Assembly: GCF_003815975.1 (NCBI RefSeq)
Contig: NZ_CP033932.1
Coordinates: forward strand, 3,825,501 to 3,889,500
Origin: Chryseobacterium bernardetii
GTDB taxonomy: Bacteria > Bacteroidota > Bacteroidia > Flavobacteriales > Weeksellaceae
DNA length: 64,000 nt
Reading direction: 5' to 3'
Shown: piece after piece, positions 1-64,000 of the stretch
How the letters are laid out: the number at the start of each line of letters is the position of its first letter
Numbering within the stretch: position 1 is the stretch's first letter
Notes under the pieces: model-generated
What the model was told of the DNA's origin: nothing
The model's database searches: none
What the model saw: the letters and a program-made list of their open reading frames with translations, nothing else
Translations under genes and position numbers: made by a program

Positions 1-16
1 TTGGCTTTAGAGCCAA
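1..16. terminator. Small hairpin at the window edge
   Basis: A 6-bp inverted repeat (TTGGCT/AGCCAA with a TTAG loop) is followed by a run of A on the + strand, so it would end transcription on the - strand, toward a gene outside the window. It is short and its partner gene is not visible. Confidence 0.3.
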
Positions 17-132
17 AAACTTAATAAATAATTATCTGCCAAAATCTACAAGAATAAATGTCGGTATGAAAAGAAGGTTTGCAATAGTATTGCAGCGTAA
101 AACTTCCCAAATTTGCCATAAATAATTTAACC

Positions 133-741
133 ATGTCAGATTTTATCAGATTTTTTATCCCCATTTATTTTGTTCTGTTTTTCGCCGTTTCCTTTCTTGG
201 CATTAGTATAGCAGTTGCCAATAAAATTGGTAAGAACCCAAATGTTCTGCCAAAAGACGGTTCTGCCTATGCACTGGTGGGTTGGTACTTCAAAATTATT
301 TTAGCTGTTTTGTTTATATATACAATATTGCCTTTAGTGTTTCCAACTGTAGGAGAGGATTTAAAAATACATCTTTTCGATCGGAATTTCTTTCGTTATA
401 CTGGAATCGGCTTAATGCTTATTGCCTTTATCTGGGTAGTCATTGCGCAGATTCAAATGAAAACTTCATGGCGGATAGGTATAGATAATCACATGAAAAC
501 AGAACTTGTCACTACAGGATTATTCCAATATTCAAGAAATCCGGTGTTTTTAGGAATGACTTTGAGCCTTATAGGTTTTTTCTTTACTTTTCCTACTGTG
601 ATTGCTTTCTTTTTGCTGATAACAGGAAATATTTTGATGCAGATTCAGATACGCCTTGAAGAAGAACATTTACTGAGACAGCACGGCTCCGTTTATTTTG
701 CTTATAAAAAGAGGGTTGCACGTATGCTGAACCTTTATTAA
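133..741 (+). CDS. Membrane methyltransferase, ICMT/PEMT-like
   Basis: A 202-residue integral membrane protein with about four to five hydrophobic segments (near residues 7-29, 50-70, 88-107 and 142-165). The C-terminal third has the arrangement of the isoprenylcysteine carboxyl methyltransferase/phospholipid methyltransferase superfamily: a GLFQYSRNPVFLG motif, then a membrane hairpin, then RLEEEHLLRQHG followed by a Tyr/Lys/Arg-rich end. These elements form the S-adenosylmethionine site in characterised relatives. The substrate in bacteria is usually unknown and cannot be read here. The gene stands alone, 83 bases before dapD. Superfamily placement is fairly safe; function is not. Confidence 0.75.
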   Translation: MSDFIRFFIPIYFVLFFAVSFLGISIAVANKIGKNPNVLPKDGSAYALVGWYFKIILAVLFIYTILPLVFPTVGEDLKIHLFDRNFFRYTGIGLMLIAFIWVVIAQIQMKTSWRIGIDNHMKTELVTTGLFQYSRNPVFLGMTLSLIGFFFTFPTVIAFFLLITGNILMQIQIRLEEEHLLRQHGSVYFAYKKRVARMLNLY

Positions 742-779
742 AAGCATAAACTTAAAAACTGTTTTGCTGAACTTTTTTG

Positions 780-787
780 TATCTTTG
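780..787 (+). promoter_or_regulatory. Promoter -7 element of dapD
   Basis: TATCTTTG matches the Bacteroidota -7 consensus TAnnTTTG and lies 37 bases before the dapD start. No TTG sits at the usual 17-23 base spacing, so only the -7 box is supported. Confidence 0.5.
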
Positions 788-824
788 ACGGGTATAATTT
801 TTCAAACTAATTTAAATAAGAAAC

Positions 825-1637
825 ATGTCGTTACAACAAACTATTGAAAACATTTGGGATAATAGAGATTTATTACAAAATGAAGACAGCCAGAAAGCGA
901 TCAGAGAGGTTATTTCTTTATTAGATTCCGGAGAACTTCGTGTAGCTGAGCCTACGGAAAACGGTTGGCAGGTAAATGAATGGGTGAAGAAAGCAGTAGT
1001 AATGTATTTCCCAATCCAAAAGATGGAAACTATTGAAGTAGGTCCATTTGAATTTCATGACAAGATTCCTTTAAAGAAAAATTATGCGGAAAAAGGAGTA
1101 AGAGTAGTTCCTCATGCTATCGCCAGAGAAGGTTCTTTCGTAGCTTCAGGAGTAATTATGATGCCATCTTACGTAAACATTGGGGCTTATGTAGATTCAG
1201 GAACAATGGTAGATACATGGGCAACAGTAGGAAGCTGTGCACAGATTGGTAAAAACGTTCACCTGAGTGGCGGTGTTGGTATCGGTGGTGTATTGGAACC
1301 ATTACAGGCTGCTCCGGTAATTATTGAAGATGACTGCTTTATCGGTTCCAGATGTATCGTGGTAGAAGGGGTTCATGTAGAAAAAGAAGCTGTACTGGGA
1401 GCTAATGTTGTTCTAACGGCATCTACAAAAATTATAGACGTAACAGGAAGCGAGCCTATTGAAATTAAAGGAAGAGTTCCTGCACGTTCCGTAGTAATCC
1501 CTGGAAGCTATACAAAACAATATCCTGCAGGAGAATATCAGGTTCCTTGTGCACTGATCATCGGTCAGAGAAAAGAATCTACAGATAAAAAGACATCTCT
1601 TAATGATGCATTGAGAGATAATAATGTAGCTGTTTAA
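825..1637 (+). CDS. dapD: 2,3,4,5-tetrahydropyridine-2,6-dicarboxylate N-succinyltransferase
   Basis: DapD transfers succinyl from succinyl-CoA to tetrahydrodipicolinate in the succinylase branch of lysine and diaminopimelate synthesis, in the cytoplasm. The 270-residue length is normal for the family. An N-terminal helical domain (about 1-100) is followed by a left-handed beta-helix of hexapeptide repeats (about 105-235), with typical segments such as VRVVPHAIAREG, GAYVDSGTMVDTWATVGSC and LSGGVGIGGVLEP. The gene has its own -7 promoter box and is followed after 30 bases by a glycan cluster, so it may or may not be co-transcribed with it. Assignment is secure. Confidence 0.96.
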   Translation: MSLQQTIENIWDNRDLLQNEDSQKAIREVISLLDSGELRVAEPTENGWQVNEWVKKAVVMYFPIQKMETIEVGPFEFHDKIPLKKNYAEKGVRVVPHAIAREGSFVASGVIMMPSYVNIGAYVDSGTMVDTWATVGSCAQIGKNVHLSGGVGIGGVLEPLQAAPVIIEDDCFIGSRCIVVEGVHVEKEAVLGANVVLTASTKIIDVTGSEPIEIKGRVPARSVVIPGSYTKQYPAGEYQVPCALIIGQRKESTDKKTSLNDALRDNNVAV

Positions 1638-1667
1638 GATTAAGTTTTTAAACTAATACCACTTATT

Positions 1668-2837
1668 TTGAAAGAAAAATTTCTTAAAATACTATTAAAC
1701 CCTAAATATATATTTGGGGTTTATATTATTGTAGCCATTGCTACCGCACTCTCTAAATTCTCCAGAGGGCCTCAGGCGATAAACAATTACCTGATTTTCA
1801 AGGGCGTTTTTTTCAACACTATTGATGAAAAAAATCTCTATTTACGATATCCTGAACTCTATTCAGACATGAACCATTATGGAGTTTTTTTCAGTTTACT
1901 GATTGCTCCTTTTGCAGTAATGCCGGATTGGATGGGAATTGCCCTATGGAATGTTGCCAATACAGCCGTTTTTCTGTATGCAATCCACAAGCTTCCGTTT
2001 TCCGATGCTAAAAAAGCTCTTTTTGCTTTGTTGTGCCTGCAGGAGTTCATTACGGCTGCAGTGAGTCTGCAGTTCAATGTAGCTTTGGTAGGGCTTTTAA
2101 TGCTGTCAGCAGTATTCATTTACGAAAGAAAAGAAGTACAGTCTGCCACAGCCATTGTGGTGGGGATTTTTGTAAAGCTTTACGGAGTTGTAGGGTTATC
2201 GCAGTTCTTTTTCATCAAAAATAAGGGTAAATTTATTCTTTCAGGAATTGGTATTGCGATCCTGTGTTTAGTGATCCCAATGGCCTATTCCAGCCCTCAG
2301 TTTGTCATTCAGAGTTATTCAGACTGGGCTACATCCCTTATTTCAAAAAATAATGATAATCAGGTCTTGGGAAATATGCAGGATATATCGCTGATGGGAT
2401 TTGTAAGAAGGATTTTAGGGGATGCATCTATCTCCAATCTTACCTTTTTAGCTTTTGGCGTTCCGTTATTTGCATTGCCTTATATCAGAATTAAGCAGTA
2501 TAATAACTACGCGTTTCAATTAATGATTTTAGCTTCTACGTTGCTGTTTTTAGTACTGTTTAGTTCAGGATCAGAATCGCCAACGTATATTATTGCGGTG
2601 GCTGGTGTAATGATCTGGTTCACTCTTCAGAAAGAAAAAACACCGTTTATTATCGGTTTATTGGTATTCGTTATCATTTTAACCTGCTTTTCCCCATCGG
2701 ATCTTTTCCCGAAATTCATTAAACAGAATTATATTATTAAATATTCTTTGAAAGCCGTACCTTGTATCGTAGTTTGGCTAAGGGTTATTTATGAGCTCAT
2801 GACCAAAGATTTTGAAAAGGACTACACTTTAAATTAA
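1668..2837 (+). CDS. Polytopic membrane glycosyltransferase, GT87/DUF2029-like
   Basis: A 389-residue protein with about ten predicted membrane spans. Its layout (short cytoplasmic start, one span, a long first extracytoplasmic loop, then closely spaced spans) resembles the GT-C fold polyprenyl-phosphate-sugar-dependent mannosyltransferases of GT87 (DUF2029). The start must be TTG: the first internal Met is at about residue 68, after the first membrane segment, and no upstream ATG is in frame. It is the first gene of a tight four-gene cluster (spacings of 3, 0 and -4 bases) with a GT2 synthase, a deacetylase and a GT4 enzyme, which suggests assembly of an envelope glycan or lipid-linked sugar. 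Donor and acceptor are unknown. Confidence 0.7.
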   Translation: MKEKFLKILLNPKYIFGVYIIVAIATALSKFSRGPQAINNYLIFKGVFFNTIDEKNLYLRYPELYSDMNHYGVFFSLLIAPFAVMPDWMGIALWNVANTAVFLYAIHKLPFSDAKKALFALLCLQEFITAAVSLQFNVALVGLLMLSAVFIYERKEVQSATAIVVGIFVKLYGVVGLSQFFFIKNKGKFILSGIGIAILCLVIPMAYSSPQFVIQSYSDWATSLISKNNDNQVLGNMQDISLMGFVRRILGDASISNLTFLAFGVPLFALPYIRIKQYNNYAFQLMILASTLLFLVLFSSGSESPTYIIAVAGVMIWFTLQKEKTPFIIGLLVFVIILTCFSPSDLFPKFIKQNYIIKYSLKAVPCIVVWLRVIYELMTKDFEKDYTLN

Positions 2838-2840
2838 TCT

Positions 2841-3770
2841 ATGAAGAAAATTTCTATTGTCATTCCTGCACATAACGAAGAAGGTAATGTTGCTTTAGTT
2901 CATGAAAAAATAAAAAAAGTTTTTTCAGGGCTGAAGAATTATGATTTTGAGATCATTTTTGTTAATGACGGAAGCAGAGATAATACACAACAGAAGTTGG
3001 AGGAGCTGTCGCAACAGTATGAAGAAGTAAAATTTATTGAGTTTTCCAGAAATTTCGGGCACCAGCCGGCAGTGAAAGCCGGAATGGATTATGCATATGG
3101 AAATGCCGTGATTTCAATGGATGGTGACCTTCAGCATCCACCGGAGCTTATCCCTGAAATGATCCAAAAATGGGAAGAAGGATATGATATTGTGTATACA
3201 GTAAGAACCTATCCTAAGCAGATTTCCTATTTTAAAAGGAAAACCTCAGATGTGTTCTATAAGCTTTTATCCAGCCTTTCCGATGTGAACCTTACCAAAG
3301 GTGGCGGTTCCGATTTCAGATTGATGGATGCCAACGCCGTAGAAGCAATGAGAAGCTTTAAGGAAGATGATCTGTTCCTGAGAGGCCTTACTAGCTGGAT
3401 GGGTTATAAACAGATCGGAATCGATTTTACAGCAGGAGAAAGAATGGCAGGAGAAAGCAGCTATAACCTGAAAAAAATGCTCAAATTTGCATTTACAGGA
3501 ATTACTGCCTTTAGTGTGAAACCGCTTTATTTAGCAGCTTATCTGGGTTTTTTATTCTCACTGCTTTCAGTGATCGGATACGTTGCCTATGTGATCCGCT
3601 CATTTGTTGTACATACTGAAATCTCAGGATGGGCATCATTAATTATGACCATTGTATTCTTTGGAGGTATTCAACTGATTATCCTGGGGATCATTGGTAT
3701 TTATTTAGGTAAGATCTTTAAACAGGTTAAAGAAAGGCCTAACTATATTATTAAAAACAAAAATTTTTAA
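2841..3770 (+). CDS. GT2 family glycosyltransferase with C-terminal membrane anchor (GtrB/DPM1-like)
   Basis: A 309-residue enzyme whose first ~225 residues form a GT-A domain: SIVIPAHNEEGN at the N terminus, FVNDGSRDNT, the metal-binding region SMDGDLQHPPELIP and GGGSDFRLMD. Two membrane helices follow (about 228-255 and 265-295). This is the architecture of the polyisoprenyl-phosphate glycosyltransferases (GtrB, ArnC and dolichol-phosphate mannose synthase families), which load a nucleotide sugar onto a lipid phosphate at the inner face of the membrane. The neighbouring GT87-like protein would be a natural user of such a lipid-linked sugar; that link is inference from context. Confidence 0.87.
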   Translation: MKKISIVIPAHNEEGNVALVHEKIKKVFSGLKNYDFEIIFVNDGSRDNTQQKLEELSQQYEEVKFIEFSRNFGHQPAVKAGMDYAYGNAVISMDGDLQHPPELIPEMIQKWEEGYDIVYTVRTYPKQISYFKRKTSDVFYKLLSSLSDVNLTKGGGSDFRLMDANAVEAMRSFKEDDLFLRGLTSWMGYKQIGIDFTAGERMAGESSYNLKKMLKFAFTGITAFSVKPLYLAAYLGFLFSLLSVIGYVAYVIRSFVVHTEISGWASLIMTIVFFGGIQLIILGIIGIYLGKIFKQVKERPNYIIKNKNF

Positions 3771-4547
3771 ATGGTTTTATTAAGTTTTGATATCGAGGAG
3801 TTCGACATGCCTTTAGAATACAAAGGTGAGATCTCTTTTGATAAACAAATCTCTATATCTCAGCACGGGCTTGAAAATATTTTAAATATTCTGAAAAAAC
3901 ATGGCGCAAAAGCTACCTTTTTTTCTACTGTAGTCTTTGCTGAAAACAGTAAACATCTTATTGAAAGATTATTGAACGAAGGGCATGAACTGGCTTCCCA
4001 CACCTGGTTTCACTCAGAGTTTGAAGATAAACATCTGAAAGAATCCAGAGAAAGGCTGGAGGAATTATTCTCTACAAAAGTTACAGGTTTAAGAATGCCG
4101 AGAATGATGCCGGTAGATGAAAAAGAAGTGGAAAAAGCAGGATATTCATACAATTCATCCATTAATCCTACATTTTTACCCGGAAGATATAATAACCTTA
4201 AAGTATCAAGAACTTACTTTAATGAGGGAAATGTAATGCAGGTTCCTGCCTCTGTATCCCCGAATTTCAGAATTCCTTTATTCTGGTTAAGTTTTCATAA
4301 TTTCCCTTTAGCCATCTATAAAAAGCTGGCTGCTGATGTATTGAAAAAAGACAAGTATCTTAATATTTATTTCCATCCATGGGAGTTTGCATCCATTAAA
4401 GATGAAGCATTTAAGCTGCCTGGCTTTACGGTGAAAAACTCCGGAAAAGAAATGGTGGAAAGGTTTGATACCTTTGTAGGGTGGCTTAAAGAAAAAGGTC
4501 ATACCTTTGGCACCTTTCAGGAATTTCAAAAACAGATACACACATGA
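3771..4547 (+). CDS. Polysaccharide deacetylase (NodB-like)
   Basis: A 258-residue protein with the NodB homology fold of carbohydrate esterase family 4. The visible motifs are LLSFDIEEFD near the N terminus (catalytic and metal Asp), SHTWFHSEFED (metal-binding His pair), LRMPRMMP, and a late IYFHPWEF segment holding the last catalytic His. It has no signal peptide, so it probably acts on a cytoplasmic or inner-leaflet sugar intermediate. Its ATG directly follows the stop of the GT2 gene, and its 3' end overlaps the GT4 gene by 4 bases (ATGA), so translation is likely coupled. The substrate is unknown. Confidence 0.87.
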   Translation: MVLLSFDIEEFDMPLEYKGEISFDKQISISQHGLENILNILKKHGAKATFFSTVVFAENSKHLIERLLNEGHELASHTWFHSEFEDKHLKESRERLEELFSTKVTGLRMPRMMPVDEKEVEKAGYSYNSSINPTFLPGRYNNLKVSRTYFNEGNVMQVPASVSPNFRIPLFWLSFHNFPLAIYKKLAADVLKKDKYLNIYFHPWEFASIKDEAFKLPGFTVKNSGKEMVERFDTFVGWLKEKGHTFGTFQEFQKQIHT

Positions 4548-5641
4548 AAATTGCTTTTGACGCAAAACGTTTTTTCCATAATACGTCCGGACTGGGCAAT
4601 TATTCAAGAGATCTGGTAAGAATCCTGTCTCAATATGAGCCGGACAATGAATATCTGCTGCTCAACAAAAACAAATCCGAGCGCGGAAAAGATATTCTTG
4701 AACGTCCCAATGTGAAGTTTGTGGAAACCTCAAAAGGTAACCTTTCGCGTCAGCTTAAAATGGGAAAAGATGCCCAGAAACAAGGCGCTGATATTTTCCA
4801 TGGCTTATCCGGTGAGCTGCCTTTGAAATGGGATCAGAAACCCATTAAAAAGATCGTAACCATCCATGATCTGATCTTTGTAAGGTATCCGCAGTATTAT
4901 TCTTTTTTTGACCGTAAAATACACTTCTGGAAGTTTAAAAGAGCGGCACATATGGCAGATAAGATCATTGCTATTTCAGAACAGACCAAGAGAGATATTA
5001 TTGAGTTCTTAAAAGTTCCGGAAAGTAAAATTGAAGTCATTTATCAGGGCTGTCATCAGGCCTTTAAAGAACAGCAGTCTCCGGAACAGATCCAGGCTGC
5101 CAGAGATAAGTTCAAGCTTCCGGAAAGGTTTATATTGAACGTTGGAACCATTGAAGACCGTAAAAATCTTCTGAATGTGGTAAAAGCCATCAAAGACACC
5201 GGCATTCCGTTGGTAGTGGTAGGAAGAAAGACTAAATATTATCAGAAAATAGAAAGTTTCCTGAAGAAAAATAAGATGGAAAAGCAGATACAGTTTCTGG
5301 AAGGAGTTTCTATGGATGAATTGGCTGTTATTTATAAACTGGCCGATATTTTCGTGTACCCAAGCTTCTTTGAAGGCTTCGGAATCCCCGTCATAGAAGC
5401 TCTTTTCTCGAAAACTGTGGTGGTAACAAGCAACACAAGCTGTCTGCCTGAAGCAGGCGGGAAAGACTCGGTGTATATTGATCCGAAAAATGATCTTGAC
5501 ATCAGAGCCAAGATAAAATTTTTATGGGAAAATGCATCCGAAAGAAAACGCCGTGAGGAAAAGGGTTTCGAGTTTGTTCAGAAGTTTAATGACGAGCCCA
5601 TTGCAAAGAATCTGATGAATCTTTATCAAAAAATTATCTAA
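4544..5641 (+). CDS. GT4 family glycosyltransferase
   Basis: A 365-residue GT-B glycosyltransferase. The N-terminal domain begins with KIAFDAKRFFHNTSGLGNY, a usual GT4 acceptor-side start with a glycine-rich loop. The C-terminal domain has FILNVGTIEDRKN and the nucleotide-sugar site YPSFFEGFGIPVIEAL, containing the E-x7-E motif that retaining GT4 enzymes use. It has no membrane segment. It overlaps the deacetylase gene by 4 bases and closes the glycan cluster. The his promoter begins immediately downstream with no clear terminator between. Family assignment is firm; the sugar transferred is unknown. Confidence 0.9.
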   Translation: MKIAFDAKRFFHNTSGLGNYSRDLVRILSQYEPDNEYLLLNKNKSERGKDILERPNVKFVETSKGNLSRQLKMGKDAQKQGADIFHGLSGELPLKWDQKPIKKIVTIHDLIFVRYPQYYSFFDRKIHFWKFKRAAHMADKIIAISEQTKRDIIEFLKVPESKIEVIYQGCHQAFKEQQSPEQIQAARDKFKLPERFILNVGTIEDRKNLLNVVKAIKDTGIPLVVVGRKTKYYQKIESFLKKNKMEKQIQFLEGVSMDELAVIYKLADIFVYPSFFEGFGIPVIEALFSKTVVVTSNTSCLPEAGGKDSVYIDPKNDLDIRAKIKFLWENASERKRREEKGFEFVQKFNDEPIAKNLMNLYQKII

Positions 5642-5648
5642 AAAAACT

Positions 5649-5677
5649 TTGCATTTTAAAAATAAATCCTACATTTG
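5649..5677 (+). promoter_or_regulatory. Promoter of the histidine operon
   Basis: TTG at 5649-5651 and TACATTTG at 5670-5677 are separated by 18 bases, a good match to the Bacteroidota promoter consensus TTG-N17-23-TAnnTTTG. Transcription should begin a few bases downstream of 5677, shortly before the leader peptide ATG at 5695. Confidence 0.75.
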
Positions 5678-5694
5678 CATCATAATTCAATACA

Positions 5695-5745
5695 ATGAAA
5701 CCAATTTTTTTAGCATTACATCATTATCATCATCATCTCTGTTAG
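5695..5745 (+). CDS. hisL: Histidine operon leader peptide
   Basis: A 16-codon ORF encoding MKPIFLALHHYHHHLC, with five His codons in a run of six, sits between the his promoter and an intrinsic terminator upstream of hisG. That is the layout of a leader peptide whose translation senses charged tRNA-His. Its TAG stop overlaps the AGACGG segment (5744-5749), which can pair with the left arm of the terminator (CCGTCT, 5794-5799). Ribosome position could therefore decide whether the terminator forms. The gene name is by function, not by sequence homology to the enterobacterial HisL. Confidence 0.85.
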   Translation: MKPIFLALHHYHHHLC

Positions 5746-5790
5746 ACGGAATTGATTGATATATGTTTGTGCTAAAATCAAAAATAATTA

Positions 5791-5820
5791 AAACCGTCTG
5801 AGTAAATAGGCGGTTTTTTT
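5791..5820 (+). terminator. his operon attenuator (intrinsic terminator)
   Basis: AAACCGTCT (5791-5799) pairs with AGGCGGTTT (5808-5816) around an 8-base loop, followed by a T run. The left arm can instead pair with AGACGG at the end of the leader peptide gene. In addition, GTCTGAGTAAAT (5796-5807) is perfectly complementary to ATTTACTCAGAC (5863-5874), 16 bases before the hisG ATG. Competing structures of this kind are expected for an attenuator. Confidence 0.8.
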
Positions 5821-5889
5821 GTTTCCTGAATTCTCCTCAGAAATTTCAACAGATCAGTTTTTATTTACTCAGACTCCAAAAAAGACGAA

Positions 5890-6747
5890 ATGAGTAAATT
5901 AAAAATTGCGATCCAGAAAAGTGGCCGTTTGTATGAAGAGTCCCTGCAGCTTCTCAAAGACTGCGGTATCTTTGTCAACAACGGAAAAGACCAGCTTAAA
6001 GTTTCCGTAGATAATTTCCCGATGGAAATTATGTATCTGCGGAATTCAGACATTCCCCAATACCTTGAAGACGGAGTGGTGGATGTGGCTATCGTAGGCG
6101 AAAATCTTTTAATTGAAAAACAAAAGAAAATCCAGATTGTAGAGAAACTGGGCTTTTCAAAATGCCGTGTATCCATCGCTGTTCCTAAAGAAATTGAGAC
6201 AGACGATCTGAACTACTTTCAGGGAAGAAGAATTGCCACATCTTATCCAAACACCCTTAAAAATTTTTTAGAAGCGAAAGGAATCTCTTCAGATATCCAT
6301 GTTATTTCCGGCTCTGTAGAAATTGCCCCTAATATAGGTTTGGCAGACGGTATCTGTGATATTGTAAGCTCCGGAAGCACTTTATTTAAAAACGGACTAA
6401 GAGAAACCGTGACTTTATTAAAATCCGAAGCGGTTCTGGCAAAAAATCTTCAGCTGTCATCAGAAAAAACAGCTATTCTGGATAAATTCCTTTTCAGAAT
6501 TAAAGCCGTTTTAAAAGCAAAAAATTCAAAATATATCCTGATGAATGTTCCCAATGATAAAATCCAGAAAGTGGCAGATGTACTACCGGTGCTGAAAAGT
6601 CCAACGGTCATTCCATTGGCAGAGGAAGGCTGGAGCAGCATTCATTCTGTGATTGATGAAGAAAGATTCTGGGAAGTTATTGATGAACTGAAGGAAAACG
6701 GAGCGCAGGATATCCTCATTATTCCAATTGATAAAATGGTGATTTAA
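5890..6747 (+). CDS. hisG: ATP phosphoribosyltransferase, long form
   Basis: HisG catalyses the first, committed step of histidine synthesis: ATP plus PRPP gives phosphoribosyl-ATP. At 285 residues this is the long form, with two periplasmic-binding-like catalytic domains (KLKIAIQKSGRL at the start, the PRPP-binding SGSVEIAPNIGLADGICD near 140-160) and a C-terminal ACT-like regulatory domain (about 210-285) that binds histidine in the family. HisZ is not needed by the long form and none is present. The gene is preceded by the leader-peptide attenuator and followed by a 174-base gap before hisD, the only sizeable gap in the operon. Confidence 0.97.
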   Translation: MSKLKIAIQKSGRLYEESLQLLKDCGIFVNNGKDQLKVSVDNFPMEIMYLRNSDIPQYLEDGVVDVAIVGENLLIEKQKKIQIVEKLGFSKCRVSIAVPKEIETDDLNYFQGRRIATSYPNTLKNFLEAKGISSDIHVISGSVEIAPNIGLADGICDIVSSGSTLFKNGLRETVTLLKSEAVLAKNLQLSSEKTAILDKFLFRIKAVLKAKNSKYILMNVPNDKIQKVADVLPVLKSPTVIPLAEEGWSSIHSVIDEERFWEVIDELKENGAQDILIIPIDKMVI

Positions 6748-6921
6748 ATAAACTGTGAAGAAAAGTAACGAACAGTAAAGTACAATTAAGATAAGTTAAG
6801 TTTAGAGACTGAGGGGTCATACCATTTAAAACACCTTTTGCTGTCTACTTAATAACTCTTAACCAAAGAACTTAATGGTTAAAAAATAATAGTTCAATTC
6901 TAGTAAAAAAGAATAATAAAG

Positions 6922-8199
6922 ATGAAAATATATCAATATCCAACAAAAAACACGTGGAAAGAGCTGGTACAGCGACCTGTCTTGGAACGCGAAGAAATTT
7001 CCGGACTGATTGCAGAGATATTTGCTGAAGTGGAAAATAAAGGAGATAAAGCATTAATAGCATTCAATAAAAAGTTTGACCAGGCAGAGACAAAAAGCAT
7101 TGCAGTTACCCATGAAGAAATCAATAATGCGGAAAAGGAGCTTAGCAATGATCTGAAACAGGCTATTCAGCAGGCCAAAGAAAATATTTTTAAGTTCCAC
7201 ACTTCACAAAGCCCTGAAATCCAGAAAATTGAAACAACAAAAGGAGTAGTTTGCTGGAGGGAAAACAGAGCAATAGAGAAAGTGGGAATTTATATTCCGG
7301 GAGGCACGGCCCCTTTATTTTCAACCGTATTGATGCTTGCTGTACCTGCTGATATCGCCGGATGTGAAGAAATTATTCTTTGTACACCACCAGACAAAAA
7401 CGGAGCCGTTAATCCAGCCATTTTATATACGGCAAAACTTTGCGGGGTTTCAAAGATATTCAAGACAGGAGGCGCTCAGGCAATTGCTGCTATGACTTTA
7501 GGAACTGAAAGTGTTCCGCAGGTATATAAGATCTTTGGCCCGGGAAATCAGTTTGTAGTGGCAGCCAAAGAATATTCTCAACGGTATGGAGTTGCTATTG
7601 ATATGCCGGCAGGACCAAGTGAGGTTCTGGTGATTGCTGATGAACAGGCCATTCCTGAATTCTGTGCTGCAGATTTGCTTTCACAGGCTGAACACGGAAG
7701 TGACAGTCAGGTAATTTTCCTGACAACAGACCTTAAAGTTTTTAATGAGACAATTATTGCAGTTGAACAGCAAATCAAAGACTTACCAAGAAACGGAATG
7801 GCAGGAAAGGCCCTTGAGAACAGCTGTTTTATTTTATTGAACAACCTTGAAGAAGCGGTTGAGTTCAGTAATTTATATGCTCCGGAACACCTTATTCTGG
7901 CAATGGATGATTTTGAAAAATACATTCCTCTGATTCAGAATGCAGGTTCAGTATTTTTAGGGAATTATTCCTGTGAAAGTGCCGGAGATTATGCCAGCGG
8001 AACCAATCACACCCTTCCCACCAATGCATATGCTAAGAATTACAGTGGCGTTTCTCTGGACAGTTTTGTAAAGAAAATCACCTTTCAGCATTTATCCAAA
8101 AACGGTCTTCAGAATTTAGGGAAAACAATAAAAATAATGGCAGAGGCAGAGGGGCTTCTTGCCCACAGAAATGCAGTATCAATAAGATTAAAACGATAA
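6922..8199 (+). CDS. hisD: Histidinol dehydrogenase
   Basis: HisD performs the last two steps of the pathway, oxidising L-histidinol to L-histidine with two NAD+. The 425-residue length is normal. Visible family features are KVGIYIPGGTAPLFSTVLM, KIFGPGNQFVVAAKEY, the zinc-site segment LLSQAEHGSDSQ and the late APEHLIL and GDYASGTNHTLPT motifs with catalytic and metal-binding His residues. It is second in the operon. The stop is one base before the hisC start, so coupling with hisC is likely. Confidence 0.97.
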   Translation: MKIYQYPTKNTWKELVQRPVLEREEISGLIAEIFAEVENKGDKALIAFNKKFDQAETKSIAVTHEEINNAEKELSNDLKQAIQQAKENIFKFHTSQSPEIQKIETTKGVVCWRENRAIEKVGIYIPGGTAPLFSTVLMLAVPADIAGCEEIILCTPPDKNGAVNPAILYTAKLCGVSKIFKTGGAQAIAAMTLGTESVPQVYKIFGPGNQFVVAAKEYSQRYGVAIDMPAGPSEVLVIADEQAIPEFCAADLLSQAEHGSDSQVIFLTTDLKVFNETIIAVEQQIKDLPRNGMAGKALENSCFILLNNLEEAVEFSNLYAPEHLILAMDDFEKYIPLIQNAGSVFLGNYSCESAGDYASGTNHTLPTNAYAKNYSGVSLDSFVKKITFQHLSKNGLQNLGKTIKIMAEAEGLLAHRNAVSIRLKR

Positions 8200-8200
8200 T

Positions 8201-9226
8201 ATGAACACAATCAGTATCAATACCTTAGTAAGAGAGAATATTTTAAAATTAAAACCTTATATAAGCTTCAGGGATCATAATGAATTTAGTGAACCTACCT
8301 ATCTGGATGCTAATGAAAGCCCTTTTGGAGAATGGAACCGCTATCCGGATTCTACCCAGAAAAAGCTTAAAAACAGCCTGGCTGAGCTTAGAAAACTTTC
8401 TCCTTCACAAATAGCTATAGGAAACGGAAGTGATGAACTGATCGATTTGATTATTAAAATTTTCTGTGAGCCTAAAAAAGATGCCATCCTGATGATGAAT
8501 CCTTCTTTCGCCATGTATGGTTTTTATGCTGCTATTAATGAAAACAAAGTTTTGCAACTTGATTTGGATGAAAATTTTGAGATTATAAAGGAAGATTTTC
8601 TACAAATAATTAAAGAAGAGCCTATAAAGGTTTTCTTTTTATGTTCCCCGAATAATCCAACCGGGAACAGCATTGAGGACATTGAATTCTACGTTCAGAA
8701 CTTTAACGGAATTGTTGTGGTAGACGAAGCTTATATTGAATTCTCCGGAAAGAAATCAAGTCTGGAACTTTTGGCTCAGTATCCTAACCTGATCGTTCTG
8801 CAAACCTTTTCGAAAGCCTGGGGCATTGCTGGGGCAAGGGTAGGTGTTGCATACGCTTCTGATGAGATTATCCGGTTAATCAATACAGTGAAGGCACCTT
8901 ACAATGTTAATGCATTAAGTCAGGAACTGGTTTTGAATGCCCTTGAAGATGAAAGCAGGTTAAAGGATAATGTGCGTGGTATTATCAAAGAACGAACTTG
9001 GTTACAGGACCAGTTTGAAGGTATTGAATGCATTGTGAAAGTATTTCCAACGGATGCTAATTTCTTTTTGATTAAGTTAAATGATAGTAACGGGGTATAT
9101 GCAAAGATGTTGGAACAGGAAATTTTAACAAGCAGAAGGGATCCTGCTATTCCGGGATGCATCAGGATAAATGTAGGAACCCGCCGGGAAAATGAAAAAT
9201 TAATTAATCTTTTAAAAAACATTTAG
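8201..9226 (+). CDS. hisC: Histidinol-phosphate aminotransferase
   Basis: A PLP-dependent fold type I aminotransferase that converts imidazole-acetol phosphate to histidinol phosphate with glutamate as donor. In the 341-residue protein, the Schiff-base lysine is K205 in [15 protein letters not shown]. The SPNNPTGN segment (about 149-156) and [10 protein letters not shown] (D175, Y178) bind the cofactor. It starts one base after hisD and its TAG shares a base with the GTG just before the hisB start. Confidence 0.97.
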
Positions 9227-9228
9227 TG

Positions 9229-10323
9229 ATGAAAAAAGTATTGTTTATCGATCGCGATGGTACCCTTATCATTGAACCTCCCACTGATTTTCAGGTAGAT
9301 TCACTGGAAAAGCTTGAATTTTATCCCGGTGTTTTCCAAAACCTTTCAAAAATTGCCAATGAACTGGATTATGAGCTGGTAATGGTAACTAACCAGGATG
9401 GGTTGGGAACAGAAAGCTTTCCTTCTGAAGATTTTATTGTGCCTCATGAAAAAATGCTTAAGGCTTTTGAAAATGAAGGCATCATTTTCAGTGATATTTT
9501 GATAGATAAAAGCTTTGAAAGTGAAAATTTACCTACGAGAAAGCCTGGAACAGGGATGATGTCAAAATACATCTATGGTGATTATGATCTGGAAAGTTCC
9601 TATGTAATTGGTGATCGAGGTACGGATGTTCAACTTGCTAAGAATTTGGGTTCTAAGTCTATTTTCCTTAACCAAAGCTTTAATAAAGACGCAGACCTTA
9701 CCACCACAAGCTGGAATGAGATTTACCAGTTCTTAAAATCCGGAATGAGGAAAGCCAGAGTCTACAGAAAGACCAATGAAACAGAAATAGAAATTGAAGT
9801 GAACATTGATGGAAAAGGCCAGTCTGAAATTTCAACCGGACTTCACTTTTTTGATCATATGCTGGATCAGATTGCCAGACACGGAAATATGGATCTTAAG
9901 ATCAAAGTAAACGGAGACCTTCAGGTAGATGAACATCACACCGTTGAAGATACAGGAATTGTTCTGGGAGAAGCTATTTTAAAAGCATTGGGGAAGAAAA
10001 AAGGAATTGAAAGATATGGTTTTCTGCTTCCGATGGATGATTGTCTCTCACAGGTGGCCATTGATTTCGGTGGCAGATCCTGGCTGGTTTGGGATGCTGA
10101 ATTCAAAAGAGAAAAAATAGGAGATGTTCCTACAGAAATGTTCTTCCATTTCTTTAAATCTTTTACAGATTCTTCAAAAACGAATTTAAATATTAAAGCA
10201 GAAGGTGAGAATGAGCACCACAAGATAGAATCCATCTTCAAAGCTTTTGCAAAAGCAGTGAAAATGGCAGTTAATCAATCGGATGCCAGCTATAATTTAC
10301 CTTCAACCAAAGGAAGTTTATAA
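9229..10323 (+). CDS. hisB: Bifunctional histidinol-phosphatase / imidazoleglycerol-phosphate dehydratase
   Basis: A fused enzyme for two pathway steps. The N-terminal ~165 residues are a HAD-type histidinol-phosphatase ([10 protein letters not shown] nucleophile motif, [18 protein letters not shown]). The rest is imidazoleglycerol-phosphate dehydratase with the metal-binding clusters [14 protein letters not shown] and [10 protein letters not shown] and a late [16 protein letters not shown] chose ATG at 9229; a GTG three bases earlier overlaps the hisC stop and is less likely. The fusion matches the gammaproteobacterial arrangement and is also common in Bacteroidota. Length 364 residues. Confidence 0.96.
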
Positions 10324-10324
10324 T

Positions 10325-10906
10325 ATGATTGCAATAATAAAATACAACGGAGGCAACGTAAGCTCCGTGCAGAATGCTTTAAACAGACTGAACATCAGCT
10401 CAGTTATTACAGATGATCCTGAACTTATCCTTAAAGCAGATAAAGTAATTTTTCCCGGTGTAGGTGAAGCATCTTCAACAATGAAACTCCTAAAGGAAAA
10501 AGAGTTGGATTTACTTATTCCTACATTGAAGCAGCCTGTATTGGGAATATGCCTGGGAATGCAGCTGATGTGTAAAGGAAATGAGGAAGGAGAAACGGAA
10601 GGAATGGGCATTTTTGATATCAGTGTTAAAAGATTTCCGCCGCTGGAACTTGTTCCTCATATGGGATGGAACACCTTTTCAGGCCACAAATCTTCATTGT
10701 TTTCCGGAATAGAAACTGAAAATGATGTGTATTTTGTTCACAGCTATTATTGTGAACTGTCTGAGTATACCACTTCGGTCTGTGATTATATTCTTCCGTT
10801 CAGTGCCTCACTGCAGAAAGATAATTTTTATGCGGTTCAGTTTCACCCGGAAAAATCGGGAAGTGTTGGCAGTCAGATATTAAGTAACTTTATAAACTTG
10901 TCATGA
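10325..10906 (+). CDS. hisH: Imidazole glycerol phosphate synthase, glutamine amidotransferase subunit
   Basis: HisH hydrolyses glutamine and passes ammonia to HisF. I set the start at ATG 10325, one base after the hisB stop. The open frame extends 14 codons upstream into hisB, but homologues begin at [11 protein letters not shown]. The 193-residue class I amidotransferase domain has the nucleophile C76 in GICLGMQLM and the His/Glu pair in VQFHPEKSG near the C terminus. It overlaps hisA by 1-4 bases. Confidence 0.96.
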
Positions 10907-11628
10907 TGAAGATTATTCCAGCTATTGATATTATTGATGGAAAATGTGTACGTTTATCCAAAGGAGATTACAGCACCAAAAAAATATACAATGAAGACCC
11001 TTTAGAAGTAGCCCGGGAGTTTGAAGACTTTGGCATTCAGTTTCTTCATCTGGTGGATCTTGATGGCGCAAAATCAAAACATATTGTAAACCAGAAAGTG
11101 CTTGAAAATATTGCAAAATCTACTTCATTACATATTGATTTTGGAGGAGGGTTAAAAACCTCAGAGGATATTGAGACGGCTTTTAATTCGGGTGCCAAGC
11201 AGATTACACTGGGAAGTATTGCAGTGCAGGATCCGGATTTTTGTTTCAAAATGATTGGAAAATATGGTCCGGAGAAAATTATTCTGGGAGCCGACTGTGA
11301 GAACAGAAAGATTAAAACTTCTGGCTGGCTGGAAGAAAGTGATAATGATATCATTGATTTTATTCTTGAATACCAGAACAAAGGAATACAAAGCACAATA
11401 TGTACAGATATTTCAAAAGATGGAATGCTGGAAGGTCCTTCAACAGGTCTTTATATTGAAATTTTACATAAAACATCATTACATCTGGTAGCCAGTGGCG
11501 GTATTTCGGGTATTAATGATGTATATAAAATGAAAGAGATCGGATGTTCGGGAACCATTATAGGAAAGGCTATTTATGAAGGAAAAATAAGCCTGCAACA
11601 ACTTCAAAATTTTATTGAGAATGCTTAA
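10903..11628 (+). CDS. hisA: ProFAR isomerase (phosphoribosylformimino-5-aminoimidazole carboxamide ribotide isomerase)
   Basis: HisA opens the ribose of ProFAR in an Amadori rearrangement. The 241-residue TIM barrel shows [15 protein letters not shown] (first catalytic Asp), [27 protein letters not shown] (second catalytic Asp) and the phosphate-binding VASGGIS. Two consecutive ATGs at 10903 and 10906 both overlap the hisH stop; either may be used. It shares the half-barrel repeat with HisF. Confidence 0.97.
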
Positions 11629-12373
11629 AAAAAGAATTATTCCATGCCTGGATATTAAGGACGGAAATACTGTAAAAGGAATCAATTTTGAGGATCTGAA
11701 AAATGCCGGAGATCCTGTAGAATTAGCAAAAAAATATGAACTGGAGGGCGCTGATGAGCTTGTCTTTCTCGATATAACAGCCACCATTGAAAACAGGAAA
11801 ACCTTTGTAGAACTGGTACGGAAAATTGCTCAGGAATTGAGTATTCCATTTACTGTTGGTGGCGGTATCGCCTCTGTTGAAGATGTCAGAAAGCTATTGG
11901 AAGCAGGGGCTGATAAAATAAGCATCAATTCTTCTGCAGTAAAAGATCCGAAACTTATCTCCGAACTGTCCAGTGAATTCGGAAGTCAGTGTATTGTAGT
12001 GGCTATAGACACTAAAAAAGTGGGTTCAACCAATCTGGTTCATATCAAAGGGGGAAGAGAAGCCACAGAACTTGAAACATTGGAGTGGGCAAGAAGGGCA
12101 GAAGCCTTGGGTGCCGGTGAAATTCTTTTAACCTCTATGGATGGAGACGGTACTAAAAATGGGTTTGATCTTGGCATTACAAAACTGGTTTCAGAAAGAA
12201 TAACAATTCCTGTTATTGCTTCCGGTGGTGCCGGGTCCACAGATGATTTTGTTAAAGTATTCAATGAAACCAAGGCTACAGGTGCTTTGGCAGCCAGTGT
12301 ATTCCATTTTAACGAAATAAGAATTCAGGATTTAAAACAACAATTAAAAACTCAAAAAATAGAAGTACGATGA
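11621..12373 (+). CDS. hisF: Imidazole glycerol phosphate synthase, cyclase subunit
   Basis: HisF joins ammonia from HisH to PRFAR to give imidazole glycerol phosphate and AICAR. The 250-residue TIM barrel has [15 protein letters not shown] (catalytic Asp11), FTVGGGI, and [15 protein letters not shown] (second catalytic Asp) with VIASGGAG. I start it at ATG 11621, since homologues begin [15 protein letters not shown] two codons earlier is in frame. It overlaps hisA by 8 bases and hisIE by 4. Confidence 0.97.
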
Positions 12374-12957
12374 AAATAGATTTTAATAAAGACAAAGGGC
12401 TTGTTCCGGTAGTAATTCAGGATAACCGGACATTGCAGGTTCTGATGCTCGGCTATATGAATGAGGAAGCTTTTGAAAAGACCAAAAAAGAAAAAATAGT
12501 TACCTTTTTCAGCCGTTCCAAAAACAGGCTCTGGACAAAAGGAGAAGAGTCAGGTAACTTTTTAGCTGTAAAAAGTATTGATATAGACTGCGACCAGGAT
12601 ACCATACTGATTAAAGTTATTCCCACCCATGTAGTATGCCATACGGGAAGTTTCAGTTGCTTCGGGGAAAAGGATACCAAAGGCTTTTTATATGAGTTAG
12701 AGGAAAAAATATCTCAAAGAATTGACAGTAAGACAGAAGATTCTTATACCTATTCACTGTATCAGAGGGGAATTAATAAAATGGCTCAGAAAGTAGGAGA
12801 AGAGGCTGTAGAACTGGTTATTGAAGCTAAAGACAATAACGATTTGCTCTTTAAAAATGAAGCAGCTGATCTCTTATACCACCTACTCATTCTGTTAAAA
12901 GCAAAAGGATTTTCGCTGGAAGATATAGAAGAAGTTCTGCTGAGCAGAGACAAGTAA
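12370..12957 (+). CDS. hisI: Bifunctional phosphoribosyl-AMP cyclohydrolase / phosphoribosyl-ATP pyrophosphatase
   Basis: A HisIE fusion performing steps 2 and 3 of the pathway. The N-terminal ~105 residues are the cyclohydrolase with metal-binding [13 protein letters not shown] and [11 protein letters not shown]. The C-terminal ~85 residues are the alpha-helical pyrophosphatase with [14 protein letters not shown] and [13 protein letters not shown], whose Glu/Asp residues bind Mg. Length 195 is typical. It overlaps hisF by 4 bases and ends the operon at a strong terminator. Confidence 0.96.
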
Positions 12958-12986
12958 ACCTTTGAAATTTTTTCAAAGGTTTTTTT
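12956..12986 (+). terminator. his operon terminator
   Basis: A 12-bp perfect stem, AAACCTTTGAAA/TTTCAAAGGTTT with a 3-base loop, is followed by a T run. It begins within the hisI stop codon. Confidence 0.9.
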
Positions 12987-13118
12987 ATTTGAAAAATTAA
13001 CACGCCAAGTTCTGTCGCAATGCTTCTGTAGATTTACATCATCAGTAAGAAATCACTTAAACGCGATGAAATTTCCTGATGTTTTAAAATATTTTATATT
13101 AAATCACATTAATATGAC

Positions 13119-13146
13119 TTGTATAAATAAAAAAAAGCTAAATTTG
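13119..13146 (+). promoter_or_regulatory. Promoter of the RHS accessory operon
   Basis: TTG at 13119-13121 and TAAATTTG at 13139-13146 are 17 bases apart, matching the Bacteroidota consensus. They lie 45 bases before the first gene of the three-gene secreted cluster. Confidence 0.7.
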
Positions 13147-13190
13147 GGCAGAATTTTAAAAGCTAATTACTCACTCAAAAAAACACGGGA

Positions 13191-14731
13191 ATGAAAAAGA
13201 TTTATCTTAGTGCATGTACTGTATGCACCATCCTTGGGCTCTCTGCCCAGGAAGTTCTGTGGCAGAAAGATATCAGATCCTCTACCCAGGATTTTCTAAG
13301 CCAGGTTACCACTACCATCGATCAGCAGTATCTTATTACGGGAAGCTCCATACAGAGCGATAAACTTCAGCAGGGAAGCAAACAGAACAACGGTTACGAT
13401 TTCATCTGGTTAAGCTTAACCAGCAGGGAGAAGAAGTCTGGGAAAAATATTTCTCCGGGAACAATCACGATTATTTATCTTCTACGGTAAGCACCCAGGA
13501 GGGTGGATTTTTAATTTCCGGCACCTCATTTTCAGGGAAAGGTTTAGATAAAAAAGAGGATTCCAAAGGCGGTTCAGACATCTGGCTCATCAGAATCAAT
13601 GAATTCGGGGATGAATTATGGCAGAAAACGTTGGGAACCTCCTCGGATGAAGAAGCCAGAGCAGTAATTCAAAGTACAGATTTAGGCTTTTTTGTAGCTG
13701 GCAACGTACAAAACTCTTCTAAAGGTTATGGTTCTAAAGATGTTTGGATTGTAAGACTTGACAAGGACGGAAAAGAATTATCCCAGCTGACTTTAGGCGG
13801 AAAAGGCTTAGATGAAGTAGAGAAAATGATTCCTACCCGTGATGGCGGAGCTTTATTAGGTATCTATTCCAGAAGCTCTGTAAGTAGTTCAAAGAAAACT
13901 GAAAACTTCGGTGAAGGTGATTACTGGATCGTTAAGCTGGATAAAAACGGAAAGGTAGAATGGGAAAAGAACTTTGGCGGTAAAGGAGACGACCATGTAA
14001 GAACACTGGCTTTAACAGCAAACGGCTATATCATTGGTGGCGAATCCAGGTCTGAAAGATCAGGGAATAAAACGGTAGGTATCCAGGAAGGAACAGACCT
14101 TTGGCTGATTGCCCTTAACGAAAGAGGCGATGAACATTGGCAGAAATCCTACAATTTCAAAAACCGTGATATCCTGATGGGAATGAGCGTGATTCATTCT
14201 TCGGACGATACATCTTCAAAAGGAATTTTACTAGGCGGCTATACCCAGGCAGAAGGCAGAATAGAAAAAGATGATGAGACTTTCTGGATGCTGTACATTG
14301 ATGGCAACGGAAATGAACAGTGGAGAAAGTATGTGGCCGGAGAATCCAGGCAGAAAGAAGAAAGGCTTTCAGACTTGAAATTAAACAGGGACGGTTCTAT
14401 TGTTTTAGCAGGAACCAGTGCCAAGGAACTGGGGAAAGAAAACTGGAAGATCGTAAAGCTTGGTGACAAACAGGTGAATGACCTGATTGAAAAATATGAC
14501 ATTAAGATCTATCCAAACCCTGTAATAGAGTATGCGTATGTGGAAATTGGCTTTGATTTCAAAGAAGCTGATATTATGCTTTATGATATGGGCGGAAGAC
14601 AGCTTCAGAACTTTAAAACTAAGAACAAAGTGACTAAGTTGAGTACCCAGGCTTTAATACAGGGCGCTTATTTAGTGACCATAAAAACGGATAATAATAA
14701 AACAGCGAATGCAAAGCTGATTAAGAAATAA
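13191..14731 (+). pseudogene. Secreted beta-propeller-like protein with T9SS sorting tail, frameshifted
   Basis: Read in one frame this gene starts MKKIYLSACTVCTILGLSAQ (signal peptide) but runs out of frame and stops at 13490. A second frame resumes at about 13406 without any stop and continues to 14731. Joining them gives a protein of about 513 residues with repeated blades (GSDIWLIRINEFGDELWQK, KDVWIVRLDKDGKE, DYWIVKLDKNGKVEWEKNF) and a C-terminal type A sorting domain (IKIYPNPVIEYAYVEI ... GAYLVTIKT) for export by T9SS. The break is at about 13401-13408: one extra base there restores continuous coding. No homopolymer is present, so it is either a real indel or a sequencing error. It is the first gene of the RHS operon, six bases before the next ATG. 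Confidence 0.8.
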
Positions 14732-14736
14732 ATACC

Positions 14737-17700
14737 ATGAAAAAAGCAATTATAACTTTAGGAACAATTTTATTATTTACTACAGCTGTTCCTGCTCAAT
14801 ATGTCCCTAAAATTTTACCGCCTTCACCTAATGCAACCTCGATAGCAAAGTTCGTTGAAAGTCCGGTTTCTTACTATCGTGGTACAGCAAATATTAATAT
14901 ACCATTATTTAATATAGATACAGGTGATATTCCTTTGAATGTATCTATACAGTATGATACGAAAGGAATCAGAGTGGCAGAAATCTCTTCTTCAGTTGGA
15001 GCTGGCTGGAGTTTATTAACTGGAGGATTGATTACCAGGCAGATAAGACAACGACCTGATGAATATAGTAAGGGGTATTTAACTTATTCTTACAATTCAG
15101 ATTTTGAAAATAACACTGTTTTGAGACATCAACTGGGAGATGAAAATGCATCTTACGCAGACTCTCCTACACCGGTGGATGAGGATCCGGATATGTTTTT
15201 TATTAATTTTCTTGGAAAATCAGCCAAATTTATCATCGACAATGTTACTAAAAAAGCTGTGACCCAAAGTTTTGATGACTGGAAAATAGATATCGATTAC
15301 GAGAATCCATTAGACGGTAACTACAGAATTAATAGGATTATTATTACTGATGAAACTGGAAATCAATATTTCTTTGGTCAGGACATTTCCAAACTCAATT
15401 CTGCTTATGATATTGTTACTTCTGTAAGTTCGGGACTGATAGCCCCTATTTCGGAACCCCCTACATATCAGGAAAATAGCTATAGAACTGCCTGGCATTT
15501 AAAAGAAGTCAAAACTCTAAAGAATAACTATCTGTTTAATTATACTTCGGAGCAGGTAACCACCTATTCAAAAACAGATATCAATAAAGGAGATTATATA
15601 GGTGCTATATCTTTAGCTACTACAAGAACAACACAGCAGGTTCTTCAAAATATTATTTTTCCTGAAGGAAGTCTGGATTTTATATACAGTTCTTCTGAAC
15701 GTGAAGATTTAGAGGGGGGTAAAGCCTTAAATGCTTTGATATTAAAAGATAATAAGGGGGAACAAATGAAGAAAATATCATTTGTCCAAAGTTATCACTC
15801 TGGTAATCATAATAATATTCATCCTTTAGTATTGCAAAAAGACTTGAGATCAGATAAAAGATTATTTTTAAATCAGGTTAATGAACTGGATAAGAATGAT
15901 AATATTCTTTCGTCTTATAAACTTGAGTATAATTCCATGGAACTTCCTAATCGACATTCCAATTCCATTGATTATTGGGGATATTATAATGGTAAATCTA
16001 ATAGTATGAATATTTTTACCGATGTAAAAGATGGGAATAGAGATGTATATTCGGCCTATACTGAAGCAGGAATTTTAACGAAAATAATTTATCCTACTGG
16101 AGGCAGTGAAAATTTTTATTATGAAGATAATAATGTTTTGATTCCTACATATTTTTCAAATTTTATATTATCCAACCCCTCACGAATTTTATATGATGAC
16201 AAAGTAACAGCACTTGCAAAAGCTCCTGATAATTTTGTACTGAATAATGGAAGTGCTACTATCGGTAAATATATAAAGGTTTTTGATATTCCTAATGTTT
16301 ATGGGAATAAATTTTCATTTACTGCTATGTTGGGAGTTGGCTGTACTTCTGTAGAAACATCAGATTGTAAAACGAAAGTAAGGCTGTACAGGATTGATAA
16401 GAATACAGGAGCTATTTTAGCAAGCTATACAATTACTCAGGGCAATAATGTTGAGCTGGTAAATCCTCCTTTTGAAAGTGGAAAATATAGATTGGAAGTT
16501 TCTAATCCTAGCTTTACCCTAAATGATTCTCAAAATTATGAGACCAATCCTTTTTCAGTGGCATTAAGATGGAAAGAGTATAAACCCGACATTCCTATAA
16601 ACAGTTTTGTAGGTGGAGGGAGGAGAATCTCCAGAATTGAAGTAAATGATAACGGAAAAATTACCAAAAGAAAATATACTTACACTTTACCTAATGGAAC
16701 AACATCAGGAAAATTGCTAGGAATTCCTGATTACATGTGCATTATAAAAAAATATGGGAATCTTACTATGATAGCAGGCCAGATTCAAAATAGAATACAG
16801 CCCATGTCAAGCTTCAATAATGCCGGGCAGGTAGGGTATTCCCAAGTTACAGAAACCTTTTCATCAGGTGATGATTCGGTATTATGGTCTAAAAAATATA
16901 ATTTTACAAACTATCCGGATGGTGGTCAATACTATAAATTTCCTTATCACCTTCCAGATGATATGGATTGGGCAAGAGGGCTGAATCTAAACACAACAAT
17001 GTATGATTCCGAAGGGAAAACAGTAGAATTATTAGAAAATAAATATAATTTTTCAGATGAACAGTTCTTTCCATATAGGTTTTACAGAACATTTAATGGT
17101 GATGTGGGTACAAATGCTCCGTATACGGAATTAACTCCATTGCCTCCGGCACAGGCGCCTTCCAGTTATCTTTTATCTCACAATATTAAAAGTATTCCAA
17201 TATATAAATGGGGGAATTACCTCAATGGCCCTCTCGATTCATCAACTTTATTCAATTATGATATTTACAGAACATCTTTTTTTTATGGAGGTATGATACG
17301 TAATTATCAAAAAATAAAAACAGAATATGTAAATGGGATAGCTGTTAAAAAAATGTATATTGATATAGCAAAAGAAAGTCTTAATCATCATCAGGTAACC
17401 TCTGAGAATACTATTTACTCAGATGGTACGAGCCAGGAAACCTCCTACCAATATGCCCATGAAAAAGGAAACATAAAATTGATCAATGCCAATATGATAG
17501 GTATTCCTTTAGAGACAACTGTTATCAGAAAACAGAATGCTAATGATCCTAATGGAAAAATCATTTCAAAAACAGAAACAAAATATGATAATCCATCGAA
17601 CTTATTCCCAAGTTCTGTTGTATCCACTGATTTACAAAATGTTGTATCTACTGAAGTGAGTTACGACAAATATGATAGTAAAGGAAATCTTCAGCAGTAT

Positions 17701-18087
17701 ACCACTAAAGATGGAGTTTCAACGGTAATCATCTGGGGATATAACGGCACCCGGCCTATTGCCAAGATTGAAAATGCAAAACTGGAGAACATTGGGCAGT
17801 CATTCATAGACAGTATTGTGAATGCCTCTAATACAGATGCAGCCGCAGAAAGGAATAATGATGAAACTACGCTGTTAAATGCATTTAAAACTTTTAAAGA
17901 CAATTTATCCGGCTATCAGATCACTACCTACACCTATGATCCATTAATCGGAGTGAGAAGTATTACCCCGCCATCCGGCATCAGGGAAGTTTATCTTTAT
18001 GATGATGCGGGCAGATTAAAAGAAATCAGAGAGCAAAACAACACCGGAAAATTATTAAAAGAATTTAACTACCATTACAAAAACTAA
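14737..18087 (+). CDS. Large secreted SpvB/YD-repeat-like protein of an RHS operon
   Basis: An 1116-residue protein with an N-terminal signal peptide (ending around TTAVPAQ, residue 21). Residues ~30-110 resemble the start of SpvB/TcB-type and YD-repeat proteins: INIPLFNIDTGDIPLNVSIQYD, then VGAGWSLLTGGLITRQ followed by RPDE. The C-terminal ~150 residues carry YD-like units (YDKYDSKGNLQQYTTKDG, YDDAGRLKEIREQNN). There is no RHS core and no sorting tail. The stop lies five bases before the RHS gene. In RHS and Tc toxins such segments build the hollow shell around a toxin tail, so this protein may be a companion shell component; that role is inference. The middle of the protein is not recognised. 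Confidence 0.7.
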   Translation: MKKAIITLGTILLFTTAVPAQYVPKILPPSPNATSIAKFVESPVSYYRGTANINIPLFNIDTGDIPLNVSIQYDTKGIRVAEISSSVGAGWSLLTGGLITRQIRQRPDEYSKGYLTYSYNSDFENNTVLRHQLGDENASYADSPTPVDEDPDMFFINFLGKSAKFIIDNVTKKAVTQSFDDWKIDIDYENPLDGNYRINRIIITDETGNQYFFGQDISKLNSAYDIVTSVSSGLIAPISEPPTYQENSYRTAWHLKEVKTLKNNYLFNYTSEQVTTYSKTDINKGDYIGAISLATTRTTQQVLQNIIFPEGSLDFIYSSSEREDLEGGKALNALILKDNKGEQMKKISFVQSYHSGNHNNIHPLVLQKDLRSDKRLFLNQVNELDKNDNILSSYKLEYNSMELPNRHSNSIDYWGYYNGKSNSMNIFTDVKDGNRDVYSAYTEAGILTKIIYPTGGSENFYYEDNNVLIPTYFSNFILSNPSRILYDDKVTALAKAPDNFVLNNGSATIGKYIKVFDIPNVYGNKFSFTAMLGVGCTSVETSDCKTKVRLYRIDKNTGAILASYTITQGNNVELVNPPFESGKYRLEVSNPSFTLNDSQNYETNPFSVALRWKEYKPDIPINSFVGGGRRISRIEVNDNGKITKRKYTYTLPNGTTSGKLLGIPDYMCIIKKYGNLTMIAGQIQNRIQPMSSFNNAGQVGYSQVTETFSSGDDSVLWSKKYNFTNYPDGGQYYKFPYHLPDDMDWARGLNLNTTMYDSEGKTVELLENKYNFSDEQFFPYRFYRTFNGDVGTNAPYTELTPLPPAQAPSSYLLSHNIKSIPIYKWGNYLNGPLDSSTLFNYDIYRTSFFYGGMIRNYQKIKTEYVNGIAVKKMYIDIAKESLNHHQVTSENTIYSDGTSQETSYQYAHEKGNIKLINANMIGIPLETTVIRKQNANDPNGKIISKTETKYDNPSNLFPSSVVSTDLQNVVSTEVSYDKYDSKGNLQQYTTKDGVSTVIIWGYNGTRPIAKIENAKLENIGQSFIDSIVNASNTDAAAERNNDETTLLNAFKTFKDNLSGYQITTYTYDPLIGVRSITPPSGIREVYLYDDAGRLKEIREQNNTGKLLKEFNYHYKN

Positions 18088-18092
18088 CAACG

Positions 18093-21000
18093 ATGAAAAA
18101 AATACTCATTCCCATAGGTATGCTGCTGATGGGCCATTCCGTCCATGCCCAGGCTACTCCGGGAGAAAACTATATTCAATCCAAGACTTATCTGGATTAC
18201 AATGGAACAACTCCAACAAAAATCTCAGAAACTGTTCAGTATTTTGATGGACTCGGAAGGCCAAAGCAGGTAGTGAACGTAAAAGCTTCTCCCGGAGGAA
18301 AGGATGTGGTTACCCATATTGAATATGATCAGTTTGGAAGACAGGTTAAAGATTATCTTCCCATCCCACAATCCGGAACCCAAAGCGGAGCTATATATAC
18401 TTCCCCTCTTGGGAATGCTTCCAGTGCATATGGCTCTGAAAAGATCTATTCAGAAAAAATATTGGAAAACTCTCCCTTAGACAGAATCCGGCAGCAGATC
18501 CAGGTAGGTAATGACTGGGCTAACAAACCCGTGAAATTTCAATATGATGCTAATGTTTGGGAAGACTACGTAAGGAAATATGAAACTACTACTACGTGGG
18601 TTGAAGGAAGGACACAAACCTCGGTTCAGCTCCTTCAGTATTTCCAGCCGTCACAGCTCTATAAAAACACCGTCACCGATGAAGACGGCAATAAAACCAT
18701 AGAATTCAAAAATGGTAAAGGACAGGTTTTATTGGTTAGGAAAGTATTGAATTCCACACAGAATACTGATACATACTATGTTTATAATGAATATGATCAA
18801 TTAGCATTTGTTATTCCTCCTTTAGCATCATCCCCCACTGTAGAGACTGGCACTGTAGAAAATTTGTATTATCAGTACCGTTATGATGGAAAAGGCAGAC
18901 TTGTAGAAAAGAAGCTTCCTGGAAAAGGTTGGGAATATATGGTATATGATAAAGCAGACAGGCTGGTAATGACTCAGGATGCTAATATGAACCCTACTGG
19001 GAACTGGCTTTTTACCAAATATGATAAATTTTCGCGTGTAGCTTATACAGGAGTGGCATCCATTGGAGCTTGGTTTAAAAGATATCAAGTTCAGAGCAGT
19101 GTAGACTATTATATTGATCATGGACAGCCTGCAACGGAAGAAAGAAAGAGTACAAGTTTTACGCTCAGTGGAATGGAAATATATTATGGTAACACTGCAT
19201 ATCCTTTTGACATAATAAATATTTTATCGGTTAATTATTACGATACCTATCCACAATACAGTTTTAACCCTGCCTTTCCTTCAGCCATTCAGGGAGAGCC
19301 TGTATTGACAGCAGATCCCTCCTCCAATAGTGAAGGAAAAAGTACCAAAGGGCTTCCTGTAATGAGCCTGGTAAAGAATATTGAAGATGATAACTGGACA
19401 AAGAATTACACCTATTATGATACCAAAGGAAGAGTAGTAGGAACCCATTCTATTAATCATTTAGGTGGATACACTAAAACAGAATCCAGGCTGGATTTTG
19501 CGGGAGTAGCTCAAAGCGTTATCACCAGGCATAAAAGGCTGGAAACAGATACAGAAAGAGTCATTACAGAAAACTTTGAATATGACCATCAGAACAGGCT
19601 GCTTACTCATAAGCATCAGGTAGACAGTAACCCAACAGAAATCCTTACCCAGAATAAATACAATGAACTTTCCCAGCTAGAAACGAAGAAAGTAGGAGGG
19701 GCAGATACCGCTAATCCTTTACAGAGTATAGACTACAGATACAATATCAGAGGCTGGATGACCATGATTAATGACCCTTCGAACCTTAATGGAGATTTAT
19801 TTGGATATAAAATGAAGTATAACAATCCGGAATCTTCGGCTTCAACAATAGGCAGGTTCAATGGTAACATTGCAGAGATCGACTGGAAAACCTCTACGGA
19901 TGGTATTTATAGAAGATACAATTATAATTATGATAACTTAAACAGAATGTTTCATGCTGTTTACAGTAAACCAGGTTCAACAGTAGAAATTACAAGCGCT
20001 TATAACGAATGGGTGCAATATGATCTTAATGGCAATATTACCCGATTAGACCGATATGGGCAGTCAGATGGTAACAGTCCTATACAGATAGATCAATTGT
20101 ATTATACATATAATGGTAATAGACTGGCTTCTGTATCAGATGCATCAGGGAATTTTTCGGGATATCCTACCGGTGGTAATCCTATATCCTATGATGCCAA
20201 TGGTAATATGACTAATCATTTAGATAAAAATATAACTTCAATAGCGTATAATTTTTTAAACCTTCCTGCCTATGTTACTAAGAATAATAATAAAAGTCCA
20301 TTTGGCAGTATAAGTTCTTATTTATATAGAACAGATGGTACTAAACTTAAAAAATTGTATTCTTACTATAAAAGAGATTCTCAAGGAAATACAAGCCTTG
20401 CACAGACTGTTACAGATTATTTAGATGGGTTTCAGTATGTTTTGAATACAACGGGAGTAGGATGTCTGGATTGTCCACCACCTTTACCTGATTTACAATT
20501 TGTACCCACATCAGAGGGCTATTATGATTTTGTGAAAAATAAGTATATTTACAACTATGTAGATCATTTAGGTAATGTAAGAATGAGTTACGAGAAAGGA
20601 ACTACAGGAACACAGGTCATTGAAGAAAGTAACTATTATCCTTTTGGGTTAAAACATGAAGGATATAATACTTCGGTTGGAAATCCTTTGTACAACTATA
20701 AATATAATGGCAAGGAACTGCAAAAAGAGACTGGGATGTATGATTATGGAGCAAGAATGTATATGCCGGATATTGGACGATGGGGTATTGTCGATCCATT
20801 AGCGGAGAAGATGACAAGACATAGTCCTTATAACTATGCGTTTAATAATCCTATTAGATTTATTGACCCTGATGGAAGGGAAGGAAAAGGATGGATTAAA
20901 TCAGTTGTTGATGGACAAACATCTTGGACTTATGACAAAGATGTTCATTCGCTACAAGATGCAAAAGATAAAAAATATACTGGTGTTACAGAATATCAAG

Positions 21001-21623
21001 ATGCCTTAACAATAACTGGGACAAGTAATGGACAACAAAATTATCAATATACTTTAGATGCTTCAGGTGTGGCAACCGACTCTAGTGGAAAAGTAATGAC
21101 AGAATCTTTTACAACTGGGGCAGGAACTCAAATTGGAGTTAATCCTGACAGTCAAATGTTGGCTTCTATTGGCAGTATACAAGGAGGAACAGGATTTTAT
21201 GCTGGACTTACTGGTAGTATTTTAGTTGGAGGAGGAATTACAGCTTCATTAGGTCTTGTACAAGACGGGAATGGTCATGTAGAAACATATTTTACATTAG
21301 GCGGAGGCTTAGGTTTTGGTGTTTCAGGAGGTATTGAGGGAGGTGCAATCATCCCGACAGATCCCAATCACACATTTGTTACTTCTGAATTTAGAGGTAC
21401 AAGTATTACATATTCTGGAGGAGAAGGACTTGTTAATGGCTCTTTTGGAGGAACATTTAGTGATAAATATAAAGGGTTTAAAAATGCTGATAATTTTGAT
21501 ATGTCTCATTTTGGAGTACACACTCCAGATGGATACAGAACCAAAGGCTTTGGAATTATTAAGGGAAGTGCAGGTCTGCCTGTTTCTTGGGCAAAAACAA
21601 ATACTTGGGTAAGTGGAAAATAA
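18093..21623 (+). CDS. RHS repeat protein (DUF6443-type) with variable C-terminal toxin-like domain
   Basis: A 1176-residue secreted RHS protein. A signal peptide (to about MGHSVHAQA) is followed by the N-terminal region recognised as DUF6443 in Bacteroidota (NYIQSKTYLDYNGTTPTKIS; QYFDGLGRPKQVV), many YD repeats, and the RHS-associated core near residues 840-928 (NYVDHLGNVRMSYE, YYPFGLKHEGYN, YDYGARMYMPDIGRW, YAFNNPIRFIDPDGRE). The ~247 residues after DPDGRE are unlike the rest: glycine-rich, alternating small and hydrophobic, ending in SWAKTNTWVSGK. In polymorphic toxins this position holds the effector domain. I do not recognise the fold. A small gene overlapping its stop codon is a candidate immunity gene. 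Confidence 0.88.
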   Translation: MKKILIPIGMLLMGHSVHAQATPGENYIQSKTYLDYNGTTPTKISETVQYFDGLGRPKQVVNVKASPGGKDVVTHIEYDQFGRQVKDYLPIPQSGTQSGAIYTSPLGNASSAYGSEKIYSEKILENSPLDRIRQQIQVGNDWANKPVKFQYDANVWEDYVRKYETTTTWVEGRTQTSVQLLQYFQPSQLYKNTVTDEDGNKTIEFKNGKGQVLLVRKVLNSTQNTDTYYVYNEYDQLAFVIPPLASSPTVETGTVENLYYQYRYDGKGRLVEKKLPGKGWEYMVYDKADRLVMTQDANMNPTGNWLFTKYDKFSRVAYTGVASIGAWFKRYQVQSSVDYYIDHGQPATEERKSTSFTLSGMEIYYGNTAYPFDIINILSVNYYDTYPQYSFNPAFPSAIQGEPVLTADPSSNSEGKSTKGLPVMSLVKNIEDDNWTKNYTYYDTKGRVVGTHSINHLGGYTKTESRLDFAGVAQSVITRHKRLETDTERVITENFEYDHQNRLLTHKHQVDSNPTEILTQNKYNELSQLETKKVGGADTANPLQSIDYRYNIRGWMTMINDPSNLNGDLFGYKMKYNNPESSASTIGRFNGNIAEIDWKTSTDGIYRRYNYNYDNLNRMFHAVYSKPGSTVEITSAYNEWVQYDLNGNITRLDRYGQSDGNSPIQIDQLYYTYNGNRLASVSDASGNFSGYPTGGNPISYDANGNMTNHLDKNITSIAYNFLNLPAYVTKNNNKSPFGSISSYLYRTDGTKLKKLYSYYKRDSQGNTSLAQTVTDYLDGFQYVLNTTGVGCLDCPPPLPDLQFVPTSEGYYDFVKNKYIYNYVDHLGNVRMSYEKGTTGTQVIEESNYYPFGLKHEGYNTSVGNPLYNYKYNGKELQKETGMYDYGARMYMPDIGRWGIVDPLAEKMTRHSPYNYAFNNPIRFIDPDGREGKGWIKSVVDGQTSWTYDKDVHSLQDAKDKKYTGVTEYQDALTITGTSNGQQNYQYTLDASGVATDSSGKVMTESFTTGAGTQIGVNPDSQMLASIGSIQGGTGFYAGLTGSILVGGGITASLGLVQDGNGHVETYFTLGGGLGFGVSGGIEGGAIIPTDPNHTFVTSEFRGTSITYSGGEGLVNGSFGGTFSDKYKGFKNADNFDMSHFGVHTPDGYRTKGFGIIKGSAGLPVSWAKTNTWVSGK

Positions 21624-21975
21624 AATTATTCAAATAGATGGTAGGATTAAAAATTATATAAAATATTGTTTTCTTGCTATATTTTTTGTTATTTTCTTTT
21701 TAGTTTTTTTTCGTAAGAAAACAACCGAAAACAGTCTAATTGACTATGAAATACATGCGAAAGTTGTTGATATTTATAGAGATAGGAATGAACATAATTT
21801 TTTATTTGTAAAATATTCCAATGGTTCGGTAGAATTATTAGATTATCCATATAAAATTGGAGATTCCATATCAAAAAAGAAAGGAGACTCAATAGAATAT
21901 ATACTTAGGAACGGTACTTGGTTGAAAAATAACTTAATTCAACAGGACAAAAAAAAACAAATATTAAATAAATGA
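21613..21975 (+). CDS. Small single-span membrane protein, candidate immunity protein
   Basis: A 120-residue protein starting at GTG 21613 and overlapping the RHS stop by 11 bases, so translation is probably coupled. A membrane helix (about residues 17-34) is followed by a soluble, beta-rich-looking region (IHAKVVDIYRDRNEHNFLFV, then GSVELLDYPYKIGD). Position directly after a toxin-like tail is the standard place for an immunity gene, but no immunity family is recognised. The TGA stop at 21973-21975 coincides with the first bases of the adjoining IS3 element, so the original 3' end may have been cut off. Function is inferred from position only. Confidence 0.55.
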   Translation: MENKIIQIDGRIKNYIKYCFLAIFFVIFFLVFFRKKTTENSLIDYEIHAKVVDIYRDRNEHNFLFVKYSNGSVELLDYPYKIGDSISKKKGDSIEYILRNGTWLKNNLIQQDKKKQILNK

Positions 21976-22018
21976 CTAGTCCTGAAAAAGGTTGACTAGT
22001 TTAATAATTCAAATATAG

Positions 22019-22885
22019 TTAAATCAGGGTAGGAATTTTCCTATTCTGATTTTGTTTTTTATAAGTTTTTAATTTCACATTATTTTTGTGTACTTGGCTT
22101 GGAATATTATAATTTAATGAAAAATGAGGCCTTAAGTTATTGTAACAGTAAATTGATTGTTCGAGCTGCTGTGAGAGATTTTTAAAGTTTTCAAAAGTAT
22201 TAATCAATCCAAACTCGTATTTCAGAATACCATTGACTCTTTCCGCTACAGCATTTTCATAAGGATCCGAGTTTTCGGTCATGCTTATAAGAATATCATT
22301 TTTCTTTAGTATTTCAGTATATTCTTTACTGCAATATTGCAGCCCTCTATCTGAATGATGAATTAATGAATGCTTATACAGACGGTTTTTTATGGCTTGT
22401 TGCAATGCTTTCAATGTAGAGTTGGTTTGTAAATTATCACTCAGTTCATATCCAACAATTTTCTTAGAATAAGCATCAGTAATTAAATGAAGATAATAGT
22501 TCTTATCTTTAGTCTTCAGATAAGTAATATCTGCTACCCACACTCTCTCTGAACATTTCAGCTCTTTTTCTTTGATAATATTGGGGTATTTCTTCATCCA
22601 ATGTCTGGAGTTCGTTGTTTTAAAGTAGCTATGTCTTCTGGGAATTAAAAGATAATTTGCTCGTAAAAGCTTAAATAAGCGATCTCTTCCTACATGAATT
22701 TTATCTTTCTCAAAATCATTTTTAAGTAAAAAATGAAGCTTTCGGGTACCTATTTTAGGCATCTTTTTGCGAATTGACACTACGAGTTCTATAATTCTCG
22801 CATCATTATTATTTAAAGTGGATTGGTTTTTCCTTTTATAATAAGCTTGCTTGCTATATCCAAACAATCGACAGATAGCTTCCAA
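22019..22885 (-). CDS. IS3-family transposase OrfB
   Basis: The 288-residue catalytic part of an IS3-type transposase. An N-terminal HTH_21-like region (KMPKIGTRKLHFLLKNDF) is followed by an rve integrase core with the DDE residues: WVADITYLKTKD (D1), LIHHSDRGLQYCS (D2) and NAVAERVNGILKYE (E). OrfB is normally made as an OrfAB fusion by -1 frameshifting. The slippery heptamer A AAA AAG lies at 22933-22939 (complement) in the 3' end of orfA, and the -1 frame from it reads without stops into this ORF. OrfB itself looks intact. Confidence 0.93.
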   Translation of the reverse strand: MEAICRLFGYSKQAYYKRKNQSTLNNNDARIIELVVSIRKKMPKIGTRKLHFLLKNDFEKDKIHVGRDRLFKLLRANYLLIPRRHSYFKTTNSRHWMKKYPNIIKEKELKCSERVWVADITYLKTKDKNYYLHLITDAYSKKIVGYELSDNLQTNSTLKALQQAIKNRLYKHSLIHHSDRGLQYCSKEYTEILKKNDILISMTENSDPYENAVAERVNGILKYEFGLINTFENFKNLSQQLEQSIYCYNNLRPHFSLNYNIPSQVHKNNVKLKTYKKQNQNRKIPTLI

Positions 22886-22905
22886 TGAAAGAACTGTATC
22901 TGTCC

Positions 22906-23269
22906 TTATTTCCTGGATTGATTGGAACCAGACTTTTTTACAATATCGATCTTAAGCTCTCGTTCTGCGATTTCTATAAACTTTCTGAATACCTTAAGTT
23001 CTTCTTCTTTTCTAGCTAGAGCTGCTTCAAGCTCCTTAATCTTTTGTTTCTGAGGATCTTTCATAGGTCTGCCTTTACTTAATTGTTTGTCATAAGTAAA
23101 GTTACCATATTTTATTAACCAATTAGGAATACAAGAATTACCTCGGATATTATATCGAGTTTGTAATTGGGATTTCGTATATAATCCTCGTTCATATTCT
23201 GAGACAACCTGTCTTTTTGAATGCCTCACTGTATTCTTGTACAGGAGATGATGTTTTTTTTAATTTCAT
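22906..23269 (-). pseudogene. IS3-family OrfA, frameshifted near the N terminus
   Basis: The longest in-frame reading (22906-23229) begins at a GTG and gives 107 residues with a helix-turn-helix (SQLQTRYNIRGNSCIPNWLI) and a leucine-zipper-like segment (KIKELEAALARKEEELKVF). The natural ATG is at 23267-23269 and encodes MKLKKTSSPVQEYSEAFK, but after that the frame changes at a run of five T (23214-23218, + strand). One A fewer would give continuous AFKRQVVSEYERG. OrfA therefore carries a +1 frameshift in a short homopolymer, so this copy should not make functional OrfA or OrfAB unless it is a sequencing error. Confidence 0.75.
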
Positions 23270-23307
23270 TAGGGTGACTGTTTTTATGGATTTTTAGTCA
23301 ACCTTTT

Positions 23308-24023
23308 TCAGGACGAGCCAGTTCTAAATTTCTTGGTGTAGAACATCTCAGATTTTAACGTCCCGAAGAAATTCTCTATCACAGCATTGTCCAGGCAGTT
23401 TCCTTTTCTGGACATACTTTGGATGATTCCTTTTTCTTTCAAAAGCATCTGATAGGCTTTCATCTGATATTGCCAGCCTTGATCCGAGTGGAGAATGATG
23501 TTTTCTGTATTTTTGATTTTACTGAAGCTTTTCTTTAACATATTAATAACCTGAATAAAGACAGGTCTCTCCGATATATCGTAACTGATGATCTCTCCGT
23601 TATAAAGGTCAATTATCGGGGATAGGTACAGTTTGTTTCCAGAGACATTGAACTCCGTCACATCAGTTGCCCATTTCCTGTTAGGTTGGTCTGTCTTGAA
23701 GTTCCTCTCCAAAACATTCGGTGCTATACTGCCTTGTTCGCCTCTATAGGACTTGTATTTCCTGACCCTTATGATGCTTTTGAGTCCCAGAACTTTCATT
23801 AGTTTCATGACTGTCTTGTGATTGATGATAATTCCTTTTTCTTTCATTACCAAAGTGATGCGACGGTATCCAAAACGTCCTTTGTGCTTGTGATAGATCT
23901 GCCTTATCAGGGTCTTGATGTCTGAATATTTATCATTCTTCTGAAGCATTTTCTGATGGTAATAGAAACTGCTCCTGGCCATACCTGTACAATCCAGCAG
24001 GACTGACAGGTCATATTTTTGCC
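23308..24023 (-). pseudogene. IS150-like OrfB, truncated at its C terminus
   Basis: The OrfB frame opens from the -1 frameshift site; its first Met is at 23982 (MARSSFYYHQK). HTH_21 and rve core are visible: RFGYRRITLVMKEKG, KWATDVTEFNVSGNKLYLSP (D1), ENIILHSDQGWQYQMKAYQM (D2) and NAVIENFFGTLKSEMFY (E). The catalytic triad is therefore present, but the conserved C-terminal segment after TKKFR is replaced by a few residues read from the neighbouring IS end, followed by a stop. The protein is cut by about 50 residues compared with the family and is probably inactive. Confidence 0.85.
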
Positions 24024-24596
24024 TTAATTCTTCGATGGCCTCTGCTTGTTCTTTTTGAGAGTTAAGGCGTCTAGCTTTTTTAGAAAATCGTTCTCGGCAC
24101 GCAGCCTTTCGTTCTCCAATAAAAGTTCTTCTTCCCTTGTCAATAGCTTGTCGGACTTCCTTTTCTTACGCTTGTAATCACTCATTTTTTTGGGTCTTCC
24201 TATAGGTTTGTTTTCCAAACCTAAAATACCACTTTTTTCGTAATCACGCTGCCAATTCAAGACGGTAGACTGGGCAGGGATATCAAACCTGACACACGCT
24301 TCTCTTTGTGAGATGAACTCCGTATTGATGGCTTTCAACACTTTAAGCTTAAACCTTACAGAATAGCTTTTGTTTTTTCTCGGTTGTAATCCCGATATTC
24401 CGTACTTGTTATAAAAGCCGATCCACTTGCGAAGATTACTCTCGTTAAATCCTTTTTCTGTTGCTATAGATTCAATCGAATGATAAGAATTCTGATGAAG
24501 TTCTATACATTCCAATTTGAAAGCAACGCTAAATTTTCCTTTCCTTTCCATAAAAAAATGCCCCTAAAAAGTGTCTAACTTTTTGGGGGCAGTCCA
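23321..24596 (-). mobile_element. Truncated IS3-family (IS150-like) element
   Basis: Only the right end is present: complement TGGACTGCCCCC followed by AAAAAGTTAGACAC at 24571-24596. The other end, with the 3' part of orfB, is missing, because the sequence stops exactly at the terminal inverted repeat of the first IS at 23320/23321. The lost part does not reappear on the far side of the first element, so this is not a simple insertion. A deletion starting at the end of the first IS explains it. Confidence 0.85.
24024..24551 (-). CDS. IS150-like transposase OrfA
   Basis: A 175-residue protein with two helix-turn-helix units (ESIATEKGFNESNLRKWIGF and REACVRFDIPAQSTVLNWQR), a basic linker (GRPKKMSDYKRKKRK) and a coiled-coil end (EELLLENERLRAENDFLKKL), the arrangement of IS150-group OrfA. 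The slippery A AAA AAG at 24075-24081 (complement), in the codons for LKKL, should direct -1 frameshifting into orfB; the -1 frame from there reads ARRLNSQKEQAEAIEELRQ in continuous coding. This ORF is complete although its partner orfB is not. Confidence 0.9.
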   Translation of the reverse strand: MERKGKFSVAFKLECIELHQNSYHSIESIATEKGFNESNLRKWIGFYNKYGISGLQPRKNKSYSVRFKLKVLKAINTEFISQREACVRFDIPAQSTVLNWQRDYEKSGILGLENKPIGRPKKMSDYKRKKRKSDKLLTREEELLLENERLRAENDFLKKLDALTLKKNKQRPSKN

Positions 24597-24614
24597 CAAC
24601 CGAGACGGATTTCT

Positions 24615-25041
24615 TTATTCTGCTAAACTGACATCGTATCCTACAATTTTAATACTATCGTTATTTTTTTCTAAAGTAATTTTTTCTTGTGTATTTTTTA
24701 TATTTCTATTTACTTTATATAATAATACATTCTGATTTTGGATTTGTTCCGATAGAAACAAATGTTTCCCATGTTGTTAACTTCGTATCTGAGATTTTAC
24801 TACCACAACTTGAGTTTATTTCATTCAACATCTTATTTAACTGATCCTTACGGGTTAGTTTAAAAAACTTCTCTCCAAATAATTTAAGCGCCTCTTTTCT
24901 ATTATTATTTTTTATCAAAGAATAGAATTTTTCGGTTATTTTTTCAGCTTCTTGCTTGTCTTCTTCTCTGTTACGATAGGTTTTATTAAAATTACACCCT
25001 ATAAAAAGCAAAGGAATTAATATTAAAGTATACTTTTTCAT
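24615..25041 (-). pseudogene. Small lipoprotein gene with a C-terminal frameshift
   Basis: The gene starts MKKYTLILIPLLFIGCNF, a lipoprotein signal with lipobox (FIGC), and reads to 24715, where it stops as KSECIII. Beyond that, another frame continues as coding sequence for YKVNRNIKNTQEKITLEKNN and on to IVGYDVSLAE with a stop at 24615-24617. The change of frame lies near 24727-24733. Reading across gives a ~141-residue lipoprotein with a soluble domain resembling small DUF4019/DUF3887-like Bacteroidota lipoproteins (from memory, uncertain). It lies convergent to the IS remnants and is probably an old cargo or immunity-like gene in decay. Confidence 0.6.
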
Positions 25042-25088
25042 AGTACAGTAATATTTTTTTAGTGTTAGTATATCTTATTGGAGTTTTT

Positions 25089-25196
25089 TTATCTAAAAGC
25101 CTGTTTAGTTTTAAAATTTTGGATATAAGTATCAATAACATTAAAGAGAATACTTCTGGTATCAGGATCCATTTTTTGAATATCATTAATACGCTC
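25089..25196 (-). pseudogene. C-terminal remnant of an XRE-type regulator
   Basis: The - strand frame encodes ERINDIQKMDPDTRSILFNV followed by IDTYIQNFKTKQAFR and a stop. This is the pattern of the C-terminal tail of small XRE-family helix-turn-helix regulators in Bacteroidota (short helix, aspartate/proline turn, a helix ending in FKTKxA). No HTH domain remains upstream, where the sequence runs into a hairpin repeat. Confidence 0.45.
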
Positions 25197-25207
25197 TACA
25201 GTCCTCC

Positions 25208-25237
25208 GCTGCGCAAAGTCTCTCGACTTTGAGCAGA
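25208..25237. repeat. Palindromic element followed by CAGATAA
   Basis: CTGCGCAAAGTC and GACTTTGAGCAG form a hairpin with one mismatch and a TCTC loop, followed by ATAAG. A similar unit, CTACGAA ... TTCGTAG followed by CAGATAA, occurs at about 25585-25613. Both lie at the broken ends of regulator remnants. They may be copies of a small interspersed palindrome. Confidence 0.35.
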
Positions 25238-25328
25238 TAAGAAAGTTTATCACAACTAAATGATGTGGTTGAGAATGGTTTAAACGAAAATCTTTCTCGT
25301 ACAGGAATACATGAAAATTTTACAAAAA

Positions 25329-25363
25329 AGGCCGTTTTCACGAGTTGTGAGACGGCCTCTTTT
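25329..25363. terminator. Intrinsic terminator-like hairpin
   Basis: AGGCCGTTTTCAC pairs with GTGAGACGGCCT around a 5-base loop and is followed by CTTTTTG on the + strand, with a run of A upstream that serves the - strand. It ends the 25391-25633 remnant on the - strand or a lost gene on the + strand. The stretch 25197-25390 otherwise holds no recognisable gene. Confidence 0.6.
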
Positions 25364-25390
25364 TGTGTTTTTATAGAGTAATAAATGTTT

Positions 25391-25633
25391 CTACGAATAC
25401 ATTTCTTTAGCTTTAAAATCTCTTACCAAAGCATCAGTGACTAAATAAGTTTGTTCGTTAGCAGACTTTGGTAAATTGCCAATCTCCTCAATACGCTTTA
25501 GAGTATTACTATCTACTTCTAGAGAAGTTTTCCTACAAGATAATCCAAAGAAATTTGCAAGGCATCCGCAATAATAACCCCACTCTACGAACTTGTAAAC
25601 TTCGTAGCAGATAAACAAAGAGATGTTGTCCAA
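25391..25633 (-). pseudogene. Remnant of an XRE-type regulator
   Basis: An 80-residue open frame whose last ~43 residues, VDSNTLKRIEEIGNLPKSAN then VTDALVRDFKAKEMYS, look like the C-terminal tail of an XRE-family regulator. Compare the separate remnant at 25089-25196, which ends FKTKQAFR. The first half is low-quality sequence read through a palindrome and is probably not native. It most likely represents a second decayed regulator; expression is doubtful. Confidence 0.4.
25585..25613. repeat. Second palindromic element followed by CAGATAA
   Basis: CTACGAA and TTCGTAG flank a 9-base centre, and the unit continues directly into CAGATAAAC. It has the same layout as the hairpin at 25208-25237. 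Both are near regulator and RHS debris. Confidence 0.3.
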
Positions 25634-25737
25634 AAGGGCAGTTTCCTGATCTTGAAGAAACTCCAGGCAGGAAGCTTGATTTTGTAAATACCTCAGAAGG
25701 TTTTTACAGTTTCACCGAAAACCGATATATTTACTAG
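25624..25737 (+). pseudogene. Fragment of a second RHS gene
   Basis: The + strand frame encodes CCPKGQFPDLEETPGRKLDF then VNTSEGFYSFTENRYIY and a stop. It aligns with the segment just before the RHS core of the intact RHS gene in this window, CPPPLPDLQFVPTSEGYYDF then VKNKYIYNYVDHLG. Similarity breaks exactly after TATATTTAC, where the intact gene would continue into the core. This is a short remnant of another RHS gene, on the same strand, about 4 kb downstream of the intact one. Confidence 0.65.
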
Positions 25738-25767
25738 ATTAATAGATAAGCATAATATTGTAAACAG

Positions 25768-26808
25768 ATGAGTGATTTTTCCGGATATGAAAAAATGCCC
25801 GATTCTTTGAAAAAAGCCGGACTTAATGAAAGTGATTTGTCAAAGCTGGATAAATTAAAATGGGTGGTTACTGAAAAAATTCATGGGGCTAATTTTAGTT
25901 TTTCCTATGAAAATAATACTCTTAAATATGCCAAAAGGAGGGAGTATCTTGCCTGGGGAGATGATTTTTTCGGGTTTCAGCTTGTTGTTAATACGCTTGA
26001 AAGCAATATGATTAGTCTGTTTGAACATTTGAATGCCGCAATTCCAGGCAATAGGTATATTGTGTATGGAGAATTGTTCGGAGGAAAATATCCCCATCCT
26101 GAGGTTTCTGTTGCTGAGCATTTGCAAGCCATTCAAACAGGAGTTTATTATGCTCCGGATATCCATTTTTCCGCTTTTGATATTGGTATTGTAAATGATC
26201 AGGGTATAAAATACTATCTCGATTATGAAACTGCTGTTTCTTATTTTGAGCAATTTGGTATTCCTTACATAAAGCCGTTGTCAATAGGAAAATTTAATGA
26301 AGCTTTGAATTTTAATATCAGAATAAATTCTCCCGTTCCCATACAACAATTTGGACTTCCTGCTTTGGAACAAAATCTCATTGAAGGAGTTGTTATTAAA
26401 CCCTATAATCTGAAAAATACAGAATTATTATCCAGCCGTCCCATCATTAAACTGAAAAACCCTGAATTTGATGAAGAAGAGAAATTTCATAAAGCAGAAA
26501 AATGGTCGTTTATTCCTGATATTTCATCAAAAACGGAAAGCCTTTCCTTTATCATTGATGAGTTGAGGACTTATGTATCAAAAAATCGGCTGGAAAGTGT
26601 TATTTCTAAAATAGGAGCCTTAGATATCAATAATCCTCTTCGTGTTTCAGAAATTAAATCTGAATTCTCACAGGATATTCTCACCGATTTTAATGAAAAT
26701 AATGGTAATTTACTGGAAGAATTAAGTCAGGAAGACAAGGAATGGATTACTGAAAGACTCAATTCTGAAATCCAAAGAATAATATTTATAGCTGCAAAAG
26801 AAAAATAG
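25768..26808 (+). CDS. RNA ligase, T4 Rnl2-like
   Basis: A 346-residue ATP-dependent nucleotidyltransferase. The motifs of the Rnl2 branch are in order: motif I TEKIHGANFSF with the AMP-accepting lysine K37, motif Ia/III YIVYGELFGGKYPHP, motif IIIa FSAFDIGI, motif IV LIEGVVIKP and motif V PIIKLKNPEF. KxHGxN is characteristic of T4 RNA ligase 2 and trypanosome editing ligases and less so of DNA ligases. The ~110-residue C-terminal region (from about 240) is helical, as in Rnl2. Such ligases seal 3'-OH/5'-P nicks in duplex RNA. It stands alone, next to the RHS debris, with a terminator after it. Its in vivo role is unknown. Confidence 0.88.
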   Translation: MSDFSGYEKMPDSLKKAGLNESDLSKLDKLKWVVTEKIHGANFSFSYENNTLKYAKRREYLAWGDDFFGFQLVVNTLESNMISLFEHLNAAIPGNRYIVYGELFGGKYPHPEVSVAEHLQAIQTGVYYAPDIHFSAFDIGIVNDQGIKYYLDYETAVSYFEQFGIPYIKPLSIGKFNEALNFNIRINSPVPIQQFGLPALEQNLIEGVVIKPYNLKNTELLSSRPIIKLKNPEFDEEEKFHKAEKWSFIPDISSKTESLSFIIDELRTYVSKNRLESVISKIGALDINNPLRVSEIKSEFSQDILTDFNENNGNLLEELSQEDKEWITERLNSEIQRIIFIAAKEK

Positions 26809-26827
26809 TGTAAAAATATTCATAAAA

Positions 26828-26853
26828 AAACAGAGCTTTTTTTAGCTCTGTTT
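26828..26853. terminator. Bidirectional terminator
   Basis: AAACAGAGCT pairs with AGCTCTGTTT around a loop of six T. It lies between the convergent RNA ligase and M28 peptidase genes and has A and T runs on both sides. Confidence 0.8.
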
Positions 26854-26870
26854 CTTATGACTATTATGGT

Positions 26871-28043
26871 TTATCTCTCAATCAGAATATTTTTAACAAC
26901 AGTCTGGTCTCCTGCTTTTAAAATGCCTACGTAAACACCCCTTTCCAATGCAGAAACGTTAATTTCAGTTTCATTATTCACCTTCAATAGGGTTCTTCCT
27001 GATATATTGGTTATTTCAAAGCTGAAACTGGCTGTTTTATCCGGTAATTCAACATGAAGGATATTATTGGCCGGGTTAGGGTAGAGCTTTACGTTTTCCA
27101 GTGCGTTTGGGGATGCAGATTTATTCACTGCCAAAGTTGTGGAAGCTGTGGCAAAATGCTGTAAAGCCCCTACTGTAGCTTTTCCGATATTATAAACATA
27201 CACAGGATCTACATTGGCAAAAGTATCTTTGGAACTGTGAGGAAAAGTACTTCTGATCCTTTCAAAAAAGCCGGTAATAATCTCACCTTTCTGTTCAAAA
27301 GGAATATAATCAGTATCTTCGGCAGGATCTACAGCTGTCTGAAGTGGGGAATAAAGGGCTGTACAATTTCTGAGCTGCTGTGTTACCGCAGCTGAAGCCG
27401 CATTATTGCCGGAAAGACCACCCTGGTCTTCATCACAATATACCGTGTTATTGTTATTTCCTTTTACACCGCCTACCTGGTCCAGGTTAAAAACCAGTTT
27501 TATATCCAGTTTACGAATTCCGTTTTGATAGACCACATTATTAACGTAATGCGAACTTCCAATCAACCCTTGTTCCTCTCCTGAAAAGTGAATAAACTTG
27601 ATAGAATACTCTGTAGGAACATTTTGTAATATTCTGGCTGCTTCAAGAATAATAGAAGTACCGCTTCCGTTGTCATTAACTCCAGGGCCGTAAATGGTAT
27701 CAAAATGCCCACAGATAATTACATATTTGTTAGGATAAAGTGTTCCTGTCTTTGTAATAATCAGGTTTTTGGATGTTACTGATCCATAGGTGAAAGGGCT
27801 TTCTGTAATCTGGCTGGCAGTATATCCGTAAGAAAGATACTTGTTTTTAATCCAGTTCAAGGTATTTACGTTGGCCTGGGAACCGGTCTTTTTAATGCCA
27901 AGGTTACCGAATTCCTGAAGATTTGCTGTAATATTAGTTTGGGTTACCATATCAGCTCTATCTTTATAAGCCTGGATGAACGTTTGAGCGCTAATGCTCT
28001 GCGCAATTAATGAAGCGCATAAAAGAGTGGTAATTCTTTTCAT
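26871..28043 (-). CDS. Secreted M28 family metallopeptidase with T9SS tail (copy 1)
   Basis: A 390-residue secreted zinc peptidase. I start it at ATG 28043 because MKRITTLLCASLIAQSISAQ is a good signal peptide; a longer frame adds 15 unlikely residues. Co-catalytic metal motifs of M28 are VIICGHFDTI, GVNDNGSGTS, HFSGEEQGL (general base Glu), NLDQVGG and a late His before SKDTFANVDP. The final ~75 residues are a type A sorting domain (VKLYPNPANNILHVELP), so the protein should cross the outer membrane by T9SS. It is one of three tandem paralogues and probably an aminopeptidase; the substrate is unknown. Confidence 0.88.
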   Translation of the reverse strand: MKRITTLLCASLIAQSISAQTFIQAYKDRADMVTQTNITANLQEFGNLGIKKTGSQANVNTLNWIKNKYLSYGYTASQITESPFTYGSVTSKNLIITKTGTLYPNKYVIICGHFDTIYGPGVNDNGSGTSIILEAARILQNVPTEYSIKFIHFSGEEQGLIGSSHYVNNVVYQNGIRKLDIKLVFNLDQVGGVKGNNNNTVYCDEDQGGLSGNNAASAAVTQQLRNCTALYSPLQTAVDPAEDTDYIPFEQKGEIITGFFERIRSTFPHSSKDTFANVDPVYVYNIGKATVGALQHFATASTTLAVNKSASPNALENVKLYPNPANNILHVELPDKTASFSFEITNISGRTLLKVNNETEINVSALERGVYVGILKAGDQTVVKNILIER

Positions 28044-28191
28044 ATATTTAATTTTTAAATGGTATTGCGAATGTAGCAAATAAATCACAATAAAGTGTTT
28101 AAAATTTTATGGATGCCATAAAAAATCGTAAAAATGAAAACACAGAAGGATAGCATTGTGTGTTCTATTTATACTGATAGAGTAGACAATA

Positions 28192-28219
28192 AAACCCTTT
28201 GAAATAGTTCAAAGGGTTT
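28192..28219 (-). terminator. Terminator after M28 peptidase copy 2
   Basis: AAACCCTTTGAA pairs with TTCAAAGGGTTT around ATAG. On the - strand it is followed by TTTT. Confidence 0.8.
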
Positions 28220-28258
28220 ATACATTTTGATAAATATTTTTTTAAATGAAGAAAAAAA

Positions 28259-29440
28259 TTATCTGGCTATAATAACTTTTCTTACTACAGACTGATCTCC
28301 GGTCTTTATGATTCCAACGTAAGCACCATTTTCAAGGCTTGAGATATTAATTTTGTCCTCATTAATTCTTTTAAGTAATGAATGTCCCTCAAAATCAGTA
28401 ATCTCAAAGCTGAAATTCTTTATTTTAGAATCCGCAAAGTCAATGCTGATAAAATCCTTTGCCGGATTAGGATAAATTTTTATAGACTCCAGAGTATTTT
28501 TGGAAACGGACTCCTGAGTTCCCAATGTTTGTGTTGCTGCAACAGCAAAGTGTTGGAGTGCTCCTACAGCAGCTTTACCGATTTTGTAAATATATTCAGG
28601 ATCAGTATTGGCAAAAGTATCATTAACGGTATGCGGATAAGTACTTCTGATTCTTTCAAAAAAACCTGTAATAATTTCACCTCTTTCTTCAAACGGAATA
28701 TAATCGGAAGCTTCTGCCGGATCAACTTCTGTCTGAAGAGGTGAATACAAAGCAGTACAGTTCCTCAGCTCTTGGGTTATAGTGGCGGAAGCTGCATTAT
28801 TACCGGGAATACCTCCCATATCTGCATCACAATACACCGTATTATTGTTATTCCCCATTACACCCCCCACCTGATCCAGATTGAAAACAAGCTTGATATC
28901 CAGAACACGGTTGTTTCCTTGATAAACAACATTATCCACGTAATGATAACTGCCAAAAAGCCCTTGTTCCTCACCTGAAAAATGTATGAACTTAATGGAA
29001 TATTCTGTAGGAACTGTTCTTAAAATTCTTGCTGCCTCCAAAATGACAGAGGTACCGCTTCCATTATCATTAACCCCTAAACCGGTAATACTATCAAAGT
29101 GTCCGCAAATAATCACATATTTATTAGGATAAACCGTTCCTGTTTTTGTGATTATTAAATTTTTTGAGGTTGTAGTTCCATAAGGAAAAGTATCTTCTGA
29201 TATCTGGCTGGCTGAATATCCATAAGACAGGTATTTACTTTTTATCCAATTCAACGCATCAGCATTAGCCTGAGTTCCTGTTTTTTTTACACCCAAACCG
29301 GCAAATGCCTGCAGATTGGTGATAATATCTGTTTGAGAAACAGCATCAGCTCTGTTCTGGTAAGCCTGAATAAAGTTTTGTGCACTAATAGCAGATGAAG
29401 CCATAGCAACCAGCAAAAGGGATAAGTTTTTTTTCATCAT
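28259..29440 (-). CDS. Secreted M28 family metallopeptidase with T9SS tail (copy 2)
   Basis: A 393-residue paralogue of its two neighbours with the same order of parts: signal peptide ending at AISAQ, GHFDSITGLGVNDNGSG, HFSGEEQGLFGSYHY, NLDQVGGVMGNNNNTVYCD, a late His in YPHTVNDTF, and a T9SS tail (IKIYPNPAKDFISIDF). All metal-binding residues are kept, so it should be active. Two ATGs start the frame (29440 and 29437). It has its own terminator downstream and a 47-base gap to copy 3. Divergence from copy 1 is spread along the protein, which suggests an old duplication. Confidence 0.88.
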   Translation of the reverse strand: MMKKNLSLLLVAMASSAISAQNFIQAYQNRADAVSQTDIITNLQAFAGLGVKKTGTQANADALNWIKSKYLSYGYSASQISEDTFPYGTTTSKNLIITKTGTVYPNKYVIICGHFDSITGLGVNDNGSGTSVILEAARILRTVPTEYSIKFIHFSGEEQGLFGSYHYVDNVVYQGNNRVLDIKLVFNLDQVGGVMGNNNNTVYCDADMGGIPGNNAASATITQELRNCTALYSPLQTEVDPAEASDYIPFEERGEIITGFFERIRSTYPHTVNDTFANTDPEYIYKIGKAAVGALQHFAVAATQTLGTQESVSKNTLESIKIYPNPAKDFISIDFADSKIKNFSFEITDFEGHSLLKRINEDKINISSLENGAYVGIIKTGDQSVVRKVIIAR

Positions 29441-29487
29441 ATAATTTATAAGACTTAAGATAATATATTTAATAAAAGCTTCGAGGA

Positions 29488-30687
29488 TTACTTATTAATG
29501 ATGATTTTCTTGGTGATATGACTTTTGTCTGTTTTTATAGACACCATATACGCTCCATTAATTAATGAGGTGGTATCTATTTTATTTTGATTCTCAGAAC
29601 GGAGTACTGTATTTCCGGTCATATCAGAAATTTCAATTTTGAACTGTTCCGTCTTTTGTGGAAACTCTACAGTTAACTGGTTTTTTGCCGGATTAGGATA
29701 AATATGTACAGCTTCTGATAACTTTTGTGAAGCGGGAACATCCTGGACTCCCAGTATACTATTTGCAGTGGAAGCTACCGCAAAATGCTGCAATGCTCCT
29801 ACCGCTGCTTTGCCTACATTGAAAACATAAACCGGATCAATATTGGCAAAAGTATCATTCACAGTATGTTCGTTATTGCTTTCTATATATTCATAAAAAC
29901 CGGTAATGGTATATCCTTTAGCTTCAAATGGCATATAATCTGAGCTGTAGGCATATGATATAGATGTTTGAAGAGGTGAGTAAAGGCCTGTACAGGTAGC
30001 TAACTCTTGTGTTACAGTATTAGAGGCAGCATTATTACCGGGAATGCCGCCTGTATCTTTTTCACAGGTGATGGTAGTATTGTTATTTCCTATTTGGCCT
30101 CCTACCTGATCAATATTGAACACAAGCTTTATATCCAGATTGCGGATACTTCCTTGATAAGCTATATTATCAGCGTAATGATAGCTGCCTTTCAGCCCTT
30201 GTTCTTCTCCGGAAAAATGAATAAACTTGATAGAATATTCAGTAGGAACATCTTTTAATATCCTCGCTGCTTCCAGAAGAATAGAGGTTCCACTACCATT
30301 GTCACTCACCCCTGGACCGGTAATTGTATCAAAATGGCCACAGATAATTACATATTTGTCAGGGTAAACGGTTCCTGTTTTAGTAATTACCAGATTTTTG
30401 GAGCTGGTACTGTTTCCGTTAAAAGTGGTATAGGTAAAGGGATCTTCCTCAATCTGGCTGGCTGTATATCCGTAAGAAATATATTTGTTTTTCAGCCAGT
30501 TCAGCGTATTGGTATTTATAGCTGTTCCGGTAGTTTTTACCCCCAAATTTTCAAAATCTGTAAGGTTGTTGATAATATTAGTTTGGGAAACCATATCTGC
30601 TCTGGTCTTATAGGCCTGAATGAAATTCTGGGCTTCAATATGCTGCAGTACTAAGGAGGTAAATAAAAAAACAGCGATTTTTTTCAT
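29488..30687 (-). CDS. Secreted M28 family metallopeptidase with T9SS tail (copy 3)
   Basis: A 399-residue third paralogue. I start it at ATG 30687 (MKKIAVFLFTSLVLQHIEAQ, a signal peptide); the open frame extends eight codons further. M28 motifs are present: VIICGHFDTITGPGVSDNGS, HFSGEEQGLKGSYHY, NIDQVGG and EHTVNDTFANIDP. It differs from copies 1 and 2 by a short insertion after FTYTT (NGNSTSS region) and by SDYMPFEAKGY in place of DYIPFE. The C terminus is a T9SS sorting domain (VHIYPNPAKNQLTVEFP). It is the upstream gene of the tandem array. Confidence 0.88.
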   Translation of the reverse strand: MKKIAVFLFTSLVLQHIEAQNFIQAYKTRADMVSQTNIINNLTDFENLGVKTTGTAINTNTLNWLKNKYISYGYTASQIEEDPFTYTTFNGNSTSSKNLVITKTGTVYPDKYVIICGHFDTITGPGVSDNGSGTSILLEAARILKDVPTEYSIKFIHFSGEEQGLKGSYHYADNIAYQGSIRNLDIKLVFNIDQVGGQIGNNNTTITCEKDTGGIPGNNAASNTVTQELATCTGLYSPLQTSISYAYSSDYMPFEAKGYTITGFYEYIESNNEHTVNDTFANIDPVYVFNVGKAAVGALQHFAVASTANSILGVQDVPASQKLSEAVHIYPNPAKNQLTVEFPQKTEQFKIEISDMTGNTVLRSENQNKIDTTSLINGAYMVSIKTDKSHITKKIIINK

Positions 30688-30934
30688 TTCTTCAGTTAAA
30701 ATATTTTTCAATTGCTAATATAAGGATTAATAGTGAATTTATTTTATTAATCTGTCTTATTCATTTGGGTTTAATTGTTTTTTTAATAATGATAAAGCTT
30801 ATAATATCATATAATCTGAAAAATAATTTATTTTCATCTAAAAGTCATTTTAGTCTTATTTTTTACACTCAGAATAAAAGTTATTGAGTATCAGATGAAA
30901 CAATTTGAAAAGGAGGGAAGTATAAAACAAAAAA

Positions 30935-30954
30935 TCCCGAGTAAAAACCCGGGA
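30935..30954 (-). terminator. Terminator after rplT
   Basis: TCCCG and CGGGA form a short GC-rich stem with a 10-base loop, followed on the - strand by a T run. Confidence 0.6.
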
Positions 30955-30984
30955 CTATATTGATAACAAAAATAGTATTCTACA

Positions 30985-31329
30985 TTATTTTACTTGATCT
31001 ACAACAGCTTTGAAAGCTTCAGGGTGATTCATTGCTAAATCTGCTAAAACTTTTCTGTTAAGCTCGATGTTGTTCTTTTTAAGAGCTCCCATAAATTGAG
31101 AGTAAGACATTCCGTGCTCTCTAGTTCCCGCGTTAATACGAGTAATCCAAAGTGCTCTGAAGTTTCTTTTCTTCTCTTTTCTACCACGGTAAGCATATTG
31201 CATTGCTTTTTCTACCGCGTTTTTAGCTACAGTCCAAACGTTCTTTCTTCTTCCGAAATAACCTTTAGCTTGCTTAAAAATTTTCTTTCTGCGAGCTCTT
31301 GAAGCTACGGCATTTACTGATCTTGGCAT
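30985..31329 (-). CDS. rplT: 50S ribosomal protein L20
   Basis: L20 binds 23S rRNA early in 50S assembly. The 114-residue protein has the typical basic start ([20 protein letters not shown]), [20 protein letters not shown] and the conserved [20 protein letters not shown]. It lies 119 bases downstream of rpmI on the same strand. In many bacteria L20 represses its own operon; no site can be assigned here. The usual upstream partners infC and thrS are about 11 kb away. Confidence 0.97.
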
Positions 31330-31448
31330 AATTTAAATTGTTTTTTTGAAAAGGGCGGTAACAGATGTTACTCTTATAGGCACCGTTTCAGGGTTAAAAT
31401 TTTGAATTTGTTTTGAATTCTTATAAACCGAATATAGATTTATAAAAA

Positions 31449-31646
31449 CTACTTAATTGCTAATTGACGTTGAACGCTCTTCTCGTCCACTTTAGCTACG
31501 TAAGAAGTAGTAGTAAGATTTCTCTTCTGCTTAGTTTCTTTCTTAGTTAAGATGTGGCTTTTGTAAGCGTTTTTTCTTTTGATCTTACCTGTTCCGGTAA
31601 GAGCAAAACGTTTCTTAGCACCTGATTTCGTTTTTAATTTTGGCAT
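31449..31646 (-). CDS. rpmI: 50S ribosomal protein L35
   Basis: A 65-residue, very basic ribosomal protein with the family's [20 protein letters not shown] start and [14 protein letters not shown]. It precedes rplT and has its own -7 promoter box 76 bases upstream, so here the L35-L20 pair is transcribed independently of infC. Confidence 0.97.
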
Positions 31647-31691
31647 TGTTTTGCTTTTTTATTGTTTTTGTTATCAATATCTGTTTTGGCT

Positions 31692-31712
31692 ATTCCTAAT
31701 GACGTCAGGAAT
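31692..31712 (-). promoter_or_regulatory. Hairpin in the rpmI 5' leader
   Basis: ATTCCT and AGGAAT form a stem around a 9-base centre that contains the palindrome TGACGTCA. It lies about ten bases downstream of the rpmI -7 box, near the 5' end of the transcript. It could be a protein operator or a stabilising 5' hairpin. Confidence 0.4.
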
Positions 31713-31721
31713 AATAGTGTG

Positions 31722-31729
31722 CAAAAGTA
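31722..31729 (-). promoter_or_regulatory. Promoter -7 element of rpmI-rplT
   Basis: The complement reads TACTTTTG, a match to TAnnTTTG, 76 bases before the rpmI start. No -33 TTG is found at normal spacing. Confidence 0.5.
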
Positions 31730-31740
31730 CGAAAAAAATC

Positions 31741-33507
31741 TTAATATTTTCTTTCTAAAACAAGACTTTCTAAAAACATATTGTTATTTGGGATAATTTT
31801 AATAATTAACTGCCTGTTTTTTCCATAAATATCCACATTGAAACCTGCATTTTTATCTTCCTGATTTGCTGTTTTCCAATTTCCGGATGAAACATTGTCA
31901 ATTGTGAGGCTGTACATATTTCCTTTATTCATTGTTTTTATCAGTTTACTATCAGAAAATATACTCAGATTATCTGATGAAGTCTGGAACAGATATCCCG
32001 GAATGATTAATTGATGACCGTTATTTTTAATACCTGCATTTTTTCCGTATTTATTGAAGAATAATTGATATTCCTGATCCTTTTCCCTGGTTTTCACTTT
32101 AATATAATTGTTGTTGAAGACCTTATTGGTTTTCAGCTGATCACCAATATTAAAGTTAAGCTCGCTGCCAATATGGAAGATAATGATATCAGGATTTTTG
32201 TTCATAACATAATGGGCGTCTCCCAATTCATGGCCTAAAGATCCGTTTCCGAAATTTTTAGGCGGATGCCTTGGGATATAATAGTCATTTAAGCCCAGCA
32301 TATCAATAATAGGCAGCTCAGATGAGTAAGGAATACAGCCTGCTGCGGTAACAGCAACCAATGTTTGATCAGGAAATGTTTTCTTTAAAGTTTCTCCCAG
32401 TTTCATTCCTCTGAACTCCCATCTTTCATATTTTGCATTTTTATTATCAGGAATTTTAGATTGAAGAAAACCATTTATTATTAAAAGAAGAACAAGACTC
32501 CAGCTTACTTTTTTTGAAGAAAAATTGATCTTTTTGAAATAATGTAATCCGAAAATAATTGAAAAAACAAATAGAATAAGCACAACATAATAGTGCCTGA
32601 AAGCTGGAAATATATCTCCGCCCACCAAAGTTACATAACCAACCCATGAAGCAGCTAACAACAGTAAATAATACCCGAAAAGGTGTTTTCCCCTTAAAAG
32701 ATAATAAAGAGATATAAGGCCTGATCCTGATAACAATAGTGTCCCGAAGAAAGCTTTAAAATTATAGAAGCCACCGCGTAAAATATGATAAATCGTCACT
32801 TTTACCTTTACCAAAGCTGTATTGGGAACCAGTTCTCCGTAAAAGTTATAACGAAATACAAGCTGCCCCAGTAAAAACAATGACGGGATAACGGCTGTAG
32901 CAATTCCTATTGTAATGAACATATCTTTCTTTTTACAGGTTGCCAACAGAAATCCTGAGGTAAGCAAAGTAAACAGAAATCCGTCAGGCCTGGTGAGAGC
33001 TAAAAGTCCCAGCCAGAATGACAAACGATAAATGGTCTTGAAATAATGGTCATTAATGATCTTGGAAACTTCAATTAAAATTAAGGTCAGAAGCAGCACA
33101 TATAAAGGCTGTTCCAATCCGCCAATGGCCCAGATCATAAAGCATGGAGTAGTTACCAACAGGGCAACACCCAGAAAAACATATTCTTTTTGTATATTTT
33201 TATTTTTAAAATAGTAAAGAATACTGCCCAATATTCCCAAAGAGCATAAAATACCTATAATTCTTGCTGCAAGAATCAGATCTACACCTAATTTGCCCAG
33301 TACAGATACTGCTAAAACCCAAAGCAAATTGGAATATCCTTCAACCGGATGACCATCATTCCAGGTTAACCCTTTTCCCTCTATAAAGCGTTGAGCATAC
33401 CGTAATGAAATCAAACTGTCATCTGAAAAAAAAGGATAGTAGTAAAAACACCCAAGAAAAAAAACAATGGCTGCTATGAAAAAAAAGGATAAATATCCCA
33501 ATCTCAT
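31741..33507 (-). CDS. GT-C fold membrane glycosyltransferase (arabinofuranosyltransferase-like)
   Basis: A 588-residue protein with about ten membrane spans in the first ~330 residues and a soluble extracytoplasmic C-terminal domain. The first loop carries FSDDSLISLRYAQRFIEG (D29/D30 as likely catalytic or metal acidic pair) and GLTWNDGHPVEGYSNLLWVL, the signature shared by mycobacterial AftB-like and related GT-C enzymes (DD-x-Y/S-I-S-x-RYA, GxGLxWN, VEGYSN). Such enzymes use polyprenyl-phosphate sugars at the outer face of the membrane. It sits alone in the stretch separating rpmI from infC. Donor and acceptor are unknown. Confidence 0.75.
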   Translation of the reverse strand: MRLGYLSFFFIAAIVFFLGCFYYYPFFSDDSLISLRYAQRFIEGKGLTWNDGHPVEGYSNLLWVLAVSVLGKLGVDLILAARIIGILCSLGILGSILYYFKNKNIQKEYVFLGVALLVTTPCFMIWAIGGLEQPLYVLLLTLILIEVSKIINDHYFKTIYRLSFWLGLLALTRPDGFLFTLLTSGFLLATCKKKDMFITIGIATAVIPSLFLLGQLVFRYNFYGELVPNTALVKVKVTIYHILRGGFYNFKAFFGTLLLSGSGLISLYYLLRGKHLFGYYLLLLAASWVGYVTLVGGDIFPAFRHYYVVLILFVFSIIFGLHYFKKINFSSKKVSWSLVLLLIINGFLQSKIPDNKNAKYERWEFRGMKLGETLKKTFPDQTLVAVTAAGCIPYSSELPIIDMLGLNDYYIPRHPPKNFGNGSLGHELGDAHYVMNKNPDIIIFHIGSELNFNIGDQLKTNKVFNNNYIKVKTREKDQEYQLFFNKYGKNAGIKNNGHQLIIPGYLFQTSSDNLSIFSDSKLIKTMNKGNMYSLTIDNVSSGNWKTANQEDKNAGFNVDIYGKNRQLIIKIIPNNNMFLESLVLERKY

Positions 33508-33579
33508 GATGAATTAGTATTTATAATAAAGTTCCTAAACTTTTTAGGATAACGACTGCAAAATAACGAAATATAAAAA

Positions 33580-33607
33580 AAACTACAGATATTTTTATCT
33601 GTAGTTT
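33580..33607 (-). terminator. Terminator after the alpha/beta hydrolase gene
   Basis: AAACTACAGATA pairs with TATCTGTAGTTT around TTTT, with a T run following on the - strand. Confidence 0.85.
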
Positions 33608-33629
33608 CTCTCTCGTATATCAAGGTAAA

Positions 33630-34451
33630 TTATGATCTGATAAATGCGAGAAGATCTTTATTAATTGTATCAGCTTCTGTTGTTGGCATACCATGAGGAA
33701 AACCCGGATAAGAAATTAACTTCCCATTTTTAAGCAGGGTAGCCGCTACTTTTCCTGTCGTTTCAAAAGGAACAATCTGATCATCCTCACCGTGCATTAC
33801 CAATACCGGTACATCTACACTTTTAAGATCTTCAGTAAAATCTGTCTCAGAAAATGCTTTAATACAGTCGTAATGAGCTTTAATAGAGCCATTCATTCCC
33901 TGTCTCCACCAGTTTCTCTGAATACCTTCGGAAACTTTTGCCCCGTCTCTGTTATATCCGTAGAAAGGGAAGGTAATGTCAATAAAAAACTGTTGTCTGT
34001 GGTTTGCAGTATTGTTTCGGATATCATCAAAAACAGAAATAGGAACTCCATTCGGGTTATTCTCATTCTGAACCATAATAGGCGTTACAGCACTTACCAG
34101 AACTGCTTTAGAAACCCTTCCTTTTCCATGTTTCGCAACATATCTGATCACTTCACCACCTCCGGTAGAATGCCCAACGTGAACAGCATCTTTCAGGTCA
34201 AGAGCTTCTACTATTTCTGCTACATCCGAAGCATAGGTGTCCATATCGTGACCATAGGGAGTTTGTTCAGACCTTCCGTGTCCTCTTCTGTCATGGGCGA
34301 TAACTCTGTACCCCTGTTCCAGGAAGAAAAACATCTGCGCATCCCAGTCATCACTTGATAATGGCCAGCCGTGGTGAAAGAAAATGGGTTGCCCTTTTCC
34401 CCAGTCCTTATAGTAAATTTCTGTTCCGTCTTTTAATTTAAGTGTACTCAT
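33630..34451 (-). CDS. Alpha/beta hydrolase, non-heme chloroperoxidase/esterase type
   Basis: A 273-residue cytoplasmic alpha/beta hydrolase without a signal peptide. Features are the oxyanion region FFHHGWPLSSDDWD, AHDRRGHGRSEQ, nucleophile S95 in VGHSTGGGEVIRYV, an acidic residue in HGEDDQIVPFE and the catalytic His in FPHGMPTTEA. The combination matches the cofactor-free haloperoxidase/aryl esterase group, whose physiological substrates are generally unclear. It is a single-gene unit with its own terminator. Confidence 0.9.
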   Translation of the reverse strand: MSTLKLKDGTEIYYKDWGKGQPIFFHHGWPLSSDDWDAQMFFFLEQGYRVIAHDRRGHGRSEQTPYGHDMDTYASDVAEIVEALDLKDAVHVGHSTGGGEVIRYVAKHGKGRVSKAVLVSAVTPIMVQNENNPNGVPISVFDDIRNNTANHRQQFFIDITFPFYGYNRDGAKVSEGIQRNWWRQGMNGSIKAHYDCIKAFSETDFTEDLKSVDVPVLVMHGEDDQIVPFETTGKVAATLLKNGKLISYPGFPHGMPTTEADTINKDLLAFIRS

Positions 34452-34683
34452 TATTTTTATTTTATGGATTTTATATTCACAAATGTAGGTTGAAATTTTT
34501 CACAATATCTTGATCTAAGATAATAATTGACTGGAATATAAAATGAAAACAATACTATCATTAACGGTAATTTAACAATGGCTTAAAATATTTTACAAAA
34601 ACTTTTCGTATCACAAAATATAGCTGATAATTGGGATGGTGTACCTTTTTATTTTTCTCTAATATTGATGAACATTTTATAAT

Positions 34684-34755
34684 ATGAGAAAAATAATATG
34701 CAGCATTCTTTTTTTGTTGAGTTCAGTTCCCGTCTTCAATCCTTTAAATAATTAA
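34684..34755 (+). CDS. Possible 23-residue peptide gene
   Basis: ATG at 34684 opens a 23-codon frame encoding MRKIICSILFLLSSVPVFNP and ending LNN. It resembles a bare signal sequence and ends three bases before the ATG of the next small membrane protein gene. It could be a leader or a chance ORF. The rest of the 307-base gap 34452-34758 shows nothing else recognisable. Confidence 0.25.
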   Translation: MRKIICSILFLLSSVPVFNPLNN

Positions 34756-34758
34756 AAT

Positions 34759-34977
34759 ATGCTTTCATCTGCAGATTTACACCTGGAAAGAGCCCTTTTT
34801 CTTACAGCTTTAATGATTTTTTTTGGAGCTGGGTTCTTATGTACACTCATAGTTTTTATTATGAATTCTATTCGGAAGAAAAGTAAAAAAGGACTTTATT
34901 ACTTCTTTCTTTTCCTTATTTCCGGGATTGCTGTACTAGGGTTTGCAGCAGTTTATTTTTGTATGCTCTTTATGTAA
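34759..34977 (+). CDS. Small two-span membrane protein
   Basis: A 72-residue hydrophobic protein with two membrane helices (about 12-34 and 47-70) separated by a short basic loop (SIRKKSKKG), which should face the cytoplasm. No family is recognised. It may be real given the clean membrane topology, but there is no clear promoter. The following 280 bases contain decayed coding fragments. Confidence 0.5.
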   Translation: MLSSADLHLERALFLTALMIFFGAGFLCTLIVFIMNSIRKKSKKGLYYFFLFLISGIAVLGFAAVYFCMLFM

Positions 34978-34979
34978 TA

Positions 34980-35208
34980 TGCAGTGTTATCCCTTTTTGA
35001 ATTCAGAGATAAAGATGGCCATATAATTAAATTTCTAAAAGATAAAACGGACCTAAACGGGAAACGGGTTACGGAACAAAAATTAAAGAAAAATTATGCC
35101 TGAAGCGCTTAAAACAGGGTTGAAAAAGTAAAAATCTTAACGAAAGGCAATGGCTTAAAAACAATAATAAAAAATTAAAAGAATTATTGGATAGTTTATC
35201 TGTTTAAA
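34980..35208 (+). pseudogene. Decayed coding fragments
   Basis: Two short + strand frames look like gene remnants. One reads LFEFRDKDGHIIKFLKDKTD and then LNGKRVTEQKLKKNYA with a stop near 35103. The other reads NLNERQWLKNNNKKLKELLD and then SLSV with a stop near 35208. Neither has a plausible start. They have the hydrophilic, charged composition of the immunity-like genes that follow. Confidence 0.3.
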
Positions 35209-35260
35209 ATAACTAATCTTGCAGGTCAAATTTTAAAAAGGAAAATTAAATCGTTTATCT

Positions 35261-36223
35261 ATGTCAAATGCTGAAACGGTAATAGAAGAGATCGGGTTGT
35301 ATTTGGAAAAATCAAGTCTCAAAAAATCCAACATTACCAAAGAAGAATTAATTGCTTTCATTGAAACCAAATGGGAAGAAGCTGATGATGAAAAGTATAA
35401 CATTCACCAGGGCTGCATTTACATTGGAAGAATGACTAACGAATATATTTGGGACAAGGATTTTGATAATATGATGCGCTGGCTGGCAGAAGATGATAAA
35501 CATACTTCTTCCCAAAAGCATGAAGCTTATATCCGGAATTATTACAAAGGCCAATGTTGTTTAGAATGTGGAAATGAAGAAAAAGCACTGGAATTTTTCA
35601 ATCTTTCGTATGCCGAAAACCCTGATTATATTTTTGAAAGAGCCCCTTTTTGCTATGAATTTTTCAACAGGCATCTTGAAAATCCAAGAGAGTTAAATAC
35701 TGAATTCGCAGGTGATGAACTGGAGACAGATTATTATATTGAACTGGATTACTGGAAAGCTTTTTTTGAGGAAGATGGTGAACTTTGCTATCATTTTTTA
35801 GATAGAGATGGTGAAATCATTGAAGAACCTTCAGTTTTCCAGGAAAAAGGGATTTCCTATTTAGAAGATCATCAGGAAGAAATACTGCACAATATGCTTA
35901 GTGAGCTTCTTAAGATATATCCTGATCTGCAAAAGGCATATGACTACCCGGAGGATTATAAAAAAGATTGTATGCCTAATGTAAGAACAATTAAAGGTTT
36001 TTCCGGATTATTATCTCCAACCATTTTTTACGTGACATCTGTAATCAAAGATGATTATCCATACATCGGTTTTAGTTTTAACTGTCCATGGGATGTTGAA
36101 CACGATTTAGGTTTTATGGTGCATAAAGACCGTGTTGTTGAGATTGGCGATGCAGCATTGGCTTTTGATATTTCTGCAGCTGAAAATGATGCTGAGTTAA
36201 ATAAGAATATTCCGGATAACTAA
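35261..36223 (+). CDS. Acidic cytoplasmic protein, C-terminal DUF6985-like
   Basis: A 320-residue acidic protein without signal or membrane segment. The N-terminal ~130 residues have helical repeats like a short TPR (YYKGQCCLECGNEEKALEFF). The C-terminal third ends GFSFNCPWDVEHDLGFMVHK followed by DRVVEIGDAALAF, a pattern I associate with the DUF6985 domain, which is common beside toxin and immunity genes in Bacteroidota. That association is from memory. The next genes are a 49-residue fragment and a SUKH protein, so an immunity role is plausible but no toxin lies nearby. Confidence 0.6.
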   Translation: MSNAETVIEEIGLYLEKSSLKKSNITKEELIAFIETKWEEADDEKYNIHQGCIYIGRMTNEYIWDKDFDNMMRWLAEDDKHTSSQKHEAYIRNYYKGQCCLECGNEEKALEFFNLSYAENPDYIFERAPFCYEFFNRHLENPRELNTEFAGDELETDYYIELDYWKAFFEEDGELCYHFLDRDGEIIEEPSVFQEKGISYLEDHQEEILHNMLSELLKIYPDLQKAYDYPEDYKKDCMPNVRTIKGFSGLLSPTIFYVTSVIKDDYPYIGFSFNCPWDVEHDLGFMVHKDRVVEIGDAALAFDISAAENDAELNKNIPDN

Positions 36224-36229
36224 AAACAA

Positions 36230-36379
36230 ATGAAACCAGGCGAAGAAGATGATGTAGAATTATCGTTGGGCAGAGAATGGGAAAAGAATATCAAAGGTTT
36301 TGAATTGGCTATTGAGCTATTCAATATTGCTTATTTTATAGATGAGCCGGGAATTACTACCATTATCCTAAAGTTTTAA
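36230..36379 (+). CDS. Short ORF, probable fragment of an immunity-like gene
   Basis: A 49-codon frame, six bases after the previous gene, encodes MKPGEEDDVELSLGREWEKN and ends TTIILKF. It has coding-like composition but no recognised domain. The beginning looks like the middle of a larger protein, so it is probably a remnant. Confidence 0.35.
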   Translation: MKPGEEDDVELSLGREWEKNIKGFELAIELFNIAYFIDEPGITTIILKF

Positions 36380-36477
36380 GCTACAAATCCTTAAACTGAT
36401 GAAAAGTTGAATGTAAAAACAAAAAGACAGCCTGGGAAATATCTGGAATCTTCAGAAAATCTCTTTAAAATATACAT

Positions 36478-37188
36478 ATGAATACCTTACAAGAATTAGA
36501 AAAAGAATACAATTTTACTTATCCTGAACTTTACAAACAGTTGTATGCTGATAAAATGCTAGACTGGGGTACAGAGGGAAACGGTTGGTATACCAATATT
36601 TTTCCCACCCTCAAGGAAAACCCACCTTTGCTTTTATTTGGAAATGATATTGAGATCTGGGATCCTATTGCTTATCATCTTGGAATCAGAGAAATTATCA
36701 ACCATGAAGTTTATGATATTAATCCTAAATACCGGATGGTTCCATTTGCAGAGAACGGGGCAGGTGATCTGTATGTTTTTCAGTTGGATATGGAAACCAA
36801 CGGTGAAATTCCGGTTACTTTTTTTCCCCATGACGATTCAGAAGCGGAAATTCTGGCTAAAAATCTTCAGGATTTTATTTTCAGGCAACTTTTGGAGTCT
36901 TTGACGGAAATGGATGAATATTCTATGTTTGAAGGAGATTCCGAAGAGCAGATCAAGATTCATCTGTATAACCAATTAAATACCCATCGGAAGTATTTAA
37001 CTCTAAAACAAGTTGAAATTTTAGAAGATATTTACACCTGTAACATTTTTGAATACACCTACAAAACACCGAATGGCAGTGAATTTGAGGCTAAAGGCTT
37101 GCTGACTTTTGATGAGCTTGATGAAGTTTTGAGCCGGGAAATTGCTTTTGAAAAACTGAATGCAAAATTCGATTATACTGAAAAGTAA
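36478..37188 (+). CDS. SMI1/KNR4 (SUKH) family protein
   Basis: A 236-residue cytoplasmic protein. Its first ~145 residues fit the SUKH superfamily: LEKEYNFTYPELYKQLYADK at the start, the central YRMVPFAENGAGDLYVFQLD (the F-x-x-x-G-x-G-D-x-Y signature) and FPHDDSEAEILAKNLQDFI. SUKH domains are common immunity proteins against contact-dependent and RHS toxins. A ~90-residue helical extension follows. It may protect against a toxin from other cells or be an orphan of a lost cassette. No toxin gene is adjacent. Confidence 0.75.
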   Translation: MNTLQELEKEYNFTYPELYKQLYADKMLDWGTEGNGWYTNIFPTLKENPPLLLFGNDIEIWDPIAYHLGIREIINHEVYDINPKYRMVPFAENGAGDLYVFQLDMETNGEIPVTFFPHDDSEAEILAKNLQDFIFRQLLESLTEMDEYSMFEGDSEEQIKIHLYNQLNTHRKYLTLKQVEILEDIYTCNIFEYTYKTPNGSEFEAKGLLTFDELDEVLSREIAFEKLNAKFDYTEK

Positions 37189-37313
37189 TTTTGAACGCAA
37201 AAAATCTAAGGTTAACTTGATGAAGAAAGGGATGAAGCAGTCTGGTTTGCTAAGAAGTATTGAAGAAATAATTAGCAGAGATTTTACTTATCTTTACGTT
37301 CTTTACTGTAATA

Positions 37314-39545
37314 TTGTTTAATAAAGAAAAGGATTTGAGGTACAGGTTATTATTTATATTTACATTATTTATTTGTCCGTTTTTTGCCCAGGCACAAGAT
37401 GTTTTAAGCAAATTAGAGAAGGAGTATAACAATGCTTCAAACCAAACAATGGAGCAGTTGAATCTTGCCCCCAAATATGCCACTGCTTTATTCTTTCATA
37501 ATGTTAAATCAAAATCCTATCAGATTTTAGCCCAAAATATTTCTGCAGCATCTAAACAGGCTGATGGGAAGTATGCCACTATTCTTTATGCTGTTCAGGC
37601 TATGAACTATCGGCTGGACAATAAAGAAGCGGAGTCTTCAAAAAGCCTTGAAATGGCCAGAACTTACAGCTTAAAAACAACCAGCAATGAAGCTAAAGGA
37701 TATCTGGAATATGCAAAAGGTTGGATTCTGGTCCGTAATAATAAAACAACTGAGGCTGTCACGGCCTACCTGAAAGCAATTAATTATTTCGAAAACTCAC
37801 CCACGACTTCTACGCTCTATGGAAGATACGGAAATACCGCCAAAGAATTATCCGCCATTTATGCTGACCTGAACGAATATCAACTGGAGGAAAAATACAG
37901 TAAGCAGTTTCTTTTATTAGCCTCCAAACAGAATGACCCCAATCTGATCTTCGATGCTTATATGAGAATGGGGTATATGTATGAACAGAAATATGTTCAA
38001 AATCCTTCTGATATACAGTTTAGAAATAAAGCAGAACAGTATTATGTACAGGCGATTACCACTTTCAATAAAAATAAAGGATCTATGCTCAATAAGAGCA
38101 ACCTTTCCTATGCCGCTATTAATTTAGCCAATCTGTATACGGAATTTAATCCGGATAAGGCCAGGCAATATGCCCAGTTAGCTAATAAAATAAGCTTGGA
38201 AACGGGTGAGTCTATTCATATTGCTTCCTCATTTGGCATTTTGGCAGAGTTAGCTATACAGGATAAAAACTACGATTTGGCGAAATCTTATTTCCTGAAA
38301 GCCTCTATGGAAATTGGGAAAAGCCCTGTAAGAAATCATAATATAGAATTATCTATCCTTGAGTCTTTATCCAGAGTGAGTGAAGAACAAGGCAATTATA
38401 AAGAAGCATTAACGTATTATAAAAGTTACGTAGATAAATACAAGAGCGTTTACGACCAGGAAAAACTGGATATTACCAAAAGATTAGAGTCCCAGTTTGA
38501 AAAAGAAAGACAGGAACAGAAATATATAAATCTGCAGCTGGAAAGTGATAAAAAAGCTCAGCAGATCAAGCTGATCAACATCCTTCGTGCACAGCGTGAA
38601 CAGGTTTATAACAACTTAAAACTCGTGGAAGAGAACCAACGGGAACGTTTAAAGTTTTCGGAGCTCGAATCTGAGAAAAAAGAGCAGCAACTTCATTTAG
38701 CGAAGTTAGAAACAAAACAGAAGAATAATGACATTAACAGTTATAAAAAGCTGCTGGCTTTCAAAGAAAAAATCAACACCTATTATATTGTTTTTATTTT
38801 CATTTTCATTGTTCTCATTTTCTTATTGCTGTATGCTTATAAGCAACGTGTAAAATCTATTAAGCAAAGGGATGAACTGCATGCCCTGGCCATGGAAAAA
38901 GAAAAACAGAACTCCAAAATTTCTACACTTACTGCATTGCTTGAAGGGCAGGAACAGGAGCGTGGCCGCTTAGCCCGCGACCTTCATGACGGATTAGGAG
39001 GCTTGCTTTCAGGAACCAAACTTCAATTGTCTATTTTAGATACTCACCGATCCGAAAATATAGAAGAAGGCATTTCAAAATCAATCAGCCAGATTGATGG
39101 GGCTGTAGAAGAACTTAGACGTGTAGCGCACAATCTGATGCCTGATTTATTAATGAAATACGGATTGGTGGCAGCTATTGAAGAATTTGCTTTAAGGATG
39201 TCCAACAGCGCTTTAAGCATCCATACTGAATTTATCAATTACAGTAATTCCATATCAGAAGAAAAACAGCTGCTGATTTATAGGGTTATTCAGGAACTGG
39301 TGAACAACGCCATTAAACATGCTAAAGCTTCTGAAATCATTATCCAGATCAGCGAAGAGAAAAATATATTGAACCTTACAGTAGAAGATGATGGTAAAGG
39401 TTTTGATCCCGCCAGCTTAGACTCAAAAAAAACAGCAGGTTTTCATAATATAGAATCAAGGGTCCAATTCTTAAAAGGGACAATGAATATTACTTCCCAA
39501 CTGAATATCGGTACCAGTATAGAACTTCAAATTCCTACTCATTAA
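37314..39545 (+). CDS. TPR-containing sensor histidine kinase, NarL/HisKA_3 type
   Basis: A 743-residue two-component sensor. The start is TTG at 37314 (or TTG 37335); no ATG precedes the signal peptide, which ends FFAQAQD. The periplasmic part (about 30-415) consists of TPR-like repeats. A coiled coil (about 390-480) leads to one membrane helix (about 484-506). The dimerisation domain has EQERGRLARDLHDGLGG with phospho-acceptor H558, and the ATPase has RVIQELVNNAIKHAKA, VEDDGKGFDP and GFHNIESRVQFLKG. The regulator gene follows two bases later. The signal and target are unknown. Confidence 0.9.
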   Translation: MFNKEKDLRYRLLFIFTLFICPFFAQAQDVLSKLEKEYNNASNQTMEQLNLAPKYATALFFHNVKSKSYQILAQNISAASKQADGKYATILYAVQAMNYRLDNKEAESSKSLEMARTYSLKTTSNEAKGYLEYAKGWILVRNNKTTEAVTAYLKAINYFENSPTTSTLYGRYGNTAKELSAIYADLNEYQLEEKYSKQFLLLASKQNDPNLIFDAYMRMGYMYEQKYVQNPSDIQFRNKAEQYYVQAITTFNKNKGSMLNKSNLSYAAINLANLYTEFNPDKARQYAQLANKISLETGESIHIASSFGILAELAIQDKNYDLAKSYFLKASMEIGKSPVRNHNIELSILESLSRVSEEQGNYKEALTYYKSYVDKYKSVYDQEKLDITKRLESQFEKERQEQKYINLQLESDKKAQQIKLINILRAQREQVYNNLKLVEENQRERLKFSELESEKKEQQLHLAKLETKQKNNDINSYKKLLAFKEKINTYYIVFIFIFIVLIFLLLYAYKQRVKSIKQRDELHALAMEKEKQNSKISTLTALLEGQEQERGRLARDLHDGLGGLLSGTKLQLSILDTHRSENIEEGISKSISQIDGAVEELRRVAHNLMPDLLMKYGLVAAIEEFALRMSNSALSIHTEFINYSNSISEEKQLLIYRVIQELVNNAIKHAKASEIIIQISEEKNILNLTVEDDGKGFDPASLDSKKTAGFHNIESRVQFLKGTMNITSQLNIGTSIELQIPTH

Positions 39546-39547
39546 AT

Positions 39548-40177
39548 ATGATAAAAGTAGCCATAACAGACGATCATCCGCTTCTATTGGAAGGGTTGAA
39601 AAATATTTTAGGAAATAACGATAGCATAGACGTTGTAGAATGCTTCAAAAATGTTTCAGAAATGAATGCAGGATTGAAAAAACAACCTGTTGATATTTTA
39701 TTACTGGATATTAATTTGGCAGATATCAACAGCATCGAACTCATAAAACCTTTAAAGAAAAAATACGAAAATCTTCAGATCATTATGCTGAGTGTTCACA
39801 ATGAATTGCCTGTCATCAACAGTACATTGGCAGAAGGTGCTTTGGGATACATTCAGAAAAACGCTTCTGTTTCTGAAATCCTTGAAGGAATTAATACAGT
39901 ATATGCCGGAAACCGGTTTTTATGTTCACAAACCAAGGCTGTTTTGGATAAAAAGTCACCCGACGGTTTAAATCAGGTTCCTAAATTAACCCGTAGAGAA
40001 AAGGAAATTCTGGCAGAAGCGGCAAAAGGACTTACTACTAATCAGATGGCAGAAAAACTGTTTATCAGCCCGCACACTGTGGAAAGCCATAGGAAAAACC
40101 TTATTGAGAAATTCCAGACCTCTAACCTTAGCTCAGCCATTAAACTAGCCATAGAATATGGTTTGATTATTGAATAA
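39548..40177 (+). CDS. NarL/FixJ-type response regulator
   Basis: A 209-residue DNA-binding regulator. The receiver domain (1-~120) has acidic DDH at 8-10, phospho-acceptor D54 in DILLLDINLADINS and the conserved lysine in GYIQKNAS. The LuxR-type helix-turn-helix is LTRREKEILAEAAKGLTTNQ followed by MAEKLFISPHTVESHRKNL. It is two bases after the histidine kinase gene and forms a pair with it. A strong bidirectional terminator follows. Confidence 0.94.
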   Translation: MIKVAITDDHPLLLEGLKNILGNNDSIDVVECFKNVSEMNAGLKKQPVDILLLDINLADINSIELIKPLKKKYENLQIIMLSVHNELPVINSTLAEGALGYIQKNASVSEILEGINTVYAGNRFLCSQTKAVLDKKSPDGLNQVPKLTRREKEILAEAAKGLTTNQMAEKLFISPHTVESHRKNLIEKFQTSNLSSAIKLAIEYGLIIE

Positions 40178-40251
40178 TATATAAAACATTCAGTTTAAAT
40201 GACTTGAATTTAACTAATTCCTGGCTTTGAGACTGTTCCATTACACCAGCA

Positions 40252-40285
40252 AAAAGGTCTGCTTACATCGTAAAGCAGACCTTTT
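40252..40285. terminator. Bidirectional terminator
   Basis: AAAAGGTCTGCTT pairs with AAGCAGACCTTTT, 13 bp, between the response regulator gene (+) and the convergent secreted-protein gene (-). Confidence 0.88.
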
Positions 40286-40318
40286 CTATATATAAATTTA
40301 AAATTAGGTGTTCAATTA

Positions 40319-40885
40319 TTAATCTCTGAATCTCAGCGTAGCCTGAAACAGATTTTTCTTTCCTGTTAAATCATATTCTTTATTGTATGTTGGCTCATAC
40401 ATAAGCAAATAAACGCTGTCATCCATATCTTTTAAATTGACCGGCTGATCTACCATAATATCATAAAACCTTGTGATGGTACGCGTAGCAGTCCATTGTT
40501 TTGAATTCCCTTTTGGATTTTTATCAAATCTGTGATCTTTCACTCCGGTGTAATACCAATAAGATGGAGCAGAATCCATCAGAAACATCTCTTGATCCTT
40601 GTTATACATCTCTTCAGCCATACCTGTACTCTGAAACCAGGGAACCTCAGTATTGAATGCGCCCACAGCTCCTGCATAAATATCCTTATTTGTGGTTGCT
40701 CCCACTAAAAAACCTTCAAGGTTGGCAGTGGTAAACTCAAATACAAAAGGTGATTTTTTAAGATCATAAACATCATTTACGGGTTCAATTACTTTTCCGT
40801 CCTGCTTGATAACTACTTTTAACGATTGCGCAAAAGTTATGAAGCTCAGTAAACAGAAAAGAAATGTAAAACTTATTCTTCTCAT
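40319..40885 (-). CDS. Secreted protein of unknown function
   Basis: A 188-residue protein with a clear signal peptide (MRRISFTFLFCLLSFITFAQ). The mature part is rich in Tyr, Asp and Lys, with no lipobox, membrane span or recognised domain. Segments such as PWFQSTGMAEEMYNKDQEMF and DSAPSYWYYTG are aromatic-rich. It is probably periplasmic. A single-gene unit with a terminator. Confidence 0.7.
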   Translation of the reverse strand: MRRISFTFLFCLLSFITFAQSLKVVIKQDGKVIEPVNDVYDLKKSPFVFEFTTANLEGFLVGATTNKDIYAGAVGAFNTEVPWFQSTGMAEEMYNKDQEMFLMDSAPSYWYYTGVKDHRFDKNPKGNSKQWTATRTITRFYDIMVDQPVNLKDMDDSVYLLMYEPTYNKEYDLTGKKNLFQATLRFRD

Positions 40886-40991
40886 GGTATATCTTTAAAT
40901 AACTGCTGCAAAGATATTGCTCTTTATCCCCATAAACACTGGCTGGTTTCAGGGGTTTTTCCATTTTATTCCATACTCACTGTATTCTCTT

Positions 40992-42065
40992 TTAAAACAG
41001 ATTCCCTTTCAGCTGAATTTTAATGAAAGAAGGTTTTTGTTTTTTACCTTTCGCGGCCACTGAATTGGTAGGATAAACTTCCGCATAAAACGTTTTATCA
41101 TCCTTCCAGAAAGCTTTAGTTTCGTCGCCAATTTTAAAGTTAGTAAAATTAATATATAAAAGAGTTTCTAAATTAAGGTTTTGCACTGTGTATCTGCTAA
41201 TTGCGAAATCACTTCCTGTATCATTATTAGAACTGATGTAGGATATCAGGTTTTTACCAGGAAGAACCTGAGGATAGCTATCTGTAGACAGGTCAAAGTT
41301 TGCCGGAGATTTTACATTGTAAAAAGTATAATAACTATCAGCAACATCAGCCGAATTTTCTTTAAAAATTTCTAAACGCAGGGAAGGGGATTGTCCTATA
41401 TATTCATTGGATAACGGTCCTTCTTCTGTAGAGATATTTTCATGCTGTGTAATCATGGTTTCTTTACCATTTTCAGCATATATCCAGTTATCATCTTTCA
41501 GTTTTATCTGGGGATTCTTCACAAAAACTTCATTAATTTTATTTGCTGAAGCTGTTTTAAATTCCTGTTCAGAAACTTCTGCTATGGTACCATATTTACT
41601 GAACGATTTATTTTTAAAATCCTGAGATTACTTCAAAGTGCTGCTTCTTATTGCATACAGATCAACACCTTTTAAAGTCAGATCAAACGAAGCTGTAAAT
41701 TCAGATTTTAAAACAAAAGCTTCAATACTGTTGGAAATAGTATTATTAATGCTGTAATGAATAGAGTAGAAGTCTTCAAACTCTTCAAATCCATAATAGT
41801 TGTCAAGTTTATTATAGGCAACCTTCAAACGGGCAGCGTCTTTGTTTGGTGACACAAAAAAATGTACAGAATCAAGCTTGGTAAATAACTGAAAGGGAAC
41901 TTCCTGAACATTATCCACCCCTTTTATCTTTTTGAAGTCTGTAAAAGTGATGTGCTTTTGAATAACTGCTGTTTCTGCTTTTTGATTTTCCGGCGATTTA
42001 TTCTGTGGATTACATCCTGTCAGCATTACAGTAGAGGATATGAAAAATTGATATATAGGTTTCAT
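40992..42065 (-). pseudogene. Lipoprotein gene interrupted by an in-frame stop
   Basis: The lipoprotein start is ATG 42065 (MKPIYQFFISSTVMLTGCNP, lipobox LTGC). The frame reads to a TAA at 41628-41630 after YAIRSSTLK. The same frame continues without another stop as SQDFKNKSFSKYGTIAEVSE and on to 40992, though the first start-like codon after the stop is a GTG near 41522. The two halves share style and composition and together give ~357 codons, so I read them as one gene broken by a nonsense mutation. Two separate genes remain possible, but the second would lack a good start. The protein family is not recognised. Confidence 0.6.
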
Positions 42066-42214
42066 TGTTCTATTTTCGGACAAATGTATCAGTATTCAAT
42101 TCAGCAGCCAACAAAACCTCTGAACATCGGCAATAAATAGCTGAAAACAGGGATATATTGAATGGTATATTTTAATCAATTTTGTAATTGTTAAAAACTA
42201 AGTATTGATAGTTA

Positions 42215-42775
42215 ATGAAAAAAGTAATAACCGGTTTTTCAGTGGTAATAGTTTTATTGGCTTCCTGTTCACCTGCTACAGAAAAAAAAGTAAATAAAAC
42301 AGATTCTACGGTTGCAAAAGCAAACGATATTGCTAAGATTGCTCCGGAAAAGAACACGATATTGAAAGCAGAAGTACCAGGTGACTTTTCAGCATTGGTT
42401 CCTGTTGATGTATTGGATACGAAAAGTGAAAACGTTTATGAAAAATATGGGATAGAGTTCTCAGGAAATTGTTATTCTTGTGATCTGGCAAGTGTATCCA
42501 TTACCAAGAATAAAATAGTATGGACGAATATCTGTGATGATAAGGATACCTTTGAAATCAGTGATTTCTCTGTTTCCTCCGAAGGAAAAAAAACTATTCT
42601 GAAAACAACAGACAGAACTTATATTTTAACACAGATTGATAAAGCACCCGTTTATGAGCTGGTTGTGGAAGGTAAAAAGCTTGAATTAAAGAATAAAAGA
42701 GCATCCAAATACTTTACAACTAAAAAAGCATTACCTCTTTTTAAAGAGCATGATTGTGGTGATTTTGAAGGATAA
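42215..42775 (+). CDS. Small lipoprotein of unknown function
   Basis: A 186-residue protein with a lipoprotein signal (ITGFSVVIVLLASCSPA, lipobox LASC, Cys18) and a Lys/Thr-rich linker. The mature part has a Cys pair, GNCYSCDLASVSI, and a second, TNICDDKD, that may form disulfides in the periplasm. A terminal HDCGDFEG adds another Cys. No family is recognised. The gene is convergent with infC across a shared terminator. Confidence 0.7.
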   Translation: MKKVITGFSVVIVLLASCSPATEKKVNKTDSTVAKANDIAKIAPEKNTILKAEVPGDFSALVPVDVLDTKSENVYEKYGIEFSGNCYSCDLASVSITKNKIVWTNICDDKDTFEISDFSVSSEGKKTILKTTDRTYILTQIDKAPVYELVVEGKKLELKNKRASKYFTTKKALPLFKEHDCGDFEG

Positions 42776-42880
42776 AAACTACTAAACCTGTACGAAAGGG
42801 GGGACAATGAACGAATACAAATGATGTCTACATAGCCCCTCTTTCTTTTTTATAAAACTTGTTCGTAAAATTCTATAAAA

Positions 42881-42908
42881 AAAAACCTCAAATTGCTTTG
42901 AGGTTTTT
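42881..42908. terminator. Bidirectional terminator after infC
   Basis: AAAAACCTCAAA pairs with TTTGAGGTTTTT around TTGC, between convergent genes. Confidence 0.88.
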
Positions 42909-42929
42909 ATATGTAAAATAATGACTGAA

Positions 42930-43490
42930 TTATTTTGCTGGTTTTTTAGGACTCATCATCATAATCATTCTTTTTCCTTCAAGTTTAGGAAGCTGATCTA
43001 CCTTACCAACGTGCTCCAATTCCTGAGCCAGTTTTAAAAGCAGGATTTCCCCCTGATCTTTAAAGATAATTGAACGTCCCTTAAAAAATACGTAGGTCTT
43101 CAATTTAGAACCTTCTTCAAGGAATTTCTCAGCATGCTTCTTCTTGAATTCATAATCATGGTCATCAGTCTGAGGCCCGAAACGGATCTCTTTTACTACC
43201 ACTTTTACCTGCTTAGCTTTAAGTTCCTTCTGTTTTTTCTTTTGCTCGTATAAGAATTTCTTATATTCCAATACTCTTGCAATAAAAGGTTCTGCCTTGT
43301 CCGAAATTACTACTAAATCCAATTCCTGTTCCGCAGCAATCTGTCTTGCTTTGTCAATTGGATAAATTCCCGGCTCTACGTTATCGCCCACCAAACGAAG
43401 CTCTCTCACACGAATTTTATCGTTGATCAAGTGAGCGTCCTCTTGTACAGGACGTCTTTGTGGGCCCCTGTTGTTAAATCTTTGTGCTAT
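42930..43490 (-). CDS. infC: Translation initiation factor IF-3, probable ATA start
   Basis: IF-3 binds the 30S subunit and checks start codons. From the first standard-type start (TTG 43430) the frame gives 166 residues ([20 protein letters not shown]). The preceding 20 codons read [20 protein letters not shown] after an ATA at 43488-43490, the only start-like codon after the in-frame TAA upstream, and that basic N-terminal arm matches other IF-3 proteins. infC genes often use a rare start (ATT in Escherichia coli), which lets IF-3 limit its own synthesis. I therefore propose ATA 43490, length 186. thrS is 87 bases upstream. Confidence 0.85.
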
Positions 43491-43577
43491 TGTATTATAA
43501 TTTTATTGGTTAACTACTAATTTATACTTAAAGTATTGAGAATACAACATACAGTTCTCAATACTTTAATTGTTTTT

Positions 43578-45497
43578 TTAAACAGCTGCTTCTTTTTTGA
43601 AGTAAGCAGCGAAATCTTCCAGATTCATCACTCCAAGATCTCCTTCACCACGTCTTCTTACAGAAATCGTGCCTTCTTTCTCTTCATTTTCTCCTACTAC
43701 AAGCATGAAAGGAATCTTCTTTAACTCAGCATCACGGATCTTTTTACCCGTTTTCTCGTTTCTGTCATCAATCTGACCGCTAATATCGTGATTTTCCAAA
43801 AATTGTGAAACTTTTTTTGCATAATCTACATATTTTTCACTGATTGGAAGAATGATAAACTGATCCGGGCTCAACCATAGAGGGAAATCTCCCGCAGTGT
43901 TTTCCAATAAGATCGCGATAAAACGTTCCATAGAACCGAAAGGTGCTCTGTGGATCATTACCGGCCTGTGTTTTTCATTATCATTTCCGATATAGTGAAG
44001 ATCAAATCTTTCCGGTAAGTTATAATCTACCTGGATGGTTCCAAGCTGCCATTTTCGTCCTAATGCATCTTTCACCATGAAGTCAAGCTTAGGCCCATAG
44101 AAGGCTGCTTCTCCATATTCAACAACTGTTTTCAATCCTTTTTTCTGGGCTGCATTGATAATTGCGTTTTCTGCTTTCTCCCAGTTTTCATCCGTACCGA
44201 TATACTTTTCTTTGTTATCAGGATCTCTTAATGAAACCTGAGTCACAAAATCTTCGAAACCTAAAGATTTGAATACATAAAGTGTTAAATCAATTACTTT
44301 TTCAAATTCTTCGGAAAGCTGGTCCGGAGTACAGAATAAGTGCGCATCATCCTGGGTAAACCCACGAACTCTCGTTAATCCGTGAAGTTCTCCACTTTGC
44401 TCATATCTGTATACAGTACCGAATTCAGCATATCTTTTCGGAAGATCCCTGTAGCTCCATTGTGAAGTCTTATAGATTTCACAGTGGTGAGGGCAGTTCA
44501 TTGGCTTCAGCAAGAACTCTTCTCCTTCATTCGGAGTTTTGATGGGTTGGAAGCTGTCAGCTCCATATTTATCCCAGTGTCCGGAAGTTACATACAATTC
44601 TTTAGCACCGATGTGAGGAGACATTACGAATTCATAACCTCCTTTTTTCTGAGCTTCTGAAAGGAAATTTTCCAGTTTTCTTCTTAAAGCAGTTCCTTTT
44701 GGCAGCCAAAGTGGCAAGCCGGCTCCTACTTTTTCTGAGAATGCGAAAATACCCAGTTCTTTACCAAGTTTTCTGTGGTCCCTTCTTTTAGCTTCTTCCA
44801 ATTTTTCAAGATACTCAGTAAGTTCCTTCTGTTTAGGGAAAGAAATACCATATACCCTTGTTAGTTGAGGATTCTTTTCGTTTCCTCTCCAATAAGCTCC
44901 TGCTGCATTTAAAATTTTAACAGCCTTTACGATTCCTGTGTTAGGAATATGTCCTCCACGGCATAAATCGGTGAAGTTATCATGGGTTACAAAAGTGATT
45001 TCTCCATCATTCAGATTAGAGATCAGTTCCACTTTGTAAGGGTTGTCTGCATATGTTTTTAAAGCCTCTTCTTTAGAAACCGGATATAAAGAGAAAGTTG
45101 AACCTTTCTTGGCGTTTTCCAGAACTTTCTTCTCAATCTTTTCAAAATCTTTTTCAGATAAACTTTCATCCCCGAAATCTACATCATAGTAGAATCCGCT
45201 TTCTATGGCCGGGCCAATAGTCAGTTTAGCATTAGGATAAAATTCAAGGATAGCCTGCGCCAAAAGGTGGGCAGAAGAATGCCAGAAAGCTTTCTTTCCA
45301 AGATCATCATTCCAGGTCAAAAGCTGTACCGTTGAATCCGTGGTTATAGGCGTGGTTACTTCTACTTGTTTGTCATTAACAATTGCGGAAATGGTATTTC
45401 TAGCCAATCCCTCGCTTATAGATTTTGCCACATCTAGAGGAGTAACTGCTCCTTCGAATTCTTTGACACTATTGTCTGGAAGTGTAATTTTTATCAT
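43578..45497 (-). CDS. thrS: Threonine-tRNA ligase
   Basis: The 639-residue class II synthetase has the usual domain order: TGS (about 1-62), editing domain (65-225, with [11 protein letters not shown] and the [14 protein letters not shown] motif), catalytic core (245-535: zinc site [16 protein letters not shown] and the motif 2 region [33 protein letters not shown]) and anticodon-binding domain (540-639). It attaches Thr to tRNA-Thr. It forms a thrS-infC pair. A -7 box lies just upstream, and no T-box-like leader is seen in the short 5' region. Confidence 0.97.
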
Positions 45498-45520
45498 TGT
45501 TTACTAAAAAATTTAAGATG

Positions 45521-45528
45521 CAAAAATA
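45521..45528 (-). promoter_or_regulatory. Promoter -7 element of thrS
   Basis: The complement reads TATTTTTG (TAnnTTTG consensus), 24 bases before the thrS ATG. The -33 element is not evident. Confidence 0.5.
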
Positions 45529-45588
45529 CGCATTTTTTAGTTAAAATACTATATTAGCCTATATTTAGAATAAGAATTAATATTAACC

Positions 45589-46776
45589 ATGAAAAAGATA
45601 TTGTTCATTTTAGTTTCATTAACCACTGTATCTGCTTTTTCACAGAAAAAGTCTGCTAAATTTTCCGTCCATTACAATAAGAATATTGAGACTTATTTCC
45701 TGGCAGAAATCCTTTCAGCAGAGCATAGAAAAAACAACAGAGATTTCGAAATGTACAAAATAAAAGAATGTTCTGCTTATCAGCCTATTGTCAATCTTGC
45801 ATTGAAAAAATTTGCAGGTCTTAAAAACTCAAATATTGCAATTGAAACAGCAAAAATAAATGATATTTTGCTTGAAAAATATGGCTTGGGAAATGATATG
45901 TTAATGAATCCACTGATGCATCACAAAGAATTTCCAGCTACAGAATGGATTTCTGACTATCAGTATAGTAACAATAATTTAACGGCGGAACAGAATAAAG
46001 AAATAACTCAATTAATCAAAAATTATCTCTCGGGACTTTCAAAATTCTATACTGAAGAAAATGTCGGACAGTTTTTTATTGAGAATAATGGCTTTTATAA
46101 AGGGGGAGAAGCTGAGTATAAAAAACATATTCCTGCTGGTTTTACGGATGCCATGGAGCAGTTTTATGGTGAAGGTTTTCATACTTATACCATTTTGATT
46201 TCTCCTATGATGATGTGGCCTATAGAAGATAATGAAGGAAGAGGAATCGCTACCAATGTAATTTCGAAATCCGGAAAAACCGATATTTACGAAATAGCAA
46301 GTCCGTTCGTAAAAGTTGAGAAGCAAGGCCAGTTTGGATATGATAACCAATTTCAGGCGAGATTTTTAAGTATTCATGAGTTCGGGCATTCCTTTGTAAA
46401 CAAGGAAGTATACCAACGCAAAGATCAACTTGAAAAATTCAAAGCGCTGTTTGAAAAATCAAATTTAAAAGAGCTGATGATAAAAACCGGCGGTTATGGA
46501 GATTACCAAATCTGTATTGCAGAGCATTTAGTGAGGCTAGGAGAAATTGAAACTGCAAAAATCCAGAAGGATTTTGAAAGGGCTGAAAGACTGAAAGAAT
46601 ATCATTTAAAAAACAATTTTATCTTCCTTCCGCTACTAGAGGAAAAACTAAAAGAATATAATACCAACAGAAAAAAGTATAGAAAATTTGGGGATTTTGT
46701 TCCTCAATTGCTGCAGGTTTTTGAAAATTCAGATATTGAGTATATCAATAATGCCTTAAGCCAGAACAAAAAATAA
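45589..46776 (+). CDS. Secreted DUF4932-like putative metallopeptidase
   Basis: A 395-residue protein with a signal peptide (SLTTVSAFSQ). The zinc-binding motif SIHEFGHSFVN (HExxH form) lies near residue 265, after a region with YGEGFHTYTILISPMMMWP. The overall pattern agrees with DUF4932 proteins of Bacteroidota, which I recall as putative zinc peptidases. A C-terminal helical part follows. There is no sorting tail, so it should stay in the periplasm. The M19 dipeptidase gene follows after 20 bases, suggesting joint peptide turnover. Confidence 0.72.
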   Translation: MKKILFILVSLTTVSAFSQKKSAKFSVHYNKNIETYFLAEILSAEHRKNNRDFEMYKIKECSAYQPIVNLALKKFAGLKNSNIAIETAKINDILLEKYGLGNDMLMNPLMHHKEFPATEWISDYQYSNNNLTAEQNKEITQLIKNYLSGLSKFYTEENVGQFFIENNGFYKGGEAEYKKHIPAGFTDAMEQFYGEGFHTYTILISPMMMWPIEDNEGRGIATNVISKSGKTDIYEIASPFVKVEKQGQFGYDNQFQARFLSIHEFGHSFVNKEVYQRKDQLEKFKALFEKSNLKELMIKTGGYGDYQICIAEHLVRLGEIETAKIQKDFERAERLKEYHLKNNFIFLPLLEEKLKEYNTNRKKYRKFGDFVPQLLQVFENSDIEYINNALSQNKK

Positions 46777-46796
46777 AGCCATAAATTGCCTTTACT

Positions 46797-47771
46797 ATGA
46801 ATACAATAAACATTGATCTACACTGTGACCTGTTATATTATTTACTAAGGTCAGATTCAGCTGTCAACGATAAAGAGCTGGGATGCTCATTGCCTTATCT
46901 GCAGGATGGCAATGTAAAGCTTCAGATAATGGCTATTTATGCAGGAACTGGTGAGGGAAGCACAGCTTACGGACTGCAGCAAAGCAAATTGTTCTCAGAT
47001 CTTATCAAAAATGACAACTTTTTCCTATTTGAGAATGATAATTATAAAAAACCTGAGAATGAAAACCGGATAGGCGTTATTGCTTCCATTGAAAATGCTT
47101 CTGCTTTCTGTGATGAAAACCAAAGCCTGGATTCAGGATTTAAAAACCTTGAAACAATTATTGAAAATACTGAGAAAGTATTTTATATTGGAATTACCCA
47201 CCATTTAGAAAACCGTTTCGGAGGCGGGAATAATGCAACTGCAGGATTAAAGGAAGACGGCAAAGTACTGATAGACTATATTGCAGATCGTAAAATTGCT
47301 ATCGATTTAGCCCACACAAGTGATCAGCTAGCCTATGATATCTTCACTTATATAGACCAGAAAAATTATTCAGTTCCTGTATTGGCAAGCCATTCCAATT
47401 ACAGAGCAATTTATAAAAACAACCGTAATCTTCCCGATGAGCTGGCGAAAGAAGTGATTAACAGAAACGGACTGATTGGTTTAAACTTTATTAAGGATTA
47501 TATAGATACTGAACATCCGGAAAGACTTTATGAACATATCCGGCACGGACTCGACCTGGGTGGAGAAAACAATATCGCATACGGAGCAGATTATTTCTAT
47601 TGGAAGGATCATCCTGACACATCCCGTCACCCGTTTTTCTTTAGAGAACATTCTAATGCATCAGTCTATCCATCTGTTAATAAAGAAATTGAACAACAGT
47701 TCTCTTCTGAGCTTGCAGAAAAGATCAGCCACAAGAACGCTTTAAGTTTTATAGCAAGTATTTATAGATGA
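46797..47771 (+). CDS. M19 family membrane-type dipeptidase
   Basis: A 324-residue amidohydrolase-fold zinc dipeptidase without a signal peptide. Metal ligands are visible as H9 and D11 in NIDLHCDLLYYLL, a Glu in IASIENASAF, the His region YIGITHHLENRFGGGNNAT and VLASHSNYRAIY with RNLPDE. These are the M19 (renal dipeptidase) landmarks. It probably hydrolyses dipeptides, possibly D-containing ones, in the cytoplasm. It lies in a likely operon with the DUF4932 gene and is ended by a very strong hairpin. Confidence 0.88.
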   Translation: MNTINIDLHCDLLYYLLRSDSAVNDKELGCSLPYLQDGNVKLQIMAIYAGTGEGSTAYGLQQSKLFSDLIKNDNFFLFENDNYKKPENENRIGVIASIENASAFCDENQSLDSGFKNLETIIENTEKVFYIGITHHLENRFGGGNNATAGLKEDGKVLIDYIADRKIAIDLAHTSDQLAYDIFTYIDQKNYSVPVLASHSNYRAIYKNNRNLPDELAKEVINRNGLIGLNFIKDYIDTEHPERLYEHIRHGLDLGGENNIAYGADYFYWKDHPDTSRHPFFFREHSNASVYPSVNKEIEQQFSSELAEKISHKNALSFIASIYR

Positions 47772-47789
47772 TTTCAGTTATTGGTATGG

Positions 47790-47822
47790 TTCGGCTGGCT
47801 CTTAGAGCCAGCCGAATTTTTT
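47790..47822 (+). terminator. Terminator after the M19 dipeptidase gene
   Basis: TTCGGCTGGCTC pairs perfectly with GAGCCAGCCGAA around TTA and is followed by six T. Confidence 0.93.
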
Positions 47823-47887
47823 ATGAGATAAATTCACAAAAAAAATTGTTAATCAAATAGATATAAACATTTGATAGCTTTTTTATC

Positions 47888-49432
47888 TTAACTTTTTCTT
47901 TTATACTTCACTTTTTGTTTGATAATTTCAATTACATCCACATTCTGGACTTTAGATTTGATCCACCCATGAATATCAATATAGAATAAAGATCTTCTGT
48001 AATATTCATTTTTAGAAAATTCTTCAAGTTTGCTGTCAAACATTTCAAATGCTTTTTGTCTCTGATCCAACACCTGATTATTCAGGTTTTTAAAAAACTG
48101 GATACTTTCAAAATGGAACTCTTCGGGTTTCTTCATCTTTTTAGCAAATTTCAGCGTAGAAGCAATAAACTCATCATAATCTTCATCATTTCCGGATTCA
48201 TACTTAGACATTAAAATCAGAATTCTGGTATGAAACAAAAGATCTTCCTGTACATTACCTTTGGATTCTATCACTCTCATAGAGTATTCAATTGACTTTT
48301 CATACATTTTACTTCCGAAAAACATCGCGGCCATCTTAAGATAAAGAATCATAAAGTGATGCTCATCAATCCTTTCCCGCAGTTTTTCCATTTTCAATTC
48401 AATTTCGGGAATAAGCTTCGTACCTGTGAAAAATTCACCTTTCACAAAATGAATGTTCATTAATGTATTGTAATGCGTAAGAAAAATCAGAGACTGGAGA
48501 TTTTCATTCTGGGCAAAGTTTTCATCATTAACCCTTATATTAAATTCTTTAAAATTTTCTTCCAGGATGTCAATATTTCCATACAGGAAAAGGATTTTCA
48601 ACAGATAAGTGTTTCCTTTAATATACCATACCGGATGGCTGAAGATCATCTCAGGGGTTTTATGAAAAAGGTCTACCCATTGGTAGGCATATTTCAAGGT
48701 GTATTTATAATCCTGCAACAATTGGTTTTTCCAGACATGAGCTTTAAAATACCATAGCTTTTCTGTAAAATTCAACTTATCGAACCTGATATTTTTAATC
48801 TCAGCATTAAAAATATCCAGAACTTCCTCACGGTCTGTATCATTTTTTACATAGCCGTGAGTAAGCATTTCACTGTACAGCTTCAGGGAAAGATTAGACA
48901 GTTTTGTAGTATAGCGGTTTTGCTTGCTTAATTCCTGAGATTGTCTGATCAGTTCTTCAGCCCGTCCTTCGAAACTGCGTGTAATGAATTGGGATTCAAT
49001 CACTTTTTCCAGGTCGATAATCTCAGAGGCGATACTTTTTTCATCCAGTTCCAAAGCAGTTTGTTTGGTTTTATCCAGTATTTTCAAAGCCTGTTTGTAA
49101 AGGCCTTTCTGATACAGAATATTGGCAAAATCCAGTTGTTCCCGAAGCTGGATCCTGTAATTCTGATGGCTTGGGTTCATCCGGAGGCTTACCAGAATCT
49201 GTTTATAAAGGTGGGCTTTCAGGTTAGACAACTGCTGCTTGGTTGATATTTTCTTTTCAATGATAATACTTTCATCATATTCCTTCATTTTATCCATTTC
49301 AGAAAAAAGAAGTAAGAATTTGGCGTCTACATTAATTCCGAGGCGGTTTACATACAGCTTGAACTGTCGCTTTTCGGAAGTCGTCAATGACTTTACCAGT
49401 ACAAACAAAAAATCTTTCTGCAATTCTGCCAT
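47888..49432 (-). CDS. TPR-like helical protein of unknown function
   Basis: A 514-residue, almost entirely helical cytoplasmic protein. TPR-like repeats are suggested in places (LDFANILYQKGLYKQALKIL; ILMSKYESGNDEDYDEF). There is no signal peptide, membrane span or enzymatic motif. The start, MAELQKDFLFVLVKSLTTSE, followed by RQFKLYV, recurs in a Bacteroidota-specific conserved family I cannot name. It is a single gene divergent from the leu operon. Function unknown. Confidence 0.75.
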   Translation of the reverse strand: MAELQKDFLFVLVKSLTTSEKRQFKLYVNRLGINVDAKFLLLFSEMDKMKEYDESIIIEKKISTKQQLSNLKAHLYKQILVSLRMNPSHQNYRIQLREQLDFANILYQKGLYKQALKILDKTKQTALELDEKSIASEIIDLEKVIESQFITRSFEGRAEELIRQSQELSKQNRYTTKLSNLSLKLYSEMLTHGYVKNDTDREEVLDIFNAEIKNIRFDKLNFTEKLWYFKAHVWKNQLLQDYKYTLKYAYQWVDLFHKTPEMIFSHPVWYIKGNTYLLKILFLYGNIDILEENFKEFNIRVNDENFAQNENLQSLIFLTHYNTLMNIHFVKGEFFTGTKLIPEIELKMEKLRERIDEHHFMILYLKMAAMFFGSKMYEKSIEYSMRVIESKGNVQEDLLFHTRILILMSKYESGNDEDYDEFIASTLKFAKKMKKPEEFHFESIQFFKNLNNQVLDQRQKAFEMFDSKLEEFSKNEYYRRSLFYIDIHGWIKSKVQNVDVIEIIKQKVKYKRKS

Positions 49433-49544
49433 TGTAAATTTTTAAAATTTAAATAATTAAATATCAGCAATATATCCTTATTTCTTCAATCATTGAATAT
49501 TGTAATTTTCTGAAAAAATGAAAACGAAAAAATATTGCAAACTG

Positions 49545-49552
49545 TAGTTTTG
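49545..49552 (+). promoter_or_regulatory. Promoter -7 element of the leucine operon
   Basis: TAGTTTTG matches TAnnTTTG and lies 28 bases before the leuA ATG. No TTG is at normal spacing. No Leu-rich leader peptide or terminator is seen, in contrast to the his operon. Confidence 0.5.
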
Positions 49553-49580
49553 AATCAAAATTAAGTAAAAAACTTCATTT

Positions 49581-50744
49581 ATGAATTCCGAAAAAATTGA
49601 AATTTTTGATACCACACTGCGGGATGGAGAACAGGTTCCTGGTTGTAAACTGAATACAAAGCAGAAACTGATTATTGCTGAAAAGCTTGATGAACTGGGC
49701 GTTGATATCATAGAAGCAGGGTTTCCGATTTCCAGCCCGGGAGATTTTGAGTCTGTTTCTGAAATTTCAAAACTCGTAAAAAATGCAAAGGTATGCGGAC
49801 TAACAAGAGCTAATAAGAAAGATATTGATACTGCTGCTGAAGCCTTAAGGTTTGCAAAGAAACCAAGAATACATACGGGAATCGGAACTTCTGATTCACA
49901 TATCAGATACAAATTCAATTCAACAAGGGAAAATATTATAGAACGTGCTGCAGAAGCTGTAAAATATGCGAAAAGATATGTAGAGGATGTAGAATTTTAT
50001 GCTGAAGATGCAGGAAGAACAGATAATGCCTATCTGGCACAGGTTTGTGAAGCTGTAATTAAAGCAGGAGCTACCGTACTTAATATTCCTGATACTACAG
50101 GCTATTGTTTACCGGAAGAATACGGACAAAAAATCAAATACCTTAAAGAGAATGTAAAAGGAATTGAAAAAGCTGTTATATCATGCCATTGCCACAATGA
50201 TTTAGGTTTAGCTACCGCTAATTCAATTTCAGGAGCCATTAACGGAGCTCGCCAAATTGAATGTACCATCAACGGATTGGGAGAAAGAGCAGGTAATACA
50301 GCGCTAGAAGAAGTCGTCATGATTCTGAAACAGCATAAACACCTGAATCTGTATACCGATGTTAACTCCAGAATGTTAAATGAAATGAGCAATATGGTTT
50401 CTGATCTGATGGGAATGTCTGTACAGCCCAATAAAGCTATTGTAGGAGCCAATGCATTTGCTCACAGTTCAGGAATCCATCAGGATGGTGTCATCAAAAA
50501 CAGAGAGACCTATGAAATTATAGACCCTGCTGAAGTGGGCGTAAATGCTTCATCTATTATTCTTACAGCCAGAAGCGGACGTTCTGCGTTGGCTTACCGT
50601 TTCAAACATATTGGTCATGATGTAACCAAAGACGAACTGGATTATCTGTACCAGGAATTCTTAAAAGTAGCAGACCTTAAAAAAGAAATAGGCAACGAAG
50701 ATCTGGCATTGATTATGGAAACATGCAGCAGAAAAATAGGATAG
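49581..50744 (+). CDS. leuA: 2-isopropylmalate synthase, short form
   Basis: LeuA condenses acetyl-CoA with 2-oxoisovalerate, the committed step of leucine synthesis. The TIM-barrel catalytic domain (about 1-275) has [18 protein letters not shown], the metal-binding [13 protein letters not shown] and [18 protein letters not shown]. Subdomains I/II follow to the C terminus. At 387 residues it lacks the ~130-residue regulatory (LeuA dimer) domain that binds leucine in classical enzymes of ~510-560 residues. Context (leuC, leuD, leuB) favours LeuA over homocitrate or citramalate synthase. Confidence 0.92.
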
Positions 50745-50775
50745 AGGTTTGATTTAATTCAAGATAAAGTAAAAA

Positions 50776-52164
50776 ATGAACAACGATAAAAAGACACTTT
50801 TTGATAAAGTCTGGGACGCACATGTAGTAGACACCGTTCCTGACGGGCCACAGATCATCTATATTGATAAACACCTGATTCATGAAGTTACCAGCCCGCA
50901 GGCATTTGCCGAACTGGAATCCAGAAACCTGGAAATATTCAGGCCGGACCAGATTGTTGCTACAGCAGATCATAATGTTCCGACTCTTCACCAGGAAGAA
51001 CCGATCCGTGATGAATTATCAAGAAACCAGGTTCAGCAGTTAACGGAAAACTGTCAGAAAAATAATATTGAATTATTCGGACTAGGCCATCAGTATCAAG
51101 GGATTGTTCACATTATTGCCCCTGAACTCGGGATTACACAACCGGGAATGAGCATTGTTTGTGGTGACAGCCATACCTCAACACACGGAGCTTTTGGGAC
51201 CATTGCCTTTGGAATAGGAACAAGCCAGGTGGCACAGGTCTTTGCCAGTCAGTGTCTGCTGCTTAACAAGCCTAAATCCATGAGAATTATCGTGAATGGT
51301 AAGCTTAATGAAAATGTACAGCCTAAGGATGTTATCCTTTATATCATTTCAAAAATCGGAACAGATGGCGGAACAGGGTATTTCTGTGAATATGCCGGAA
51401 ATGTATTTGAGGAAATGTCAATGGAAGGCAGGATGACAGTTTGCAATATGAGTATTGAAATGGGAGCCAGAGGAGGAATGATAGCTCCGGATGAAACCAC
51501 TTTTGAATACGTTAAAGGTAGAAAGTTTGCTCCAAAAGGAGAAGAATGGGAAGAAAAAGTAGCATACTGGAATACTTTGAAAACCGATGAAGGCGCTGTT
51601 TTTGATAAGGAACTTACCTTTGACGCAGCGGATATTTATCCAATGATTACTTACGGAACCAATCCTGGAATGGGAATTTCAATTCATGAAACCATTCCGG
51701 CACCACAAAATGAATCCGAAGCAAAAGCTTTGCAATATATGGGACTGGAGGCAGGCCAAACACCATCCAGTATCAAAATCAATTATGTATTTATAGGCAG
51801 CTGCACCAATGCAAGGATTGAAGATTTCAGATCTGCTGCTCAATATATCAAAGGGAAAAGTAAATCTGAAGCGGTAAAAGCATTGATTGTTCCCGGTTCT
51901 CAGCAGGTAGTAAAACAAATTTATGAGGAAGGTCTGGATAAAATCTTTAATGATGCAGGATTCCAGATCCGTCAGCCCGGATGTTCAGCTTGTCTGGCCA
52001 TGAATGATGATAAAATTCCGGAAGGAGAATATTGTGTTTCCACTTCCAACAGGAATTTTGAAGGAAGACAGGGGCAAGGTTCAAGAACCATTCTGGCAAG
52101 TCCGCTTACTGCAGCTAAAGCAGCCATAGAAGGCAGAATTTCTGCTTTTGAAAGTTTAAATTAA
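50776..52164 (+). CDS. leuC: 3-isopropylmalate dehydratase large subunit
   Basis: LeuC carries the [4Fe-4S] cluster of isopropylmalate isomerase, which works with LeuD. The 462-residue protein of the aconitase superfamily shows the cluster cysteines in [13 protein letters not shown] and [11 protein letters not shown], plus the [20 protein letters not shown] and [19 protein letters not shown] motifs. It starts 31 bases after leuA and ends 9 bases before leuD. Confidence 0.97.
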
Positions 52165-52173
52165 AGATTACAC

Positions 52174-52782
52174 ATGCAAAAATTAGTTATCATAAAATCC
52201 ACTGCCGTTCCATTAGCGGCAGAAAATATAGATACGGATCAGATCATCCCAGCAAGATTTTTAAAAAGTATTGACAGAAAAGGTTTTGGTGAAAATCTGT
52301 TCAGAGATTGGAGATATAATATTCATACCAACGAACCTAATCCTGATTTTGTTTTGAATAACCCCAGATTCAGTGGTGAGATTTTAGTAGCCGGAAATAA
52401 TTTCGGATGCGGAAGCAGCCGTGAACATGCCGCCTGGGCATTAACGGATTATGGGTTCAAAGTAATTGTCTCAAGTTATTTTGCAGACATTTTTAAAGGC
52501 AACGCTTTAAATAACGGTCTTCTTCCTGTAAAAGTTTCTGAAGAATTCTTAAAAGAGATTTTAGAAGGAATCAATGAAAACCCGGATAATGAAATTGCCA
52601 TTGATGTAGAATTGCAATCCATCAGCTTCAAAGATACCACTGAAACTTTTGAGCTTGATTCTTATAAAAAAATATGCCTTATGAACGGCTATGACGATAT
52701 TGATTTTTTAATCAGCAAAAAACAGGCGATTACAGAATTCGAACTAAAAACACAGAAAACAAATGAACAACAATTATTTTAA
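52174..52782 (+). CDS. leuD: 3-isopropylmalate dehydratase small subunit
   Basis: LeuD is the swivelling domain of isopropylmalate isomerase. The 202-residue protein has [14 protein letters not shown] at the start and the substrate-binding [20 protein letters not shown]. Its 3' end overlaps leuB by 20 bases. Confidence 0.96.
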
Positions 52783-53887
52783 AATCGCAGTTCTTCCCGG
52801 AGATGGGATCGGGCCAGAAATTATCAGTGAAAGCATCAAGATCCTGGATGTTATTGCTGAGGCTTTTCAGTATGAATTTCAATTCAATTATGGATTGATT
52901 GGTGCAGAAGCTATCTTTAAAACGGGAGATCCGTTGCCGGAAGAAACTTTAAAGATCTGTAAAGAGTCAGATGCAGTACTGTTTGGAGCAATAGGAGATC
53001 CTGCATTTGATAATAATCCTGAAGCTAAAGTAAGACCTGAGCAGGGTTTATTGAAACTTCGTAAGGAATTAGGGTTATTCGCCAATATACGGCCTTTGAA
53101 AACATATGCTTCCCTGATTGAGAAAAGTCCTTTGAAAAAGGAAATCATTGAAGGAGCTGATATCCAGATTTTCAGAGAGCTGGTAAGCGGAATTTATTTT
53201 GGTGAAAAATATACCGACCCTGAAGGAGCTTATGCTTATGATGTATGCAAATACAGCAGGGAAGATATTCTACCTATTGCCCATATGGCATTTCAGGAAG
53301 CACAGAAAAGAAATAAAAAACTGACATTAATTGATAAAGCCAATGTTTTGGATACTTCCAGATTATGGAGAAAAATCTGTCAGGAAATTGCTTCTGAATA
53401 TCCGGATGTACAGTTAGATTATATGTTTGTAGACAATGCAGCCATGCAGCTGATCCTTAATCCAAAGCAGTTTGATGTTATTTTAACAGAGAATATGTTT
53501 GGGGATATTATTTCTGATGAAGCCAGCGTGATTGGAGGGTCTATCGGATTGCTTCCATCAGCATCAGTAGGAGAGAAGAATGCATTATTTGAGCCTATTC
53601 ACGGTTCATATCCGCAAGCGAAAGGAAAAGGGATTGCCAACCCTATTGCTTCCATTTTAAGTGTGGCAATGATGCTTGATCATCTTGGATTACAGCCTGC
53701 AGCCAACAAACTGAGACAATCAGTAGAGCACGCTATTGAAAATAAATATGTAACCATTGATCTTAATACCAAGCAATATTATTCTACCAGTGAAGTGGGA
53801 AGTTTTATTGCGGATTATATTAAGTATTCTGAAAAATCATATTATAATTTTGAGAATATAAAGATTGGAAAATCAACCATCGTATAA
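52763..53887 (+). CDS. leuB: 3-isopropylmalate dehydrogenase
   Basis: LeuB oxidises and decarboxylates 3-isopropylmalate with NAD+. The 374-residue enzyme has [29 protein letters not shown] (catalytic Tyr), the catalytic Lys in [14 protein letters not shown], the metal-binding Asp cluster in [13 protein letters not shown] and the nucleotide-site FEPIHGSYP. The ATG at 52763 lies inside leuD. It is the last gene of the leu operon; the terminator follows 35 bases later. Confidence 0.97.
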
Positions 53888-53921
53888 TTAGATTACAGTT
53901 CACTTAGATAGATAGTTAGAG

Positions 53922-53960
53922 AAAGGTTCTGCCTCATAATGAGACAGAACCTTTCATTTT
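53922..53960 (+). terminator. leu operon terminator
   Basis: AAAGGTTCTG pairs with CAGAACCTTT, extended inward by CTCAT/ATGAG with one mismatch, and is followed by CATTTTT. Confidence 0.85.
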
Positions 53961-54011
53961 TATTTTCCGAATATTTTAAACTTTAAGAAAAAACAAATCG
54001 GAATGATTATT

Positions 54012-54221
54012 TTATTCTTTTGTATTATCCGTTTTTCCTGATTTGTTTTTAGAAGCTTTCTGAATATCTTCTTTATCAATATCAGGGGGATTAACCTTTT
54101 TTGATGATGCAGGAATATTCTGGAAATCCTGATTTTGCTTTTGGGTTTCTGCTGAGTTAGCAGTTTCCTTTTTCTTATTATTTCCTTTTGAGTCCATTGC
54201 CTGAATTATTTTAGAGTCCAA
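54012..54221 (-). CDS. Small hydrophilic protein of unknown function
   Basis: A 69-codon frame (TTG 54221, or 61 codons from ATG 54197) that overlaps the end of the DUF4230 gene by 11 bases. The product is charged and probably disordered (GNNKKKETANSAETQKQNQD and KASKNKSGKTDNTKE). Its coupling to the upstream gene supports translation, but no family is recognised. Confidence 0.45.
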   Translation of the reverse strand: MDSKIIQAMDSKGNNKKKETANSAETQKQNQDFQNIPASSKKVNPPDIDKEDIQKASKNKSGKTDNTKE

Positions 54222-54816
54222 GAATACCGATCTTTCCGGTCTTATCTTCTATCGTATAATTCAAAGCCTTTGCCAAAACAAAAATATGATCAAGATTTTC
54301 CATTAATTGTTTACGTCCTTCAGTTCTCAACTGGTTTTGATCGATGGATTTAATTGCTGTTTCCTTAGCCTTAGCCGTTACATTTTTAATATCCTTTTCA
54401 GAAATTCTATTGAAAAATGAATCATCCATAGATTGGATTTCAACGCTTGGTGTAATCCTGATGTCTGCATCAGGAAGCTCAGTGATCACCAGTTTTTTAT
54501 TGATGGAATCTACCTCAATCTTCATTTTATTAAGGTCATAAGAAACTTGTGCATTGGTTTTGGTAAAGGTAATGATGCTGTTACTGGAAACTTCTTTTCC
54601 CATAAATTCGTACCCCATTTTGGTTTTCTGCATGGTGGAATTGTTCTGTTCTATTACCACCATCTTATTCATTTTGGAGATCTGGTTGGTCAGAATATAG
54701 TACTCTGACTTTTCCGTTTTTCCGCCAAGATTCAGACAGGATTTAAGTCCAAAAAACAGGAGTACCATAGCACCGGCACCGGCCACAAACGATAAAATTG
54801 GCTTATAATTTCTCAA
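54211..54816 (-). CDS. DUF4230-like membrane-anchored protein
   Basis: A 201-residue protein with one N-terminal membrane helix (about 6-27) and an extracytoplasmic domain. Features recalling DUF4230 are YYILTNQISKMNKMVVIEQ, AQVSYDLNKMKIEVDSINKK, and a late ELPDADIRITPSVEIQSMDD. The function of the family is unknown; the arrangement is that of periplasmic assembly or scaffold proteins. It is two bases from the thioredoxin-like gene upstream and is likely co-transcribed with it. Confidence 0.7.
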   Translation of the reverse strand: MRNYKPILSFVAGAGAMVLLFFGLKSCLNLGGKTEKSEYYILTNQISKMNKMVVIEQNNSTMQKTKMGYEFMGKEVSSNSIITFTKTNAQVSYDLNKMKIEVDSINKKLVITELPDADIRITPSVEIQSMDDSFFNRISEKDIKNVTAKAKETAIKSIDQNQLRTEGRKQLMENLDHIFVLAKALNYTIEDKTGKIGILGL

Positions 54817-54818
54817 AT

Positions 54819-55382
54819 CTATTTAAAAATTTCTTTAATTACAGATGAGTCATTCTTTTTCAGAATTTCTGCTAAATCTCTTTCAATATATCCGCTGGTA
54901 GGCATTTCTACAATTCTTCCTACTTCCTTTCCATATCTTTTCAGGATAATGGTAGGAACTTTCTGGATGTTGTAAAGGGATTCATCTCCGCTGGGAGATT
55001 CTTTTTTACGGTTAACCGCAATAATGGTCATTTTATTTTCCGTGTAACCTACCTCTTCCAATATCCTGGTAAGCCTTGGGAAATCCCTGTGACTGTCTTC
55101 ACACCAGGTTCCCATAAAAACAATAACATCATAAGATCCCAGTCTTTCCTTTCTCAGTTCACTGATCGCTTTCTGGTCCAGAGCATATTCATCATGTTCC
55201 TTTACATACCAATCTGCATAAGGGGCTTTTAAGAACTGCTCTTTCAATTGATGTCCCAGAAGCATTTTACCATCTTTTTCAGTTGTAACTTCCCGGTTAA
55301 CCACTACCTTTTGAGCACTAAGCTGTTGGGCAGCTAAAAATAAACTTGAAACGGCAACAATATTCGTAATAAATTTTTTCAT
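54819..55382 (-). CDS. Periplasmic thioredoxin-like protein with a single active-site Cys
   Basis: A 187-residue secreted protein (signal peptide ending FLAAQQLSAQ). The thioredoxin fold is recognised by VIVFMGTWCEDSHRDFPRLT and the cis-Pro region IQKVPTIILKRYGKEVGRI. The active site is C-E-D-S, so the second cysteine is lost and normal disulfide exchange is not expected. It could be a reductase-dependent isomerase-like or binding protein. It lies in a probable operon with the MazG-like and DUF4230 genes. Confidence 0.82.
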   Translation of the reverse strand: MKKFITNIVAVSSLFLAAQQLSAQKVVVNREVTTEKDGKMLLGHQLKEQFLKAPYADWYVKEHDEYALDQKAISELRKERLGSYDVIVFMGTWCEDSHRDFPRLTRILEEVGYTENKMTIIAVNRKKESPSGDESLYNIQKVPTIILKRYGKEVGRIVEMPTSGYIERDLAEILKKNDSSVIKEIFK

Positions 55383-55385
55383 ATT

Positions 55386-55853
55386 TTATTTTTCAATAAT
55401 TGACTTTAGATCAGCAGGAGAGTAATATTTATTTTTTAATACTTTATGGTCTGCTTTTCTGTATACATTGAACTTTTCACCAGATTTCTCATAAAAAGAT
55501 TCTACATCTTTTTCTTTATAAAATTCAACGGTTTCATTAGCCTGTTCTTCATTATCGCATGCTTTTGACATATTGGAACGCTGAACTTCGTTGAATAGCT
55601 CTACAAATTTGTTGCCAAGTCCGAATTCCAGTACAGCACCACTTAAAACGTATTGCAAATCACAAAGAGCATCTGCAATTTCTACAATATTATTATCTGC
55701 AATTGCTTGCTTTAACTCATTAAGTTCTTCCTGTAGAAGTTCTACTCTAAGATTACATCTTTCCGGAGAAGGAATTTGTGGGGTGTCTAGAATAGGGGCT
55801 TTGAAAGTAGTATGGAATTCTGCTACTTGGTTCAAACTATCAATTTTATCCAT
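55386..55853 (-). CDS. MazG-like nucleotide pyrophosphohydrolase
   Basis: A 155-residue all-alpha NTP pyrophosphohydrolase-like protein. The metal-binding pattern is visible as LRVELLQEELNELKQAIADN and VEIADALCDLQYVLSG (ExxE...ExxD). The family hydrolyses nucleotides such as dNTPs or phosphoribosyl-ATP. HisIE already provides the histidine step, so this one is more likely a house-cleaning enzyme. It is three bases upstream of the thioredoxin-like gene and is probably the first gene of that operon. Confidence 0.85.
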   Translation of the reverse strand: MDKIDSLNQVAEFHTTFKAPILDTPQIPSPERCNLRVELLQEELNELKQAIADNNIVEIADALCDLQYVLSGAVLEFGLGNKFVELFNEVQRSNMSKACDNEEQANETVEFYKEKDVESFYEKSGEKFNVYRKADHKVLKNKYYSPADLKSIIEK

Positions 55854-56029
55854 GAAATTTTTTATTTATCACAAAGATAGAAAACGATTTGTTAATGGTG
55901 AAATATAGAATACAAAATAAGGGTGGTAAATTCCTACTTTCTTAAACCTCGTATAATACGGTTTTAATTGATTTTGTATATAATAATCAGCGAAGGTCCG
56001 TGTTTAAATTAATTCTTTAGGGAATAAAA

Positions 56030-56053
56030 AACCACAACTCTTCAGCTGTGGTT
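56030..56053 (-). terminator. Terminator after the Cys-rich protein gene
   Basis: AACCACA and TGTGGTT form a stem around a loop of ten bases, with a T run following on the - strand. Confidence 0.75.
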
Positions 56054-56084
56054 CATTTAATTTGTTGACTGTGTTCAGTTTTAA

Positions 56085-56510
56085 TTACTCCAGTTCCTGA
56101 TACTCCCAGATCCCTGATATCTTTAAAATTTCCAGCCCCGGTTGCTTTTCTCCATAGCCAAACACACAAAAATAACGGGTCTGGCAAGCTGTACACTGAG
56201 TTCCAAAATAAAGAGTCGGCAGATCATTAACCGTTAATTCTCCATAATGCTGCATCCTCTGTGAGGTCTCATTAATCATTTGATGGTTTAATAGCTCAGA
56301 TTTTGATAGCACTTTGTCTTCATGATAGATTTGAAGAATAGGAAAGCCCGAGTGATAGGGAGATATTTCAACAGTATTTTCATGGCCGCATTCACAGCAG
56401 GTAAATCTGACTATTGCAGCTGGAATGGCTTCTTCATTGATGAATTTATCTTTTTGAAGCAAAACTTTCTTACCGGTCTTTATCTTTTTTGATATTGAAT
56501 ACATCTGCAT
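56085..56510 (-). CDS. Small Cys-rich protein following the TNT gene, candidate immunity protein
   Basis: A 141-residue cytoplasmic protein (no signal) with two CxxC pairs that may bind zinc: FTCCECGHENTVEI and GTQCTACQTRYFCVFGYG. It starts five bases after the TNT-domain lipoprotein gene on the same strand and shares its transcript. Position is that of an immunity or accessory protein. No match to the M. tuberculosis immunity factor IFT or another known family is seen. Candidate role only. Confidence 0.6.
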   Translation of the reverse strand: MQMYSISKKIKTGKKVLLQKDKFINEEAIPAAIVRFTCCECGHENTVEISPYHSGFPILQIYHEDKVLSKSELLNHQMINETSQRMQHYGELTVNDLPTLYFGTQCTACQTRYFCVFGYGEKQPGLEILKISGIWEYQELE

Positions 56511-56515
56511 TTAAT

Positions 56516-57232
56516 TTAGTTCTGAATGACTGTTCCTACCAGGTTAGGATATTTTCCGCTTGGGCTTTTTTTAATGGTAATTTTTATATATCCTTCTTCT
56601 GCTAATTTATTCCAAGTTTTTGGATATCCGGTATTAATATCTACAGGAATTTTCCACATGGTCTGTTTTCCGTTTCCGGTTTGATTGAACCAGGGAATAA
56701 TATCTGCCGTTTGGGATTTAAAGGGTAATGCATTAAGAACATCTATTTCGTAATAAAAATCATATTTGTTCTCAGGCTGATTTAACGCTCTTTCAGCGAA
56801 AGTATATACATGGCCATTAATAATCGGGCTGGTAAAGTTTCCTCCTAATGTTGGGTTTCCTGTTCCATTATAAGTTCCCACAGCACCACTGTATCTGTCA
56901 TATTTTTGACCGGCCTGTATGGCTACATCGTCTACGATATTATATCCGCCATTAGCTGGCGGCCAGCCACTATTCAGGTTATTGGTCTGGAATAGTTTTT
57001 CCAGCTCTTTCCAGCTTCCCTGTTTGTACAGATCAAATGCCTGATTTCTGATGGTTTGGTTTACTTTGTTCTCAGGATCATAAGTTGTTGCAAAATCATC
57101 GGCATTTTTGTAGAATACAATTTTAACAGGACTTGGTTTGATAACAATTTCTTCTTCTCTGTCATCAGAGCTACAAGCCACGGAAAAAGATGCTATGGCC
57201 AGAAAAAAGAAGTACTTAAATAAATGTTTCAT
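56516..57232 (-). CDS. Lipoprotein with TNT-type NAD glycohydrolase domain
   Basis: A 238-residue lipoprotein (signal to SVAC, lipid Cys20, then an acidic DDREEE linker). From about residue 88 the sequence follows the tuberculosis necrotizing toxin (TNT, DUF4237) pattern: SGWPPANGGY, QKYDRYSG with R113, GNFTSPI, TFAERALNQPENKYDFYYEI and IIPWFNQTGNGKQTMWKIP with Q190. TNT enzymes hydrolyse NAD+. In known TNTs the Arg of the DR-x-G turn and a Gln after the GxG turn are needed for activity (from memory); both have counterparts here. An unusual insertion (YNGTGNPTLGG) lies between R113 and GNFTSP. The lipid anchor suggests envelope display or export. Confidence 0.72.
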   Translation of the reverse strand: MKHLFKYFFFLAIASFSVACSSDDREEEIVIKPSPVKIVFYKNADDFATTYDPENKVNQTIRNQAFDLYKQGSWKELEKLFQTNNLNSGWPPANGGYNIVDDVAIQAGQKYDRYSGAVGTYNGTGNPTLGGNFTSPIINGHVYTFAERALNQPENKYDFYYEIDVLNALPFKSQTADIIPWFNQTGNGKQTMWKIPVDINTGYPKTWNKLAEEGYIKITIKKSPSGKYPNLVGTVIQN

Positions 57233-57571
57233 ATAAAAAAATTAAATTATGTGAAATTTAAATAGGTATTATCAGGGATGCAGGCCAATGCAATCTCAGG
57301 TATATGTGATGGTTTTTTAGTGCTTCTGCTAATTAAAAATATTGATGATACTTCATGAATTAGAAAAGAACAGGATAGTTTATTGTTACAAGAGCCATTG
57401 AAGCTTCCCTTCAATACGAGCCAGATAACGGTACAATAAAAGAATAATATTTGATGGCAAAATTAACCAAAATTACAATAGAAGAGGATATTATTTTTTA
57501 CTAAAAACAATATCATTGAAATTAATTACATAAATATTGTTATTTTAAATAATAAAATGCAATAATTAAAG
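57233..57571. other. Intergenic stretch without genes
   Basis: AT-rich sequence between the TNT lipoprotein gene and the metalloprotease terminator. I see no ORF with coding character, RNA gene or repeat. It presumably holds the - strand promoter of the lipoprotein, but no good TAnnTTTG box is evident. Confidence 0.5.
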
Positions 57572-57601
57572 AAAAAAGACCGCTCATATGAGTGGTCTTT
57601 T
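57572..57601 (-). terminator. Terminator after the shorter T9SS metalloprotease gene
   Basis: A GACCGCTCAT/ATGAGTGGTC stem with a G-T pair is flanked by A and T runs. The element lies just beyond the stop of the - strand gene. Confidence 0.85.
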
Positions 57602-57622
57602 CCAATTTATATCTAAGCAAAC

Positions 57623-59854
57623 TTATTTTTTGATAAATATTTTTGATAGTTTTTCAATCTGGATCACATAGTTTCCTGTTGCCAGCCTGCTTACGTTCAC
57701 AGTTCCATTTTGAAGCGAACCGTCCATTACAAGTTTTCCGGACATGTCATAGATTTTAAAACTTTCTGATTTGGTATTTGAAAGCGTCAGAATATCCTTT
57801 ACCGGATTTGGATAGAGTTTAACTTCCGTGGAAGCTGCTGCCAGTTGGTTTTCTGCAGTTGATAACCCACTGGTGGTTACAGCAATATTGGAATTATTTA
57901 CATCAAAGAAGATGTGATTGCTTCCTTTTACCATAATTCTTCCTAAAAGGGTTGCAATATTAGGAATGACTACAGCTTCTGAACCATCATTAGGTGTTCC
58001 TGCCAATAGAGTAGTCCAGGTTTCTCCATTATCTGTAGACCAAAGGATATCAACGTTGGCTGCATTGATATTATTGGCGGTTGTTCCTGCCACATCCCAG
58101 GTTACTGTTTGTAAACTTCCTCCTACATAAGATACGGAAGTATTCTGAGAAGTAACAAGGAAAGGCCCGGCAAGAGCATTTACTGTGATTTTAGCATCAT
58201 CAGAATTGTTTCCTGCACCCCCTAATCTGTTGTCTCTAACAGTAAATCTGAAATTAAGATCTCTTGTAACGGAAGATAATGCTTCAACATTGATTTCATC
58301 TCCCATTGTTACCATTTCTCCCTTTAAAATAGTTGCCATTTGAGGAAAATATCTTACCGGAGAAGCTGCAGGAACCCATGATCTGAATGTAGGCCCGGCA
58401 GTTTTTGTAGCTGTAGCTGCAGAATTGCTTCCTGTTTGGGAAGAAGTTCCATAATCCATCTGCTCCCAGATGTAAGTGAGAGAATCCCCATCTGCATCAG
58501 TTCCTGAACCCGTTAGTACAAAAGGCGTACTTTGAGGGATTGTATAATCTGCTCCTGCATTGGCTGTAGGAATATTATTTCCTGTAGGTGTATTTACAGA
58601 ACAGGTTTTTGTTTTAATATTGTCTGTGATCTGTTCAATACTGCGGGCATGAAAAAACGGATTTGAGTTTTTCTGTACATCATAAGGTGTAATTCCTGCA
58701 TATCCCATAATGGTAGATCCGGAACCTGGTTCTACAGGCTGAAGACCATCTTGTGTTGTATATGAAAAGGTATGGTTCCCCCCAAACTGATGTCCCATTT
58801 CGTGAGCAACAAAATCAATATCAAAAGTATCTCCGGAAGGAATACCGTTAGAAGGTGAGGTATAGCCGCTTCCTTTATAATTTTCAGGATAGGTGGTTCC
58901 CTGATAGACATAAGTTGTCATATCATTGCTGCATATACATCCGATGCACCCAGCGTTTCCACCGCCTCCTGTAGCACCGAATAAGTGTCCGATATCAAAA
59001 TTTGCATTCCCTATTTTTGAACTCAGGTCATTCATAAGCTCAAGGTTCCATTTGTTCATTTGCAAGGATTCAGAAAAGGGATCACTATTAGCATCAGTAT
59101 AAACAATAACATCATTGTTAGGAATCAGAACCATCCTTGCAGCAAAGTCATTTTCAAAAATACCATTCACACGGGTTAAGGTATTATTCATGGCAGCTAG
59201 AGCATTAGCCTTAGTTCCTCCAAAATAAGCTGCATATTCTCCCGTACAGGACAATGCCAATCTGAAGGTTCTTAATATTGCATCATCAGCATTTTTAGCT
59301 GTTACCAGGGAAGTTCCTTTTTGTGCAGATTCCAGTACTTTGCATTCAAAATTATTCAGATCGCTTTTTCTATCTGATCGTTTATATACTGCATACGTAG
59401 AAAGATCTTTAGTATAAGGCTCAATGAAAACGGCGGATTTATCACCATAAATTTCCATAGATGATAAGCCTAGAGAAGAAATACTGAAATAAACTGTTGA
59501 TGTCTTATCTTGTAGTCCCTGGCCAATATAGGATTTAATATCCGGATATTTAGCAGCCAATTCGGGATCGAAATTTGAGTTTTCCGTTACAGTGAAATGT
59601 TCCATCTTTCCAGATGAATTGGGAAGAGAAATAATAACCGATGATTTTTCTGTGGCTCTTTTTGGAGTTTTTGCCAATACATTTTTTAACCCATTAATGT
59701 CCAGATGAAAAATTCTCGGATCATTTATATTTTTCATATTCTCATAAACAGAAGATGAGCTTTCCTTAGATCTTCTAGACCACAGACGGTCTGTTTGTGC
59801 AGAAGAAACGCCGGACAATACCAGCATTCCCATCATTAATAATTCTTTTTTCAT
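57623..59854 (-). CDS. Secreted M12B-like zinc metalloprotease with T9SS tail (short paralogue)
   Basis: A 743-residue exported protease. I start it at ATG 59854 (MKKELLMMGMLVLSGVSSAQ, signal peptide); eight further codons are open upstream. A propeptide region (about 20-190) precedes a reprolysin-like catalytic domain with DFVAHEMGHQFGGNHTF (zinc HExxHxxGxxH) and the Met-turn STIMGYAGI. Cys-rich GCIGCICSND suggests disulfides. Beta-sandwich domains follow, then a type A T9SS tail (VKLYPNPVKDILTLSN). It is a clear paralogue of the longer gene directly upstream (60014-62947), lacking that protein's FN3 and GEVED modules. The target proteins are unknown. Confidence 0.9.
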   Translation of the reverse strand: MKKELLMMGMLVLSGVSSAQTDRLWSRRSKESSSSVYENMKNINDPRIFHLDINGLKNVLAKTPKRATEKSSVIISLPNSSGKMEHFTVTENSNFDPELAAKYPDIKSYIGQGLQDKTSTVYFSISSLGLSSMEIYGDKSAVFIEPYTKDLSTYAVYKRSDRKSDLNNFECKVLESAQKGTSLVTAKNADDAILRTFRLALSCTGEYAAYFGGTKANALAAMNNTLTRVNGIFENDFAARMVLIPNNDVIVYTDANSDPFSESLQMNKWNLELMNDLSSKIGNANFDIGHLFGATGGGGNAGCIGCICSNDMTTYVYQGTTYPENYKGSGYTSPSNGIPSGDTFDIDFVAHEMGHQFGGNHTFSYTTQDGLQPVEPGSGSTIMGYAGITPYDVQKNSNPFFHARSIEQITDNIKTKTCSVNTPTGNNIPTANAGADYTIPQSTPFVLTGSGTDADGDSLTYIWEQMDYGTSSQTGSNSAATATKTAGPTFRSWVPAASPVRYFPQMATILKGEMVTMGDEINVEALSSVTRDLNFRFTVRDNRLGGAGNNSDDAKITVNALAGPFLVTSQNTSVSYVGGSLQTVTWDVAGTTANNINAANVDILWSTDNGETWTTLLAGTPNDGSEAVVIPNIATLLGRIMVKGSNHIFFDVNNSNIAVTTSGLSTAENQLAAASTEVKLYPNPVKDILTLSNTKSESFKIYDMSGKLVMDGSLQNGTVNVSRLATGNYVIQIEKLSKIFIKK

Positions 59855-59875
59855 TTTGCGTGATTTTTTATAGAT

Positions 59876-59883
59876 CAAAAATA
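59876..59883 (-). promoter_or_regulatory. Promoter -7 element of the shorter metalloprotease
   Basis: The complement reads TATTTTTG, 22 bases before the chosen ATG at 59854; this also argues against using the longer frame. Confidence 0.5.
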
Positions 59884-59964
59884 GTAAAAAATATTAACAA
59901 CTAATTATTCTTTTTTAGAATAATTAAAAATAATAATCAACTCTCTGAGTATAAACAGATAAAA

Positions 59965-59989
59965 AAACTGCCCTGTTATAGGGCAGTTT
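59965..59989 (-). terminator. Terminator after the longer T9SS metalloprotease gene
   Basis: AAACTGCCCT pairs with AGGGCAGTTT around GTTAT, with a T run next on the - strand. Confidence 0.88.
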
Positions 59990-60013
59990 CACATCGTTTA
60001 AATTTTATAATGA

Positions 60014-62947
60014 CTAGTTCTTAACAAATCGTTTAGAAACTTCACCTATCTGGATCATATAAGCTCCTTTAATCAAGTTACTTACATTCACAGATCCTCT
60101 CTGAAGTTTTCCTGAACCAACTACTTTTCCACCCATATCAAATATTTTGTAATCTTCAGAAGTAGTGTTGGAGATATACATGATATCTTTTACCGGGTTA
60201 GGATATAGCTTAATATCAGTCATCAGATCTTTCGTATTGGAAAGTTCTCCTCTTCCTGAAGATGTAATATTAACGGTATAATCTTCAACCTGTCCGTATG
60301 TATATGCTTCACAGGATGAAGTAGGAACTGAGCTGTATTTCATCATTACTCTCATTCTTGTTGTACCAAGAACTGCTGTAGATGGAATAGTAACTGATCC
60401 TGTAACCGGACTTGTTGTAGAACCTGTTTTTGTCCAAACAAGCTCGCCACTGTCTGCAAAGCTGCCGTTTCCGTTATAATCAATATAAACTGCATAAGCT
60501 TCACTGTATTTCGTAGAAGTCCAAACAGGAGTGATAGAAAGCGTGTAAGCCGTTCCTCTTGTCACATTGGTAGAGACAGAAGTAAAGTTTTCATAACCTG
60601 CAGTTCCTGTTGAAGTATTGTTGATGGTACCGAATTTCACATTACCAATTCTTTCATCAGCAGTATTAGATGCAGAAGCAGAACAATAAGTAACCGTTCC
60701 ACCACCTGCAAGTGTTGTAACGTTCACCGTATTACTTGAAGAAGAAGCATTACCTGCTGCATCTTTTGCTTTCACAGAGAAGCTGTAAGTAGTGGACGGA
60801 GTTAAGTTTGTTACTGTATAAGTAGTAGAAGCTGTAGAACCGATTAATGAGGCGCCCATATACACATCATATCCTGTAACCCCTACATTATCTGTAGCGC
60901 CTGACCAGGAAAGGTTGGTACTGATAGAAGTAGTTCCTGAAGCCGCAAGGGTAGGTGCAGTAGGAGCAACCGTATCAGGTGTTCCTGACCCTGCATTTAC
61001 AGAAATATTAGCATTGTTTACATCAAAGAAAATATGATTGGATCCTTTTACCATAATTCTTCCTGTAGTGGTAGAAACATTAGGAATAGTTACAGCCTGT
61101 GAGCCATCGTTAGGTGTTGCTGATAATAGAGTAGTCCATGTATTTCCGTTGTCTGTAGACCAAAGAATGTCTACATTGGCGGTGTTTACACCATTAGCAG
61201 TAGTTCCTGCCACATCCCAGGTTACGGTTTGTGAGCTTCCACCTGCATAAGTAGTTGCTGCGTTTTGGGAAGTAACTGCAAAAGGTCCTGCAGTACTGTT
61301 TACCGTAATCACTGCATCATCTGAATTATTTCCGGATCCGCCAGCCTTGTTATCACGAACGGTAAATCTGAAATTTAATGTTCTGGCTACTGAAGAAAGT
61401 GCTTCTACAGTAATTTCAGAACCTGCAGTAGTGGTTGATCCTGCTAAAATAGAAGCCATTCTTGGGAAATATCTTGTAGGAACGGTTGTTGGTGTCCAGG
61501 ATCTGAAATTCGGTCCTGAAGCTTTTGTTGCACTTGCAGCAGAACTTGCTCCGGTTTGAGAAGAAGATGCATTATCCATCTGTTCCCAGATATAAGTTAA
61601 AGAATCACCGTCAGCATCTGTTCCGGTTCCGGTTAATACGAATGGAGTACCTTTTGGAATGGTGTAGTCTAACCCTGCATTAGCTGTTGGAATTGAGTTT
61701 CCTGTATTGGTATTTACAGAGCAGGTTTTAGCTTTAATATTATTGGTGATCTGCTGAATACTGATGGCATGGAAAAATGCGTCAGAGTGAGGCTGAACGT
61801 CCTGGCTGGTAATTCCGGCATATCCCATAATGGTTGATCCTGAACCAGGTTCCATATTAGCTCCTGTTCCTTCATTATTCATAGAGAAGGTGTGGTTTCC
61901 ACCGAACTGGTGCCCCATTTCGTGAGCTACATAATCGATATCGAAATTATCTCCTGATGGAATTGCGTCTGCAGGAGACGTGTAGCCACTACCTTTTGAG
62001 CCGTTTGTACAGATACATCCTATACATCCGGCATTTCCACCACCTCCGGAAGCTCCGAACAAGTGACCGATATCATAATTAGCTTCTCCGATAACAGAAG
62101 TTAAAGTGCTCTGTAATTGGGAGTTCCAGTTGCTCATTCCTGATGCGGCAGAATAAGGGTCTGTAGAAGCATTGGTATAAATTACTGCATCATTGTTGGC
62201 GATAAGAACCATTCTTGCTGCAAAATCTTTTTCGAAAACACCATTTACACGGGTCATTGTGCTGTTCATTGCAGCTAATGCCTGAGCTTTTGTCCCTCCA
62301 AAATAAGCCGTATATTCTCCTGTACAGGATAATGCCAGTCTGAATGTTCTTAGTGTAGAATCGTCAGCATTAGGTCTTGCTGCAATACTTGTATTAGATA
62401 CACCTTTCTTGGCAACGTCTATTACAGTACACTCAAATTTGCTAAGATCATCGTTTTTGTCAGATTTTTTGTAAACAACATAAGTAGAAAGATCTTTTGC
62501 ATAAGGCTCAATAAACACTGCAGATTTATCACCATAAATCTCCATAGATGATAATCCCAGTGGAGAGACACTGAAATATACTGTTGAATTTGGATCTTCA
62601 AGCCCCTGGCCTACATAAGATTTGATGTCCGGGTATTTTGCAGCGAGTTCAGGAGTAAAGTTGGAATTTTCTCTTACTTTAAAGCTTTCCATTCTGCCAT
62701 CAGAGTTCGGAAATGAGATGATAACTTCTGACTTTTCGCCGGCAGCCAATCTCTTTGGAGCCTTTGCCAAAGCATTCTTCAAACCGTTAATATTCAGACT
62801 GAATAATTTAGGATTTCGAATTCCTAATTTGTTTTCAAAAGTCTCCGAAGAGCTTTTTGAGAATTCCTGAGACCAAAGACGGTCAGTTTGTGCGAATGAA
62901 GCTCCGGTAATAAGAAGCATTCCAAGTAGGGTTAATTGTCTTTTCAT
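60014..62947 (-). CDS. Secreted M12B-like zinc metalloprotease with FN3, GEVED and T9SS domains (long paralogue)
   Basis: A 977-residue exported protease. Order: signal peptide (ending LITGASFAQ), propeptide, catalytic domain with DYVAHEMGHQFGGNHTF and STIMGYAGI, Cys-rich GCIGCICTN, beta-sandwich domains (to about 650), a fibronectin type III domain (about 655-745: APTLAASGTTSISTNLSWSG; TPSTTYSFSVKAKDAAGN), a GEVED domain (about 750-895: VYIDYNGNGSF, ending YTYGQVEDYTVNI) and a type A T9SS tail (IKLYPNPVKDIMYISN). The added modules probably bind surfaces or glycans. It is an adjacent duplicate of the shorter gene at 57623-59854. Confidence 0.92.
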   Translation of the reverse strand: MKRQLTLLGMLLITGASFAQTDRLWSQEFSKSSSETFENKLGIRNPKLFSLNINGLKNALAKAPKRLAAGEKSEVIISFPNSDGRMESFKVRENSNFTPELAAKYPDIKSYVGQGLEDPNSTVYFSVSPLGLSSMEIYGDKSAVFIEPYAKDLSTYVVYKKSDKNDDLSKFECTVIDVAKKGVSNTSIAARPNADDSTLRTFRLALSCTGEYTAYFGGTKAQALAAMNSTMTRVNGVFEKDFAARMVLIANNDAVIYTNASTDPYSAASGMSNWNSQLQSTLTSVIGEANYDIGHLFGASGGGGNAGCIGCICTNGSKGSGYTSPADAIPSGDNFDIDYVAHEMGHQFGGNHTFSMNNEGTGANMEPGSGSTIMGYAGITSQDVQPHSDAFFHAISIQQITNNIKAKTCSVNTNTGNSIPTANAGLDYTIPKGTPFVLTGTGTDADGDSLTYIWEQMDNASSSQTGASSAASATKASGPNFRSWTPTTVPTRYFPRMASILAGSTTTAGSEITVEALSSVARTLNFRFTVRDNKAGGSGNNSDDAVITVNSTAGPFAVTSQNAATTYAGGSSQTVTWDVAGTTANGVNTANVDILWSTDNGNTWTTLLSATPNDGSQAVTIPNVSTTTGRIMVKGSNHIFFDVNNANISVNAGSGTPDTVAPTAPTLAASGTTSISTNLSWSGATDNVGVTGYDVYMGASLIGSTASTTYTVTNLTPSTTYSFSVKAKDAAGNASSSSNTVNVTTLAGGGTVTYCSASASNTADERIGNVKFGTINNTSTGTAGYENFTSVSTNVTRGTAYTLSITPVWTSTKYSEAYAVYIDYNGNGSFADSGELVWTKTGSTTSPVTGSVTIPSTAVLGTTRMRVMMKYSSVPTSSCEAYTYGQVEDYTVNITSSGRGELSNTKDLMTDIKLYPNPVKDIMYISNTTSEDYKIFDMGGKVVGSGKLQRGSVNVSNLIKGAYMIQIGEVSKRFVKN

Positions 62948-63097
62948 ATTAAAATATTGTTTTTATTATGGTAAATCGAAATTAATAAAAAATCTATTAT
63001 GAAAAACAAAAATTTTTAAGAGAATTTTAGAACTTTCATTTAATATATTATGCAATACATTGAATTTCTTTGAATTAACATTGTCCCAAAATGAAAA

Positions 63098-63126
63098 AAT
63101 GACATGCATAATTTACGCATGTCATT
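63098..63126 (-). terminator. Terminator after the DinB gene
   Basis: AATGACATGC pairs with GCATGTCATT around nine bases, followed on the - strand by CATTTTTT. Confidence 0.85.
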
Positions 63127-63151
63127 CATTATCAGTTAAAATAATTTTCAG

Positions 63152-63649
63152 TTATCTTATATCGTCAGCAGTAGGGCCGTAAAGTCCGGGAACTTTATTT
63201 CCGGTTGATCTTAAATAAACAACCAGTTCCCCTCTGTGATGGTACAAATGATTATAAAGAAAACCTCTTACTACCTGAATTCTTGGCGAAGGGGGAAAAA
63301 GAGTATTTCCATTCATTTCCATCTTCCATTCATTGAAGTAAGTATTTTCATCAGAGTCCTCCAGAGCTTTCTGTGCTTTAGCTACATTTTCTTCAAACTT
63401 TGCTACAATATTTTCAGCTTTGGAAATATCACCTTTGTCATATTGATAGGTGCCCATGTCAAAGACATCCTGATTAAAGGTAGGGCTGTACCAGTTATAA
63501 ACTTCTGCAATATGGGAAGCCAGCTGACCGGTTGTCCAGTTTTTTTCGGACGGCTTCCAGTCTAAAGCGCTGTCTGGGATTGCTTTCAAAATTTTTCTGG
63601 TGTTTTCAGCTTCATGCAGAAATTCACCTAAAAGTGCCTGTTTAATCAT
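63152..63649 (-). CDS. DinB family protein
   Basis: A 165-residue four-helix-bundle protein of the DinB/YfiT superfamily. The metal-binding His pattern is seen in TGQLASHIAEVYNWYS and FLYNHLYHHRGELVVYLRST. Many members are thiol-dependent S-transferases using bacillithiol; the substrate here is unknown. The gene is 17 bases downstream of the acyl-CoA dehydrogenase gene and may be co-transcribed with it. Confidence 0.88.
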   Translation of the reverse strand: MIKQALLGEFLHEAENTRKILKAIPDSALDWKPSEKNWTTGQLASHIAEVYNWYSPTFNQDVFDMGTYQYDKGDISKAENIVAKFEENVAKAQKALEDSDENTYFNEWKMEMNGNTLFPPSPRIQVVRGFLYNHLYHHRGELVVYLRSTGNKVPGLYGPTADDIR

Positions 63650-63666
63650 TTGTATGAGGGTTAAAA

Positions 63667-64000
63667 TTATTTTGTAATATCTCTTCCGATCACCAGTCTC
63701 TGGATTTCAGAAGTTCCTTCACCAATAGTGCAAAGCTTGGAATCTCTATAGAATTTTTCAGCAGGGAAGTCTTTTGTATATCCGTATCCACCGAAGATCT
63801 GAACTGCATTATTAGAAATTCTTACACACGCTTCAGAAGCATATAGTTTTGCCATTGCACCTTCTTTTGTCATTTTCTGCTTAGCATTTTTCAATGTTGC
63901 TGCTCTCTGGATCAAAAGTTCAGCGGCATCAATTTCTGTAGCCATATCGGCAAGCATAAAGTTGATGGCCTGGAATTCAGAAATTGATTTTCCAAACTGA
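63667..64000 (-). CDS. Acyl-CoA dehydrogenase, C-terminal part (partial)
   Basis: The frame is open to the window edge (its upstream codons read [14 protein letters not shown] before the first Met at 63957), so this is the 3' part of a longer gene. It shows the end of an acyl-CoA dehydrogenase: [60 protein letters not shown] and [20 protein letters not shown], which carries the typical catalytic Glu region. These flavoenzymes oxidise acyl-CoA in fatty or branched-chain acid breakdown. The exact substrate class cannot be told from this part. Confidence 0.93.

Follow-up and report, generated by a model that had tools for sequence, protein, structure and literature searches.

A TNT-domain lipoprotein of Chryseobacterium and its adjacent partner, a candidate immunity protein

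Results

Within the window, a 64,000-nucleotide stretch of the single-contig, 5.3 Mb genome of Chryseobacterium bernardetii, two open reading frames lie next to each other on the minus strand: 56516-57232, encoding 238 residues, and, downstream of it, 56085-56510, encoding 141 residues. By their reading-frame bounds they are separated by 5 bp, the spacing given in an earlier note on this DNA. However, homologues of the downstream protein (hereafter the partner) are mostly about 139 residues long and begin at Met3 of the 141-residue frame; with this better-supported start, the gap is probably 11 bp. Both genes are real, and they are presumably co-transcribed as a two-gene operon. The nearest named match of the 238-residue protein is found in Chryseobacterium contaminans (94%), and the database names of its homologues already describe them as TNT-related. 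The features of the pair are as follows.

56516..57232, minus strand: TNT-domain lipoprotein, 238 aa
57176..57232, minus strand: type II signal peptide, residues 1-19 (lipobox pattern)
57173..57175, minus strand: predicted lipidated Cys20 (+1)
57149..57172, minus strand: acidic stretch, +2 to +9 (SSDDREEE), resembling the Bacteroidota lipoprotein export signal
56585..56917, minus strand: TNT domain PF14021, residues 106-216 (profile match)
56894..56896, minus strand: Arg113 (DRYSG), equal to AfNADase R129 / TNT R757; invariant (n = 76), aligned to the fungal DR
56834..56836, minus strand: Phe133 (NFTSP), probable counterpart of AfNADase F137; invariant (n = 76), equated by motif, not by a printed alignment
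56789..56791, minus strand: Arg148 (ERAL), probable counterpart of AfNADase R148 / TNT R780 (QRxL); invariant (n = 76), equated by motif
56663..56665, minus strand: Gln190 (GNGKQ), equal to AfNADase Q194; invariant (n = 76), aligned to the fungal Gln
56085..56510, minus strand: partner, 141 aa, proposed to confer immunity; homologues point to Met3 (56504) as the probable start
56388..56399, minus strand: first CxxC, Cys38 and Cys41; invariant (n = 66)
56184..56195, minus strand: second CxxC, Cys106 and Cys109; invariant (n = 66)
56097..56174, minus strand: C-terminal YGExQ module (YGEKQPG here), residues 113-138; common to other TNT-neighbour proteins

In hmmscan, the 238-residue protein matches the TNT family (PF14021) over residues 106-216 with 26.5 bits (E 8.9e-6) against a curated cut-off of 27; in a genome-wide profile search it reaches 27.1 bits against that cut-off and is the sole TNT match in its genome. 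Asp112, Arg113, Phe133, Arg148, and Gln190 are invariant across 76 aligned relatives; Asp112, Arg113, and Gln190 align with AfNADase, and Phe133 and Arg148 are equated with their counterparts by motif only. Mutagenesis and structures are reported to mark these catalytic residues in TNT and AfNADase, including a salt bridge from AfNADase R148 / TNT R780 (QRxL) to the Asp of the DR motif (PMC6398120, PMC7955114); F727 of TNT, which is not among the residues matched here, has likewise been studied (PMC6398120). Arg113 and Gln190, which the earlier note proposed to mutate, match such residues and are the right choice. The family landmarks it had read from the sequence (DRYSG, FTSP, ERAL, and PWFxQxGxGxQ) are all present, and in loosened forms all four occur in 118 of 120 listed homologues. 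When a profile of the relatives was compared with the PDB, weak matches were obtained to a TNT-domain protein (E 0.0047) and to AfNADase chains (E 0.022-0.024), and the single-stretch E-values of this search are weaker (0.065 and 0.24); the M. tuberculosis TNT chain was not among the matches up to E 1. The PF14021 match, the invariant residues, and a lipobox support the idea of a TNT domain on a small lipoprotein, which we predict to hydrolyse NAD+. That this domain makes up the entire mature part, as first supposed, does not hold: the Pfam domain covers 111 of 219 mature residues, and residues 36-105, approximately, form a further conserved part that recurs from residue 59 on in the TNTs of large toxins.

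The signal peptide was called with what we take to be the lipobox pattern. This protein carries it; of the first 103 listed homologues, 102 start with Met, and 100 of these carry it too, a count that leaves out 17 further listed homologues, mostly not lipoproteins. Acidic residues between +2 and +9 average 3.6 in 101 homologues, against 2.5 in 15 SusD proteins from this genome and 1.1 in 13 members of the YfiO/BamD family. Loci lacking a usable N-terminus were dropped from these averages (2 of 103 for the homologues, 2 of 17 for SusD, and 7 of 20 for BamD). The acidity of SSDDREEE is thus like or beyond that of SusD and unlike that of BamD, and the stretch is similar, though not identical, to the published export-signal consensus. 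Acidic stretches after the Cys are described as the surface export signal of Bacteroidota lipoproteins (PMC5080379), and this signal has been linked to vesicle packing in Bacteroides (PMC6222051). The acidic stretch is the one feature that speaks for the surface or vesicle display considered in the earlier note. Domain scans recognised no carrier or entry domain in the 238-residue protein. The same TNT also occurs behind other N-termini. The homologue search used the full-length TNT protein as its query, so that other toxins behind this N-terminus would escape it, and one match (L037) that covers only residues 1-31, the signal region, is left out of the counts.

The partner has no signal peptide by inspection and carries two CxxC pairs (Cys38/Cys41 and Cys106/Cys109) that are invariant in 66 relatives. 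It shows a weak match to the zinc-ribbon family PF13717 (19.8 bits versus a cut-off of 30.3) and lies below every cut-off in Pfam, NCBIfam, and PADLOC; these features make it probably a zinc-binding, zinc-ribbon-like protein. Its profile gave six matches in the PDB up to E 10, none of them an immunity protein, in a copy of the database that may lack the IFT chain. A PADLOC defence system was dropped as an explanation, there being no match, and so was an ordinary zinc-ribbon regulator, as the partner never occurs without the lipoprotein in 173 genomes.

Across these 173 Chryseobacterium genomes, the TNT lipoprotein is found in 121 and the partner in the same 121. A coordinate script run over all 173 genomes, which left out 12 weaker TNT rows (large or partial proteins), found the two genes side by side and in one orientation in each of the 122 copies, the match ends being 7-16 bp apart. 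The sole partner match left over belongs to a split gene, of which it is the second half, in a genome that is 75% complete. One genome (G103, contig 3) holds the pair twice. Among relatives from named genomes (L002-L036), the partner follows TNT in 34 of 35: 26/26 in Chryseobacterium, 5/5 in Pedobacter, 2/2 in Edaphocola, 1/1 in Aquimarina, and 0/1 in Pseudarcicella, where the neighbour, another CxxC protein (L032), was considered as a relative of the partner and dropped (hhalign 8.7%). Outside Chryseobacterium, the pair is kept in 8 of 9 relatives, in other surroundings. In a sample of 395 genomes of the phylum, in which at most 10 candidates were scored per genome, TNT was found in 9 and the partner in 4 (three Chryseobacterium and one other of the same class), each time adjoining such a TNT. 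Another of the Bacteroidota encodes a Sec-exported TNT protein of 207 residues (L040, 1201-1824) with no partner-like neighbour. The candidate immunity gene is thus adjacent to the toxin gene and co-inherited with it (122 of 122; 34 of 35), as in toxin-immunity pairs.

The Chryseobacterium site is fixed: secreted metalloproteases lie on one side of the pair and a PRA-PH gene on the other. In the window, the proteases are tandem M12B-type enzymes with T9SS sorting domains (57623-62947, minus strand), of which the first was not seen in several relatives, such as L008 and L015. Of the 52 genomes that lack the pair, 20 were checked: all 20 have the PRA-PH gene, and in 19 of them the protease gene is next to it. 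The two genes are thus gained or lost together. Although the Pedobacter proteins are about 68% identical, the window's other neighbours are absent beside them, which makes a transfer of the pair between lineages probable. That the two genes are almost always found together suggests a weapon that is inherited stably and displayed on the cell surface or on vesicles that the cell sheds.

In another reading, the lipoprotein faces the periplasm and is a domesticated enzyme of the producer's own envelope, with no role between cells. Its occurrence in 121 of the 173 Chryseobacterium genomes and a lipobox without a recognised secretion-system tag would fit. The acidic stretch, however, is unlike that of BamD-family lipoproteins, NAD is not a normal periplasmic pool, and the pair stands in new surroundings in Pedobacter and Edaphocola. 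We regard a periplasmic enzyme as very improbable.

The C-terminus of the partner connects it to other TNT loci. Compared by hhalign with a family of proteins ending in a YGExQ motif, the partner gives a probability of 96% over 26-31 C-terminal columns, with scores of 54 and 59 versus 20.6 and 23.3 for the best of 100 column shuffles, and among the matches listed, the YGExQ profile finds the partner C-terminus with E < 0.001 in 55 genomes. Eleven further TNT copies in Chryseobacterium were considered, one of them in a broken gene, and a twelfth, partial match was left out; a YGExQ protein lies at most 2 kb downstream of 8 of the 11. These eight TNTs belong to seven cargo proteins, whose loci we take to be eCIS (contractile tail genes were verified in one genome), and to one large exported protein, L053. 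The latter, along with L055, L056, and L058, is presumably a TANFOR toxin by the look of its N-terminus; Pfam found no TANFOR-type domain in L053. The TNT motifs of L053 are partly altered, and those of L055, L056, and L058 (one of these genes is broken) are altered as well, with another neighbour and without a YGExQ protein.

In the two-toxin cargo proteins, TNT is followed by Ntox28 (L051, L054) or Ntox46 (L052, L057) as the last toxin. The first downstream gene varies with this last toxin (171 or 106-107 residues); the next is constant, encoding 112-115 residues with YGExQ at the end. A comparable arrangement is seen in Aquimarina (L036, reading frame 2857-7281), where TNT is internal (residues 1115-1209 of 1474), a WHH nuclease stands at the end of the protein, and a SUKH immunity gene and then the partner follow downstream. 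Because they persist while the last toxin changes, the partner and the YGExQ proteins appear to track TNT and not the last toxin, and the internal TNT before the WHH nuclease in Aquimarina favours reading the partner as an immunity protein. Several YGExQ proteins (P0280, P0293, P0324, P0328) are fused to PF18660, a Tsi6-type immunity domain, and a source names two as Tsi6 immunity proteins; three other TNT-neighbour YGExQ proteins that were scanned had no Pfam match.

We had expected the YGExQ family to be specific for TNT. This was not found: with E below 1e-29 as the limit for a strong match, the genus has 48, of which 8 lie near a TNT and 40 away from any TNT match, so the module is not TNT-specific. 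Seven of 30 YGExQ loci hold or adjoin (at most 2 kb) a TNT; the other 23 (L147-L149, L153, L156, L157, L159-L175) consist mostly of small recurring genes, among them families of 78, 131-137, and 150 residues. Ten proteins scanned at or near YGExQ loci comprised one SUKH protein, one pentapeptide-repeat protein, and eight without a family; these eight include two longer YGExQ proteins, which gave no Tsi6 match at E 0.01. The TNT-distant YGExQ proteins are possibly parts of immunity arrays or orphan immunity proteins. The motif itself was matched 69 times in 593 reading frames, a count that is no independent test since copies of the same genes repeat and the loci were chosen mostly for TNT. L038, in which the motif stands at residue 87 of 326 and not at the end, was not counted. 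A protein that resembles an amidohydrolase by eye lies beside two TNT loci, L026 in Pedobacter (7748-9610) and L054 in Chryseobacterium (437-2347), which may be chance.

These comparisons bear on whether the partner, instead of conferring immunity, might regulate the lipoprotein, aid its export, or act as its chaperone. Strict 1:1 pairing without orphans would also be expected of a dedicated chaperone, and zinc-ribbon-like Cys pairs are common in regulators. A lipoprotein that passes through Sec, however, normally needs no private chaperone; the C-terminal module is common to other TNT neighbours, where it is fused to a Tsi6-type immunity domain; and the Aquimarina partner comes after a two-toxin protein and a SUKH gene. 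We therefore consider a helper role improbable. For the proposal of the earlier note that the partner could be an immunity factor, genome comparison gives good support (122 of 122 copies, 34 of 35 relatives, and the shared C-terminal module), which makes it a strong candidate.

Over 27 loci, the toxin has a median dN/dS of 0.076 and the partner one of 0.157, and the medians of three neighbouring genes span 0.030-0.072; 72 of 351 toxin pairs and 86 of 351 partner pairs were used, the rest being excluded for saturation. By this measure, both genes of the pair are under purifying selection. The distances of TNT and partner correlate at 0.52 after background, versus 0.06-0.31 for controls; the pairs are not independent and linkage could give the same result. 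Against a toxin stands that the pair keeps to a single fixed site and varies little, whereas polymorphic toxins typically do not.

The chief rival explanation is a surface ecto-NADase not aimed at bacteria, which would serve nutrition or act against eukaryotic competitors or predators; the partner would then be no more than a safeguard of the producer's own cytoplasm against enzyme molecules that fold ahead of export. A fixed site and purifying selection suit a housekeeping use, and the pair adjoins secreted metalloproteases. Surface NADases of fungi are reported to have the same domain (PMC7955114), and the M. tuberculosis TNT is described as hitting host cells while still having the antitoxin IFT (PMC6398120). 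Against this, the YGExQ motif ties the partner to neighbours of injection-system toxins and of large exported toxins. The fungal surface enzymes, in the accessible part of their source, lack such an immunity factor, and L040 has no such neighbour, which argues mildly for re-entry into kin here. We judge an ecto-NADase of this kind rather unlikely.

Discussion

The reading that we consider most likely, with a confidence slightly better than even, is an antibacterial toxin-immunity pair in which the toxin is a surface or vesicle lipoprotein. The toxin would be exported by Sec and lipidated as an outer-membrane protein, and its acidic export signal would probably flip it to the cell surface and so likely bring it onto vesicles. 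It would pass to neighbouring cells by contact or in vesicles and enter their cytoplasm, where the TNT domain would hydrolyse NAD+ (and NADP+) and deplete NAD. The cytoplasmic zinc-ribbon partner would bind the TNT domain, so that the producer and its kin survive. Immunity proteins of other NADases are reported to insert one of their residues in the enzyme's active site (PMC10539506), and because of this we suggest that the conserved C-terminal YGExQ loop of the partner probably blocks the NAD cleft. The analysis itself establishes the gene pair, the domain with its catalytic residues, the lipobox, the acidic stretch, the near-obligate pairing, and the shared motif; co-transcription, NAD hydrolysis, surface position, neutralisation, the plug loop, transfer, and a bacterial target are inferred.

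A bolder form of this proposal is that the lipid anchor and the acidic signal are the whole delivery apparatus of an NADase weapon delivered by contact or in vesicles, which would have a chromosomal site fixed in most of the genus and a zinc-ribbon partner with a common TNT-inhibiting YGExQ module also present in immunity proteins of injection cargo and large toxins; it would make the pair a Bacteroidota counterpart of SitA. We put this forward tentatively, as a possibility that we doubt somewhat more than we believe.

Several described systems share parts of this arrangement. CpnT of M. tuberculosis has a TNT with the DRxG and QRxL Arg motifs and an adjacent dedicated antitoxin, IFT, but its TNT sits at the C-terminus of a large outer-membrane protein (PMC6398120). 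AfNADase is a surface-displayed TNT-type NADase with counterpart residues R129, F137, R148, and Q194; the fungal enzymes differ in being found on conidia and hyphae, in having a thumb domain, and in being glycosylated, and no immunity factor was found in fungi as far as the accessible part of the source tells (PMC7955114). SitA-SitI of Myxococcus likewise combines an outer-membrane lipoprotein toxin of cytoplasmic action with an immunity gene, whereas SitA toxins are polymorphic, mostly nucleases, carry escort domains, and rely on TraAB membrane exchange; TNT is not mentioned for SitA in the accessible parts of these sources (PMC5562445, PMC8546572). BSAP of the Bacteroidales, from the same phylum, is a surface lipoprotein toxin placed by an export signal, but it is a MACPF protein that forms pores at the surface of its target and not an NADase (PMC12853789). 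TANFOR toxins are described with TNT among their C-terminal domains and with downstream immunity genes, but they are large T9SS-linked proteins and not small lipoproteins (PMC7073777). Rhs1 of Serratia SJC1036 is a PF14021 NAD(P) glycohydrolase with an adjacent 124-residue immunity protein, of which orphan copies are known, but it is delivered by a T6SS (PMC10539506). Amoebophilus APD1/APD2 are lipid-anchored lipobox effectors in Bacteroidota, but they are polymorphic and predicted to act on the amoeba host (PMC3482391).

Each of the elements is already known singly: TNT toxins in Bacteroidota, TNT immunity pairs, and, with SitA and BSAP, toxins that are lipoproteins. The delivery form, which the earlier note called unusual, is so for an NADase, but not for a toxin as such, given SitA and BSAP. 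A lipoprotein TNT of Bacteroidota was not met among the papers listed in searches of open-licence literature, judged by their titles and abstract beginnings, and the same holds for the combination of these elements, the strict pairing, and the shared immunity module. If the proposal is true, Bacteroidota would aim a cytoplasm-acting enzyme at their neighbours without a dedicated secretion machine, by the lipoprotein surface route and perhaps by vesicles, which would raise the question of how a lipid-anchored enzyme gets into the cytoplasm of another cell. The shared YGExQ module would then be a marker for TNT antitoxins that family models miss.

Elsewhere in the window, two long reading frames with sub-threshold matches to RHS repeats, the second also to DUF6443, lie at 14737-21975 on the plus strand; with the 120-residue frame that comes after them (21613-21975), they may form another toxin-immunity locus. 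The minus strand at 26871-29440 encodes a tandem of two M28 peptidases, which carry T9SS sorting domains.
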